A stretch of DNA of 64,000 bases from Hymenopus coronatus (taxonomy: Eukaryota > Arthropoda > Insecta > Mantodea > Hymenopodidae). Below the pieces are notes generated by a model. That model made no database searches. It was given only the letters and a program-made list of their open reading frames with translations, and had not been told where the DNA came from. Of the stretch, positions 1-64,000 are shown in pieces. How positions within the stretch are numbered: the stretch's first letter is position 1; every line of letters starts with the position of its first letter. The position numbers and the translations under genes were made by a program. The stretch spans positions 103,950,501 to 104,014,500 of the forward strand of contig CM060881.1 in the NCBI GenBank assembly GCA_030762935.1, given 5' to 3'.

Positions 1-57
1 ATAAAATTTGCTGAAAACATTTATGTAATATGTGCTATGAAACATAGTAACTGAACT

Positions 58-185
58 ATTTTTCGGGCTGATATAAAAAGAAATAATTGTTGCTTAGATT
101 CGAACAGCGGTACCTTGACTTTATCAGCATGTAGACATTGTGAAATTTTAACCACTTGAGCTACTCTGGTCCTGCGAGAATGTGC
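58..185 (-). repeat. tRNA-derived SINE fragment
   Basis: Reverse-strand tRNA-like promoter: GAGCTACTCTGGTCC (complement of an A box) and GATTCGAACAGC (complement of a B box), about 75 bp apart. Degenerate, with no credible cloverleaf, so a SINE head and not a functional tRNA. Confidence 0.4.
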
Positions 186-960
186 TTCTGAAAATCTTGT
201 CTAATGTCTACACGTGACTACTGTGGGAACCATGAATGACAAACATTGTGTTCATATTGTAAAAGTATACACATTAGTGGAGAAAATAAATTGTTTCAAC
301 AAGGTGCGAAACGAAGACCACACGGACTAATATCCTAAGCTAATCTAAGCTTCGAACTTCTGAGATCTTTTGTTCTTTTGTGGCACGTAATACTAGTGCG
401 CAGCTTTAAGAAGTCCGTGAATCAGACGAAAATTTACTGACACGAACTTTAGATGCTTGTGGTGAGGTTTATTTCTTCGCAGACATAACCTCTGCAGGGA
501 TGTTGCAGATGGTCACATTGGGCAGTTCCTCTGGTGACCTGTTGTTTTCTGTTCTCCTGATATTGTATTTTTTCTCCAAGTCTCTTTCTATTTGCCTCTC
601 ATGTAGAGATGAAATGCTTGAATGCACTCTCCTGTCTCTTAATACTTTTATGTAGGTACTATTGTTTTACTATAGAGCCAGTTGTTCATTTTAATTCATT
701 TGAAGTTCATTTGACACAATAATAATACTGCTTTTCAAATTGTGAGCTCTGCCCACAATTGTAATATGTACATACATTACACATCAATGTATGATACACT
801 GTATTTTAGAAACCCCTTCGAGGGTTATGGAGAAGCGTATCTCTCAGGTGTTAAATGCAATTTTTAATAAAACGTTCTGCGTTACACCTACATGCTAATT
901 GTACATTAGATTTATTTTATTTGTCAGTGCGAATACACCATAATGACTAAGGCAGTAAAT
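186..960. other. Flanking DNA, nothing recognised
   Basis: No gene-like frame and no clear repeat seen; AT-rich intergenic sequence. Confidence 0.4.
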
Positions 961-964
961 AAGA

Positions 965-1250
965 AGCCTTCAGTGGGGGGACAACACGTAACCACAGAAT
1001 AAAGAACCTAGAACGAGTAGTCAGCTCGTGGTAGGCATGAACATGAGGAAGTGGATGATATGAAATAAAAGCAAAATGGATGAAGGAAAGGTGATGATGG
1101 AGCAATTGGTGGAATTAGAAGCGAAAGAAATCGGAGGACCTGGAGAAAACCCGTCGAAATCCCACATGCGGGCTCTTGGAATCAAACCTGGGCCACCTGG
1201 GTGAGAAGCGAGCAGTCTAACCACCCAGCCGCTTTCAGAGACTATTCAAG
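965..1250 (-). repeat. tRNA-derived SINE (family S1)
   Basis: The tRNA head reads on the minus strand from about 1250: GGTTAGACTGCTCG (A box side) and CCAGGTTTGATTCC (B box). The body shows 'CGGAGGACCTGGAGAAAACCC' complement features and CACAGAATAAAGAACC near 1000. The same body is found at 1565-1935, 32315-32620, 42985-43225 and, in plus orientation, 62333-62583. Confidence 0.7.
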
Positions 1251-1274
1251 GAAGATTCAAAGTATGAATGATAT

Positions 1275-2010
1275 GTTTTATCATTATGAATGATATCTTT
1301 AATGTACAGTAATGTAATCCAAATTGTTAGAACCATTTTTGAGAAAATAAAAATATTTGATATTTTCCCATGTAAAGTTTTGTTTGGGGTGGGGAAGTTT
1401 TCCTTAAAAGTTTCATGTTGCACCCTTGAAAGATACTAAACTCAAAAACTTAGTTCAGTGCTTTACCAACTGTTCGTTTTTGGCTTATATTCTTCACAGG
1501 CACCTGAACGCACGCCCTCATTAACGCTCAGAAATGCTTCTATAATGGTTTCGTTTTTGGATAGTGTAATCGGCTTATCCTCCCCGTAATTGAAGCACTG
1601 ACACCCCCTAGGATTTATAAGCCAATTCCTAGTTGTCAGAAGTCTGTTGGGGAGCCTACGGCACGAAACCACAGAATGGAGAACCTGTTACGAGGGATCG
1701 GCCCGTAGCCAGGCATTAACATGAGGAAGTGGATGATACGAAATGAGAATTGATGATTGGAGTGATTATGATGATTTAGCAATTGGTGGCATGAGTGGCG
1801 GGGGAAACCAGAGGACTCGGAGATACCAGCTCAGATGCCGTTTCGTCCACCACGAATCCCACATGTGCGCGTTTGGGATCGAACCCGAGTCGGCTAGATG
1901 GGAGACGAGCGGTCTAACCACTGAACCAAGAATTTTTTGGATGAATGCAATACCTTCTCTACATACTATGTACATTGTTCATGCGTGCTAGAGGACGTCA
2001 AAAGAAAAAG
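1275..2010 (-). repeat. R-family repeat, interrupted by a SINE
   Basis: 1275-1490 matches the R consensus in reverse (GAACCATTTTTGAGAAAATA, CCATGTAAAGTTTTGTTTGG, GAAAGATACTAAACTC), and 1930-2010 is the R head (AATGCAATACCTTCTCTACA). The S1 SINE at 1565-1935 separates them. Confidence 0.7.
1565..1935 (-). repeat. tRNA-derived SINE (family S1), near complete
   Basis: Minus-strand head with A box TGGTTCAGTGGTTAGAC and B box GGGTTCGATCCC (complement around 1880-1930), body with GGGGAAACCAGAGGAC, tail CGGCTTATCCTCCCC complement. Inserted in the R copy at 1275-2010. The plus-strand open frame at 1743-1991 lies inside it and is not a gene. Confidence 0.75.
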
Positions 2011-2737
2011 AAGATATAGGTAATAATGAATATATAGTTAATTAATGGATGTACAAGCAAAATATAATATTTGTTAAATTTCGCGATGGAGGCCGGTAGT
2101 GTATCCCATCAGCTTACATTTCTCTCTATCTTGTTTTCCAAAGCTTATATCACTAAATTTTTATTAATCTGTCCTCTCTGTGAGTTTATCGAGTTGGTTG
2201 TTGAAATTAGATTTGGGAACATAACGACACTGAAATTAGTTGACCCTATTCTCGTCACGACACAGAAAAGGTTACGCAAGCAATTAGCGCAGGACGGTAA
2301 TTACAGTTCCTTGTGTACAGAGCGCGCCTCGTCCATCCATCATTCGCCAACCGTTACACATGCGGAATGAGTTCCTCTTCATTTGTTATTGATGTCGCGT
2401 TCTTGCTTTCCAGACACTCTATGTAAATTCAAGATCTATGCCCAGTAATGTGATTGGATAACACAAGAAATTTAATCTAGCACATGGTTTCCAAATGGTA
2501 TAGTCCCAGAGAGGCAACTTTACAGTAAATCTCACCTGGTACCAAATAGTATGAAAATATTTCTTACTTTCACAGAAAGTATTATACTTTTTATTCAACA
2601 CGTTTTAGTATTCAAGTTATTAAATGTATTTTATGGATAAAATATTTGGTGGGTGCGCTCAAATTTGTTCAGAAAAATTTATAGAAGTAATTTACTATAT
2701 ACTGATAACTAATTACAGTGTTAAAATCGAATAAGAA

Positions 2738-2950
2738 TTTATTACGTTCTCTACATAGTACACAGGCAAAGAAATTATTGCTCTCCTGCCGAAAATTCGA
2801 TACCAAGATTTCACCGGAAATATGTTTTGAGGTCTCTGCGTTCAAAATCATTTCCAGGAAAAGGTCTGTGTGCGTCAGTGGACAGCATAGCTCAAAAACT
2901 AAAAGACCATTAATACCAAACAAACTTAGATACTAAGTTTCATATCCAAG
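2738..2950 (+). repeat. R-family repeat, head fragment
   Basis: Matches the first 200 bp of R: GTTCTCTACATAGTACACAG, AAAATTCGATACCAAGATTT, CACCGGAAATATG, GGACAGCATAGCTCAAAAAC. Confidence 0.7.
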
Positions 2951-2954
2951 GAGA

Positions 2955-4030
2955 TGCTCCCCTCCCGTCAGGGCCTACTACGGTAGGTACGGGTTTGGTA
3001 GTCCCGAGCCGTCCCTGACTCCCTCGTGTGAGCAACCTTTGAGGGATGAGGGAAATCGTCCGTCAAAACGCCCCCTCACGTGTAGGCCATGCTTGGAGAG
3101 TCGTATCTGTGGAAGGGGTTCTCCTTGGTTGAATGTTGCGTATCTGAGCTAGTGCTTCTGACCATCAGTAACTGTGGAATGTGCGCAACCTCAAGCACCG
3201 CTTTTGTTTCTGCTTCACCTAAACGGAGGCTAGGTACCAACCCTTCCCTAGTCAATCGGCCAGGGCTAGGTATTATACCGAACACCAGGGTGAGTGGAGC
3301 AGCTCGCCGCTTGCTATATCCGCTCTGTATCCCTGGCACCCTAATGGGGTGTCCCCTCGTTGGGCTCCGTGGCGTTTGGAGAGCACTGGGGTATTAATTA
3401 AGAGCATCACTTATGGCAGCAAAAGCACGCAAAAATACAGTTTAGTATTCGGAAATGAAGTTGTCGAGTAGAGTGGTTCTCACTACTTATTGATTACGCA
3501 ACAGAGGAAGGTAGGACATTTACGTCGGTTAGCCCATATGTGATTCAAAATGGCCTGGATAAAATAGCTGGTCCAGTAAAGTCGTGCCTTCGATCTCGGA
3601 ATGATACGCTCCTAGTTGAAGCACTGTCCATATCCCAAGCAGCCAATCTGTTGAGAATCAGTACAATGGGCAGCTACCCAGTAAAGGTTGAGAGGCACAA
3701 GACAACTCCTAGCGCTTTGCACTGTTTGTCAATTGGGATTCTCCGGAATCTTGCGATACAAAGTGTTAGCTGTGTACAGGGTTCAGCGGAGAGTCATTGG
3801 TGAATTAATGCCTACCCATACCCTGTTCCTTACTTTTGAGCGGGTAAGATCTTCCACAAGAAATTAAGGCAGGGTAAGAAGCCAGCAAGGTCAGGCCATG
3901 TATCCCGAACCCTTTCAGTGCTTCTAGTGTCAGCGCTTTGGGCACATAGGCGAGTTTTGAGGTGGTCAATCTACATGTATCACAAGTGTAATCGTCATGC
4001 ACGATGGAGGTTGCACTTCCACTCCCTCTT
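2955..4030 (+). mobile_element. Non-LTR retrotransposon relic: 5' region and degraded ORF1 (gag-like)
   Basis: GC-richer than its surroundings. About 3580-3800 translates to a gag-like stretch (NDTLLVEALSISQAANLL...GSYPVKVERHKTTPS) of the kind found in LINE ORF1 proteins of I/Jockey-type elements. Near 3910-3950 a broken CCHC zinc knuckle is visible (C-F-stop-C-Q-R-F-G-H-I-G). Stops and frame changes show it is dead. The upstream segment (2960-3400) is probably its 5' UTR; downstream it breaks off before any reverse transcriptase. Confidence 0.6.
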
Positions 4031-4214
4031 GCGTCAACCGCAATTGTAAACCTCCATCTAGTTCCCTGAATTTTCCTCGTTTTTCAGAGAAAAGAGCCAT
4101 CCAGGACTTAGAGTGAATGAGAAGGTGTCCTACATCACAAATAAAATGCACATGTTGCGTTTTCTGGTAATAGCTTTTGAAGGCCTGTTTTGGACCAACT
4201 TTGTTGAATTTTCC

Positions 4215-4635
4215 ATTACTGGTGTTCCGTAAGTTACACAAAAGCTTACTACACAACAAATGTAGATCTCTAAAACAAACATTATAAGTCCTATACATTT
4301 TTGTTGCAGAGTTCACCGTTTCCGAGATATTTCTTGTTATTGGTTTCAGTTTTAAACTATGCATCGTCTCAAAAGGGGTCACCTTTTGTGTCATTTCTCT
4401 TCCGATTTTGTGGCAATGCAAAGCGAACAGGACTTCAGTAGTCCAATTACTGCCCAGCTTTTAAAATATTTGACTATTGCTTTAGCCTAGTATATTCCCT
4501 TCTGCTTATACGGAACTAAGGAATTAGACCAATTGTGTTCATGTTTATCTCGCTTAACATGATGTAGACAGAAGAATAATCTGTTCTAAGAATAGTTTGT
4601 GTACAGAACAAGTAGAGACAGTCATGTGAAAAATG
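4215..4635 (+). repeat. R-family repeat, tail half
   Basis: AAGCTTACTACACAACAAAT, GAGTTCACCGTTTCCGAGAT, CTTGTTATTGGTTTCAGTTT, TTTAAAATATTTGACTATTG, ending GTAGAGACAGTCATGTG. Diverged. Confidence 0.65.
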
Positions 4636-4639
4636 TCTG

Positions 4640-5250
4640 TAAATGTGTGTGTTCGTGTGTCAGTATGTCTGTGTTTCTGTGAACACAGTAGCTCAAAAAC
4701 GAACATTTTGATGTTCTCAAAAACAGCTCTTACGATTTTAATGTACTACTGTATACTAAAGTTATTTACAAGATAAATAAATGTTTATTTTGAATTATCT
4801 GAGAATAGGCTGTGGAGACCTCTTCATTATGGATGAATTTGGCATTTAGACAAAAACTTACTACAAAAAATGTAGATCTCGTTAAAATACACAATTTATG
4901 TCATTTAAATGTTTTTCGTGGAGTTGGCCACTTTTTAGATATTACCTGTTAAAAGTTTTAGTTTTACAATACTTGAAACTTTTCTCTTAAGGGAATTTTC
5001 TAGCTCCTAGCAATGCAAACAAGTGGATTACAGCCACATTGCAACCAGGTTTTAAAATATTTGACTATGGTTTTAACTTAGTGTATTCCCTTATTTCCTT
5101 CCTACTTACGAAGAAGAGACTAATAAGACTATTTGTGTTATTGTTTATCTCGATTTTTATGAGGTAGATAGAAGAATAAGCGTTTTAACTGCTATTTGTT
5201 ACAGAGATGTTGCGAAAATCATGTGAATGAAACACATCATTTTTTTTAGA
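4640..5250 (+). repeat. R-family repeat, nearly full length but internally deleted
   Basis: Begins in the TG-rich tract (GTGTGTGTTCGTGTGTCAGT) and CACAGTAGCTCAAAAACGAA, then ATTATCTGAGAATAGGCTGT, ending GTTACAGAGATGTTGCGAAA and GTGAATGAAACACATCA. Confidence 0.7.
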
Positions 5251-6070
5251 AAATAAATTAGATAAACAGAAATATAATATACAGTTTACCTAGTAGAAAA
5301 ATATAAAAAGCATTGCTAAAATTATATTATGTAGCATAATAGCGCAAAGAGACAATAGACATACATACTAAGTGTTGCAGAACTCAATGGGGATATTTTA
5401 ATTTAAAACCTCTCATACCGGTGGAACTGGCATGGGCGACTTTACCCTATAACTTATCATCGGGGAGAGTGAGCGGGCCGAGCTGATTGAGATTAGTACA
5501 ACGGAGATTGCTCACGCCAGTTGTCCACTCAGCACTTTTAAATTAAATAGCCCCGTTCTGTAACTCTTAGCTTACAGAGGCATATCTGTACACGTCAAAT
5601 ACGGCAATACACCTGGTAGAAGCAACATAGTTCCTGTGAATCTCGATGCTAGATGAATCAATTACCGTTTTTGGCTTATGAAGTCCCTTAATTGTTTTGG
5701 ATGTCATTTACTCAACACTCTGCGTGTCACGCGTCAATTTGTACTTTATTTACAAAGCTAAAATGTTGCCGTCTCGAACCACAGAATAGCACAGTCTTAA
5801 ACTGAAGTAATCAAGCCATCGGTTTTTGAGGAGCACTAGATCTGCTTTCTGGTAGCCAAAATGGAGACTTACATTAAGAAGAATTTGCGGGCATGCATCC
5901 CATGAATGATAGCCCTAACCACGATGCTGTAGTGGTTTGCCGTAGTGTTTTTAGGATAGACAAATATCTGCAATAACGCAAATAACAGATCTAGCACTAA
6001 TGTTTTTACTACCTTTACTTGTAAGGTAGATCCTTCATGCTAGCATATCACTTGATGACATTATAGTTTT
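5251..6070. other. Flanking DNA without recognised features
   Basis: No gene. Around 5395-5545 two AATTTAAA-type ends flank a GC-richer core (TTTAATTTAAAACCTC ... TTTTAAATTAAATAG), possibly a small non-autonomous DNA element. Confidence 0.3.
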
Positions 6071-6074
6071 ATGG

Positions 6075-6365
6075 ATAGGTAGTGTCAGACTGAAAAATTC
6101 AATGCCATAGCCGGGATTTGAATCAACGTCGAGAAATTCAATGCTATGCCGGCATTTTGCCATGGTAATTCAGTGGAAGAGCAGCCGGGAGATCCATGGT
6201 TTAAATCCCGTGGTTCAATTTTTTAAGGTTGAGAAATTCAATGCTATGCCAGCATGTAGCTATGGTAGCTCAGTCGAAGCGCAACCGGCTAGAAATCGGG
6301 AGATCCGTAGTTCAAATCCCGGGTATGGCATTGAATTCCTCAGTCTGACTCTACCTATCCAACTC
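6075..6365 (+). repeat. tRNA-derived SINE with tandemly duplicated segments
   Basis: Clear tRNA-like head at about 6262-6325: A box GGTAGCTCAGTCGAAGCGC and B box TAGTTCAAATCCCGG. A diverged copy of the same head precedes it (GGTAATTCAGTGGAAGAGC ... GTTTAAATCCCG, 6165-6215). The junction motif GAAATTCAATGCTATGCC occurs twice (6132, 6233). Outer ends show TCAGACTGA and TCAGTCTGA. Confidence 0.6.
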
Positions 6366-7250
6366 CTGTCCAACACATGGCTAGTGTGAAAAAAAAAACA
6401 ATTAAATCATAGTACTATATGTTTTTGAAGAAGCTCCTTTTTAATAGATGCCGTCGCTAAAATGTTAACCCTGTTCTGTCCCATTACGCTGCTTAAGTAA
6501 GACATTACTCTTTTCAAGCAAAAGAAGCTTCTCCCAACACTGCAACTTATGGAAAGCATTATTGACAAGAACTGATTGTCGTAGTAGACAAACTCGAGAA
6601 TTTCTTAATCTCTGAAGGGAAAACATTTTCTAAAGGCATTGGAATATTACTTTATAATGTAATGCAGTAGTTATTAGCGCCTAAAATGTGCATTATAGCT
6701 CTATAGTTTTCTGTTTCTTTAAAACACACTTTTATTAGTGCAGCACTAAATTTTTAGCGCAAACGTTCTAGTTGACTTCTCAGAGACTCAGGGAGAGTCC
6801 GTCAACAATCGAAACGGAAAGCAAATTTACTATATGCCCGTATTGATGTACAACGTATGTACCATTCCAGCATCTGTATTAGTATTTTCCTTATTGTTAC
6901 TACCGGGCGCAAATACTTGTAACTGTGATCATGACATCTAAAGGCAGGCTAGCTCAGGAGTTGCCTGCCCTTCGTAGACAAGCGAAATTGCCTTTGCGTG
7001 TACCAGTATCTAGCGTTCAAAGCATCGCTCTTTCCTTCCAGAACAAAGCAGACCTCTCGTATTTTTAAGAACCTCATTGTTTAAATACTTCTAGCTATAC
7101 GGAATATAATATTAAATTTTGCTTTGTTAAATATGTTTTTAAACATATTTTTTAAATGATTAGGTTAGACTTAACCGTGTTCGTTCATGAGGCCTATGTG
7201 ATTGTTGTATTTACCAAGTGAAGAGTGACACTGTTTGACAATAAAAATAC
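6366..7250. other. Flanking DNA, nothing recognised
   Basis: AT-rich, no credible coding frame and no match to the repeat families seen elsewhere in the window. Confidence 0.35.
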
Positions 7251-7254
7251 AACT

Positions 7255-7340
7255 ACTAGCACTACTACTACTACCATAATTGCTGCTACCACTACCACCA
7301 CCGCTAGCACCACCACCACCACCACCACGACTACTACTTT
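7255..7340. repeat. (ACC/ACT)n trinucleotide microsatellite
   Basis: Runs of CTACTACTACTACC and CACCACCACCACCACCACCA. The Gly/Ser-rich frame on the minus strand is a translation of this repeat and not a gene. Confidence 0.85.
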
Positions 7341-7344
7341 TTAA

Positions 7345-8121
7345 GCTGTACAAGGAAGTATCTTCGATATCTTGATCGTAGGGCCCCCCAAAGTCTCACA
7401 TCTTCAAGAGTCCATCAGAAAGGTGAAGCTTTGCACATAGTAGACATGTCTGAATTTGAGGACATTGTATTGGAACATTAAAACTCTTTCCACAGATTGT
7501 AGTCCACTTTCGTTTTTCAGCTGATAATGTGTTTAGAGACCAAGGGTACTTCCTAATTGACGGTATATTTACTTTTTTTTTTTTTTTTTTTTTGACATTC
7601 CTGATGGTAAGTGAACAACATATTGTCCATAGGGCAGCACACATCAATACCTTTCACCATACTGAAAACTGCAGTTTATGTCCGTGTGGTTAGTCATCAA
7701 ATCTCAGTATCAATCGCCCGTTTAATGACGTACATCATAATCATGGAATGGAGAATGTGCTCTAAGGCTTCCTTCCAGACCAAAGTTTTTTAACAAATTA
7801 TATACTGCGTTTTGAATAAATGTCCAAATATTGGCACTAAGGTCTGATTGTTAAACTGCGGATATATAACTAGTTTTATTTATATCTTCACTTATGTTTC
7901 TTTTCAACAAGAATGTATTAAATTCCAGTAATAATGGTTAAAATGCTCTAATACCAAATCTTCGTGCTCAAATCCGGCGGAGAATATGGATATTTTTTGG
8001 ACATTAAAATCCCTAGCATGGCTTCCTTCAGAAGGAAAGTAAAGCGGTTAGTCACGGTAATGGTTATTTACACATCAAGAAAAAAGTATACCTAACAGAT
8101 TTGACTTGAGCCGACTTAATA
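7345..8121. other. Left flank of the Polinton, nothing recognised
   Basis: AT-rich host DNA containing a 23-T run at about 7571-7593; no gene. The Polinton target site CACCTT lies at its right edge. Confidence 0.4.
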
Positions 8122-8127
8122 CACCTT
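8122..8127. repeat. Target-site duplication, left (CACCTT)
   Basis: CACCTT directly abuts the outer end of the left TIR and recurs immediately outside the right TIR at 26281-26286. Six base pairs is the length Polinton integrases produce. Confidence 0.95.
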
Positions 8128-8260
8128 AGTAGTATATGCCCCTCGGTAGGCAGACGCCGCCAACACGTCACTGGCGCCAACCAAGGGATTCCCCCGTCCT
8201 TGAAGGAATTCCCCCTGTCGCCAAATGACTTGTCTGGCGGAGATCTACCTTGCCGAGGGG
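8128..8260 (+). repeat. Polinton left terminal inverted repeat (133 bp)
   Basis: Matches the reverse complement of 26148-26280 at all 133 positions; homology stops at the next base on both sides. It is far more GC-rich than its surroundings. It has internal symmetry: CCCCTCGG (8139-8146) faces CCGAGGGG (8253-8260), and a near-central palindrome TCCTTGAAGGA lies at 8197-8207, so a single strand could fold back. Confidence 0.97.
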
Positions 8261-8676
8261 CTTTTTTTTATTTATATTTTTTTACATTTGTATTATATTA
8301 TATAAGCTTTTTAATAACAATGATAAAAATGTTAACAATAAGAATTTTTTATTATATTGATATATTGATTTTTACTTACATCTATATTAAAAGGTTACTA
8401 TATGATATAAGCTATTTTATAACAATGATAAAAAGGCTAATAATAAGAATATTTTTATAGGTTTATATGTTGAATAATAAAATGCAATATTAGATAAAAG
8501 GTTTTTTACATAATTAGCTTTTTTAATAAAAATAATAACTATGATAAAAATAGAAAAGTTTAATGACAATGAGAATGCTATAGATAATTAGTTTTAATAA
8601 CACTATAATGTATATAAAATAATAGCGAGTAAAAACAAATATATAAAATGATGTCTACAGAAGCATTTTTATTAAA
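8261..8676. other. AT-rich left subterminal region with degenerate repeats
   Basis: No convincing gene. A block of about 50 bp around 8303-8352 (ATAAGCTTTTTAATAACAAT then GATAAAAATG) recurs at about 8406-8455 and more weakly near 8512-8560, giving a degenerate tandem spacing near 100 bp. It lies between the left TIR and the stop codon of the last minus-strand gene, so it probably holds 3' UTR and polyadenylation signals; origin-related repeats are possible. Confidence 0.5.
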
Positions 8677-9558
8677 TTATTGTTTTCTGTTTAAAAATAT
8701 AACTTTGATAAATGTTGTACATAAAGAGGAATATATTCCACACTCGTCTCTTCCTTCTTCTTCCTTTTCTTCTTCTATCTTGTTATAACTTTCGTAAATG
8801 AGTTTGGCGATGGAATTGTCTCTATCAATTTCTTCTTTTAAGTCACGAGTATTAACTTCAAAATGCAAATGAGAAAAGTTTTTGTCTATTTCTTGATTTA
8901 ATTTTGGTATGAAAAGAGCACCCACTAAAACACTTTCGTAGTTATCTTCCTGCAGAACGTTGTATACACCATGTCGTGTCACTAACTGATCAAGGCAGCA
9001 ACGGTTGTCGGATGATATTGTCACTCGTGCCTCTCCTGCCGTCGTAGCCAATCTGCAAAGTTTAAATCGAATATTAAATATATCTGTCTTTTTTGAATCA
9101 TCGCATATATTTTCTGTGTTTATTGTAATTTCCACTGTTTTCACGCTGCCAAATCGTGTGATGTTAGTTGATAATGTTTCAAATATTTGTTCTTGATAGA
9201 ATCCATAAGTATTAACTTTTTTGTTATAATCAAAAGTTAATCTAGCAAATATATTGTTTCCTAGATCAATAGGTTCTGAAATAATAGACATCTTACCGAG
9301 TGATAAAATATTAAGAAAGTGTAATTCTTTTATACGGTTTCTAAACTTGATTTTTTTGCGCATGTGCTACACGAAGTACATGAGCAATTAAGGTATCGCA
9401 TTTTTATAAACAATATTAAGCAATTAGCAAAACATAGTAATATAAAAATTAATACATAAGTTAAAATTAAACTTTCATAGTTCATGATTGAATATATACT
9501 GCTTACCTTTGTATGAAGTGTAATCCTTTTTATTTTGCGTTTTTTTTTTTGCAGACAT
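8677..9558 (-). CDS. Polinton accessory protein, spliced, unknown function (about 216 aa)
   Basis: I do not recognise this family. Exon 2 (9275-8677) is a long open frame. Upstream, a short exon starts at an ATG at 9558, encodes a lysine-rich start (MSAKKKTQNKK...), and ends at 9507 before a consensus donor (AAAG|GTAAGC). An acceptor (TATTATTTCAG|AACC) at 9276-9277 rejoins the long frame in phase, removing a 231-nt intron and giving 216 residues. An unspliced reading could start at the ATG at 9363, but its N-terminal part would be encoded by intron sequence. The protein is mixed alpha/beta with an acidic EEEKEEEGRDE patch and a hydrophobic C-terminus. It is the leftmost gene and starts 9 bp after the stop of the 109-aa gene. 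The splice model is inference; the open frame is directly visible. Confidence 0.6.
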
Positions 9559-9567
9559 CTTTTTTCT

Positions 9568-9897
9568 TTAAGTTTTTTCTTTTTCTATTTGGTGGTGGTT
9601 TTTTTTTTTTTTAGTAAATACGTAGTCGTCGTCTTCAGTATATGTTAGGTAATAATTTCTTGATTTATTTAAAAAACTTACTTTCTCTTGACTCATATCT
9701 TCAAAATTGTTATTTAAAAATAAGTCTCTACCATCTATTTTAACAATTACCCTTCTTCCATACTTCGTGTTTACAATTCTTGCTTCTTCTATGAGATATG
9801 GTTGTCCCCTGGTAAGCTCGTCTGCAGTTAGTGGTTTAGTGGACTTCCCACGTTTGTTAAGGTCGGTGAGAAACCTCATTTCTTCCAAGGCGTCCAT
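9568..9897 (-). CDS. Small basic protein, possible OB-fold ssDNA-binding protein (109 aa)
   Basis: An intact 109-codon frame from an ATG at 9897. The central segment (about residues 28-60: PYLIEEARIVNTKYGRRV..VKIDGRDLFL) has the look of a five-stranded beta-barrel. It resembles small invertebrate mobile-element proteins with a 'Y-x-I-x-x-A-x-x-V-x-T-K-Y/F-G' signature that I take to be OB-fold-like. The C-terminus is a lysine/histidine tail (KKKKNHH). A ssDNA-binding role beside PolB would make sense for a protein-primed replicon that displaces a strand, but this is inference from sequence character. It sits between two genes that appear to be spliced. Confidence 0.6.
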   Translation of the reverse strand: MDALEEMRFLTDLNKRGKSTKPLTADELTRGQPYLIEEARIVNTKYGRRVIVKIDGRDLFLNNNFEDMSQEKVSFLNKSRNYYLTYTEDDDYVFTKKKKNHHQIEKEKT

Positions 9898-9935
9898 AGC
9901 TGATAACTGATGGTAGCTAGAAGATACTGTGCTTT

Positions 9936-10763
9936 TTATACATCAGAATCACGTTTTATACACGTGACCAGATGTTTATGAAGAAAGAAGCAGATTTCAT
10001 AATAGTTTCTAGGTGTGGCGCAAATCATGTATTCTGTGAAGCGTGAGTAAGACGTATTATTTATACCTTCTGACGATTCTGCTGCTGTGTCTTTTATATA
10101 GTTAATGTATGCCATTATAAGATTTGTTATTTCCTTGGATTCTTTAGTTTCATGATAAAATATATCGTTTACAATAGGGTAAAGTTTTGATAAATTCATC
10201 CATTCTTCTTCAATTAGTGATAGGGATATCTGTTTATCTCCTTGATACTGTTTTAAGATTATATTTTGGGTGCCAAATACATATTTTATATCCAAATGTA
10301 ATTCCTCTGTTAAATTACACTTCCATTTGAAATTTTCCTTTTTGGATCCAGTATCAATGCAATTAATACAATGAATCAAATTTTTCCAGTCGTTTAGGTT
10401 ATATAGCATTATACCACGATGTTCACCACATTTGGAAATAATTATGCGTAAATCGTAAGGATATTCCGGAGAAAATCCTACACATAAGATTTTCTTTTGT
10501 CCATGGTCTAAAAAATAAATGTTACTTCTTATACCAATAAGTGACGTGTCGTTGTTTTCGTTGTTTTCGTTGTTTTCGTTGTGATTTTTTGATACTGATT
10601 TGTTGTCTTCATTTTCAGCGGTTTTTTGTTTTTTAGCGTCTGTAGACCTATAAAAAATAAATGTGTTACATTCAGAACATTCATCTATATTTTAATGAGA
10701 ATTACGTTTTTATACATGGTATTTTTATTCTATTGTAATGTCTACTTACATCTTTTTCAGCAT
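9936..10763 (-). CDS. Polinton accessory protein, spliced, unknown function (about 241 aa)
   Basis: The open frame runs from 10691 down to 9936, but the first in-frame ATG in it is only at 10409, leaving about 95 codons of coding-like sequence without a start. Splicing resolves this. ATG at 10763 opens a 14-nt exon ending at 10750 before donor GTAAGT, and an acceptor after a pyrimidine tract (TTTATTTTTTATAG|GTC) at 10648-10649 joins it in frame. The intron is 102 nt and the predicted product 241 aa. The N-terminus is Lys-rich, then an Asn/Glu run (NENNENNENN) encoded by a GTTTTCGTT-type microsatellite at 10550-10580. The rest is globular, with CINC and a C-terminal HKHLVTC segment. I recognise no family. 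The gene begins 75 bp after the preceding stop. Confidence 0.6.
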
Positions 10764-10838
10764 GCAATCCGATGTCGGGCTTTTAAGAGACGTAACCTTT
10801 TTCTGTCATCAGCGCTTTTTATACTGAATACATACATT

Positions 10839-11444
10839 CTAAAACAGATCGTTAATATATACATTATAAATGGTGGATTCGAAGGTGATTGGTTCGTGGT
10901 TCAAATCGGAGGGAAGATGTGATTTATTTGGTTTTGGATCACACGGATATACGTTACGTCTATCAACTACATGTGAATACCACATAGCAAGATTTATAAC
11001 ATTTCTTTGAGAACAATTTAGAACGGGTATTTTATGGCAAGCATGCATACATGGATTAGCATTAAATGTAGCAAACGATTCGTGATATACATCGATTTCA
11101 TCAATGTTTATTATAGTACGTTCGGTAATAGCGCGAAGAAATTTAGCTTTTTCCTCTCCTTTTGTAAATACTACAGTAAATTTATCCACATGCTTTTTTA
11201 GAATTGATGGAAGTAAATCGTATTTTACGTCTCCGTCTTCCCATTTTAACCCGTGAATTTTAGCAGTAATTTTGTCATTGGTAGATTTTACCAATTCGTT
11301 CAACGTACGTCGTTCATAAGGAGGAAGAAACACCCACGTTTGAACCTCACGATTTGAACCACATATAGAAAGTTCTTTTACTATGTATTCACGTTCATTA
11401 TCAATTAAAAAATTAAAATATATGAATCCTGCTCCTGACGACAT
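10839..11444 (-). CDS. Invertebrate mobile-element protein with C-x3-H / C-x2-R-N-V motif (201 aa)
   Basis: Start chosen at the ATG at 11444 (MSSGAGFIYF), which directly follows a good acceptor (TGTCAATATAG). The in-frame ATG at 11489 would lie inside a predicted 50-nt intron whose donor, AG|GTAAGT, is at 11499. Features: a GLKWEDGD..Y segment (about residues 78-90), a VVFTKGEEKAKFL segment, and near the C-terminus a Cys/His cluster (CMHACHK..NCSQRNVINLAMW). The combination 'GLxWxxGxxxY ... KGxEKxxFL ... C-H ... C-x3-N-V-x-N-L-x-x-W' is one I associate with uncharacterised proteins in invertebrate mobile elements; no biochemical role is known to me. The Cys/His spacing suggests a small metal-binding module. 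It lies just downstream of the protease gene. Confidence 0.6.
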   Translation of the reverse strand: MSSGAGFIYFNFLIDNEREYIVKELSICGSNREVQTWVFLPPYERRTLNELVKSTNDKITAKIHGLKWEDGDVKYDLLPSILKKHVDKFTVVFTKGEEKAKFLRAITERTIINIDEIDVYHESFATFNANPCMHACHKIPVLNCSQRNVINLAMWYSHVVDRRNVYPCDPKPNKSHLPSDLNHEPITFESTIYNVYINDLF

Positions 11445-11509
11445 GATTCTATATTGACAAATAACAATAAAATGAATATCGAGATACATTTTACTTACCT
11501 TTTATTGGT

Positions 11510-12010
11510 TTACATATTTGATATGATCCTTTTTTTTTTCTTGCAGGAAGCGGTAGAAAAGCATACAATTTTACTAATTAGGTAGTCATTATATTTATAT
11601 TCTTTTATTTTAAATTTGGAAAAGAAATCCTTTCTTGATAAGTTACAACATCTATGAATAAGATAACCAATAACATAATGTCCACAAGTAGAGCTAAAGG
11701 AACTTTGTAATCGGCGTTTGTTATAAATCCAATTTCTTTTTCCGCATTGATATTGCAAAAAATTTAAAATGTTTGAATAAAGAGGAGCAAATCCAAAACT
11801 GTCAAAATATTCTCCTATACCCGATTTTGATATAAAAATTCCAACCCAATGCTGACCTGGCATATTGCTAGGATCTGTATTTATTACTAATGCAGTAGGA
11901 AATTGTAATATTTGATTTTTAGGTATTTGATCCCTTGCAAATACCCCTATAAAATACGGTTTAGTTTGAGGATTATTGGATAATAATTTATATATTTGTT
12001 GAGTATTCAT
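11510..12010 (-). CDS. Adenain-like cysteine protease (maturation protease, PRO, 166 aa)
   Basis: Polinton maturation protease of the adenovirus-endopeptidase/Ulp1-like family, which processes capsid and core precursors. The catalytic set is in order: His54 (GQHWVGIFI), Asp70 (EYFDSFGF), Gln102 as oxyanion residue, and Cys109 (SSTCGHYVIGYL). Length and spacing fit the family. The ATG overlaps the stop of the major capsid gene by one base (TAATG), suggesting coupled expression. The C-terminus runs through a 10-A tract encoding KKKK, so the exact end is sensitive to one-base errors. A likely substrate site is visible in the nearby 149-aa pVI-like protein (MFGS|G). Confidence 0.92.
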   Translation of the reverse strand: MNTQQIYKLLSNNPQTKPYFIGVFARDQIPKNQILQFPTALVINTDPSNMPGQHWVGIFISKSGIGEYFDSFGFAPLYSNILNFLQYQCGKRNWIYNKRRLQSSFSSTCGHYVIGYLIHRCCNLSRKDFFSKFKIKEYKYNDYLISKIVCFSTASCKKKKRIISNM

Positions 12011-13266
12011 TATGACACGTGTATAGATCTATTAATGTCTATTTCCAATAGCTTTTGATATTCTGAACACACTATCATAGTAATTGGTTCTAATAAAGCT
12101 TTTTTAAATCCTACGTTTACGGTAACATTGCCGAGCTGTAGTCCGGAAATATATGATTCGTTCGCGCTCATGTCTGCTGTTAAATCAAAAGCTAATATTG
12201 TATATCCACTTTCATAGCATAATCTAGAAATAGAATGTCCTCGATCATCGCAATGAATACCTAAGTCATCTTGTAAAGTTTGGAAGCATTGTAAATACTG
12301 TTCATTTGTAAAATCTGGAGTTAACGGTTGTAAAGGATTAGGTTGTCCGTTTACAAACAATTGAAAGAAATTCATATCAAAGTGTTGAAAGTTGTATGGG
12401 TTTAGCGAAAAATCGCCACTATATGCCTGATTTGTAACAAAAGCTATTATGACTCTGCGAGGTACTTTTCCCACAAAAATATCGTTTACAGTTTTACTCT
12501 GAGTTCCTTTAGGAATATTAAAAGGTTGTAGATCTACTCCTGTAAGGTGATATTTTGCATTGTTTTTACCTAGTGCTTCTTGATGAGCTAACAGCACAGT
12601 GGGAGATGGATATATACGTTTTAGAGATAATTTAGCAGATGTAAAAATAGTTTTTCCCGGTTTTTCCCCAATTAGGTGAAATTCAGGAGTTGAAGGAGTA
12701 AGTTTTACAGTTACAGAAACGTTATTGAGCAAATATTTGTCTTGATTACATATTTCAGTTGACAAACAACCCATTACTTCAAATTCTTTACTACCTTTTG
12801 TATGTGCATAGCGCCATTGTATAGCAGTATTTTGATCGAAATTATTCATTTTACCTGCTGTATCTTTTTTCCAAAGTGATGCTTCTAAATGTGTATTCAT
12901 GGCATCATTAGAATAGTTTAATAATTTTTCAAAATATGTTTTATAAGGATAGCCTGGTTGAGGTTGAGTCACTGTAACATTATTTAAGATAATTTCCACT
13001 TGTTGAAAAAGAGAATTTAAGGAATTATTAACAAGTGTCACTTTGTCAACAGCATCTAAGTTTTGACCAGTTTCATTTACTATTTTACAACGTAGGCGTA
13101 ACACAACGTATGAAAGATCTAAATAGGTATCAGCATTTCCTGTATAGTGAAAAATTAAAGGCGAATTATGAGATATAGCATTTTGAGGGTCGAGTTCAAT
13201 AATGTTATAATTTTCAATACCGGTTTGTATTGGTTGTTCATCAAAAATATTAAATGCCGAATGCAT
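12010..13266 (-). CDS. Polinton major capsid protein, double jelly-roll type (418 aa)
   Basis: Intact frame starting at ATG 13266. It matches the Polinton capsid family represented in many invertebrate genomes by proteins annotated like C. elegans F54H12.2, shown by structure prediction to be double-jelly-roll hexon-type major capsid proteins. Visible features are beta-strand-rich sequence throughout; the N-terminal block GIENYNIIELDPQNAIS..., NADTYLDLSYVVLRLRCKI (residues about 44-62); a central YPYKTYFEKLLNYS..KDTAGKMN segment; and a second jelly-roll half from about residue 240 (LQPFNIPKG..., PRRVIIAFVTNQAYSG). At 418 aa it is at the short end for the family. It lies between the pVI-like gene and the protease, the expected morphogenesis order. 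Confidence 0.88.
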   Translation of the reverse strand: MHSAFNIFDEQPIQTGIENYNIIELDPQNAISHNSPLIFHYTGNADTYLDLSYVVLRLRCKIVNETGQNLDAVDKVTLVNNSLNSLFQQVEIILNNVTVTQPQPGYPYKTYFEKLLNYSNDAMNTHLEASLWKKDTAGKMNNFDQNTAIQWRYAHTKGSKEFEVMGCLSTEICNQDKYLLNNVSVTVKLTPSTPEFHLIGEKPGKTIFTSAKLSLKRIYPSPTVLLAHQEALGKNNAKYHLTGVDLQPFNIPKGTQSKTVNDIFVGKVPRRVIIAFVTNQAYSGDFSLNPYNFQHFDMNFFQLFVNGQPNPLQPLTPDFTNEQYLQCFQTLQDDLGIHCDDRGHSISRLCYESGYTILAFDLTADMSANESYISGLQLGNVTVNVGFKKALLEPITMIVCSEYQKLLEIDINRSIHVS

Positions 13267-13275
13267 ATATATATA

Positions 13276-13725
13276 TTAGACATTATGTATTTTACGAAAA
13301 TATATCTTTCTTCTTTTTTCTTTTTCTGTTCTTTTTACGTTGAGAAGTAACTTTCGAATGAGTCTGTTTTCTTTTTTTCGGGGTTTTATTCCAGAACCAA
13401 ACATCGAATCTAAAGACTGATCGGCTTTTTTCTTTAAGTTGCCTGTTCCTTCTTTTAATCTAGTGTTAAGTGATTGTTTGAATTGTTTTCCAGACGTTGC
13501 TACATCTGTTAGAACGTTAGCTCCTACATTTAATGCCTCTTTACCAACGGCTTTTGCCGCACTTTTAAAAAGTGGAGATACAAATCTCCATAGTCCTCCA
13601 AGTGCACCAAAAAGTCCATGTCCTCTTTGAAAACGCTTTCCTTTGTATAATACAAAATTTGGATCTTCCCCACTTCCTTTTCCACTTTGATTTAAAAAAT
13701 ATTTAGCAAGTTCGTGATGATTCAT
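13276..13725 (-). CDS. Adenovirus pVI-like amphipathic virion protein candidate (149 aa)
   Basis: Small basic protein. Residues 35-75 form a Gly/Ala-rich amphipathic stretch (GLFGALGGLWRFVSPLF then KSAAKAVGKEALNVGANVL), the character of membrane-active internal capsid proteins such as adenovirus protein VI. Residues 108-112 (MFGSG) match the adenain consensus (M/I/L)-X-G-X|G, separating this part from a very basic C-terminal tail (RKKENRLIRK...KRTEKEKRRK). That suggests a precursor cut by the protease encoded two genes away. Its ATG overlaps the minor capsid stop by 4 bp (ATGA), and the major capsid gene follows after 9 bp. The role is inferred from composition, the site and position; no sequence homology can be proved by eye. 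Confidence 0.65.
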   Translation of the reverse strand: MNHHELAKYFLNQSGKGSGEDPNFVLYKGKRFQRGHGLFGALGGLWRFVSPLFKSAAKAVGKEALNVGANVLTDVATSGKQFKQSLNTRLKEGTGNLKKKADQSLDSMFGSGIKPRKKENRLIRKLLLNVKRTEKEKRRKIYFRKIHNV

Positions 13726-14657
13726 TTTTTTTTAGGTCTAAAGGAAAGTACAACGGCTGAAGAAAACCCGTCGACAAATGGCAAAAACGCCCCTGTACCC
13801 GTTCTTAAATCTATTTTTATAATGTTAAAATCGTGTTGAAGTAAAGGTACCCAATTTTGAGGAAAAAATGCTTTTTCAATTGCTAAATGTTTGTTATCGA
13901 TATTTAGTTCTACTGTTGTACTTTCGATAATTTGTGCAAATGTATCGCTAACCATTTGAGGATCAATTAGGTTACAATAAACAAACATTTCGTAAGGAAA
14001 AGTTAAATAAGGGTTCATTGGATACGATGCCCGTGAAGACTTTGCAACATTGATACCAAATTTAAAACCTAATTGTCTATTTAAATCGGGTGATAAATAT
14101 AAGTTACGAATGAAATGTTTATTTGCACTCGTTTTTACTTCATCCGATTGTACTGTTGTCGTTTTAGGTTTTGAAGTTGAAGCATCTTGTTCAGTATCTC
14201 GTTTTTTTGGTTTAGTATCTCCTTGTTTGGGTTTACTAGGCTTTGCAGAAGCTTCACTATTTTCTACTGCATCGGAATTAATACTGACAAAACCTGTATT
14301 TGAATTGTATTTAAAAAATGTTTTAACAAATGCATTTCTCTCTAATGTGCGATTAATTTCATTTAGTAGCATTACATTGTCAGTTATTGTAGATTCCCCC
14401 AGATCGTAACGAAAACTAAACGAATTAGTGCCGGTTTCTGTTACGTGAACTCGATCTCCTTTTAAAAAATTTCCACTTTTTGTGATATTTACAAACATTC
14501 CGGGATATCTTATTTTGGTTAATGCTACTTCCCATTCTCCTAGCAAAACTATTCGTTGGGGCAACATGTTACAAAAACTAGAAGTTGTGTTACTTTTAAA
14601 GTGATCCATAGAACCGTTACTAGTAAGCGTAACGGAAAAGGGTTCTCTTTTCATCAT
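13722..14657 (-). CDS. Polinton minor capsid (penton, single jelly-roll) protein (311 aa)
   Basis: Start taken at the first of two adjacent ATGs (14657, MMKREPFSVTL); an upstream in-frame TTG at 14687 is not a credible eukaryotic start. The N-terminus has the family signature of Polinton minor capsid proteins: F-x-V-x-L-x-S-N-x-S, then LPQRIVLLGEWEVALTKIRYP (about residues 34-54). Residues about 140-185 are a hydrophilic Lys/Ser/Thr/Pro-rich linker (AKPSKPKQGDTKPKKRDTEQ), unusual against the ordered flanks and probably a surface loop or hinge. The C-terminal half (LSPDLNRQLGFKF..., FVYCNLIDPQMVSD) is conserved-looking and ends VVLSFRPKKK. The ATG overlaps the integrase stop by 4 bp (ATGA). 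Confidence 0.85.
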   Translation of the reverse strand: MMKREPFSVTLTSNGSMDHFKSNTTSSFCNMLPQRIVLLGEWEVALTKIRYPGMFVNITKSGNFLKGDRVHVTETGTNSFSFRYDLGESTITDNVMLLNEINRTLERNAFVKTFFKYNSNTGFVSINSDAVENSEASAKPSKPKQGDTKPKKRDTEQDASTSKPKTTTVQSDEVKTSANKHFIRNLYLSPDLNRQLGFKFGINVAKSSRASYPMNPYLTFPYEMFVYCNLIDPQMVSDTFAQIIESTTVELNIDNKHLAIEKAFFPQNWVPLLQHDFNIIKIDLRTGTGAFLPFVDGFSSAVVLSFRPKKK

Positions 14658-15740
14658 TGTGATATTAAATTTGATTGTTTTATCCAAGAATTAAACTTTG
14701 CAGGATATCCTTTCCACTTCACTAACACTTCTTTACTGCTTCCTTTACCTCTTTCGTCTAAAATTTTATCTATTTTAAAGATCGATTGAGGTTGTACTTT
14801 TTGGATCTCTTCTGTGTAGAAAATTCCGTCTAAATCTTCTCCAGATAAATCTTCTAGTTTATACACAATAGGAATGCCATTTACTACTTCTCTAATTTTA
14901 AAAATTTCATCAGTCCAATTTTGTTCATATCCTTTATCAAATTTCATTTTTATTTTAGAGATGCGAACGTGATCGCCTACTTTATATTTTTGTGGTTTAT
15001 AAGCTTTATATTTGCGTAATTTTTTTTCGTACAAATTGTCATAAACTAGAGAAATATTGCTTTCGTTTACTTCGGTAGGTGCCATTTTTATAGATCTATG
15101 ATATGCGTTATTGTACGATGTTAATAACCTGGGTAATATGTCAGTATATTTATAAGTATTTTTGTATGTAAAATATTTCCACATTTTTTCCTTAAGTGTT
15201 CTGTTAAATCGTTCTACAACACTTGCTTTTACATTATTTTTTGTAAGATAATGAGTAATTTTATGATTTTTTAAAAAATGTTTGAAACTGCTTGTTAGTA
15301 AATTCAGTACCTTTATCAGTTTGTAAAATTTTGGGAATACGCTTATATTTGTTAAATATTTCATTGAAAGCTTTAACTATTTCTGTTCCAGATTTGGAGA
15401 TTAGAGGAACGGCCCATGCGTATTTAGAGAAAACATCAATTATAGTTAAAATATACAGATATGGTTTATTGTAATCTTTAATATTATTTAATACGTTTAA
15501 GTCGCTTTCCCATAAATCGTCAATGTTTGTCACGTGATAATGTTTTGTTGGATAACGTTTTCTAGCATATTTATGAAAAGTGTAACTGTCTTGACCTTGT
15601 AAATATTTAATAATTTTTTGTTTAGAAATACCAGTAGCCTTGTGAAGTTTATTAGCAGTACCAAGTCCTGCATAATGATCCAATTTAAAATAATATTTAT
15701 CAAGTATTTTTATCTCCTTTTGTGTTAAAGTATCTCCCAT
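14654..15740 (-). CDS. Polinton DDE integrase with C-terminal chromodomain, frameshifted
   Basis: Retrovirus-type integrase that inserts the element and makes the 6-bp duplication. The first part starts at ATG 15740 and holds the N-terminal region and two catalytic aspartates (WESDLN and LQTDKGTEF). The second part (to 14654) holds the catalytic glutamate (VERFNRTLKEKM), the C-terminal DNA-binding region (KYKVGDHVRI) and a chromodomain (KIDKILDERG...VLVKWKGYP..NSWI). The parts are in different frames and meet near 15272-15277, a T6A6 tract; one extra base there explains the break. Apart from this the gene looks intact at about 360 residues. It overlaps the preceding 145-aa gene by 16 bp. Confidence 0.92.
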
Positions 15741-16162
15741 TTTTGCCTATCAGAACGCAAGTTATAAGGTTTATATCTTATGCTAGACGTCGGTTCTGTT
15801 TTTATTTTTCTTTCTATCGATTTTTTTTTATTTTTGTTTTTACTGCGGTATTTTTTAACTTTCGCTTTAGGCTTTTCTGTTTCCAAGTCGCTTTCAAATA
15901 CAGCGTCTTCATTATCTTGTTCTCCCTGTTTCCATAATTCCTTTTCCGATTGGATGTAAGGTTCACGCAATTTTGATACAATATCGTGATAATTTATTAA
16001 TTTATATTTAAGAAGTTTCCATTTATTATCAGGTGACACTGACTGTTTTTGTATACCTTCTATATCTCTGGTTAAATTCTCTAAAGTTTTATCGATGATA
16101 TTAATTTTTTTTAAACTTTCAGGTTGCGGATGCAACAGCATAATTTGTCTACCATACTTCAT
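15725..16162 (-). CDS. Small charged Polinton protein upstream of integrase, unknown function (145 aa)
   Basis: Intact frame from ATG 16162. The N-terminal two-thirds is predicted alpha-helical (MLLHPQPESLKKINIIDKTL..., WKLLKYKLINYHDIVSKL). The C-terminal third is acidic then strongly basic (KAKVKKYRSKNKNKKKSIER), consistent with nucleic-acid binding or a nuclear-localisation signal. A small helical protein at this position, with a helix pair around 'D-x-K-x-x-L-x-x-x-x-x-x-Y', is common in animal Polintons, but I know no assigned role. Its stop lies inside the integrase start region (16-bp overlap) and it starts 4 bp after the 127-aa gene ends. A virion core or scaffold role is conjecture. 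Confidence 0.7.
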   Translation of the reverse strand: MKYGRQIMLLHPQPESLKKINIIDKTLENLTRDIEGIQKQSVSPDNKWKLLKYKLINYHDIVSKLREPYIQSEKELWKQGEQDNEDAVFESDLETEKPKAKVKKYRSKNKNKKKSIERKIKTEPTSSIRYKPYNLRSDRQKWEIL

Positions 16163-16166
16163 TGTT

Positions 16167-16550
16167 TTAAGTAAATTTAGACACTAGAGCACTTCCTAAT
16201 GCACTTAATACAGGCAATATAAACGATGGCAGAAAACCTCCTTTTTGTATTAAAATATTCTTCTTCTTTTTAAAAGAAGTTTTTTTATCTATTAATTTTC
16301 TCCACAATTTTTTATGCTTTTTTAACCGATTTTTACATTTATTAGAAATTAATACTTTTCCGTTACATACGTTTAGTGCACATTCGGAAATAGCTTTTAC
16401 TAGTTCTGGATTTGCTTCTCTTAAAATTTTTTTACGTAATTTCGGCTTTGCTTTACTAAGAACAGCGAGATTGCCGCACTGCCTTGCAACTGTGGGCGAA
16501 AATAGTCTGCAGACTTTTTTAAAAACCTTTGGACGTAAACTAGGTGTCAT
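16167..16550 (-). CDS. Small basic core-like protein with C-terminal GGFLP hydrophobic tail (127 aa)
   Basis: Intact 127-aa frame with very basic helices (PKLRKKILREANPELVKAIS, KNRLKKHKKLWRKLIDKK) followed by a Gly-Gly-hydrophobic tail (GGFLPSFILPVLSALGSALV). This two-part design recurs in animal Polinton/adintovirus elements and resembles adenoviral core peptides (pX/mu or pVII-like) in composition: a DNA-condensing body with a membrane-active or capsid-anchoring tail. The segment LVKAISECALNVCNGKV is the most family-like part. It lies between the ATPase (11 bp away) and the 145-aa gene (4 bp), the usual place for virion core genes. Function is inferred. Confidence 0.75.
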   Translation of the reverse strand: MTPSLRPKVFKKVCRLFSPTVARQCGNLAVLSKAKPKLRKKILREANPELVKAISECALNVCNGKVLISNKCKNRLKKHKKLWRKLIDKKTSFKKKKNILIQKGGFLPSFILPVLSALGSALVSKFT

Positions 16551-16561
16551 TTTTTTCTATA

Positions 16562-18156
16562 TCATTTAGAAACAAAAGAAGTTAATATTTCGTCTGGTAA
16601 TATTCCTGTTCTGTAACGATATTTATCGGGAGTATATTGCGTACAGTCTAATATTAAATATCCGTGTGGCTTTTCTGTAGCCTTTTCAAATGCTTCTAAT
16701 AAAAATTTTGATCTTCTCGGTTCAAGCTGCTGAAATAATCTATCTAATTGCAGTTTATCTCTATTGTTTTTAAACACTATAATGTAGTTGGAATTAAGAG
16801 ACATAGTTCTAAATTTTTTTCCCTGTGGAAAAATATTTTGTAATATATAAATTACTCCAAAATTTTTATGGTGTGAATCTTTGGTAAAAAAGTTTGATAC
16901 GTTGCTACCGTCTGCTTCGTACATTAAATCATCTAATATTAATAAATCTCCATTCCTAACTGATTCTAATTCGGGGACTCCTTCGTGCATACGCTCATTA
17001 AATGTACAATTATTAAATTCCCTTTCGGTAGCAAAAGACGGTGGATATTCAGGAGGATGACACCATAAGCATCTTTTTATAGGTTGACTAAATACTTTAT
17101 CTGCATTTTTAAGTAAATTTTTAACAAAAGTAGATTTTCCGCTACGCGATGGACCTGTAACTTGCATTGTACTAGGAAATTTAAACTTTGTAATATCTGA
17201 ATCCACTATTTCAGAACGTTCAAAAGGTATTTCATTTTCTGTTTCTTTATATGACATGTCTCTCATTTCTATATCTTTACCAGAATTAACTTTTTTAAAT
17301 TTTTTATAATTTTCATCTATAATTTCTTCTTGAGATAAGTCTTTCATTTCTATATTCTTACCAGGATTAACTTTTTTGTAACTTCTTTTAAAATTTTCAT
17401 CTACAACTTCTCCTTGAGATAAGTCTTTCATTTGTATATCCTTACCAGGATTAACCTTTCTATATACATTTTTAAAATTTTCGTCCAGCACTTCTCCTTG
17501 ATTAAAATCTTTCATTTTTATATCCTTACCAGGATTAACTTTCTTAAATCTTTTATTCTGAAATGTATTTTTTAATTTGATTTTACTGTTATTTACATTA
17601 TCAAATCTGTGTCTCTTTAAGTTTCTAAACATGTTATTTTCATTTAAATTCGAATCCAAATCTGAATCTAGTTTGTGCTTTAAGTTTCCTTTATTTTTAT
17701 GGTTTAAAAGTAAACTTTGTTCTAAAGTTGGATTAAAGAGTGCATTAGCGCTTGTTTTTAATTTTTTCATATTTAATAAATTTTCATTTATATCGGATTC
17801 GAAAAACTTTTTTTTAAAGGGTAAAGTATGTTCTCTATCCTTAGTTCGCTTTATAGCTTGATTTAATATCGGTAATTTGGCAACTTTATTAAAAAAAGAA
17901 TGCTGTGAACTTATGTTTCGTTTAGTTGGCTGACCTGAAGGTAATAATTTAGGAATTTTTTTAAAAAACGAAAAAGAATGAGGTGAACTTATGCTTCGTT
18001 TAGTTGGCTGGCCTAAGCTGATAATTTAGGAATTTTTTTAAAAAACGAAACTTCTTGATCAGATTGACGTTTCAAAGGTAAACGCAAAGGTTGTAGTTTC
18101 GATAATTCGTTTACATCATATTTCATGGAAACATCGTCGTCCGAGTCTGATAACAT
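16562..18156 (-). CDS. FtsK/HerA-type genome-packaging ATPase with long repetitive N-terminus, frameshifted
   Basis: The ATPase domain is read intact from ATG 17770 (402 aa): Walker A GPSRSGKST at residues 206-214, Walker B DLLILDDL at 275-282, and a later sensor-like region (ILQNIFPQGK). This is the A32-like packaging ATPase found in Polintons. Two observations extend the gene. Residues 76-175 consist of four tandem copies (period 27-28 aa; about 84 bp, 17245-17545) built on K-K-V-N-P-G-K-x-I-x-M-K-D. The same frame also stays open upstream to 18026 with another repeat (FFKKIPKL...GQPTKR-ISS, 77-78 bp period). A one-base deletion between about 18011 and 18021 then separates it from a credible start at ATG 18156 (MLSDSDDDVS), 41 bp after the PolB stop. 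The N-terminal extension is unusual for this ATPase family. Confidence 0.9.
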
Positions 18157-18197
18157 GTTTTATACTACTAATGCTATTTTAGGTTTCCTCATTCCAT

Positions 18198-21100
18198 TTA
18201 ACGACATAATTTTTTTTGAAAACCATAAGGTACAGTATCAAAATTTGAAACTCTTTTTCTTTTATTAACTACCAAACGAAAAGTTTTAATGGACGGTTCT
18301 GTAACTAACGTCCATAATGATTTTCGTGATATTTGTGTATTACGTAACGTAATTGTCATGGTGTTGTTATTTAAAACAATATCACTCATTACACATTCAT
18401 TTATTTTTGTTAAATTTCCAGAATTTAAAGTAATACCTTTAATTTTACATACTATTTTTGTATTTTTTCCATATTTTATTCTAAAGGCATAGCTTTTAGG
18501 TCCACTAGAAACAAATTTATCTATATATGCATCCTCACCATATTTCTCTAATTCATTTGTCATACAACCAAGAAAGGATCCTGTAGGAGGCATCCAATCT
18601 CCTGATTTGCACACTGCTATAATTGAATCTGTATCAAAATAAAATACACGCTCGTTTAATTTTTTGAGATAAGAATATAGTTCAAGACGAGCATGTGCTG
18701 TAGTATATGCAGCAATAACAACATTTGTGGTACGATTTAATTTTGGACTTTCCTTAACATGACTCCAAACAACATAAATAATGTCATCTGTTGCTGGAAG
18801 ATATGTATGAACCCCTACGCTTGGATTGTTTAAAAGTTCAGTAAGACGGGAATATTCTGTTACCAGCTCTGTTGTTGGTAAATTATCTTTCTGCCCATAT
18901 TTTCCCCAAAACGAGTTCAGCATTAATTTACTTAATTCACGTCTACCAGGATTTAAATTTATTGCATCCGAATCTAATTTAATTCCTTCTTTTTTTTCAA
19001 AACTTTTAATATACTCATTTTTTTTCTCTTCATTATTACAATCTGAAGGCCATCCTGAAGCTTCTGTTTTTATTTTTAAAAACTGATTTACATATTTTTC
19101 AAATAGTCCCTGTTCTTTCTTTTCAAAATTATATTGTACCATTTGATATTCCCAAATTTCATAAATTTGTAAAATTCTATAGCCTTCATCGATAGCAATT
19201 TTAATTTCGTCCAATACCCACGTGCCGCTTAAGCTTCTCTCTTCATCAGTATGATTGCACACAGTTTGATTTTCTAGTTGTGCACAAGTAAAACATAAAG
19301 AAAATATTAATTTACCATTTACTCTTAAGGGCAACACTGGGTGATAGAGGTCAGTAGGTGGCAAAATTTTACATTTTTTAAGCCCTCCTTTAATAAGATT
19401 TAAATCTGGAAACTCATCTTTTTCGCAATAAATTGTTGGATGGCCTACAGGATACGGTTTAGTTTTGTTTACAAAAGGATATAGACTACATACGTCGTAG
19501 TAAAATATCTTTTCATTTCCTTGTATTTCATGATATAATTTAACACAGTTTGTTCGTCCGCCATAAAATGCGTCTCTTGGTTCAAGAGGTTCTGGAAGAG
19601 TAGGAGAAAAATTGTTTACAAATTGCTTAAGATCTTTATCGATTTCTATCATACTTTTAAATGTACATTCCCACATCTCCACAACATTATAAGGAGCACT
19701 TTTTATTTTATTTGTAATTCTTTCAGTTGATTCATATCTAGAATTCATGGTTTCATAGTACGAGCCGTAAATATAAGAGGACCTATCTTTAAAGCATTTT
19801 AAACAGCCATGATAAAAACATCCATGAAAAAGTAAAACTGTTTTATCACTTTCTCTATATCCATCTACTTTATGATTTAAAATTATCACTTCCCTACCAT
19901 TTAATGCATGTTGAATAGGAATACCTTCTTTTTTCTCTAACCAACAAAGCCAAATTAGTGCTATACGCGATTGTTTGTCTGCTAAACGATATCCTCCTAA
20001 TGGAAGCACAGAAATTGTATCCATAGGCATAAAGCGTTTTCTATATACATTCATACAAGCATTAGCAATTGTTAAACACTCTCTAAAAGGATCGATATCG
20101 TTTTCATCCATAAATTTTTTTCTAAATTTAGAAGCACCAAAGCATAACAACTGTACATCCATTCGACAATAGTTTACAAGCTCCTTTTGCATATCAAATT
20201 GATATCCAGATTGTTGTTTATCAGTATACCACTTTTCAAACTGTTTTCGTTCATCTACAGACATCGCCTCAGGGGAATAGTATTTTTGATCAGGTATATT
20301 TCCAACATAGTTCTGATTTTCTTTTGTATTAAATAAATATGGAAAATATCCTTTTGTTTCATGCAATTGAAATGTTTTTGAAAATCTTGCCAATGATATC
20401 GGTAAAAAATTTAATGAATCTATAAAAGTTATATTTTTATATTTTATTCTATATATTCTTGTACCGTTCATGATTAATTCAGGAGACCAACCCAATGTAC
20501 CAACCATATACTTTAACAAAATATGGCCATCGTAAGATTTTAAATTGTGTGCTATAATAGTTACATCTTTAAGCACTGTACGTGGTAGTGTGATATATTC
20601 TAAAAGTTCACGTACCGGATCTTCCTTAAATATCCATTCCTTTACACCACAGTTGTGACAAATTTCCATTTTTGTATAAGTATTAATACATTCATTACAA
20701 ACTTGATAAAGAATACATAAATTCGGTTCGTGTTCGAACTTGTCATTTTGTGAATTAAATGTTTTTTCCTGAGTACATTCAAAGTCAATAAAGCATATTA
20801 TAAAGTTTTTACTTAGTTGCTTGTTTGTATAAGGTTGGACATAGCAAAGATGATTTAATGTTACATGTTTCTTACATATGTAACAAAAAGTTTCACCACA
20901 CACGTGTGGTATTTTTCTCTTTCTTAAATTATATAATTTACAGCAGATATTACAAACTTTTTCTGAGTCACAAACAGATATATCTTTTGGATAAAAGACA
21001 CCCTTTTTTAAATGATTTTCATAACAAAGTTGACCTTTGAAATCACGGTTACAGTTTTGACAGTTTACATATTCATTAAATGTAGTATTACATTGAAGAT

Positions 21101-21877
21101 GACACTTTGAACAAATAAAATCACAACGGTGCTTCTCCTTTTTATATTTAAATGGTAAATTACACTGTCTACAATAATATTTACATTTAAATGCTTTATG
21201 TATATTTACAATAACATTAAAGTGGTTATTATGATATAATAAATGTATATGTTTATCACTGTTTGTTGCAGATTTATACAGAACGTTTTTACCACTGTGG
21301 TCCCCAAAAACTGTAAAGTAATATTTGTCTTGTAACTGCTTTTCAAAGGAAACTACATCATCCAATGTAAACCCCGTATTCTTATTTACTAGTGAACACA
21401 AATTTATTGCTTGTTTTGTTTGATCATTTTGGCACCTTTTAATAGAAACATACTTTTTATCATTATCAACTTTAGCAATTGCCACAGCAATTGATCTAGG
21501 AAGGCACATGAAATCATCATTTTCTATAATTATAATACCCTTATTTTGCCTACAAATTTGACAAGAAGTAAAACAATTTCCTGGATGTATTTCCGTATGA
21601 ACACACGTAAATTTTAGTGGTCCATCCAAAAAAAATTATGATTACTTTGAATAACTCTTTCTAAAGCATTTAATATAGCTTCCATGTTTATTTGGTCAAA
21701 TTTTCTAACACTCACGTTAAAACTTTTAGGTGGTTCTTGTGAATTAGTTACAGACATGCCAAAGTAACTGGGTTTATAATGTAATAATTCCCGATTAGCA
21801 AATTCTAAAAATTCCTCAAATATTAAATGTATCCATACCATTGGATCAATTTCATCATCCTCATCACTAACATTCAT
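18198..21877 (-). CDS. Protein-primed family B DNA polymerase (PolB), frameshifted near N-terminus
   Basis: Replicative polymerase of the element. In the 1143-residue main frame (numbered from the TTG codon at 21629): Exo I DFE at 282-284, Exo II NLKSYD at 362-367, Exo III YCRMDV at 487-492, Pol A YDVCSLYP at 711-718, Pol B KLMLNSFWGKYG at 901-912, Pol C DTDS at 999-1002, followed by a KSY. A Cys/His-rich zinc-binding region spans about 150-262, and a Vsr-endonuclease-like insert (FHGCFYHGCLKC) lies at 601-612. The main frame lacks an ATG; a stop lies just upstream. A second frame (ATG 21877 to 21614, 87 aa, ending QSNHNFFWMDH) is the missing N-terminus. The two meet in a T8 run (21628-21635) where one T has been lost. 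That N-terminal frame is open without an ATG back to about 21968, so a further upstream start or exon is possible. Confidence 0.95.
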
Positions 21878-21967
21878 AGGATCTACTAATATTTCAGTTT
21901 GTGTATATCCTGAATAATATTTAGTTAATGTTCTTTTTTTATGACTTAAAATTAAAAAAATGTTCCA

Positions 21968-22301
21968 TTATACTCACGTAATCAGGAAAATTGTATGCTC
22001 TTCTATTATTTTCCTACACTAAAATGAACACCGCGGCGTTTATTTATACCAGTCCACAAAGCTCACACTTTTCTAATTTGTTATATAAGCGTACACCTGT
22101 TTACGTTTTCCTTGATACTTTGACTTTTCACGACATACAATTTTTGTATCAATATTTCGGTGCAAACTTAGTACAAGCATATGCGTTGTATCATAGTTCC
22201 CTTCACATATTTGATTTTCACAATAATTACATTTATTACGCCGTTTTATAACAATTTTTCCATGCAAAAACTTAGTACGTTTGTATTCCTTTGTTATGTT
22301 A
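21968..22301. promoter_or_regulatory. Intergenic region upstream of PolB and the dUTPase gene
   Basis: About 330 bp without a credible gene between the open PolB N-terminal frame and the tandem repeats. On the plus strand it contains a TATA-like TTATATAAGC at about 22080, the same decamer repeated downstream. Likely part of the promoter region from which PolB (minus) and the dUTPase gene (plus) diverge. Confidence 0.4.
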
Positions 22302-22850
22302 AAACATTGCTTAGCAATTTGCCCAATGTTTCAAGCTGCATCAGCAAGTTCGCAGTATTTTTCGCATTGCAATTTTGTCCTTGCAAAGCTGCATGAACAA
22401 GGCTATAGTGCCCCAAGGCTGCACAAGCTGCAGCAAGTTACGTAAAATGACCTTGTCCTTGCAGTGCTGTATTTTCCACGATGCAACAACAAATTATATA
22501 AGCGACCTTGTCCTTCAGCAAGTTTTCGATGTTTCCTATACAATAACAAGTTATATAAGCAAGCTTGTCCTTGCAGAACATTGCTTCGTAATTTCCCCAA
22601 TCTTTCAAGCTGCATCAGCATCGCAAAGCTGCATGAGCAAGGTCGCAGTGCCCCAGGCTGCATGAGCGGCAGCAAGTTACGTAAATGACCTTGTCCTTGC
22701 AATGCTGTATTTTCCACGATGCAACAACAAATTATATAAGCGGCCTTGTCCTTTCAACAAGTTCTCGTGATTCCTAATACAATAACAAGTTATATAAACA
22801 ACCTTGTCTTTGCAGCACACACCTTATACCGTCCTATTCTTGGTATTTTG
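22302..22850 (+). repeat. Two tandem units of about 275 bp with recurring TATA-like/CCTTGTCCTT modules
   Basis: A unit beginning AACATTGCTTAGCAATTTGC at 22302 recurs, about 90% alike, at 22577 (AACATTGCTTCGTAATTTCC). Within units the module TTATATAAGC-(G/A/C)-CCTTGTCCTT occurs repeatedly (around 22496, 22551, 22733, and a variant near 22792), together with CAAGCTGCATCAGCA and GCAGCAAGTTACGTAAA elements. The open frames here come from the repetition and are not genes. Position, immediately upstream of the dUTPase gene and behind PolB, suggests a promoter array or replication/packaging control region. Confidence 0.75.
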
Positions 22851-22937
22851 CATCCGTCTTTCTAGCCTTAGGTGTTCTTAATCACGTGTAATACCCGATA
22901 TAAAATCCAAGCTACCGATATATACTTTCGACACACA

Positions 22938-23778
22938 ATGGCTCACCATCACCAAGAAAATACAGAGAGTGTGCGAGAAGACGAAGTCTACTCTCAAGAC
23001 TTACCAAACGTCTTGATAGACGAAGCCTTCAATAAAATTTTTAAAAAACATTTTGGAGAAGAAGAAACTACGTCTACACAACAAAAAGAAGACGAAGTCT
23101 ACTCTCAGGACATACCAAACGCCTTGATAGACAAAGCCTTGATAGACAAAGCCTTCAATAAAATTTTTAAAAAACATTTTGGAGAAGAAGAAACAACGTC
23201 TACGCAGCAAAAAAAAAAAAAAAGAAAAAGAAGAAGATTTCAATAAAACTTTGGGAGAAGAAGAATCAACCTCTACACAACAACATTTGGGAGAAGAGGA
23301 AGAGGTCCAAGTCATCGAGGAGGTGCCTAACGATAAGAAAGAAGACACTATCAAATTATACTACAGTTTACACGATCTGGCTGCTTTACCTCCAATCAGA
23401 AGGTATGATTCAGCAGGTTATGACTTATTTAATACTAAATCTAAAGAAATATACCCCTGGAGCAATTTAATTATTGATACAAAAGTTTCAGTAAAACTTC
23501 CTAAAAATACTTACGGTTTAATAGCCGCAAGATCAAGTGCAGCAGTAAGAAACTTGTTAGTTCTTGGTGGAGTTATAGACAGAGATTACACAGGTACAAT
23601 TCATGTGATTTTATTTAATTTATCGGATCAAATTATTACAATAAAAAAACACAAAGCCATAGCACAACTAATTATTCACAAAATTGTGACACCTCCAACA
23701 AAAAAGATTAAACTCATTCATACAGAAAAAACTGGTAGAGGAGATAAAAAATTTGGTTCCACCCTTTCAGCAATCTAA
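22938..23778 (+). CDS. dUTPase with repetitive acidic N-terminal extension, frameshifted
   Basis: Trimeric-type dUTP diphosphatase (dUTP to dUMP and pyrophosphate), which would keep uracil out of the element's DNA. All five motifs are present (numbering within the downstream frame): I DSAGYDLF 77-84, II ARSS 117-120, III GGVIDRDYTGTI 130-141, IV KHKAIAQLI 157-165, V GRGDKKFGST 186-195. The start is ATG 22938 (MAHHHQENTESV). The N-terminal part holds two copies of a unit of about 37 residues (EDEVYSQD.PNVLID...FNKIFKKHFGEEETTSTQQ) and a truncated third. The two frames meet in an A15 run (23209-23223) where a length change shifts frame. Divergent from PolB and one of only two plus-strand genes. 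The catalytic domain looks intact; the extension is not a standard part of the family. Confidence 0.9.
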
Positions 23779-23791
23779 ATTTAAGGGAAAA

Positions 23792-24438
23792 ATGAATTTG
23801 GAACAACTATGTGTTAACACGATAGTTAAAAACAAAATACCTTTGGGAGTCTATGAAAACATCAGTTCTGATGTGCTTGATTATATGTTTAAGGATTTCG
23901 CGGATTTATCTTACTTCAGTGAGTATAGTTACCCTTTTTTAAAAAAGCTAAAAAAAAAAACATACCCAATAAATCCATCACTGAAATAAATTACCCTTAT
24001 GAGGTAATCCACACATGGAAGCATAAATTCAATTGGAAAATTATTTGCAGACACATAACGTTAAAAAGCAACTTTATTAAAGAGTTTCAAGACTATCTCG
24101 ATTGGTTCTGGATATGTATAAATCAAAATTTAACTGAAAGTGTGTTAGAAGAATGTGCAGAACATTTGCATTGGACCTGGGTGTGTAGATTTCAGAGGTT
24201 AACAGAGAGGTTTATGAGAAATCATCAAAGTAAGTTAAAATGGAGTTATATTTCATGTTTCCAAAATGTATCTGAAGATTTTGTAAAAGAATTTAAAGAT
24301 AAACTGGATTGGACTAAACTAATGATGTATAGTAATTTGAGCACACTTTTCATTTGTGAGACCTTCGACATTAAAGGATGTCAAGAATCTATAAATCAAT
24401 TTAAATTGTATGCTAATGCTAGAAGATTATTACCGTGA
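23792..24438 (+). CDS. Protein of 23-residue W..I repeats, frameshifted
   Basis: ATG 23792 (MNLEQLCVNTIVKN) opens a frame ending at 23989. An adjacent frame running to 24438 continues the same kind of sequence, and the switch falls in an A11 run at 23950-23960. The second part is at least four tandem 23-residue units, each starting with Trp after an amphipathic helix, e.g. WSYISCFQNVSEDFVKEF and WTWVCRFQRLTERFMRNH. The pattern W-x-x-I-x-x-x-Q-x-L-x-E-x-F reminds me of repeat proteins in large eukaryotic DNA viruses, but I cannot prove homology. The N-terminal 50 residues could be a small F-box-like helical module. The gene starts 13 bp after the dUTPase stop on the same strand. Function unknown; a protein-interaction role is likely for such repeats. 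Confidence 0.65.
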
Positions 24439-24688
24439 ACTTAAGATAAAATATCATTTGTATAGCAATGTAAGACATACAGTTTTTGTGAAAATATTAC
24501 TTTTTTAAATCAAAAGGTAAATAATTTGTTCGAAATAAACACAAAATATAACTTAACTTTTGTTTTTTTTTCTGTTATGTCTAAAGAAAATCCATATTCC
24601 TCCTTCTATTTCCTCTTTCTTTATATCTCCTTTGCATTAGTTTTTTATGTAAAATATGCACAAAACTTACCTTTTGTTGTTGTTATTT
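24439..24688. other. Convergent intergenic spacer, AT-rich
   Basis: 250 bp between the plus-strand repeat-protein gene and the minus-strand secreted coiled-coil gene, whose 3' ends converge here. No gene seen; expected to hold both polyadenylation regions. Confidence 0.4.
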
Positions 24689-25972
24689 TTAATTTGTGTT
24701 GTATGCAAACTCCTCGTCTTCTTCCTCATCTTCTAATCTTTCCTCTTCACTTCTCCTTCCTCCAATTTCCCCAATTTCCTGTTCTTCTTCTCCTTCTAAT
24801 TCTTCAAGATCATAATTTACAAAAATATCAGGTTCCTCTTCGTCATTTTTTACACCCGTACACCCATCCGTTTTAGTTAAGGTTAATATCAAAGCTTTTA
24901 ATTCTTGAAACTGATTATATACATGATTTACACTTCTTTTAATGTTGTCAACCAAATCTTTATGCTTAGATAAATTATAATTTCGAAGTTCTAATTCGCT
25001 CTTTAAATTTGCTATCGTAGCTCCGGCATTTTTCATATCCTCTTTAACTCTATTGTTTTCTTCGGTTAATGATTTAATTTTTCGATTCAGATTTTTTGTT
25101 TTTTCATTAAAATCTTTTACAAGTTTCTGTTTAACCTTAGCAACGGATGTCTTACATTTTTCAAATGCAGCTCTCCTTAAACTTTCTACAGAAATACGAC
25201 CTCCAGATTCAGTAGTTCCCGATCCACATTCTGATCTAATGTTAAACGATCCTTCCGCAGCCCACCTAGATGCAGATCTTTTTACCCTTCCCGTTATGAT
25301 ACTTTTATTTCCTATACTTAATTTCCATTCACCATCTCCGCACTTTCCAAAAACATATATGTAGTTATCTGTAAAATAAGTATTCATTTCGTCGATCATG
25401 CTGTATACAGTAATTAACTCTGTTTCTTTCGATGTCAGCTTCCAATCAAGTCCTATACCCTCTGGAAAATCAAATAAATCAACCAACTCTCTACAGTCTG
25501 CCATCTCAACCAATATCAACTTATTATCGTTTGTAATCATATTCACAGAAGTACCACGAAAGTTACATCCCAATTGATTTTCATGCGTAGTCATATTTTT
25601 AACGCACTCACAAAGCCCATTTATCGTATGCTCTGTTTCGCACTCTGCTTGACCAACCGGTATATTATTATAATACATTAAACCACACCTACTTCCTGCT
25701 TGACATTTTGTTATCGGTTTTAGACATGTATATACATTTTGAATGCTTCTTATATCCATAGATCTAGCATTAAATTTACATTCACTATCTTTTTTATATA
25801 CACACGAACAGTTTGACAACAATTCATAATCCTTACGACACATGGTGGCATTTTGCAAATGTCCCGTGTCTCCGTCCACATTAAATCCGCATCTTCCAAA
25901 ACTCACGCAACTCTCTCCTCCTTCCTCCCTAGCCCTTGCAAGTGCTACAATCATCAATATAAATACGTACAT
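24689..25972 (-). CDS. Secreted Cys-rich, furin-cleavable coiled-coil protein (427 aa), candidate surface glycoprotein
   Basis: No family recognised. In order: a signal peptide (MYVFILMIVALARA, 1-14); a Cys-rich ectodomain (about 14 Cys between 22 and 160, plus 211 and 249); five N-glycosylation sequons (N41, N54, N126, N222, N333); a furin site RVKR at 229-232; a long coiled coil (about 265-365, heptad-like LNRKIKSLTEENNRVKEDM); a late Cys371; and a highly acidic tail (375-427). No transmembrane segment is evident after the signal peptide, so the product is secreted or held by partners. Signal, sequons, furin site and coiled coil together have the layout of a viral attachment or fusion protein, or a trimeric fibre; a secreted factor acting on the host is the alternative. 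It is the first gene inside the right TIR and is intact. Confidence 0.8.
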   Translation of the reverse strand: MYVFILMIVALARAREEGGESCVSFGRCGFNVDGDTGHLQNATMCRKDYELLSNCSCVYKKDSECKFNARSMDIRSIQNVYTCLKPITKCQAGSRCGLMYYNNIPVGQAECETEHTINGLCECVKNMTTHENQLGCNFRGTSVNMITNDNKLILVEMADCRELVDLFDFPEGIGLDWKLTSKETELITVYSMIDEMNTYFTDNYIYVFGKCGDGEWKLSIGNKSIITGRVKRSASRWAAEGSFNIRSECGSGTTESGGRISVESLRRAAFEKCKTSVAKVKQKLVKDFNEKTKNLNRKIKSLTEENNRVKEDMKNAGATIANLKSELELRNYNLSKHKDLVDNIKRSVNHVYNQFQELKALILTLTKTDGCTGVKNDEEEPDIFVNYDLEELEGEEEQEIGEIGGRRSEEERLEDEEEDEEFAYNTN

Positions 25973-26147
25973 TTTTTAAAAAACGTCTCCTTCTAACACG
26001 CTTAATACAATACTATTAATATACATGTCGCAGTGTTCTTAAATACCATTTTATTACGCAATATGTGTATTAATTTGCTTACGTCATAAAAATATAAAAT
26101 CAATGTTTCTATAAAATTTTTAAAACGCTTACCATAAATAAAATCGC
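25973..26147 (-). promoter_or_regulatory. Promoter/leader region between right TIR and secreted-protein gene
   Basis: 175 bp, AT-rich, no gene. On the minus strand a consensus donor (ATG|GTAAGC, about 26126-26134) lies 14 bp inside the TIR and a second GTAAGC about 50 bp further on; an acceptor-like TTTTATAG follows the first. This could be a short spliced leader, though the nearest donor-acceptor pair is too close together to be a real intron. Confidence 0.3.
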
Positions 26148-26280
26148 CCCCTCGGCAAGGTAGATCTCCGCCAGACAAGTCATTTGGCGACAGGGGGAAT
26201 TCCTTCAAGGACGGGGGAATCCCTTGGTTGGCGCCAGTGACGTGTTGGCGGCGTCTGCCTACCGAGGGGCATATACTACT
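26148..26280 (-). repeat. Polinton right terminal inverted repeat (133 bp)
   Basis: Exact reverse complement of 8128-8260, with the outer end at 26280. It lies about 175 bp upstream of the start of the secreted coiled-coil protein gene, so any promoter activity of the TIR would drive that gene. Confidence 0.97.
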
Positions 26281-26286
26281 CACCTT
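26281..26286. repeat. Target-site duplication, right (CACCTT)
   Basis: Right copy of the 6-bp duplication, identical to 8122-8127 and in the same orientation. Confidence 0.95.
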
Positions 26287-27319
26287 CTCGAGGCCTCACA
26301 TTTATAGAAAAAAAAGCAATGATTTCACCGCACTTCGTGGCATCTTCACTTCCTTTGTTCGACTGAATCATGTAAGTTTATTCTTAGCTTTCCCTTCTTT
26401 ATGATAGTTTAAGACCAGAAATATTGCTCAGAAGTCTGTATTGGCTTAAGGTTCATTTATGGAGCACCAATCTATGAAAAGTAACAACCGGCTTTATTTC
26501 CCTTCCGAAGGAATTCACGCTAAGTATTTTTGGGCCCAAAAATAAATCCATCGCCCTCGGTCGGATTGGAATCTGCGATATCGGTAACTGGAGGTTAAGA
26601 TAAATTAATACAATGGAACAGTGGATTGCATCCTGTCGACATGTTTCTGGAATCTGGATGGTGCTTAGAAGCAACATAACAATATAGTGTGAGCCGGAGA
26701 GTCCGCCCTTCCCGGAGAAACTCTGACATCTGGAATTTCGCTCCCAGATTATATCCCTCACGCACTGAGGGATTTGGTTGGTACCATTAAACTGTATAAT
26801 TGTGAATGTTACACTAGATCTGTGACAAAGAGGGTAAACTGTTTCAGTTCCTGAGACAGGAAATATGGGTATTGTGGAAGTCCAGATTCATCTGTTACAC
26901 GCAGCCCTTTATCTTCCGGTTTAAGGTTACCAACATTGTTATGTCACAACTGCAGACTACCCCCCGCCACAAAAAGGGTTTGTTACCTTCTAATTTCTGT
27001 GTGAGAAAAGCCTGAAAAGAAAGAATTAAAAATAAACAACTGCTGTACTTATTTTTCTCGATGTCTTTTCTAAGGAGTTGGTGACCTGAAAGTGCTCCCT
27101 CCTCAAATACAAACGAAACTGGACAGTATGTCTAACCTCAAGTTACTTCAAGGACTTGGATCAAAGATTATCGAGGAAACTTCCGTCGCAGTTAGTGCAT
27201 CGATGTAGCTTTCTTGAAAAAGAAATACTAAATTTAAAAAAATACAAAAATTAACCATTCCATCGGCCCGGATATGTAAATATGCACATTAAAACAACGA
27301 AGGAAGAGATAGAATGTAA
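26287..27319. other. Right flank of the Polinton with a SINE
   Basis: Host DNA. Contains the S2-type SINE at 26440-26670; the remainder shows no gene or recognised repeat. Confidence 0.4.
26440..26670 (-). repeat. tRNA-derived SINE (family S2)
   Basis: Shares with 37894-38157 the body CTTTATTTCCCTTCCGAAGG and CGCTAAGTATTTTTGGGCCC, followed by the reversed tRNA head (AATCCATCGCCCTCGGTCGG, ATTGGAATCTGCGATATCGG). Confidence 0.65.
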
Positions 27320-27710
27320 AAAAAAAAATGTCATGTGTTACACTCAAATGGCTTTCACTAGCTGCTCTACAAACTTCCTACAAAATATTGTTCTTCTTTC
27401 TACATAATGGTAATCGAGATAAACATTAGCAGAATGTTGTTATTAGTCCTTTATAAGTATAAGGGAACTAAAGGAATGCACTAGGCCAAAGTGATAGTGA
27501 AATATTTTAAAAGTTATCGTTATGCGATTGTCATTGCAAACCGCTTCTTTGCTTGGCCTGGAGCAGAATAAAAGAAAAAAGGACACTTCCTCTCTGAGAA
27601 AAGTTTAAGTACTTCACAATTGTAACCAATAACAAGGAATATCTCAGAAATGGTTACCTCCACAACAAAAACGTAAAGAATATAAATTGTGTTATATGGC
27701 TTTAATTAAT
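27320..27710 (-). repeat. R-family repeat, tail half, reversed
   Basis: Reverse-complement R tail (CATAATGGTAATCGAGATAA, ATTTTAAAAGTTATCGTTAT, TAAATTGTGTTATATGGC), abutting an oppositely oriented R copy. Confidence 0.65.
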
Positions 27711-28245
27711 TTGATTAAAATGTCATATATTACAGATATATACACGGCAAATTAAATGTATATAATGTCTACTTTTCTGGGAATAGCCTATGAAGACTAC
27801 TTTATTCTGGATAAATTTTGCGGAATTTTGCATAACTACTATACTGTAAGAGATGGACAAAAACTTACCGCACAGAAAATTTAGAGCAGTTAAAACATAC
27901 AATTTATGTTACATACATTTTTTCTTGGAGTTGATTGTTTTTGAGATATTCCTTGTTTTTAGCTTCAGCTTTGAAAAACTTATACTTTTCTCATACATCA
28001 ATTTGATAGCTCCTGTCCATACAAACAAAGGAACATCAGTCACAATAGCAACCAGCTTTTGACTGTCACTTCAACCTATGTACTCTCTTATTTCGCTTCT
28101 AGTTACAAGAAAGCAAGCTATTTCTGCTAATTTTTTTCTCGATTATCGTGAAGTAAATAGAAGAATAAGCTTTTTAACAATAATTTGTAGCAGAGATGCA
28201 GAGAAAGTTATGTGAATGGAACACATCAAATTTTTATTTTTTTTC
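27711..28245 (+). repeat. R-family repeat, tail half
   Basis: CTGGGAATAGCCTATGAAGA, CTACTTTATTCTGGATAAAT, GAGTTGATTGTTTTTGAGAT, CTCCTGTCCATACAAACAAA, ending GAATGGAACACATCAAAT. With the preceding copy it forms a head-to-head inverted pair. Confidence 0.75.
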
Positions 28246-28254
28246 TGATTCAAT

Positions 28255-28350
28255 GGACATCTCCACTTCGAATTTTTGGGTGCAATACAATACCTTCTCT
28301 ATCCAATATGTATATTGTGCATGGGGGCAAGAGAAAGTAAAAATAACAAT
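28255..28350 (-). repeat. R-family head fragment
   Basis: CGAATTTTTGGGTGCAATAC then AATACCTTCTCTATCC and a tail AAGAGAAAGTAAAAAT, i.e. the R head in reverse. Confidence 0.65.
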
Positions 28351-29185
28351 GTCGCTCCACTATCTTATAATGTGAAAATGCCCATTGCTACGGAGCTGAC
28401 AAATAAGCCAAGATACCCCTACACCATTGAGGGCAAGTCTTCGGTAAACCATAAAATAAAGTATCATTCAACTTACTCTTCTTGAATTCAAATCGCAATA
28501 TAAGGATGAGACAACTAATAAACATAACATTTATGCTACATCTTGCTGTTCCTTGTAATATTCAAATAATATTTCATTACGTTGGCAATGAGCCATGTCT
28601 ACCAGCTCGTTAAGCAAGAACATGTACCCCACCCCACAGACAACCAACAACATGTACAAGCGGAACTTGTAATCTAAAGTGCAGGGGATTGTAAGTTTCT
28701 CTTCGCATGTTCCACGGGAAGTTTTCTCTGCAGTAGCTGACCTTGATTATGTTGCTGAGTTTTGGAAAACAAGAAACTTATGTGAGATGGATATCCTTGT
28801 GGCTATTTTCCTATCTCTATTATATACACTCGCGTGCAATAAAAGTCGCCGAATCCTCTTCATTGAATGATGTTTTTCTTTCCGTAAGGTTTCCACCTTC
28901 AGGTAAACATTTACTCCTTCCAGCCAGTTTCAGCTCTCTGTGTCTAATCTGAAAAACAAGCAGAGACATAAAAACTGACAAGGAAAGAGCTTATAACTGT
29001 ATTAATTTTGCTACCATTGGATACAAGAAAAGACTGAACAACACACAAAGTGACGAAGTGGGCGAAAAATTATTTGCACGTTCTATTGATCTGACAACAG
29101 CCACGACACGTATATATGTGACAGATTTAGTTTGTGATATGTAGGCTGAAGAAATTGCAGATGTCGAGCAGGAATAGCCAAATGG
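28351..29185. other. Flanking DNA, nothing recognised
   Basis: No gene or known repeat visible. It directly precedes the piggyBac relic and may include its 5' region. Confidence 0.3.
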
Positions 29186-29189
29186 ATAT

Positions 29190-29750
29190 TAAGAAAACGG
29201 TACTGTACTATGAGCTTCTGAAAATGAAGCTGAGAGTTCATTATCCTCCTCCGAAGAAGAAATGGATGTCATTTTAGAACAGCACACAGGAAACAGTAGC
29301 AACTTTATTTCAAAGGACAAATCGATTGAGGGGAGAACACGGCCCCCACATAAGGCAGCACAGTTTACTGCACATGCTCATCTTAAATCTGGAGTAACGA
29401 GATATACCACTTCCTGCATCACAAATTAATGTTCTACTTTCAAATTGTTTTCTCCTACATCTATTGAAAATATTGTGCTGATATATTCTAATCCTGAAGA
29501 AAAGATTATTTATGGAAACAAATGGAAAGAATATAGATACTCTCGATAGGGATATTTATCTAGGTCTGCTGTTATTAGATGAAGATGTATATAAATGGTG
29601 TAAGTCTATTGAGAGCTTGTGGAATGATCAAAATAGATGTGATAGCTTCTGAGCAACAATGCCAGTAAATGCATTCAATAAGATATGAAGAGTAATTAGA
29701 TTTGATGATAATAGAGAATAAGACGAAAATGTACAATCTTCTTATATAAG
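29190..29750 (+). pseudogene. piggyBac-type transposase relic
   Basis: Broken reading frames on the plus strand resemble the N-terminal half of piggyBac transposases. An acidic Ser/Glu stretch (ESSLSSSEEEMDVI, about 29225-29270) is followed by a degraded segment with NPEEKIIYGNKWKEYRYS (about 29490-29540), then SLWNDQNRCDS-stop-ATMPVNAFNKI and VIRFDDNRE (about 29615-29720). This last region is the family's 'LW...FRATM...RF..I.R.IRFDD' block. Several in-frame stops and shifts; the catalytic aspartates were not found. Confidence 0.65.
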
Positions 29751-30451
29751 GAATCAATATTCATAAAATTAATAAAAATAAATTATAATATTAATAAATA
29801 TTTAAAAATTAATAAATAGGTAAAATATGGAAATTAACAAAATAATAAATGACTAAAAGCTAAAGGATTTATATGTTATTTACAAAATAATATTACAGCT
29901 ACACATTCTCACCGATTAGGGAATCGGGAGAGAAAGGGTTAAAATATTACTAAATTATACAATCCCAGTATATTACAGCAGATCTGCAGTTGATAGCTCT
30001 CTGAGGAAACTGTTCAATTCGTCAACATATGCCTTGAAAAATATGAAATGAAATTCTGGTTTAGCCATATACAGGAAGGAAGGCCATAAACTCAGTTGAA
30101 AGGACCTAACGTCTTCGCATTTTATCAGTTTGGGCAAAGTTTAATGTATATTTTAATAATGGTTAAAAATAAAACCTTCTATTCCACCAAAAGTTTTGGA
30201 AACCTCAATATTTCTCTCAACGTTTCTCTTCTACATCTCAGCATTTCTCTTCGCAGTGCATGCCTCATGCATTCATAGCAAAACAGGTGTATTCTGTATA
30301 GTACTTCGCACAGTGATGGCAAAAACACTGGATGTTCAAAGAAAAAAATCTCAAATAATATTGAACTATACAATAGCATAATTTTCTGTCTGAAAACATT
30401 AGACAAAATGATGCCCAATTATACTAAAAATAAAAGTAAGAGTGAGTCAAT

Positions 30452-30489
<38 letters not shown>

Positions 30490-32310
30490 TTAGTATATTT
30501 GAGAATATTGTCTCTGTCTTACTTTTCTACACTACATATAATGCATTCGTATTATTCAAAGCAGCCTATCCTGAATGGAAAACAAGTATTCTTCATAAAA
30601 GGAAGTTCTTTCTTGAAGCTCTTGGTGAATTACTTATTGAAGAATAAATACGAAGAAGTGGTCTTATTTCATTAAGTGCTCCCTGGGCCGTAATGATAAA
30701 ACCATTTTTAAGGAAACGTACAACTTAAACAGAAAACCCGAGGTCGGAATCTATGCACAGGTAAAGGCAGAATTAAGGTGTATCTTCAAATTAAAAGAAT
30801 TCAACCCAACTTCATTCATTTATTTAACAATGTGTACCATTGTTAGCAGGAACACAAATATGTTAACAAAAGATTCGTTCTCGCCACAAATAAAAATGTA
30901 TAAGGCCACTTCATATCGGTCAGAATCATTTATCATAATAGTTAAAGCCAAAACATTACAAGGTTAAGCAATTATATTTAGACAAACCGAAATGTCGCTC
31001 CACAGTGATTTAGCACGGCACAACTGGCCTCTATGACGACACCGATGAGAAGTAAGATACCAGTTGCTGGCCACTCGTGACAGAAAAAGGCAGGTCAGAA
31101 TCCCCTACCCTCCCTCCAGTGACGTATCCAGGAATGCGCAGAGAAGTCTGGATCCGCTGGCTGACCCTCAAACAGATTGACATAGGCGCTTGTAGCGGAG
31201 TAATAATGAGCCAATAAGTAGCGGAGACGTTACAGTGGAAAGGTCATTGCCGACGTTGAAGAGAGATTCAAACACAATGTGAACATACACCTTCGGTTGA
31301 AGTAAAAAAAAATGTACTGGCACCAAGAAGAGAGGAAAAAACTTACAGTAAAGCTTCTGAAATGTGAAGTAGATATGTAAAAAAAAACACTTTCAAAAAT
31401 CATATTTCTTACACGTATAAAAGTTGCATAGAGAACATTTAAAAGTTGATTGCGGAAACACTTCCTGCTCAATTTTTTTTTAACATTGATTGAAGTTTCA
31501 CACATACACACATATACGAAAGTGATATGCTGCACATACTGTGTATTATAAACATATGATTATTTTGCTTTAATGTTTATTCTAATAATTCCATTAAATC
31601 TAAACGAATAATTTCAAAATGGTTTATGAATAGTTTATAAAAATGGATTTATATCTATTATTCACTAAAGTATTCGATTATATAAGGCCTTTGTCAAAAT
31701 TCACACCGCAGATATTACATATAAATCGATCCTTTACCGAAGGAGATCAGAGAATGTCCAGTCTGCTAATATGCATTCTCCACAGATGAAAGCGGCCACA
31801 CTTTTGTTTTTTGGTTGGTATATCTGTCCCTGTTCTGCTATCGATGTCGTACGTAATGAAATATGAGTGGAACAAGCGCCATTTTTGTCGCTTTGTGTTG
31901 GATGTAATGAGCTTACTACTAGATTAAATATAAAAACTGTGCTGCCATTTATTAATGTGAGTTTCTATACAGGATCATATCATAGCCACGTCAGTGAAGC
32001 GACGTTTAGAGAACGAATGGAAGTTAAAAACGTTATGCGCGTACCCTCTCCTCTTTTGATTGGGTTTTTGGAATGTAGCTCACATGACAATAATCAGAAA
32101 GTCATTTCGACAAAAGCGAGTATTTTAACCGCGTCAGAGAACCAAATTTGCAGGCGCGTGTTATTTGAAATTAAAAATTTTCGATCCGACCTTTTATACG
32201 AAGATTTCTCGCATATAAAAGGGTAAATGTAAAAACAAAAAATCTTGTATGGAAAAGCTTAAATGCGTGCATGTAATGAATTCATTCAATTCAACTAATA
32301 ATCCTCATCA
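29751..32310. other. Flanking DNA, no gene recognised
   Basis: AT-rich. Holds a (TA)n tract at about 30453-30483. The open frames around 30100-30680 and 31867-32226 lack domain or codon signatures and I do not call them genes. Confidence 0.35.
30453..30483. repeat. (TA)n dinucleotide microsatellite
   Basis: About 15 consecutive TA units. Confidence 0.9.
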
Positions 32311-32314
32311 CAGA

Positions 32315-32620
32315 CTCAGCTGGCCGAAGTCTTAATTCTATGTGAATGTGAGGTTGGGGTATCAAATCCCACCTAGTCCGTCCGTTACTGAGAGTTTACA
32401 TGTTTTCTTCGTCCTCAAGCCCCGCAAATGATAGGCAGTTACCCTAAACTTAAATCTGGAACGTTTCTTTTGCCTGGCTATGGGCGGATAGGTCCTCCAT
32501 TCTGTGGTTTCATGCCGTTGGCTCCCCGACAGGTTTCTGACCCCTAGGCATTGGCTTGTAAACGCTAGAGGGTGTCACTCCTACAAATATGGGCAGGGTA
32601 AGCCGATTATGAAACGAAAC
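32315..32620 (+). repeat. tRNA-derived SINE (family S1)
   Basis: Head GGTATCAAATCCCACC (degenerate B box), body CGTCCTCAAGCCCCGCAAAT, AGGTCCTCCATTCTGTGGTT, GGCTCCCCGACAGGTTTCTG and GGGTAAGCCGATTATG. The last blocks are the reverse complement of 1570-1700. Confidence 0.7.
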
Positions 32621-32654
32621 GAAATATTTCTTTTGAAAATTCCCGTTTTACTTT

Positions 32655-33915
32655 CCCTAATTAGTACGTAGTGTATAGATACAGGAGGTATTACAATCCA
32701 CTCCAAATTTTTAACGAGATTTTACCGGAAATACAAGTTTTAGGGTTGACCTTATTCAAATAAAACATTTTAGAATGCTCTAAGGATCCTTTAAGGATGC
32801 GACACTAAGATATTGAGAAAGCCCACCCACCCCAAACTACCCTTTACTTGGAAAACGATTCGAAACTTTTGATGTCATCAAAATTGATTATCAATTGATT
32901 AAAATAACGATATTAAAGATATTTACACGGCAAATAAAATTTTATATTTAGGACATAGCCTCTGAAGATCGGTTCATTTTATATGAGTTTATTAACATAT
33001 GAACCATAAAAGATAGGCAAAAACGTACGTAGATCTTGTTAAAATACACAATTTATGTCATACAATTTTTTCGTAGTGTTGACCATTTCCAAGATATTCC
33101 TTGTTATTATTTTTGGTTTCAAATTCTTAAACGTGTCCCATACGGAAATGTCAATTCCTGACGAGTTTCAATCATATTGCAACCAACTTTTAAAATATGT
33201 GGCTATCGCCTTAGGCAATGCATGTCCTTATTTTTTGGGAATAGCCTCTGAAGACTACTTTATTCAGAGTGAATTTTACGGAAATTTGCATAACTGCTAA
33301 ACCGTAATAATTGGACAAAAACTTACCACTCAAAAACTGTAGAGCACATTAAAACACACAATTTATGTTGTATACACGTTTTTCGTGGAGTTCATCGTTT
33401 TTTAGATATTCCTTATTTTCGGTTTCAGCTTTGAAAAACTTAACTTTTCTCATACAGGACTTTGTGAACTCCTGTCCACACAAACAAAGGAACTCCAGTC
33501 GCGTAGCAACCAGTTTTTGATCACTTTATCTATGCTACTCCCTTATTTCGCTCCTACTTACAAGGAAGCAAGTAGTAAGACTATTTCTGCTCATTTTTTC
33601 TCAATTAGCATGAAATAATTAGAAGCATAAACTTTTTAACAATAATTTGTTACACTCCACATTGCAACGGCTTCAGCACCTCTGCTGCTTTTTTCACTCG
33701 CGTCCCAAAGCGCGGTTGTCAGCCTGGAATGTAATTCGGCATTTAGGCAACCAGCGGTTAAATACATATTATGCCGTCTTAATGACGTAAGCAGCGCGGG
33801 GCACAAAACAAAGAAAACACGTTGCTGGTTCCTTCCTTGGCGTACCGAGAGCGCTGCTGCTACCACAGCATCTTCGTTTTTTCCCTCTAGATCTAGAGAA
33901 AGTCATGTGAATGGA
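32655..33915 (+). repeat. R-family repeats (two merged copies) with an inserted GC-rich block
   Basis: Head at 32655 (TAGTACGTAGTGTATAGATA), then R body; a second body segment joins at about 33230 (TTTTTGGGAATAGCCTCTGA). The R tail is interrupted at 33652-33892 by about 240 bp of GC-richer sequence (CGCGTCCCAAAGCGCGGTTG, GTACCGAGAGCGCTGCTGCT) and resumes with TCTAGAGAAAGTCATGTGAA at 33891-33910. Confidence 0.7.
33652..33892. mobile_element. Unclassified 240-bp insertion within an R repeat
   Basis: Breaks the R tail between TAACAATAATTTGTTAC and TCTAGAGAAAGTCATGTG. GC-rich, no coding signature, no clear inverted ends or duplication. Confidence 0.4.
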
Positions 33916-34014
33916 ACGCATCATATTTTTTAAAATATTTGACTATTGCTTTAGCATAGCGTATCCCCTTAATTCTCTTCTACATATAAGGAGCTAAGTA
34001 ATAAGAATTTGGAG

Positions 34015-34245
34015 AGGTGGAGACTCAATGAAACGTTTAATGCTAAAGTTGGGATTTTTACCACGTATCTCCTGGTTTCCGTCCTGTTGCTCTGACCACT
34101 GAGCTACCATGACAATATACCAGCACGGCACTAAATTCTCCAACAGACTCACGCTTTTCCCCGTAAAGCTTGAGAATGTCTCAAATTATTTTGAGATGCA
34201 TACCTCAATAACTATAATAGGTTATAACTATAAAGTTCGGAACTT
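34015..34245 (-). repeat. tRNA-derived SINE fragment (family of 6075-6365)
   Basis: CTGACCACTGAGCTACCATG is a reversed A box (GGTAGCTCAGTGGTCAG). The flank AGCACGGCACTAAATTCTCC and ACTTACGGAGTGTGTAAGAT match the segment at 34475-34740. Confidence 0.55.
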
Positions 34246-34474
34246 AAGTACTTACGGAGTGTGTAAGATGCTCGAAAAGGCCTCATATTAATTTATAAAA
34301 TACGTTTTGTTAACGACCCCATCAATAGCCAGAGTCATAAAACGGCCACCGGTACGCCGCAAATTCACCTAGGTGACATTTGTAGTTCGTGCCCATGAAA
34401 ATGCTATGAAAATTATCCTTCTCGCGTTTCGAACCTAACATTTTGTTTGAAAAAAAAATATTTGCATGACAGGC

Positions 34475-34740
34475 AGACCCAGACTGAAATAATCAATTCC
34501 ATAGCCGAGATATTAGCCACGGATCTCCCAGTCTCTAGACGGTTATATGCCCACTAAACTACCAGGGCAACATGCGAACAGAGCGCTAAATACACCAACT
34601 GACTTACGTATGTTCCGGTAAAAGGCAAGCTGATCTTAAATTACTTTGGTAACTTACAATGTCGTAAGTACTGCATCTCCCGAGTTTCATAGTTAACCAG
34701 GCATAAGGTGAACTTTTGTTCTACACAGAGCTTGTGTGAA
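34475..34740 (-). repeat. tRNA-derived SINE fragment
   Basis: Begins near CAGACTGAAATAATCAATTC CATAGCC, related to the 6075-6365 SINE, with reversed tRNA-like ACTAAACTACCAGGGCAACA and a shared 3' part with 34015-34245 (AATTACTTTGGTAACTTACA). Confidence 0.5.
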
Positions 34741-35129
34741 AAAATTAATTCATTCACATTTGCTACCGATCGCTATACACATATATGACAGTATGTGTGA
34801 CTCACCAGTAGTTCTCCCCCTTGATTGGAATCGGAGCAAGTGTGTGCTCAATACCTCGTAAGATCTACCTTTGGACAAGCCTACTCTAACGGGACTGGGG
34901 AACATGAACCATATAATGGAAGTTCGATGGGCTTTTCTCTAATGGGAATGAATATTTAAAAATACAAACCTCTGCGCCATTTGCTAGACACCGACCGAAT
35001 CACAGCTCTATAGTCAATCTGAAATATGAATGAGAAATGAAATGATAGGTAATGAGGGAAAAGAGAAACCTGATAAAATATACATAGTTTCCCAGTATTA
35101 ACCTAAGCTACGAGAGGAAGTTTACAAAA

Positions 35130-35230
35130 AATTCTAAGGTTAGATTAGGCAGTGGCCGGGGATCAAACCTGGAACTCTCTGAATGTGGGTCACAGAGTTA
35201 CCACTTAAGCCATTTCGCTCGGTTTAAGGA
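35130..35230 (-). repeat. tRNA-derived SINE head
   Basis: Reversed B box (GGGGATCAAACCTGGAAC) and A box (ACCACTTAAGCCATTTCG) with tRNA-like spacing; no functional tRNA cloverleaf. Confidence 0.45.
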
Positions 35231-35749
35231 GGTGCTATGCTGGTGTTCTTTTGGAAGTGTAGCAAAGCCACGCAAGATAATCAGCTCTCCACGAAAATTA
35301 GCGGACCAAGAGACGTCAGCTTGACTTTCATCATAAATTAATGGCTCTCGGTTCCGTTCTTGCAGTGGTCTCCGTGCTCAAATATTCAGCAGCTGCAAAC
35401 AAAACAAGCGAAGCTTCTGCCACCAAAAAGTTTCCCCCCTTGCAAGAGCAAATAAACATTCACTACGGCTCGTTGCTCAATGCAAACTGGCTGCACGTCG
35501 TATACACTCATCTCACACATCACATAGCTGGACACGCATGATGACACTCCATCCACTGCATTTCCAACAGCAAAACGAGAACTCCAAATGAATCTAGAAA
35601 CTCCAAGCGAAACGTTGTGAACCTAAATAACCATGTATGTATATCATACACGTTAATTATACACGGATCCTACTTTGAAATGACATTTTCATACAGATTT
35701 AGTAATAAGCCTATTTTAGAAGGTTGTCTCCTTAGCACGTCTACTTGTA

Positions 35750-36165
35750 GGAGCTACTTGATTGAGAAGTGAGGGTTCCAGATTAGAAGATCGCATCAAC
35801 CGCTCGGGGGTGACTCGCGCTGATCACGATCCAGTACTACACACCATTTATGACGTCTTTGGGCCGAGTTGGGGGATGCAGCGGTCGGGCGGTAGGCCAA
35901 GGTCCCTTGTGAACTTTCGTGCCATGGAGTTATGTTGCTATTTTAAGAATGTTATGAGTATCAGCTTTAATTGTACTTTTCTCATCTGATGACTATATAT
36001 GATTATTTATAAATTATTTTATGTAGTCAAAATAATCTGATGTGTTCCATTCACAGCATTTTCTGTACATTTTCTACAAATAAACCTAATTATTCCTCGT
36101 TCTACTCCATGCTAATCGAGATAAGCATTATCTTGAATTAATTAAATTAATTGTTTCTTTCACAA
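35750..36165 (+). repeat. Dispersed repeat D, copy 1, joined to an R tail
   Basis: GGAGCTACTTGATTGAGAAG, then GCAGCGGTCGGGCGGTAGGC and ATCTGATGACTATATATGAT. It matches 36573-36985 over about 400 bp, including the transition into a reversed R tail (AATCTGATGTGTTCCATTCA). Confidence 0.7.
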
Positions 36166-36489
36166 TTCTTTTATAATAAATAAATAAGTTATAGAATTGT
36201 ACACATAACTGACGTGGCCGTCATTATAAACTGAGCAAAATATTGGAAATTGTGCAAATACGGAGACTACAGAAAATTATAAAGCTGCACTTTTAATGCA
36301 GTGTGCGCATTATGAGTTGTGACAGCCAAGAAATCCAGACGCAGATGGTGAATACATTCATTAAAACAAAGCACAGAATCAGCAACTCAAAAAGGGCGCG
36401 TCACATCCAAATGGAAGATCGGCAAGTATGTGCAGAGGGCGCTGTAAAAACTCGCATTGCGATCGTCTGATATTGCACAGCAGACACTG

Positions 36490-36985
36490 CATAGAGGAAA
36501 ACAGCAAAATCAATCTGGCTGGGAGACCTGGTACGGGGTGCACTCAGCCTCTTGAGGTCTCTGTGAGGGCCAATTGAGGAGCTACTTGATTGAGAAGTGA
36601 CATCTCCAGAATAGAATACCGCATCAACCGGTCAGGGGGGACTCTAGGGGCTGATCACGTGTCACCCTTCAGTACTGGACGCCTTCTGGCAAAGATGGGA
36701 GATGCAGCGGCCAGGCGGTAGGCCAAGGTCCATTGTGAACTGTCGTGCCACGGAGTTACATTACTAATATAAGACTTTTATGAGGATCAATTTTAACTAT
36801 ACTTTTCTCATCTGATAGCTATATATGATTATCTATAAATTATTTTATATAGTCAAAATAATCTGATGTGTTCCATTCACAAGATCTCCTGTACCTAATC
36901 TAAAAATTAATCTAAGTATTCTTCTTTCTACTCCTTGCTAATCGAGATAAGCATTAGCTTAAATTAATTACATTAATTGTTTTTT
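36490..36985 (+). repeat. Dispersed repeat D, copy 2 (longer), joined to an R tail
   Basis: Adds about 85 bp at its left (GGCTGGGAGACCTGGTACGG, GTGCACTCAGCCTCTTGAGG) before the shared GGAGCTACTTGATTGAGAAG. Because both copies end in the same way inside R, the D+R composite was duplicated as a unit or R carries D. Confidence 0.7.
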
Positions 36986-37184
36986 CACACCAGCCATGTG
37001 TAGGACAGAAGTTGGAGAGTAAGTCACAGCATCACTGCACTTCGTTTTACACGATGGAGAGTCAATATGCTGCATTTCTCTTCATTTATGTGATGAACAG
37101 AGCAAGGATTTCATCCTCCCATCACATAGCATAAAGAAATTAAAACATTAAATATAAAATATATCATTCATACCCTATTATTAC

Positions 37185-38245
37185 TTTCTCTGCACGTATT
37201 ATGTACTAGTGTATAGAGAAGATATTACATTCTAATAAATTCAATAGCGAGATTTCACCTGAAATATACATTACATTATACATTTTTGGAAAAAGGTTCG
37301 TGTGTGTGTCTGAGTGAGTCCATGTGTCTGATTGTCTGAGAACACGATAACTCAAAAATTAAAAGTTGGTAAAGTACCAACTTGATATTTAAGTTTACTA
37401 TCTCCCAGGGATACGACACGAAGATTTTGAGAAAAATTACCCGCCCCAAACTACCCTTTTCGCACATTTTAATAAAAGATTATCACTAAAATACCGTATA
37501 TTAAAGATATTTATATGGAAAATAAAATATATATCTTGAATTTCCTGGGAATTACCTCTAAATACCTCATTATTCAGAATAAATGTTCCTGATTTTGTGC
37601 AAGTACACAAAAAATGTATATTACGTTAAAACACTCAATTTATACCATATGCGTTTCTTATCGTGGAATTAACCGTTTCTGAGGTATTCCTTGTTATTTG
37701 TTTCAGACTTAAAATCCTTAAACTTTTCTCAAAAGGAAAGTTGTAAACTATTGGCCACGCAAAGAAACGGATTTCAACCAAAGAGCAAGCACATTTTAAA
37801 ACATTTGACCATCACTTGAGTGTAGTGTATTCCTTATTTCCCTTCTACTTACAAGAAAACAAGTAATTGAGACGATTTCTGCTAATGCTTATGAAATGGC
37901 CTGTTATTTATGGACGCTCTTTAACTGCTTTGGTTCTCAGCGTCCCATTCTATATTGGGCGTGAAAGATCGCTTAATTTTGCTCAGAGGCCTCTCTTATC
38001 AGGCTTGAGGTTCTTTTACGTGCCGTAAATCTACGACACGGGACCCACAGCTTTACTTCCCTTCCGAAGGAAGCCATGCTAAGGATTTTTACGCCCGAAA
38101 AAATCCATCGTCCTCCGCCGGGTTTGAACCCGCGACCTTGGGTATATGAAGTTAGCATGCTAATGCTTATGCCATTATAATTAAGTAGATAGAAGAATAT
38201 GCTTTTTAAGAATACCTTTTTAGAGCGATGTACAGAAAACCATGT
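37185..38245 (+). repeat. R-family repeat split by an S2 SINE
   Basis: Head at 37195-37215 (CGTATTATGTACTAGTGTAT), body to 37893; after the SINE the tail resumes (AAGTAGATAGAAGAATATGC) and ends near CATGTAAATGTCCACATCAG. Confidence 0.8.
37894..38157 (-). repeat. tRNA-derived SINE (family S2) with 14-bp target duplication
   Basis: TGCTAATGCTTATG stands on both sides (37880-37893 and 38158-38171). Reversed tRNA head with B box complement GGGTTTGAACCCGCGACCTT; body CTTTACTTCCCTTCCGAAGG shared with 26440-26670. Confidence 0.85.
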
Positions 38246-38380
38246 AAATGTCCACATCAGATGTGTTTTAATTTCATTTTTAATTTCTCTACACATTATA
38301 TGTACATACTTGCATTCCACCAAAAATTCGATACCGAGATTTCAACGGAAATATATGTTTTGGGTCCCCCATATCCAAAA

Positions 38381-38425
<45 letters not shown>

Positions 38426-38965
38426 TGTGTCTGTGGACATCATAGCTCAGAAAATAAAATGCATTGGTATTTAAGTTTGGTATCTTCCAAGGATGCGACA
38501 CGAAGATTTTCAAGAATTTTCTGAAGACTACTTTATTCTGGATCAATTTTATGGAATTTTGCATAACTGCTAATCCGTAAGAGATGAACAGAAAATTACC
38601 ACACAGAAAATTTAGAGCAGAGTAAAATACACAATTTATTTAATATACATTTTTTTCGAGGAGTTGATCGTTTTCTATATATTCCTTGTTTTTGGTTTCA
38701 GCTTTGAGAAACTTATACTTTTCTCATACAGGGATTTGTCAACTCCTGTGCATACAAACAAAGGAATTTCAGTCACATAACAACCAGATTTTGACTATCA
38801 CTTTAACCTATACTACGCCTTTATTTCACTTCTACTAACAAGGAAGCAAGTAATAAGACTATTTCTGCTAAATTTTTCTCTATTAGCATGAAGTAAACAG
38901 CTTTTTAACACTAATTTGTTACAGAGATGTAGAGAGAATTATATGAATTTAATACAAAAGATTTT
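38246..38965 (+). repeat. R-family repeat with (GT)n tract
   Basis: ACACATTATATGTACATACT head, AAAATTCGATACCGAGATTT, a (GT) run at 38383-38424, then CTGAAGACTACTTTATTCTG through GTTACAGAGATGTAGAGAGA. A deletion has joined positions around 38517. Confidence 0.8.
38383..38424. repeat. (GT)n dinucleotide microsatellite
   Basis: About 20 GT units within the TG-rich part of an R repeat; this internal tract is where R copies most often differ in length. Confidence 0.9.
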
Positions 38966-39239
38966 TTTAGAGTTGCTTACACATTAGATATATTTATATT
39001 GCTATGGTATTTTATGGTCTTATCGAAACTACACTCCTCATTACATGTTTATGCCGAATATTATCAATAAACATTACATAATTGGATTAATAAATAGCAG
39101 AACAGAAGGTTTGCAATGAAACCTTATAGATAAAACTTCTCCATTACTCATTAACCAAATGAATGTGCACTGCTAACGGTTATAAGCGAACACCTTCCGA
39201 AAAGACCGGCAAATAGGTGCGGATTAAACACGCATTTTA

Positions 39240-40385
39240 CTTTCTCTAAAACGTATGAGCAGTGTACATACAAAATGATCAAAAATCGATACCGAGATTT
39301 CACCGGAAAACATGTTTTGAAACCCCCTGAATAAAAAAAAAAAACTTTATGAGAAAAATGTCCGTGTGTGTCTATGGGCAGCATAGCACAAAAACGAAAA
39401 GTCCATTATATACCAAACTTGGTATTTAATTTCAATATATTCCAATCATGTGACAGGAATATTTTCAGGGATAAAAAAATCTCCATTAAATTCCAAATTT
39501 TGTGTTTAGAGTTAGTATCTCAAAAGGGTGTGACATGAAGATTCTAAATCAAATCTCTCATCCCAAACTGCCCGTTACATGGAAAATGTTTTCAAAATTT
39601 TGATTTTCTTAAAAATAATTCTAATGATTAAAGGACCGAATTAGAGCTATTTACATGAAACATAAAATTTATATCTTGAATTTCCTGGGAATAGCCTCTG
39701 AAGCCCTCTTCCCTGTAAATTACTTTTACATAACTGGTAAACCCTAAGAGTTAGACAAAATCTGTAGATTGCACACAAAACACAAGTTAACTCCTTACAT
39801 GTTTGTGGTGGAGGTAATCGTTTCGGAGGTGATCGTTATTTGTTATTTATTTTTTGTGTAATTTAGCGTGGTTGGTCATATCGGATGAATGAGATTGGTA
39901 AAATATGATGCTCAAATGTTCTCGGGATTCATTGAGCTTAAAGTTACTCGACATTTGTCTTCTCAATAAGAGAAAAAACTGAAAAGACTTATCCGGGGAC
40001 TCACTGTAAACGATATTAAAATTTACTACCTTTTGAATATGAGGCAGACACGCTACCACCGCACTATCCAGGCGGGCTTTTTTGTTATTAGTTTTCATTT
40101 TAAAATACTTATACTTTTCTCATACAGGAAGTCAATCGGTTTCTTTTGTTTTTCTCCTGGCCATGCAAGGAAACGAGTTTCAATGACGCAAGGAAAAATT
40201 CATTAAAATATTTTACTATCGCTTTAGCATACTGCAATTCTTTAGTTCCCTTCTGCTTATGAAGAACTAAGTAATAAGAGCACGCTAATAATGCTTATCT
40301 TAATTAGCGTGATGCAGAAAGAGAATAATATTTGTGTTTACAATAGTTAAATAAAGTCACGTTAATGGAACACATCAAACTTTCA
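39240..40385 (+). repeat. R-family repeat interrupted by a SINE
   Basis: Head ATACCGAGATTTCACCGGAA, body to about 39845, inserted SINE 39850-40085, and tail to AATGGAACACATCAAAC. Confidence 0.75.
39850..40085 (-). repeat. tRNA-derived SINE (family S3)
   Basis: Reverse complement of the family seen at 49275-49500: GTGGTTGGTCATATCGGATG, GATGCTCAAATGTTCTCGGG, CTTATCCGGGGACTC, CGCTACCACCGCACTATCC. Confidence 0.7.
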
Positions 40386-41210
40386 CTTACCCTACACGGA
40401 CTATATACATTGCAGCTGGTGAAGGTATCTGATTTCACTCAAAAATGCAATATCGAGATTTCCCGAAAATACCATAAAAAGTATTAAAAAACTGTACCAT
40501 GTGAGAGTTTTTATGAGTGTGTGAGTGAGTGACTGTGTCTGTGAACAGCATAACTTAAAATCTACACTTGATATTTAAGTTTAACACTTTCCTAGGAAGT
40601 AGTGCAACGTGTAGATTTTCAGGAAAATTCCCCTACTCTCACCTAATCTTTACAAGAAGGACTTTATGGCTCTAATGATTCGATTAAAATTATATAGTTT
40701 AAGATATTTTCATGAAAAATGGTATATGTTTATCTTTATTTTTCTAGGAATAGGCTCCAAGACTTCTGTCATTCTGGATGACTTTTGAATAACTAGTAAA
40801 CTAAGTGATAAACAAAACTTTACCACACGAAAAGGGTAAATATCGCTAAACAACCTATAACACATACTTATTTTGGAGAGGTAACCGTTTCCAAAATATT
40901 CCTTGTTATTGGCTTTTAAACTAATTAAAACTTTTCTAAACGGGAGGTTAACTTTCATTTCGTCTCTCTTTTATTTTAATCTGACTATGGAAAAAAAAGA
41001 AATTAAATGTTCACATAGCGGCCAGCTTTTTAAAAAAAATGCCTATCCCGTTAGCCTAGTTTATTATATTATTTCCCTTCTGCTTAGAAGGAAACTAGAA
41101 ATAAGACAATTTACGCATGATGGTAGATAAAAGAATATTTTGTAAATATATTTTGTGTGCAGAACAGGCAGAGAAAGTCAGTGAATGGAACACGTGATAT
41201 TCATTTTTCA
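40386..41210 (+). repeat. R-family repeat, diverged
   Basis: Head ATTGCAGCTGGTGAAGGTAT and TGAGATTTCCCG-like motif, GAATAGGCTCCAAGACTTCT, ending GAGAAAGTCAGTGAATGGAA. Confidence 0.7.
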
Positions 41211-42984
41211 ACCGCAATTTGCACTTGGGTCTTCTGGAAACTGGGTAGACTATGAGGATAAGCTATGTAATGAGTTTGTAGTGTAGACGATGTTGCCAAA
41301 GAAAAAGCTGAAATGTACTTTTCTCTGGGGAAGTTAGTTTCAATGCATGTAATAAGCAATTTCGTAAACTTCTTACGTGGAGAAATACATAGTTAATCCG
41401 CATAGCATACAGATCAACATTGGAGCGTTGCGTACTTTCAGGGAAGGTCAGGAGAATTAAGTTAACCTGCAGCTTCCAACAAAGCAATTTTCTAAAGTGC
41501 CTGTTCACTTCCCTGTTGCCTCTGTGACCCAAATTCCTTTGTAGGCTTTGAGGAAGGGGCCCTCCTTGCTAAATCTCCTGGAAGCCGCTTGCTAATCGCG
41601 ATAGGCAATTATGTTGCCAAACAAAAAACAAGGAATACCCAGCTGGGGAGGTACAAAGCCATACCAAGATGGTTGGCCCTAATCCCTATGCTGCTTTATT
41701 TAGGGTAAGCCTTTGTAGACCAAAGATGGCTGTAAATTCTCATTTCTTGAGAAGTTATAAAGCCGATGAAGGTTATTATTAGTACAAATAAATGAATTCC
41801 AGACGGCGTTTCTATGAAATGTGTAAACTAGTTTACTGTTAATGTACTTCTTTTACATTTCGCAAGGAGGCGCGCGTTAACGCTATCGACTGAATCTGAA
41901 TTAGGGATTTTTGTGGTTGCCCCTCTTATGGTTATGTAGGCGAATATTGGACCCCTTTTTATGCGTAGCGTCATCATCTGCATGTGATAGGCTCGTGCTG
42001 TGTGGCTGTGCTGGCGGATGGCCTGCGCACTGTAAATTCTGTTCTTGGTGTGGTCGCCGTCCTCGTGAGCCAGGGAAGTTTGACGACACCCGTAACTCGC
42101 AGTAATGGCCGCTGAATGACGGATCCTGAGAAGAGATGAAGTTACAGCCATTTACTTACAGTTACAGCTTACTTACCCGGCTGCAACCCTCAACGTTCAT
42201 TTCTCTAAACATTGCCTGAGTAGAGCTACAGCCATCCTGACCGAATCTGCATTTGGATTGTAAGATTTTAAGGATATTTAACATTTTTAGGCAGTCTGAA
42301 AAAAAAACACGATATTCTTGCCATAAATAAAGGTTAGGTATAGTAACACTGGACTGACGGTACCTTGGTGTTTCCTTGGGATCACCATTTTCAACTAACA
42401 TCAACTCATTAGTGTCCTTATAAAATAAATTTTAGCACAACCCAGATAAAAATCAATAGATGGTAAATGTGAAATTGTAAATGATGCTAAAACTAACACT
42501 AAATCCTCATAGCTAAAAGTCACATGTACGAGTATTAAAAAGTTAAGAACACTATAGCTACATGATCGTGGCAGGGCAAATAACACAAACTAAAACTAAA
42601 TCCTGAATTTAAATGTCATATGAAATAAAAATTTAGAAATGCTTTCCACCGCGATGGTATCATCTGCCAGGACCTCCTCAATATGGACCGGCAGCTGCAG
42701 AGAGCCTTGAATGTTTTTTGGAGGAACACACGCTAGCAGATATTTTCTCTATAGAGTACTAAATCACGTGTGTAGCTAATACAATGTGTCAGGATAGATC
42801 TTCCTGAATAAAACCAGTTAAACACTATATAATGTAGAGCTCAGGTAAACCTAAAAAGGAATTTGGAGAAACAAAATAAATGCAAAAAATAAATATATTT
42901 ACTTATTTATCTCAGAGACATATAAAGGAATTTCTTGTGTATGAAATTTAATTAGCATATTCAGCTTCCTTTCACTTAAGTAAG
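41211..42984. other. Flanking DNA, no gene recognised
   Basis: GC rises around 41880-42130, where a Cys/Arg-rich plus-strand frame exists, but it has no start context or family match and I do not call it. Confidence 0.3.
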
Positions 42985-43225
42985 GCTTACATCGGTGGCC
43001 AACGTAAGAAACCTACAGGGGAGCCAACGAAATATAGTCATAAAATGAAAAACCAGAACGAGGGATCGGCTTGGAGTCGGGCATGAGAGTGAAGTAAGTA
43101 TATGCTATGAAAATAATGTGAAATAGGTGATAAAGAAACCCGAAAAAGAAAAAACCAGAGGCCAATTTGTCAACCACAAATCCAACATATTGAAACCAGG
43201 CTGCTTTGTGAGAAGCAGATACTTA
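42985..43225 (-). repeat. tRNA-derived SINE (family S1), degraded
   Basis: GGGGAGCCAACGAAATATAG, ACCAGAACGAGGGATCGGCT and GAAACCAGGCTGC correspond to 1650-1900 in the better-preserved copy. Confidence 0.6.
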
Positions 43226-44275
43226 TTGTTGGTCATAGGCTATACAGACAGTGGAAGGAGGAAATAAGCAACGTCTCGTGACGTTACGGTGGGTATCGCA
43301 AAGTTCCGATACGAATTCCTTCTCTATACACTATGTACATGGTACTTGAGAGAATGTAAAAATTAAATACAATAGAAATACCTTGGAGCGAGGTATGGAG
43401 TAAGAACAGCTTTAGTCCTTAAAATGCTGTATGGATTTAAATATATTCAAATTCCTTACCATTTAAAGGCAACATATTATGGAACTCTTATTACAAATCA
43501 CAATAAATAATGCGAAGAAATATTTATAAAGTGGTTTTTAAATGCTAAAATATACTATCAGTCAGCAATATGGACAATTCATTTAGCGCATTTATTTCTC
43601 TCTGCAGTGTATTGTAGGAGGTCTTAGTATGATGATATGTTTGACAGTTAGAGACCACTGCGACGGTTACGTCCGCAGAAGTGGTAGGCCCTAATAACAG
43701 ACAAGAGGGCACTTGTGCTTTTCGCCAGGTGGTTCTTGTCTTCATAAAACGCATGTATGAATAGGTTAACTTGTGTGTGCATTGTTAAATCCTGTTAATT
43801 TAGTTTGGTGGTCTCTTTTTCCCAAAGGAGTGGCTTTTTGTTGTGACTATTTGATTATGTTACAGCTGAGTGTAGCTTATTTAGAGTGCTGTAATTCTAG
43901 AGCTTGATCCATTTGTCGCTTAGTTGTACTGGGATGTGTATGACAGGTGGATATTACTGGTGCAAGTCCCGCATATACTTTGCCTCCTGCAAAACCAGTT
44001 TTTTCGTTTCCTCTTGTGCCACCATGAAATCACCCTCATTAAGGATGTGAAATACCCAAGTTTGAGTTGGGAAACAATCGTTTCTGAATGTGCAACCAAC
44101 AAAATATATGATAGCAGTGTGTATTCTAGAATATCCGATTATAAAGGGGTATATTCGAACCGATATTTGCTGACTGGAATGGATAACCTTACATGATATC
44201 TATAACCTATACTCGATATAGTTCATTCAAAGCTGAGTAAACGCTTGTTTCCAAACTAAAGAAATAGTTAAAATA
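43226..44275. other. Flanking DNA, nothing recognised apart from a short R head near 43310-43360
   Basis: ATACGAATTCCTTCTCTATA then CACTATGTACATGGTACTTG resembles a reversed R head. No gene. Confidence 0.35.
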
Positions 44276-44479
44276 CTAGGGTTGGGGCAAAAATCATAGC
44301 AAATGTGACATATACAGAGGAAAGGACAAGGTGTTAAGTACTTGTGTGGTCAATTAATAGTACTGAATATCGGAACACACTAATTTATTACGGTAGTATA
44401 CAGGGCAATATGGCCTTCACGGTGCAAAAGAATAACAACACAGTACGCATACAGCTGACATGACAAACTTGGGCCTAAA

Positions 44480-46414
44480 CACCCTTAAAGCAGTCCCCTG
44501 TTACTGTCACCACACGCTGCCAACAATGTGAGAGGCGCTGAATACCACCTGCCACAGAATTTGCCGCACCATGTGTGAATCCGGTCATCTGTTCGCGCAC
44601 AGCTTTAGCAATGCCTCTCGTGTTGCAAGCCACCTACCACGTAGTGGTTCCTTGATCTTTCGAATGAGATCAAAGTTATGCGACAGTATTTTAGTACAAC
44701 ACATATAATATTAGTTTAATTATTCATTTATCATATTTAACAAAGGAAATATACGCTCTGTTGGAAGGCTCACCATGGAGGGCAACTTTTGTTTTCTTCA
44801 AGGTTGCACATGTGGCTAAAAGTCACAAACATTTTACTGCATTAAGGACATAAGTACGAGAAAGCTAGGGACTGTACCTTTTAAACCGGAGAAGGGGACG
44901 TTTGCTTCGTAAAACCTAGTCACGTGGGTGTAATATAAAGAAAAATACCCGATAGCCACGTGATGATGCCACTTTTCGCGCTCTTCCTCAACCAATCAAA
45001 GAGAAGGGCAAAACTGTGAAGTTTTTGTATATAAGTGATGTGCGGATGAGAAGTCGGGAGTAACAAGGAGAAATCGAAGCTGACAGTTAAGAGAGTAACC
45101 ATGAGAAGTCGCTGTCATTACGTACAGAATCGGGCGTAAACAGATACATCGCAGGAGACGCAACGCGTAAAGCCTCAGGATCATAAAGTACAACATATGC
45201 TGTAAGAAATGGCGCGCCACATATATCGCCGAAAGTCATTGTCTTACAAAATAAGCAGATGGGTAATTATCATAGTGAATATTGTACAAACTTATAAACT
45301 TCGGGCCACAGTTACTAAGGTCAATTCAAGTGGAAGTAGTGCTTAATAAATACGATTTCATCAAGTTCGCGATTAATTATGTCGGGAGTTGCTTGTCGGG
45401 TTAGTGCCTCAATGAACCCATAAATCACGAATAAATGAAGTATCCAGTGAATGAAGTCAACTTTCTCTTTAATTGAGTTTGCCAACAGTGTCATTCTTCC
45501 CCCACCTCCTGAATAAGAGATTCATCATCTACCAGAAGGAGCTCAGCCGGTGCCATCACGGAACTTGCAGGTATGTCCACTAACTACAGAGAAATTCACC
45601 AACATTAACTCGCGACCAACTCCAGGTAGACTCACCTGACAGCGACATACTAGCACCCTAACGTGTACGTCGCCAAACAATACCGCGGCAGTTACAGAGC
45701 GAAATTTCGCTAGAGTAAGGTAGGTGCTCCAATTTTTCCCATCCCCAACGTCGCAGTAGCTGTCCTACACACTCCGATGTATGTGGTTTTGCATTTTCGT
45801 GCAGAATTATTCCACTGTTCACAAGATTCGGACTTTTCTCCCGAACGCCACGTCGTACCTGTCGCACCAGAAAGTCCCTGTAGTACTGTGCGGTCACTGT
45901 TCTGCCATGTGAAACAAAGTGGCAAACAATAACACTCCTGATGTCATGCTCGACGATAACATCAATTTGACTGGGGAAGGATTCTGACGAAACTTGCGCC
46001 TCCTTGGTGATCCTGCATATTGCCACTCCGCGGACTGAATTTCAGTTCTGGTTTGCATGCCCTGGCCCAAAATTCATCGATGGCGATTATCCTCATTACG
46101 CAATATCCTGTGGAGGGTGCGTTTCTCGATGCCACTTGCCCTCTCTAGCTCCAGTAACGTCCATTGTCAATCTTCATCCAGGAGTTGCTCGATGATGGTA
46201 CGTGCCACGTCGGAGCGCACACTGACAGGGCGTCCCCAGCGTTGCTCATCACTTGTCCTTGCTGAAGCTTTCCTACCCAACGTGCTACTGTACGTTATGG
46301 TATGGCATTATCCCCAAGGGCTTCCACTAATTCACTGTGACATTCCATGACATTTCTCCCTCGGAGAACGGCTATTTTAATGTAAGCGCGCTGCTCAACA
46401 CGGGTTATTTCCAT
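44480..46414 (-). pseudogene. mariner transposase, broken
   Basis: N-terminal helix-turn-helix region from 46414 (GRNVMECHSELVEALGDNA), a central frame at 46026-45690 containing NSGIILHENAKPH and PYSSEISLCN, then the C-terminal part after the insertion (reverse of 44690-44500: FDLI...IKEPLR). The second catalytic position of the D,D(34)D triad reads HEN instead of HDN, and the third motif is changed to SEISLCN. Frame breaks and the insertion confirm inactivation. Confidence 0.85.
44759..45487 (+). repeat. Candidate LTR nested in the mariner
   Basis: 729 bp beginning TGTTGG and ending CCAACA (the TG...CA inverted ends of an LTR). It has a TATA box (GTATATAAGT, about 45027) and a polyadenylation signal (AATAAA, about 45430) in the right order. 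The flanking five bases differ (CGCTC/GTGTC), so it is not a clean solo LTR; the adjoining 45488-45680 may be leftover internal sequence. Superfamily cannot be assigned. Confidence 0.55.
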
Positions 46415-46606
46415 CTCGCACGACACTCACCAACTGTTTGATTTCACAGCCCTCGCTGCGCTACTACCAGCTAACACAGAGCCATCTGTTGTTCTGCATA
46501 CACAATATGCCTGAAGAACTTCCACACCACACATATACGTTTTTTATCCGTTCACATGTCTACAAGAAAAAAACTAGTTGCCATTACTTTTGGCCCAACC
46601 CTCGTA

Positions 46607-47590
46607 TAAACTAAACAATAGGTCAACATTTTGATGGTATAAAAAAAACAAAGTCAAAAAGTTTTTATTAGTTCATAGCAATATGATAACCACAAAGTAC
46701 ATATTTTGTAATTGGTTTCCAATTGAAGATAGCGTCTCTGATTTAGTTACTTCCCTTTGGGTATGAAAAAGAGCAAGAAAGCCATTTTTAAAATTACTTT
46801 TGAGATTTTGTTTATGTTTATGTGTTATAACGACCTAATATTTGCGCCGCTATTATTTCAGGTACATAAATAGAGTTATTTTTCATATATCAACATAGTT
46901 TCTTTAGATTATATTGTGTTTATATCTTTGGCGTGGCCGGTGCTCAAATCTACAGCTATATATGAAGGTAACCTAATAATAGGTATTTATTTTCCGTTTT
47001 CTTTTTGGTATAAATCTGAACAAGGAAGACAATTTTTAAAATTAATTTTTAAGATATCTAATGTGTAATAAAGACTTTAAATTTGCACTATGATAAGTCC
47101 ATTTGAGAAAAGTTTAAATACTTTAAAATTGAACACACTATGTACATATTACGTGTAGAGAAAGTAACAATACAATCCTAGTGCCGAAAAAGATGAATAA
47201 AGAATTTAGTACAAGGATATCTCAGCACAGAAGTGTATCCCCCATTAAAAACAAAAATATCGACATTTCCATAGTATCTGACGTTAAGTCCGAGTATCAC
47301 TTGTTAAAATCTGAATTGCAAATCCTATCCATTTGTGTTGATCCGCGGGGTGTAGGTGCCCTAAAGATTACGCTCTCCCAAAGACCTTTCTCGATTAACA
47401 GGATCAATGCGCAGATGTGTACAAGGTAACACAAAATTCAGAATTATACATATCTCCTTTATTTTAAAAATGCATAATAGAAATGCAGCCACAGAATAAG
47501 TAATGGTTATCATATACTGATACACCCAAATGGAATACCAATAAAAGTGCTCAAATAAATTTTAAACTACAATTTAAAAATGTTAATGTG
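46607..47590. other. Flanking DNA, nothing recognised
   Basis: No gene; a short R-like fragment at about 47100-47165 (GAGAAAAGTTTAAATACTTT, TACGTGTAGAGAAAGTAAC). Confidence 0.35.
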
Positions 47591-48440
47591 TTACATTATC
47601 ATGCTATTCACTACTTCTCTGCAATACATTATTGTTAAAAAGCTTATGTTTCTGTTTACTTCATGCTAATTGAGAAAAAATTAGCAGAAATAATCTAATT
47701 ACTTGGTTCCTTGTAAGTAGAAGCGAAACAAGGGAGTACCATAAGTTAAAGTGACAGTCAAAAGCTGGTTGCTATGTGACTGAAGTTCTTTTGTTTGTAT
47801 GGACAGGAGTTGACAAATTCCTGTATGAGAAAATTTAAGATTTTAAAGGTGAAAGCAAAAGCAAGAAATAACCCAAAAACGATCAACTCCACGAAAAAAA
47901 TGTATATAACACAAATTGTGTGTTTTAACGTGCTCTACATTTTTTTCTGGTAAGTTTTTCTCCAAATCTTACGATTTAGCAGCTCTGCAAAATTCTGTAA
48001 AACTCATCCAGAATAAAGTATTCAGAAACTATTCCCAGAAACTTCAAGATATACATTTTATTTGACAGGTAAATATTTTTAATATATGCCATTTTAAACA
48101 AAATCGTTGGAGCCATTTTTGAGAAAATCAAAATTTGCGAAATTTTTTCCATGTAAAGTGTAGTTTGGGGAGGGAGAGTTTTACTAAACATCTTCATGTC
48201 GGATCCCTGGAAGATATTAAACTCAAATACCAAGTTTGGTGTTTTACCGACTTTTCGTTTTTGAGTTATCGTGTTCACAGACACACTGTTACATGGGCAC
48301 ACGGACACACACACACCTTTTTCTGAAGATGTTTTTTTTTTTTTAAATACAGGGGACCCTATAACATATATTTCCGGTGAAATCTCGGTATCGAATTTTT
48401 GGGTATAGTACGTGTGGAGAAAGTAAAAATCGATGTGTTC
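47590..48440 (-). repeat. R-family repeat, near full length
   Basis: Tail at left (GTTAAAAAGCTTATG, CTAATTGAGAAAAAATTAGC), TGTATGGACAGGAGTTGACA, head at right (GGTGAAATCTCGGTATCGAA, ACGTGTGGAGAAAGTAA). The stretch at 47976-48479 stays open in one frame by chance. Confidence 0.85.
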
Positions 48441-49530
48441 CTTCACATAATTTTCTCTGTCTGCTCTGCTAGCAAACAATTATTACAAAAGCTTACTGTT
48501 TGATCTAATTAATCTAATCAAGATAATCATTACCAGAAACTCTGTTGTTACTTAATTCCTCAGATGTGATCTAAAGCTAAACTAGGCTAAAGCAATAGTA
48601 AAATCTTTTGAAAGCTGTCGCTATGCGTTTGCCATTGAGATTATGTTCTCTTTTCATGGCTAGGGTAAAACAAATTCGATATGAAACGAAACATAACTTT
48701 CCGTTTCAGAAAAGTAGTTAAAAATGAAAATCATTAACAAAAAAAGTCTCGGAAACACTTAACTCTACAAAAAAAAATCTATATAACATTAACTGTGTGT
48801 TTTAACGGAATATATATTTTTTGTATAGGAAGTTTTTGTCCATCTCTTACTGTTTTCCAGTTATACAGAAATCATTCAAAATAAGAAGTTTTCAGAAGCT
48901 ATTCCCAACAAATTTCAGATATGTATTTTATTTGTCGGTATTTTAATCAAAATGATTAGAGCTATTTTTGAGAATGCAAACTTTCCGAAAATTTTTCGAT
49001 ATAAACGGTAGCTCAGTTGGAAGAATGTAGTTGAAAAACTTTGTGTCGCATCCTAGGAAGATAGTGAACTAAATACCAAGTTTGATGTCTAATGGAGTTT
49101 TCGTTTTTGAATTATTCCTTCCACAGACACACATACACACACTGCCATTTTTCTAAAAATGCTTTTCTTCGGATTCAGGGCGTCTCAGAGTTTATAATTT
49201 TTGGTGATATCTTGGTTTGAATTTTTGGGTGGAATACAGTATCTTCTGTATCTAATACAAACTTTCTCTTGCCCTCCTGGGTAGTGTGGTGGTAGCGTGT
49301 CTGCTTCTCATTCAAAAGGTCGTGAGTTCCAATCTCGCTTAGGTTTATTTCGGGGTTTCCCCTTATCCTGAGAAGACGAATATCGAGTAACTTTAAGTTC
49401 CATGGATCCCGAGGTCATTTGAGCATCATTTCACCAATTTCATTCATCGCCCTATATGACCAACTAGGTTAGAGGACGTTAAGCTACCTACGATGTACAT
49501 ATTCGCTAGAGAAAGTAATATAAGTGGCAG
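48435..49530 (-). repeat. R-family repeat, near full length, with SINE in its head
   Basis: Second reversed R copy, arranged head-to-tail with the preceding one. Its head (GGGTGGAATACAGTATCTTC) is split from the terminal GATGTACATATTCGCTAGAG by an S3 SINE. Confidence 0.8.
49275..49500 (+). repeat. tRNA-derived SINE (family S3)
   Basis: Head GTGTGGTGGTAGCGTGTCTG (A box) and GTGAGTTCCAATCTCG (B box), body GGTTTCCCCTTATCCTGAGA, CATCGCCCTATATGACCAAC; same family as 39850-40085 in the other orientation. Confidence 0.75.
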
Positions 49531-49944
49531 GCTTTAGCGATATGAGGTTATATGCCACCCAGTGAGCAGTTCTTTCCTCGTCTATCAACCAGTTTTACAT
49601 GACCAACACAAACGGGAAATGCCACTAGCAAAATATTAATAATTATATAACAAATATGGCTGTAAACCATGGAAATCTAATCGCAGCAGCTCATATTGTG
49701 CATCAGTCACCAATAATTAAAGTAAATTGGAGATTAAAAAACTTCTAAGGGCATTTCACATTGATTTACAAGTTATTTTTACCATCATTCACAGTCCGCC
49801 TTTCTGCTCGTCATTACCGTATCCAGTATATAGTAAATCCGTTTAAATGGTGATATTGACTCCTGGAGCATAGATGCGTAATAAGAGAGATGGGCCAATG
49901 TTATGTTTTTCTAAATTCAAGTTTGAATTTTAGGGATTTTTAAT

Positions 49945-50775
49945 TTCTCTAAACCCGAATGCACAATGTATATAGGGATACAGAAGCTATTGTATTCCAC
50001 CCAAAATTTTGAGTTCGAGGTTTGACTGGAAATATGTCTCCAGAGTCCAAAAGAAGGAATTTTAGAAAAAGGTCTGTGTCTGTTTCTGTGGAAAGCATCG
50101 TTAAATAGCAAACTTGGCATTTAGGTTTGGTATCTTCCAGATTTTGAGAAAAATCCCCCCACCCCAAACTACCCTTTACATGGAACTTTTTCGAAAATGT
50201 TGATTATTTCAAAAATGGCTCTAACGATTTGGATTAAAATATCGTATATTAAAGATATTTACCTGACAAATAAAATGTATATCTTGAATTTTCTGGGAAT
50301 AGCCTCTGACGATCTCTTTATTCTAAAATTAATTTTGCAGAACTTTGCTTAACTGCTAAACCACAATAATTTACTACACAGAATATAGATCTCGTTAAAA
50401 TACCCAATATATGTCATATACATTTTTTCGTGGAGTTTGCTATTTTTTGAACTATTCCTAGTTATTAGTTTCAATTGTAAACTACTTACACTTTGCTCAG
50501 ACAGGAAATGTCCGCTTTTCTTTTGTTCTACTCCTCGCCCAGCATTGAAGCGATTTGCATTGATATTCGCATAACGCTAACTTAAAACATTTGACTGTCA
50601 CTTTTGCAGAGCGCATTCCTTTGGTTCTCTTCTACTTGTAAGGAACTAAGTAATAAGAACATTCTGCTAATGTTTGTCTCGATTAGCATTGTGTGGAAAG
50701 AAGAATGATCTTTTGTAAGATGTTTGTAGAGCAGTTAGAGAAAGTCATGTGAGTGTAAGACATCAGACTTTTTTA
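49945..50775 (+). repeat. R-family repeat
   Basis: Head TGCACAATGTATATAGGGAT, CCACCCAAAATTTTGAG, body AATTTTCTGGGAATAGCCTC, tail GTTAGAGAAAGTCATGTGAG. Confidence 0.8.
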
Positions 50776-52057
50776 AAAGGAAAGGCCTTTGTTTAATGTT
50801 ACTGAACTCATCCCTCACCAACCAAACCAATTCGCCCCTCATCAATCAAACCAATTATCGTATTCCATCTGCTGTGAGTGTGACAATAACTTCAGAGCAA
50901 TTCCAACTGCTATTTGCTAATGTATATCCTTCCTTGGAAGGTAAGTTTACATAAATGTTTACATTGCATCGTATGTGAGACTGTCTCTGAGTTCTGACGT
51001 CACCTCTAGTAGCTCGGTCTCCCATCACTCTCTCTTCACCTAATTTCTTCTCTTTTGCGCATATGGAATGTCAGAACGATTTGGATGGGCTTTACTTTAC
51101 GATATACTTCTTTGCAACGTCCGCAGCTGACAGATACAATCGGAGACTGTAATTCCTGCAAAATAACGATGCGATAACGTGAGTAGACTACAAGGTCAAA
51201 GCTAAACGATATGGTTTCTGTGGAAAGAGGAAAAAAAAAAACAAAAAAAAAAAACAATGTTTTTATTTACCTATAATGCTTTACGTTATATAACGCAGTC
51301 AGAATCTCCTTATCAATTATATTACACACCCTCTTATTGGATCGAACAAAGTGAGCGGTGAAAGGGGAAGGCTGCTGAAGCACTTCACCTTAGTGGCTGT
51401 GCGACACACACTAGCGACTTTAATTGTCCAATGGACGTGTATAAAGCTTCTGCCACTGAAACCCTAATCAATGAACAGATGTCGCTTCTGGCTCAGAAAT
51501 GAAAAAAGGATGAGGATATAAACTAAACGTTTGTAGTAGATGGATGAAATTACCTTGCTCGCTTTATTACTTATTATTTAAAAGGAAAAAAAGGAATGGA
51601 CAACAAACCGAAAATTAACTGGAGAAAGAAATATCACTACTAGGTTTATATTATCATTTGCAAAGAACTGAGATATACAGAAATAAACCACGTAAAATGA
51701 AACGTATTTTAAAAAAAAAATTGCAGTTTCCTGTTACTTGAAAGAGAGGTAATTATTGAAAAGAAAAAGTAGGATAATAAGCTTCAGTTCTATCGTTGGG
51801 ATGTGAATCAACGATCTTTTGTCTGCTATGCCATCTGAGCTACATATCATGAAATGTCTTCTTCGTAGTAAAAAAAACCAACAAACAAAACCAAAACAGA
51901 TAGAAAAAACAAGACTATCTCCAAGTTCTGTTGAGATAACATACCCCAAGATCCATTTATATAGATTTACATTCTGATTCTATCTTTCCTTGCTGCGAAA
52001 GAAGTACATTATTAATTAACTTTAGAACTTTTAGGCCTCTGGTGTACATCCGTCATC

Positions 52058-52105
52058 GCATAAAATAAAATAAAAGGATGTCCTTTTATTTTATGCGACG
52101 GTCGA
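52058..52105. repeat. Near-perfect palindrome
   Basis: TCGCATAAAATAAAATAAAAGGA is mirrored by TCCTTTTATTTTATGCGA around a TG centre; the left arm has one extra AAATA unit. Could extrude as a hairpin. Confidence 0.8.
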
Positions 52106-52671
52106 AGTACTAATTAACTTGGTTGTTAATACCAGTTGGAGTCATGAAAGGGGTAGAGCTACTTAACCAGTCCTTCCAACTTAACAACGGGCTCAGTAAT
52201 CGGTACCTTTGTTATCCGCGACTGTAAGATGGTCTACCACGCATAAACGGCGAAATGAGCCAGTTCTAGAAGCAAATTGGCAGGTAACATTTCAAAATTG
52301 GAGCAATATATTCAGGAGAACAGGTGCACCCCATTCTCTGGAGGTGGCATAAGAATTCCTATCTTTCTAAATCCTGTTCTACACATTGCTAGTGTGGCAG
52401 AAAACAATTGATTCACAATTATGCATATGTTTAATCAATGAAGTGTGATGAGCATGTTCCAGTGTTAAAAGTTCATAAGTCTTTATAGAAGAGTTTAAAA
52501 CAGATATTGATGAAAGAATTCAGGAAATCCTGCATTTCATTTTGGACACCTTAAATTACAAAAGAGTTACCAACCATAAAGACCTCAGAGTGGCTGATCT
52601 TTGGTGATATTAGAGTATAATATCGACAATTGAAAAACTGGTATTAGGTTATAATATGTAACCTGGGCTGG

Positions 52672-52780
52672 CTGTATAGCTCAGCCGGTTGACTGTGCCG
52701 TTCTCGACTGGAGTATAGGGACTTTACCCTAACCCAGATGATTCCTGTTTGAACGTGTGTGTGTGATTAACATTACATTT
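52672..52780 (+). repeat. tRNA-derived SINE head
   Basis: A box GTATAGCTCAGCCGGTTGAC followed by GACTTTACCCTAACCCAGAT and a degenerate B box (CCTGTTTGAACG). Not a functional tRNA. Confidence 0.5.
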
Positions 52781-52924
52781 AAATAGAAGACCCAACAGGA
52801 CACATAGTGTACATCTGTACAAGAGTTAAAATCATTACCAATAAACAATATGTTCTACATAAAGGGAATGCCGCCGATAGGACAATGCAGTAAAACGCAG
52901 GATGTAAACGGAACAGTAAACAAA

Positions 52925-53745
52925 ATATATGATGTGCTCCATTCACATGAGTTTCTCTAGATCCTGCAACAAATTATTGATAAAAAGCTTATGCTTCTAT
53001 TTGCTCCATGCTCATCGAGAAAAAATTAGGAGAAATAGTCTTATTACTTGCTTTCTTGTAAATAGAAAGGAAATAAGGGAATAGACTAGTCTAAAGCAAT
53101 GGTCAATATTTTAAAAAAATGGTTGCGGTGTGATGGAAATACATTTCCTGCGTGACCAAAAGTTGATAAATTCCCCTTTGAGAAAAGTTTTAAATATTTT
53201 AAACCTGAAACAAATAACTAAAACTATCTCGAAAATGATCAGTTCCACATAAAATGTGTATGTAGCATAAATTGTATCTTTTAACGAGATCCACATTTTG
53301 TCTGTCTTTTATGATTTACCAGGTGTGCAAAATTCACAAAATTCATCTAAAATTAAACTCTCTTGAGAGGCTATTTCTAGAACATTCAAAATATACATTT
53401 TATTTTTCATATAAATAACCTTAATATGTGTCATTTTAATCAAAATAGAGCCACTTTTGAAAAAAGCAAATAATCGAAACATTTTCCAAGTAAAGGGTAG
53501 TTTGGAGTGGGGGAACCTTCCTAAATCTTCGTGTCCAATGTTGGTATCGCATGTTGATATTTTACCGACTTTTCATTTTTGAGTTATCGTGTTCACGGAC
53601 ACACTGGCACACGAACACACACACACAGGGACCTTTTTCTAAAAATAATTTTGGATACAAGGGGACCCTTAAACGTATATTTCTCTTAAATAACAGAATC
53701 AATATTTTGGATGGAGTGCAATACATTCTCTACCTATGAACTATA
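52925..53745 (-). repeat. R-family repeat
   Basis: Tail at left (TGTGCTCCATTCACATGAGT), head at right (GGAGTGCAATACATTCTCTA). Confidence 0.85.
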
Positions 53746-53924
53746 TAGGTAAAGTAAAAAGATGCCCTGACTACAATGACGATAACATTGAGAAATAAGA
53801 GTAGGATACTGTAACATTGTAAATAAAACTTTATTTTGAAAGCATATGTCTTGAAGTATGTATAAAATATAGAAATTAAAAATATAATCTATAAAAGTAA
53901 AAGCTTTAAGGTACATTTTTACTT

Positions 53925-54705
53925 TCTCTTATGTACTATGTACATAGTGCATGGAGAAGGTATTGTTTTGCACCCAAAAGATTGCACCGAGATTTCACCG
54001 AAAATACACATTTGGGTGCCCCTGAATAAAAAATAAGCATTTATGGAAAAAGGTCCGTGTGTGTGTGTGTGTGTGTATGTACGTCACAGCTCAAAAACGA
54101 AAAGACCGTTAAATACCAATCTTGCAATGATGCGACAGGAAGATTTTCAAGAAAACTCCCCCACCCCTAGACTCCCTTTACATGGAACTTTTTTCGAAAA
54201 GTTTTATTTTCTTAAACATGGCTCTAACGATTTTAGTTAAAATCTCGTATATTAAAGATATTTACCTGATGAATAATATGTATATTTTGAATTTTCTGGA
54301 AATACCCTCTGAAGACTACTTTATTCTGGTTAAATTTTAAGGAATTTTATATAACTGCTAAACTGTAAGAGAGAGACAAAAACTTACCACACAAAAACTG
54401 TAGAGTACATTAAAAGTCACAATTTATGTTATCAACATTTTTCTCGTCGAGTTGGTCGTTTTTTAGATATTCCTGGTTTTTTGTTTCAGCTTTTAAAAAC
54501 GTATACTTTTCTCATACAGCAATTTGACTATCACTTTAACCTATGGTACTCCCTTTTTTCGTTTCTACAAGGAAGCAAGTAATAAGACAATTTCTGCTAT
54601 TTTTTTGTTTCTCGATGAGCATGAAGCAAGTAGAAACACAGGCTTTTTAACAATAATTTGTTGTAGGGGTGTAGAGAAAGTCATGTGAATGGAACAGATC
54701 AGATT
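53925..54705 (+). repeat. R-family repeat
   Basis: Head TTACTTTCTCTTATGTACTA, GCATGGAGAAGGTATTG, (TG) tract at 54056-54077, tail GTGTAGAGAAAGTCATGTGA. It forms an inverted head-to-head pair with 52925-53745. Confidence 0.85.
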
Positions 54706-55274
54706 TTTTTATTTAATTAGCCAAATATCTCTTTACTTTACAGATTAATGCATTTATTTATATATTTATTTACTGTACACAAATGCGTGGTTTTATGAAA
54801 ATTACTTGTAGTATAATTAAACACATGTGAGCGCACTATTTCATTCCTTTCTCTTTAATGTAGTTATTTTTCATGAACATATCTTTATTTTAAGTTTGGT
54901 GATTCATAAATTTGGAATATAGCTGTAAAGTACTCGGAGTACTCAGTGTCAGGTTTCTTCCAGCTTCCATACGATGCTATTTTCTGACATGAGAAAATCC
55001 GAATTCCAGACTTATCTGGGTCGGCCATTGTTACGCTCAGCATGAAAGGGTAAGGTTCACGTGTTACAACATGTAGTTTTTGCGAGGGTGGATGATTTAT
55101 GGTGCGGCTAGGAGCATAGCAAGCACGGCCGATTGCCTTTACTAGCTAGTAAAAACGTATACTACAATTTACAAGAAATGTTAAGAAATATGACTATGAA
55201 ATGTCTAAAACATGCTTTAATGACTCATAGTTTAAATTTACCACAAGAATTGTGGAGAAAAATAAAAAATAAAT

Positions 55275-56335
55275 TTATGTGTTCCATTCACATGACTTTC
55301 TCTGCATCGCTGTAGCAAATTATTGTTAAAAAGCATATTCTTCTATCTACTTGATAATCGAGATAAACATTATCAGAAATTTTCCTAATTACTTGCTTTC
55401 TTTTAAGTAGAAGGAAAATAAGGGAATACACTAGATTAAAATAAATGTCTGCCTCCGTGGTCAAGCAAGCTGACTTCTCATCCGGAGGTCCCAGGTTCGA
55501 TTCCCGGCTGGGGTGGGGAATTTTTCTTTAACCAAAATTATTCCCTATCCCCCACATAGTTTCAGTATGTATGTGAGAGTGAAGGTGTGCGTGTTTGAGG
55601 AAATAAAATGGTTTAAACCCAACGTAAAACTACGACAACGAGTTGTTTCTAATTCGAAGCCCCGACATGACCTTAGATGTTAAAGGGGCCTATATAAATG
55701 AAAAAAAAAAAAAAAGAATATTAAATCTCTTAAAAGCTGGTTGCCATATAGTTGAAATCCGTTTCTATGCAGGGCCAGGAATCTAAAACTTTGCATGTGA
55801 CAAAAGATTAACTATTTTAAATCTTAAACAAATGACAATTCCTCGAGAAAAAGAAAGCTTATATGACAAACATTGTGTGTATTAACGTGACGTGCATTTT
55901 TGTGTAGTAAGCTCTTGTCTATCGCTTACGGTTCACCAGCTACGCAAAATTCAGCAAAATTCATTCAGAATAAAGAGGTGTTCAAGATATACATTTTATT
56001 TGCAATATAAATATATTTAATATAGGTATTTTAATTACATCGTTAGAGCCATTTTTGAGAAAACTAAAATATTCGAATTTTGTTTCCATCCAAATGATAG
56101 TTTGGGTTAGGGTGATTTTTCTCAAAGACTTAGTCTTTCATCTCTGGAAGATACTAAACTTATATATCAGGTTTGGACACACACACATGCACGGACCTTT
56201 CTCCAAAAATGCTTTTTTTTAGTTACAGAAGTCCCTAAAATGTGTATTTCCGGTGACATCTCGGTATCGAATTTTTGGGTGGAATGCAATACCTTCTCTA
56301 TACACTCTCTACATAGTACGTGTAGAGAAAGGAAT
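55275..56335 (-). repeat. R-family repeat split by a SINE
   Basis: Tail GTGTTCCATTCACATGACTT at left, SINE at 55442-55720, head GGGTGGAATGCAATACCTTC and ACGTGTAGAGAAAGGAATAA at right. Confidence 0.85.
55442..55720 (+). repeat. tRNA-derived SINE with poly-A tail
   Basis: Head GCCTCCGTGGTCAAGCAAGC (A box) and CAGGTTCGATTCCCGGC (perfect B box), ending in an A-rich tail (55699-55713). Inserted in an R repeat. Confidence 0.8.
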
Positions 56336-56479
56336 AATAATTAAGTTTACTCTACTCTACTACACAAGATACAATCAACAAATTATCCTTTTTTAATTAG
56401 AGTCATGTTTTCCAATTAAAATATGTATATAAACTATCAATATAATGTTAATTACAGTTACATCATATTTATTTATTAC

Positions 56480-57165
56480 TCTAGCACGTTTGTACTATGT
56501 TCATAATAGGTAGAGAAGGAAATGTATTCTACCCGACATTCGACACCGAAATTTGACTAAAGTAGGTGGTTTTAGAACTCCTGAATATATAAAATATTTT
56601 TAGAAAAAAAATCTGTGTGTATGTTTGTGTCTGTGAATGTGTGTATGTAGACACAATAATTCAAAAACAAACTGGTCATTAAATACCAAATTTGATATTT
56701 AAGTTTAGTATCTTCTGAGTATGCGTCACTAGAATTCTCGGAAAAGCACTTCCACCCTAAACTACCCTTTACATGGGATATTTTTCGAAAATATTGATAT
56801 TCTCAAAAATGGCTCTAAGGATTTTCATTATGTAATGGATAAACCGTAACATATAGACAAACACTTAGTACACAAAGCATATACATCTCGTTAAAAACAC
56901 ACAGCTTATGTTATATAAATATTTTTGTAGAGTTTCCAAGATATATCTTGTTATTGGTTTCAGTTTTAACCTCTTTTCAAACGGAACGTCTTCGTTTTAA
57001 CCTCTTTGATGTTAATGTTAGTGTCGCAAAGAACCAGATTTTAATTGTTTCACATTGTGATAACTTTTAAATTGCTTATTTCCCTTCCACTTATAACGAG
57101 GCAAGTAATAAGTTTATCTGGATTAGTATACAGAATAAATAGAAAAGGTAATGCCAATAGAACAC
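56480..57165 (+). repeat. R-family repeat
   Basis: CGTTTGTACTATGTTCATAA head, CACACCTTTACATGGG-like body, GAGTTTCCAAGATATATCTT; the tail is truncated at CCAATAGAACACATACAG. Confidence 0.75.
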
Positions 57166-58095
57166 ATACAGTTTTACTTTCTCTATACGTACTGTACATA
57201 GTGTATAGAGGAGGTATTGCATTGTACCCAAATATTCGATACCGAAATTTCACCGGAAATACGTGTTTTGAGACCACCTGAATCCAAAAAAAAGCATTTT
57301 TGGACAAATATCCGCGTGTGCGTCCGTCTGTCTGTCTGTCCGCCTGTCTGTCTGTCTGTCTGCCTGTCTGTGTGTCAGTATGTGTGTGTGTCTGTGGGCA
57401 GCATAGCTAAAAAAGATCGTTAAATACCAAACTTGGTATTTAAGTTCAGTATCTTCCAAGAATGCGACACGAAGATGTTCAAGAAATTTCCCCCACCCCG
57501 AACTACTCTTCACATGGAAAAAGTTTCGAAAATTTTGATTTTATAAAAAATGGCTGTAATGATTTTGATTAAAATATCATATATTAAAGATATATACTTG
57601 ACAAATAATATGTATATCTTGAAATTTCTGGGAATAGCCTCTGAAGACTACTTTATTCTGGATGAATTTTACGGAATTTTGTGTAACTGGTAAACCTTAA
57701 GAGATATACAAAAACTTACATCACAAAATATGTAGAGCAAGTTAAAGCGCACAATTTATGTTATATACTTTTTTTTCGTGGAGTTGATCGTTTTTTACAT
57801 ATTCCTTGTTTTGTTGTTTCAGCCTTAAAAAACTTATACTTTTCTCATACCGGAATTTGTCAACTCCTGTCCATACAAAGGAACTTCAGTCACATAGCAA
57901 CCATCTTTTGCTATCACTTTTACCTATGTTGCTCCCTTATTTCGATTCTACTTACAGGGAAGCAAGTAATACGACTATTTCTGCTAATTTTTCCTCACTT
58001 AGCATGAAGTAAATAGAAGCATAAACTTTTTAACAACAATTTGTTGCAGAGATATGGAGAAAGTCATGCGAAAGGAACACATAAGATTTTTTTAA
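57166..58095 (+). repeat. R-family repeat, well preserved, with (TCTG)n tract
   Basis: Head TTACTTTCTCTATACGTACT, AAATATTCGATACCGAAATT, TCTG/TGTC runs at 57328-57371, tail GATATGGAGAAAGTCATGCG. A useful reference copy of the family. Confidence 0.9.
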
Positions 58096-59721
58096 ATTAT
58101 AACTGTCAACTGCGAGAATAATGGTTAACTCTCGCATAACGATAACTATTTAATTTAATATTCCACTTGAATTTGCGCTTTTTGTTTAAGTAAATCATAT
58201 AGTTAAAACTTGTATGATAAATTCATGTTTTAGGATTCAAGAGAAACATATTTGAAATGTTACGTCTATAGAAGAATGGTGATGCATCTGTGAAATTTGA
58301 TTAAAGGTGTTGAAAAACTAATTTACTAAATCAATCTAAATTAATTTGTTATAATAATGTACTTTTAATTTTAAAATGTAGGAAAATAAATAGTGCTTGC
58401 ACTTGTCACTTTACGCCTTTCAGTTAAAAATAAACTTAAACTAAATTGTATCAATAAATGTTTATTGATAGGCATGTTCAACTTTAAACCACGTTTTCTA
58501 GCAAACAGTTAAAACATGTTTCCATACTCAATTCCAGAAACAAGTGTTATGATTGTTTCCACCAGTTTTTACTGCCACCGAAAGATACATCAAATAAACT
58601 TACTATATACTTTTCGAAATAATGCTTCAATTTTGAGAAATAGGTTATTGCATTTTGAAAAAGTCAATAATTTGGAGACTAGAAAAAATAACATTTCTAC
58701 AGAAATTAGGGGCTGGTACAATCAAATTTAATATAATAAATATATGTTAACATTATTTACTGTAAACATTGAATATTCGAGGTAAATAATTGAAAAGTGG
58801 ATTTTATAACAATATAATACTAGTATATTACAGTATAATTTACACAGTAACTTATCTTTGTATTAAATAATCATACAGATAGGGTTTTTGAAATATAGCA
58901 AAACGATCACTGTTATTTTGTGATTTAGTATTTAAAATTTTAAAAAATATAGTTCTCACACGGCGGATTTACAAATTTCACACATGTATGACCATAAAAT
59001 GCACTCTGCCACACTTTAATATCAACATAAATGTCTGCTTCCACAGTTCAACAATTAGAAAATTACCTCCGAGAACTCTTTAAGACCAACTGTATAGAGT
59101 TTCTCAGATAAATATGCCTCGCATATCGCCATTCTACATTATTTCATTATTGCAAATATTATATGAATATAATAGTTTTTTATTGCTTCATTTATGTAGT
59201 CCCTTTAACTCATGGTCCTATCGAGAGCTTTGCTTTAGAAACAAATGCTGTTGCTCTCGCTGAACTGTAAGGTTTATTAACGTTAATTATTTCAGTATTA
59301 CACTAATAGACACACACATCCACTATCACATGCACACTTCCAAATACTGTGGAGGATAGGAAATTATTCTAGTCAAGGAAAATCTCCCAATTCCCGCCGT
59401 AAATCGAACCCGGAATATCAGTGTGAGAAGTCAGAACGCTGACTACTCAGCCGCAGAGGCAGTGTTCATAATTATTGCCCTCCTATAATGATCGTTCATT
59501 TCAAAGAGTACCGTGACCGTATGGCATCACTTTTCTAGCGCTTGAGCCTAGAAGTTCCACCAATAGCTTAAGAAGAAGCAGAATGACTCCCGTGTTCGAA
59601 AAGTTGTCCATCATACACGGGGTTCGGCCTGAACATAAACTTCCGGAGTGTAGCTACAGCTGAGGTACGTGTTCTATCAGCTTTTGTTTGGTCGATATGC
59701 AGGAACGTAGAACCTGAATTC
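58096..59721. other. Flanking DNA, nothing recognised except a SINE head
   Basis: AT-rich, no gene. A reversed tRNA-like head with TAAATCGAACCCGGAATATC and CTGACTACTCAGCCGCAGAG lies at 59395-59462. Confidence 0.4.
59395..59462 (-). repeat. tRNA-derived SINE head
   Basis: Complementary strand reads a tRNA-like A box and a B box (GGGTTCGATTTACG); flank degraded. Confidence 0.5.
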
Positions 59722-60180
59722 GTCAAGAATTTTCTGGGAATAGCCCCTGAAGACTTGTTTATTCTGGATGAATTTTACGGAATTTTTCATAACTTCTAAA
59801 CCGTAAGAGATGGACAAAAACTTACAACACAGAAAATGTAGAGCACATTAAAACACACAATTTATGTAATATACATTTTTTCGTGGAGTTGAGCCTTTTT
59901 AAGATTTTCCTGTTTTTAGTTTCAACTTTGAAAAGGTTATACTTTACTCATACAGAAATTTGTCAACTCCTGTCCATACAAACAAAGAAACTTCACTCAC
60001 ATAGAAACCCGCTTTTGACTATCACTTTAACCTATGGTACTACCTTATTTCACTTCTACTTACAAGGGAGCAAGTAATAACACTATTTCTGCTAATATTT
60101 TCTCAACTAGCATGAAGTAAATAGAAGAATAATTTGTTGCAGAAATGTAGAGAAAGTCATGTGAATGAAACACATTAGAG
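59722..60180 (+). repeat. R-family repeat, tail half
   Basis: AAGAATTTTCTGGGAATAGC to GTAGAGAAAGTCATGTGAAT. Confidence 0.85.
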
Positions 60181-60709
60181 TTTTGTTTTATTCCAAGAGT
60201 ACATCAGCAGATTGTTTTGTTTCACAGAGGATTAGGTTAGAAATTGAATTATGCTTTTCTGCTAGCCCGAATTTTGATATGTGCCTTTTATGGAAACAAT
60301 ATTTCTGTTAAACCCTAGATTAGGAAACATTTCACAGCAGAGAATATCAGGTGGGCCAACTGCTGTATTTGACGTGCACAGATGTCCCTTCATGCGTTAA
60401 AAGAGTTTCAGAATTCAAAGGGGCTATTTAGAGTTAAAATCCACTAGTGAGGAACTGGTTGCTCAGACCAACTTTCGTTTCATACCTCTCAATGAGTGCG
60501 ATCCGTTCACGGTCTCCGTTGATAAGCAAAAGCATTAAAACGAACGTCGCTCTGACCAATTTCTCACTGGTGATTTTTATCTTGAAATAACTTGAGTTCA
60601 GCAATTATTTTGACGTACGAAGGATATTTGCACATGTTCAAGTGTGAAGATGGTGGACCACCTGAATAGGCGGGTTGATTTCATAATGTTCTCTCTAAGG
60701 AAATAATCA

Positions 60710-61575
60710 AAATTTTACTTTCTCTACACGTACTATGTACATAATGTATACAGAAGGTATTGCGTTCCATCCAAAAATTCGATACCGAAATTTCACTGGA
60801 AATACATGCTTTGGGTTCCCCTGTATCAAAAAAAATTCAGAAAAAGGTTCGTGTGTGTGCATGTGTGTGTTTGTGTATCTGTATGTTTGTCTGTGGACAG
60901 CATAGCTCAAAAATGAAAAGACATTAAAAACCAAACTTAGTATTTAAGTTTGGTATCTTCCAAGGATGCGATAAGAAGATTTTCAAGAAAATCCCCCCAT
61001 CTGAAACTACCCTTTACATGGAAAAAATTCGAAAATTTTAATTTCCTTAAAAATGGCTCTAACGATTTTGATTCGAATATCGTATATTAAAGACATTTAA
61101 CTGACAAATAAAATGTATACTTTGAATTTTTTGGGAATAGCCTCTAAATACTATTTTATTCGCGATCAATTTTATGGAATTTTGTATAACTGCTAAGCCG
61201 TAAGAGATAGACAAAACTTACCACACGAAAAATGTAGAGCATGTTAAAACGCACAATTTATGTTATATACATTTTTTCGTCGAGTTGATCGCTTTTAGAT
61301 ATTCCTAGTTTCAGCTTATACATTTCTCATACAGGGATTTGTCAACTCGTGTCCAAACAAACAAAGTAACTTCAGTCACATAGCAACCAGTTTTAGACTA
61401 TCACTTGAAACTATTGTACTCCCTTATTTCGCTTCTACTTACAAGGAAGCAAGTAATAAGTCTATTTCCTCTAATTTTTTCTTGATTATCATGAAGTAAG
61501 TAGAAGTAAGCTTTTTAGCTATAATTTCTTGCAGAGATGTAGAGAAAGTCATGTGAATGGAACACTTCAAGACTT
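60710..61575 (+). repeat. R-family repeat, full length
   Basis: Head TTACTTTCTCTACACGTACT at 60716 and tail GATGTAGAGAAAGTCATGTG near 61540. The inverted end motif ACTTTCTCTACA is clearest here and in the 57166 copy. Confidence 0.9.
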
Positions 61576-61999
61576 TTTTTGGATCAGAAGCTATGTTTAA
61601 AGTTTATTACTTTTATCTACCTTTAAGGAGTGTTGCTACAATTAATTTAGAATCCACTGGGTGCTTCTTTATCTCGTTAATACGAAGAATATAAGAAACC
61701 AGTTTTGATATGAACTGCTTGTGGAAGACACGTAAAAATAAACGATAGTGGCTATAAAAAGTTATATGAATGTGGCACACAACAGATTTTTCCAACTGGC
61801 CAACAGCCCTCGGGGGTCCCCATTCGATCAAGAGAAGATTGTATCCATTTATTAGCTGCAGGCTCCCAGCGGGAGGAATGAGGGGTGAGCTTCAACTTGA
61901 ACTCTGAACCACGTTAGTTCAAAGTTCTTGAGGAGATTTCACATGAGCCAGTTATAAGCGACAGTATGAATAGCGGCAAACTACAGAAATAGAAATTAT

Positions 62000-62230
62000 A
62001 AAATATTATGCACTCACTTAAATTTCTCTATGTGGAAAAAAAAAATCTTACAAAAACCTTTCTTCTATCTACTTCATGATTATCAAGATAAACGTTAGTA
62101 GAATTGGTTTTATTACTATATCATTTGCTTGTACAAACGGAATAAGGAAATAATATAGACTAAAACCTTACTCAATATTTTAAAAAGCAGGCTCTCTGTG
62201 ACGAGTTTCAATTCCTTACTTCTTTGACTA
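62000..62230 (-). repeat. R-family repeat, tail fragment
   Basis: CTTCTATCTACTTCATGATT, ATCAAGATAAACGTTAGTAG, TTTTAAAAAGCAGGCTCTC. Confidence 0.6.
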
Positions 62231-62332
62231 AGATAAATAATAATTAATAAGGATCTGCAATTGAAAAAAAAATGTATGTGTACCATTTACATGCGTTTCT
62301 CTATATCCCTGCAACAAATTATTCTTAAAAAG

Positions 62333-62583
62333 GTGGCCGCGCCGTGACCTAGTGATTAGACCACTTGCATCTCACCTAGACGGCCCGGGTTCGATCCCAA
62401 GCGACCGCGTGTGAGATTTGTGGTGGACGAAGCGGCGCTGGGGCGGGTTTTCTCCGGGTTCTCCGGTTTCCCCCGCCATCGCATTCCACTGGTGCTCCAT
62501 CTTCATTCATGTATCATCAGTGTCACCGCCTGCGGTGCCATAAATAGTTAAAGCGGGCGTTAAACACTACCAAAAAAAAAAAA
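62333..62583 (+). repeat. tRNA-derived SINE (family S1) with 10-bp target duplication
   Basis: TCTTAAAAAG flanks both sides (62323-62332 and 62584-62593). Intact boxes: A box GTGACCTAGTGATTAGACC, B box GGGTTCGATCCC; body GGGTTTTCTCCGGGTTCTCC; A-rich tail. The youngest-looking S1 copy in the window. Confidence 0.9.
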
Positions 62584-63235
62584 TCTTAAAAAGCTTATAC
62601 TTCTATTTACTTTATGCTAATCAGAAAAAAATAGCAGAAATGGTCTTATTACTTGCTTCCTTGTAAGTTGAAGCGAAATAAGGGACCACCATGGGTTAAA
62701 ATGATAGTCAAAAGCTGGTTGCTATATCTATGAAGCTCCTTTGTTTATATGGATAGGAGTTGACAAGTTCCTGTATGAGAAAAGTATACGTTTTTCATAG
62801 CAGAAACCAAAAATTAGGAATGTCTCAATAACGAGGAACTCACGGAAAAAATGTATCAAACATAAATTGTGTGTTTTAACGTGTTCTTTATTTTTTTTTG
62901 TATAGTAAGCTTTGTCCATCTCTTACGGTTTAGCAGTTATTCAAAATTCAGTAAAATTTAATCCAGAATAAACTACTCTTCAGAGGCTATTCCCAGAAAA
63001 TTCAAGATATACATTTTATTTGTCAGTTAAATATCTTTCATATACACAATTTTAATCAAAATCGCTAGATCCATTTTTGAGAAAATCAACATTTTCGAAA
63101 AATGTTCCATGTAAACGGTAGTTGTTGGTGGGGGGATTTTTCTCAAAATATTTGTGTCGGATCCCTGGTACATACTAAACTTAAATACCAAGTTTGGTGT
63201 TTTACCGACTTTTCATTTTTGAGTTATCGTGTTCA

Positions 63236-63306
63236 CAGACACACGGACACACTGACACACTGACACACGGACACACGGACACACGGACACACACACACAC
63301 ACACAC
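63236..63306. repeat. (GGACAC)n/(AC)n microsatellite
   Basis: Repeated CACGGACA and CACTGACA units followed by an AC run, within the R repeat. Confidence 0.85.
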
Positions 63307-63459
63307 GGCCTTTTTATAAAAATGCTTTTTTTGGATATTAGGAACCCTAAAACATATATTTTCGGTGAAATCTCGGTATCGAATTTTTGGGTGGAGTGCA
63401 ATACCTTCTCTATACACTATGTACATAGTGCGTATACAGAAAGTAAAAATAGTATTAAA

Positions 63460-63930
63460 ACATTTAAACCTATAAGAAGCAATATCTCGGAAATGGCTAG
63501 GGGTTCAAAAAAGTACATTTGACATAAATAGAATGTGTTGAAGATATTTAAATTATTGGTACCGCAAGTGTTTTGTTTGTCTATTACGTTTACTAGTTAT
63601 CCAAAAGGCATTCAGAACGAAGAGGACTTCAGTGGCTGTTCTGAGAACATTTTCCAAAACGTTTCCATTTTAAGGGAATTTTGGGGTGGGGGATTTTCTT
63701 TAAAGTCTTCCTTGGAGATGCACAGCCTAAATATCAAGTTTGATATATAAGGGACTTTTCGTTTTCTATTTATGCTTTTCACAGATACACATGGAAACAC
63801 ACCAGATACACTTGGATCTTTTACTAAAAGTTATACTTTAAATGTATATTTCTAATGAAATCTCGATATTGAATTTTAGGGTGGAATGCAATAATTTATC
63901 TGTCTATGTTCTCTATACGAAACAGAGTAA
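63460..63930 (-). repeat. R-family repeat, head half, diverged
   Basis: GGGACTTTTCGTTTTCTATT, AATGAAATCTCGATATTGAA, GGGTGGAATGCAATAATTTA. Confidence 0.7.
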
Positions 63931-64000
63931 GCAAAATGTCGGTAATTTTTCATGACTAAAAATGAGTATATTTAAGGGGTCATTAAAGTAACAAAGCAAT

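Follow-up and report, generated by a model that had tools for sequence, protein, structure and literature searches.

A Polinton/Maverick element in the genome of the mantis Hymenopus coronatus carries a gene for a 427-aa cysteine-rich coiled-coil protein, here called gp. Judging from the contexts of its copies, a group of Polintons carries it as a resident gene, near one end of the element in five related clades within this host. We give an even chance to the reading that gp is a secreted, probably furin-cut and disulfide-linked coiled-coil oligomer that acts outside the infected cell as an effector or ligand. An initial annotation of this DNA had proposed a Polinton gene for an exported-looking, cysteine-rich coiled-coil protein bearing a furin site, and that description is supported here; all 17 of the open frames chosen for comparison, drawn from five clades, keep 17 cysteine columns and a furin-type R-x-K-R site.

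The Polinton element

The stretch of DNA that was analysed (the window) comprises 64,000 nucleotides of contig CM060881.1. It contains a complete Polinton/Maverick of clade A, with a length of 18,153 bp (8128..26280), delimited by its terminal inverted repeats (TIRs) and target duplications. The TIRs are 133 nt each and are 100% complementary as inverted ends. The left TIR (8128..8260, plus strand) begins with AGTAGTATATGCCCC, and the right TIR is located at 26148..26280 on the minus strand. The 6-bp target-site duplication CACCTT lies immediately outside both of them, on the left at 8122..8127 and on the right at 26281..26286. In addition to these ends the element has the gene complement of a Polinton/Maverick, comprising DNA polymerase B (PolB), a retrovirus-like integrase, a packaging ATPase and capsid genes.

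PolB is encoded at 18198..21629 on the minus strand (PF03175, 1.1e-54). The packaging-type P-loop ATPase (16562..17770, minus strand) was named by eye, has weak AAA matches that fall below the Pfam cut-offs, and has a relative of 64% identity in clade B. The N-terminal part of its frame contains four tandem repeats of 84 nt (28 codons) at 17210–17542. The integrase with its chromodomain (14654..15740, minus strand; PF00665 8.8e-13, PF00385 7e-9) is split in the window copy, such that the rve part and the chromodomain part lie in two overlapping frames; a clade-B2 relative (L061, 7619–8677) is a single open frame of 352 aa. The major capsid protein (12010..13266, minus strand), also named by eye and having 23 relatives, was used as the marker of the element. 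The smaller genes are also located on the minus strand, and the dUTPase that is the clade-A neighbour of the gp gene (23179..23778, PF00692 4.3e-31) is on the plus strand.

Several further features were observed. A gene at 16167–16550 on the minus strand encodes 127 aa with five cysteine residues and a hydrophobic C-terminal stretch (1.83), and has relatives in other Polinton clades; its product may be a membrane protein of the element, or one that acts on membranes. Between the dUTPase and gp genes there is an open stretch with W-rich repeats (23793–24430, plus strand), lying in two frames and apparently broken. A block of repeats with units ∼238–240 bp apart is found inside the element at 22303–22819, and the flank of the element contains the remnant of a mariner-like transposase, recognized by eye (45658–46041, minus strand).

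Copies and clades in the host genome

The host genome (3.13 Gb in 384 contigs) was searched with both the gp gene as DNA and the gp protein. The DNA search gave 43 matches, from which 38 places were examined. The protein search gave at least 100 rows (98 of 972 candidates scored, two pairs of rows being pieces of one copy each), and 84 of the 100 matches listed were free of stop codons. Five gp clades co-exist in this one genome, with some 100 or more copies that are mostly open. The initial annotation had held that capture of an ordinary host secreted protein by the window copy alone would count against its reading; the number of stop-free matches and their spread over five clades contradict such an isolated capture.

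Counting full-length loci, clade A has 12 including the window, with a frame of 426–427 aa that is open in 11. Clade B has 14 loci, with an open frame of 408–409 aa in nine and a broken frame in the other five. Broken copies are also found at ten older A-like loci (L009–L014 and L040–L043) and at two clade-C loci (L020 and L024). We compared 17 frames in detail, a non-random set made up of the window, L016, L017 and 14 loci from the protein search that were picked for diversity and for an open frame; the C-terminus is altered or cut in four of them (L049, L051, L054 and L055). The frames fall into five groups, A (the window), B, B2 (L052), C (L045 and L047–L051) and D (L044), with identities of 41–75% between clades. 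B2 is closest to B (71–75%). Clade C is 54–59% identical to B and B2 and 42–44% to A, and clade D is 41–47% identical to the other groups.

Location of the gene and linkage to the capsid gene

The 12 clade-A and 14 clade-B loci have matching element ends, and the flanking 6-mers differ at all 26. An element end that begins with AGTAGT is present 5′ of gp in all five groups (one locus examined for B2, two for C and one for D). The distance from this end to the gp gene is 308 bp in A, 440 bp in B, 800 bp in B2, 999 and 1097 bp in C and 1059 bp in D. At the loci examined in the five clades, the interval holds no ATG-initiated frame of more than 97 aa. The suggestion that other Polintons of the host might keep the gene at a like place is therefore borne out in five clades.

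A search of the host genome with the capsid protein gave at least 100 rows (100 of 1176 candidates scored), 93 of the 100 listed being without a stop codon; by this measure open Polinton copies are abundant in the genome. A gp gene was found for 72 of the 100 listed capsid rows, on the same strand and in the expected direction, at a median distance of 12,501 bp (range 10,255–18,402). Conversely, a capsid row was found for 68 of the 100 listed gp rows. These pairings were drawn from the matches listed on both sides, so that an unpaired row does not represent an absence. Four of the 28 unpaired capsid rows were inspected, and gp was present in three. The 2.6 kb fetched for the fourth is a rearranged clade-A copy, in which the dUTPase is followed by a gene from the opposite end of the element. 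This locus (L066, G000:C16:140451400-140454000) lies near three identical clade-A capsid rows; gp is missing from the 2.6 kb, apparently by rearrangement.

Two other frames were observed in related elements. In clade B, a plus-strand Ser/Pro-rich frame of 408–430 aa (L021, 5675–6967; L022, 6674–7900, with PPSPQP-like repeats in L022) lies on the far side of PolB, where clade A has the dUTPase. In clade C, there is a Cys/His-rich frame of 139 aa that appears zinc-finger-like by eye (L024, 4924–5343; L023, 709–1128, minus strand).

Architecture of the gp protein

The gp gene occupies 24689..25972 on the minus strand, as defined by its open frame and its conservation. No other gene lies between it and the right TIR, whose inner edge is 175 bp from the start of the gene. 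Its 427-aa frame compares with a longest frame of 182 aa and a mean of 61 aa in 500 shuffles of the region. The codon-usage score is 0.262 per codon, compared with −0.034 and 0.069 for the other frames of the same strand, and the codon usage resembles that of the other genes of the element. The protein has 18 cysteine residues, sequons at residues 41, 54, 126, 222 and 333, and a single R-x-[KR]-R site. On recounting, the initial annotation was accurate for the intact frame close to the right TIR, the signal-like start, the 18 cysteines, the five sequons, RVKR at 229–232 and the acidic tail. Directly past the gp stop there is a donor-like AAAGGTAAGT, which we take to be due to chance.

Starting at the N-terminus (all parts of the protein being encoded on the minus strand), residues 1–14 (25931..25972) resemble a signal peptide, with a candidate cleavage site of A-x-A type following A12-R13-A14. 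The assignment is based upon hydropathy, recognition of the cleavage site by eye and preservation in relatives. The hydrophobic start is found in all five clades, and merely 5 of 18 aligned residues are common to gp and its database relative P0001 (see below).

The chain continues as a seven-cysteine module (residues 22–83, 25724..25909) with the spacing C-x5-C-x16-C-x9-C-x-C-x7-C-x17-C, all of whose cysteine columns are present in 17 of the 17 frames. The second module (residues 90–160, 25493..25705) has its cysteines in the same order, with the spacing C-x5-C-x14-C-x9-C-x-C-x12-C-x23-C. Profiles of the two modules match beyond the cysteines (E 0.0011), at a level reached by 2 of 200 shuffles in which the cysteine columns were fixed. 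Between single sequences, again with the cysteines fixed, there is a weak likeness, with scores reached by 89 and 31 of 1000 shuffles. Two of the sequons, N41 and N54, are present in all five clades as putative sites of N-glycosylation; the first is lost in L050, one of 11 aligned rows.

Following the modules is a middle region (residues 161–228, 25289..25492) that includes C211 and a conserved C-G-x-G-E-W sequence. It belongs to a stretch, residues 161–260, for which dN/dS is 0.05–0.13 in six pairs of sequences with an overall dS >0.2; two pairs of more similar sequences gave 0.50 and 0.63. The middle region leads into the furin-type site RVKR (residues 229–232, 25277..25288), identified as a motif. 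R-x-K-R is conserved in all 17 of the chosen open frames, together with 17 cysteine columns. The x within it varies between V, I, A and N, and this is the free position of the furin consensus. The exact RVKR sequence is missing from one clade-A copy, L038.

Leaving out the signal-like start, there are 15 cysteine residues before the predicted cut in the seven host sequences counted and in P0001. When the start is included the number is 15 in the window, L016, L017, L052, L044 and P0001, and 16 in L045 and L047, where one lies inside the signal-like start. Since the number is odd, at least one cysteine of the head should pair with the part that follows the cut or with another chain.

The coiled coil extends over residues 285–368 (24869..25120), as defined by its heptad register and by a helix in the AlphaFold model that runs from residue 262 to 368; this is in keeping with the ∼100-residue coil proposed at the outset. 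The heptad periodicity of residues 262–372 was matched by 4 of 5000 shuffles. It is present in all five clades, where 0–1 of 3000 shuffles reached the values of the window, L017, L052, L045 and L047, and 4 of 3000 that of L044. Coils with β-branched residues at a positions and leucine at d positions favour dimers; the gp coil has this character, and its sequence rather suggests a dimer than the trimer considered in the initial annotation. Cys 371 (24860..24862), directly past the coil, is kept in 16 of the 17 frames. The protein terminates with an acidic tail (residues 372–427, 24692..24859), in which 25 of the 56 residues are D or E and the pI is 4.05.

As the initial annotation had noted, no transmembrane segment is found in the window protein, where no 19-residue window past residue 20 has a Kyte–Doolittle value above 0.86. 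Such a segment is also lacking in six sequences covering all five clades, for which the top hydropathy window past residue 30 has a value of 1.15.

Selection and inheritance

dN/dS was calculated by the Nei–Gojobori method for nine pairs of gp sequences. Three pairs within clade C gave 0.15, 0.15 and 0.17 (dS 0.24–0.26), and the three B–B2 pairs gave 0.20, 0.20 and 0.22 (dS 0.71–0.74). Within clade B, values of 0.37 and 0.40 were obtained for L017–L055 and L046–L055 (dS about 0.1), and the L047–L048 pair gave 1.43 at a dS of 0.009. In the A–B comparison dS is saturated. For B–B2 the corresponding ratios are 0.12 for PolB and 0.07 for the ATPase, against 0.21 for gp. Among eight clade-B copies the variable codons comprise 4 silent and 6 amino-acid-changing (P 0.13), and in six clade-A copies the gene is distinguished from that of the window by 0–1 silent and 1–2 changing codons. 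From these sequences gp is under purifying selection between clades; the youngest copies alone give no sign of selection.

The pairwise identities of gp and PolB were compared between clades. They are respectively 73 and 78% for B–B2, 57 and 56–69% for B–C (long PolB pieces), 45 and 58% for A–B, 43 and 49–64% for A–C, 47 and 48–69% for A–D, and 41 and 41–71% for B–D. The pairwise identities of gp roughly track those of PolB, as expected if gene and element had been passed on together from a time earlier than the divergence of the clades.

Relatives and structural predictions

No relative of known function was found for gp in Pfam, PDB, NCBIfam, PHROGs, IMG/VR or a set of 5.8 billion proteins, and there was a single true relative, P0001. 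Using the whole of gp and residues 1–267 as queries, the 5.8 billion proteins yielded P0001 alone, from a word-filtered search that gp relatives of low identity in other Polintons would escape. As a control, the capsid protein found 23 relatives, and related Polintons of other hosts, including thrips, are present in that database. Scans of IMG/VR gave no relative, whether the query was the gp protein, either of two gp alignments, the capsid protein, the capsid alignment or PolB. Neither P0002 nor P0001 matched a Pfam family at E up to 10, and a profile of the head matched no chain in the PDB.

P0001 is an unnamed protein of 359 aa with the source label 'lgn', encoded on a contig of 1,325 bp. 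Over ∼290 residues it is 52–53% identical to the window gp and 71–72% to clade B, with all 17 cysteines of the aligned part, all three tryptophans and RVKR kept. It differs past residue ∼293, where it fails to align with gp and has no recognisable coil.

The best hits to gp in libraries of protein families and structures fall in the coil, and a profile of the coil gave weak matches to GCN4 (E 0.013), keratin (0.02), a 'Fiber protein' (0.35) and reovirus sigma-1 (0.48). Weak matches elsewhere to phrog_22132 (0.024, residues 185–227), NF046116 (0.093) and 2w7y (0.18) were taken as chance, as were those of the cysteine modules to cystatin D (1rn7, 0.18) and an antifungal protein (0.88).

The AlphaFold model of full-length gp (2 rows) is confident for the long helix of residues 262–368 only (pLDDT 68–78 over residues 291–360). 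The model of the head (4 rows) has no confident part. The head is of no use in either model (mean pLDDT 42 and 33). A PDB fold search with the full-length model, in which the head is poor, returned nothing below E 0.27 and was set aside. We found no anchorless head-and-rod protein with a furin-type site kept across Polinton clades in our searches of the open-licence literature.

Discussion

The combination of a signal-like start, sequons, invariant cysteines and R-x-K-R suggests that the gp product is placed in the secretory pathway. With no anchor and an acidic tail it is likely to be soluble, and the lack of an anchor makes a soluble ligand or decoy most likely, rather than an envelope protein. 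On the reading we prefer, gp would enter the pathway through the signal-like start, and its double-module head would be the binding part. Cleavage by furin at R-x-K-R would free or re-orient the head. From the odd number of cysteines the head is predicted to stay tied to the coil part after cleavage, held by a disulfide on a rod-like stalk. The coil would make an oligomeric rod that supplies avidity, and the whole might serve as a soluble ligand or decoy aimed at host defence or at a target on the cell surface.

The main rival, which we regard as possible but on balance unlikely, is that gp is a particle attachment protein, binding released particles or an acquired membrane and tethering them to the next cell like a fibre. 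The regular linkage to the capsid gene and the selection suggest a core function, and gp could equally be a part of the particle. The build of a head plus a coiled coil is also that of an attachment protein, and the coil has its weak matches to 'Fiber protein' and sigma-1, although GCN4 and keratin score better. The product of 16167–16550, with its hydrophobic C-terminus, is a possible membrane partner. Yet gp is itself anchorless, and the topology is awkward. Capsids of the Polinton kind assemble in the nucleus or cytosol, whereas a signal peptide would take gp across the membrane and away from them. A preprint mentions candidate envelope glycoproteins for adintoviruses (PMC11071296), and also describes coiled coils in that group among the 'Cah' class, for which reovirus sigma-1 is the typical match. 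If gp were such an intracellular capsid-surface protein its hydrophobic start would be incidental. We think this very improbable, because the invariant cysteines, recurring sequons, drifting x in R-x-K-R and persistent hydrophobic start all point to the secretory pathway.

Animal secreted proteins typically have features that are seen in gp, namely tandem cysteine modules, sequons and a pro-protein site. The gene might have been captured from the host by an ancestral Polinton and retained as an effector mimicking the protein it came from. Such an origin would be compatible with the function that we favour, but seems improbable. No host-type relative was found in Pfam, NCBIfam, PDB or the word-filtered search of 5.8 billion proteins. 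Moreover, the 26 loci of clades A and B have an element end, and L009–L013 have the dUTPase and a TIR-like end nearby; the search for a host source covers the gp matches listed (at least 100 rows), among which a remote host gene could be hidden. Least probable of all, with only a slight chance, is a membrane fusogen, either class I-like or akin to that of nematode Mavericks, with its anchor on a missed exon. The initial annotation had likened the build of gp to that of an attachment or fusion glycoprotein, and indeed a signal-like start, a cysteine-rich part and a furin-type site followed by a heptad coil are all present; nematode Mavericks encode a putative fusogen, according to a meeting report (PMC10680173). 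The comparison fails for the transmembrane anchor, which none of six sequences spanning the five clades encodes within the frame, and for the fusion peptide, since the 20 residues past the site have average hydropathies of −0.22 to −1.08 in six sequences (−0.52 in the window). Nor does the idea of a skipped transmembrane exon hold up, the best 19-mer on the minus strand downstream having a value of 2.07, compared with 2.23 for the best 19-mer averaged over 100 shuffles.

It is a long-standing question whether the Polintons of animals, which carry capsid genes, move between cells and hosts in the form of particles. For intranuclear jumping alone, there is little obvious use for a protein that has secretory features, is under purifying selection at a fixed place in several clades and changes in step with PolB. 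The likely action of gp outside the infected cell would make an otherwise unseen extracellular stage of Polintons testable, either with antibodies against the protein or by removal of this one gene. It is also an orphan protein architecture to be solved. More tentatively than for the secreted effector or ligand, we suggest that gp may represent a previously unrecognised core family of animal Polintons, an anchorless head-and-rod glycoprotein, matured by furin and tethered by disulfides, that would act as an extracellular arm to bind the next cell or disarm the host. If true, this would show directly that leaving cells is part of how these 'transposons' live.

Comparison with known systems can be made at the level of published descriptions. 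The fusogen of nematode Mavericks is reported to be similar to herpesvirus gB. As described in the meeting report, it likewise places a surface-type protein in a Polinton/Maverick besides the capsid genes, but gp has neither a membrane anchor nor a hydrophobic stretch following the cut (PMC10680173, PMC11071296). The candidate envelope glycoproteins of adintoviruses, such as Adinto14876, belong to the same broad group of elements in which a glycoprotein is suspected, and gp differs in being anchorless (PMC11071296). With the 'Cah' class, as outlined in the same preprint, gp shares a coiled coil and a Polinton-like element, and differs by its secretory features (PMC11071296). The cysteine-motif proteins of polydnaviruses are similarly cysteine-rich and come from insect DNA viruses; they have six conserved cysteines and a length of 129 aa in one case, at least one has a signal peptide, and they act on the host (PMC5012692). 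Compared with that description, gp has two seven-cysteine modules, a furin-type site and a coiled coil (PMC5012692).
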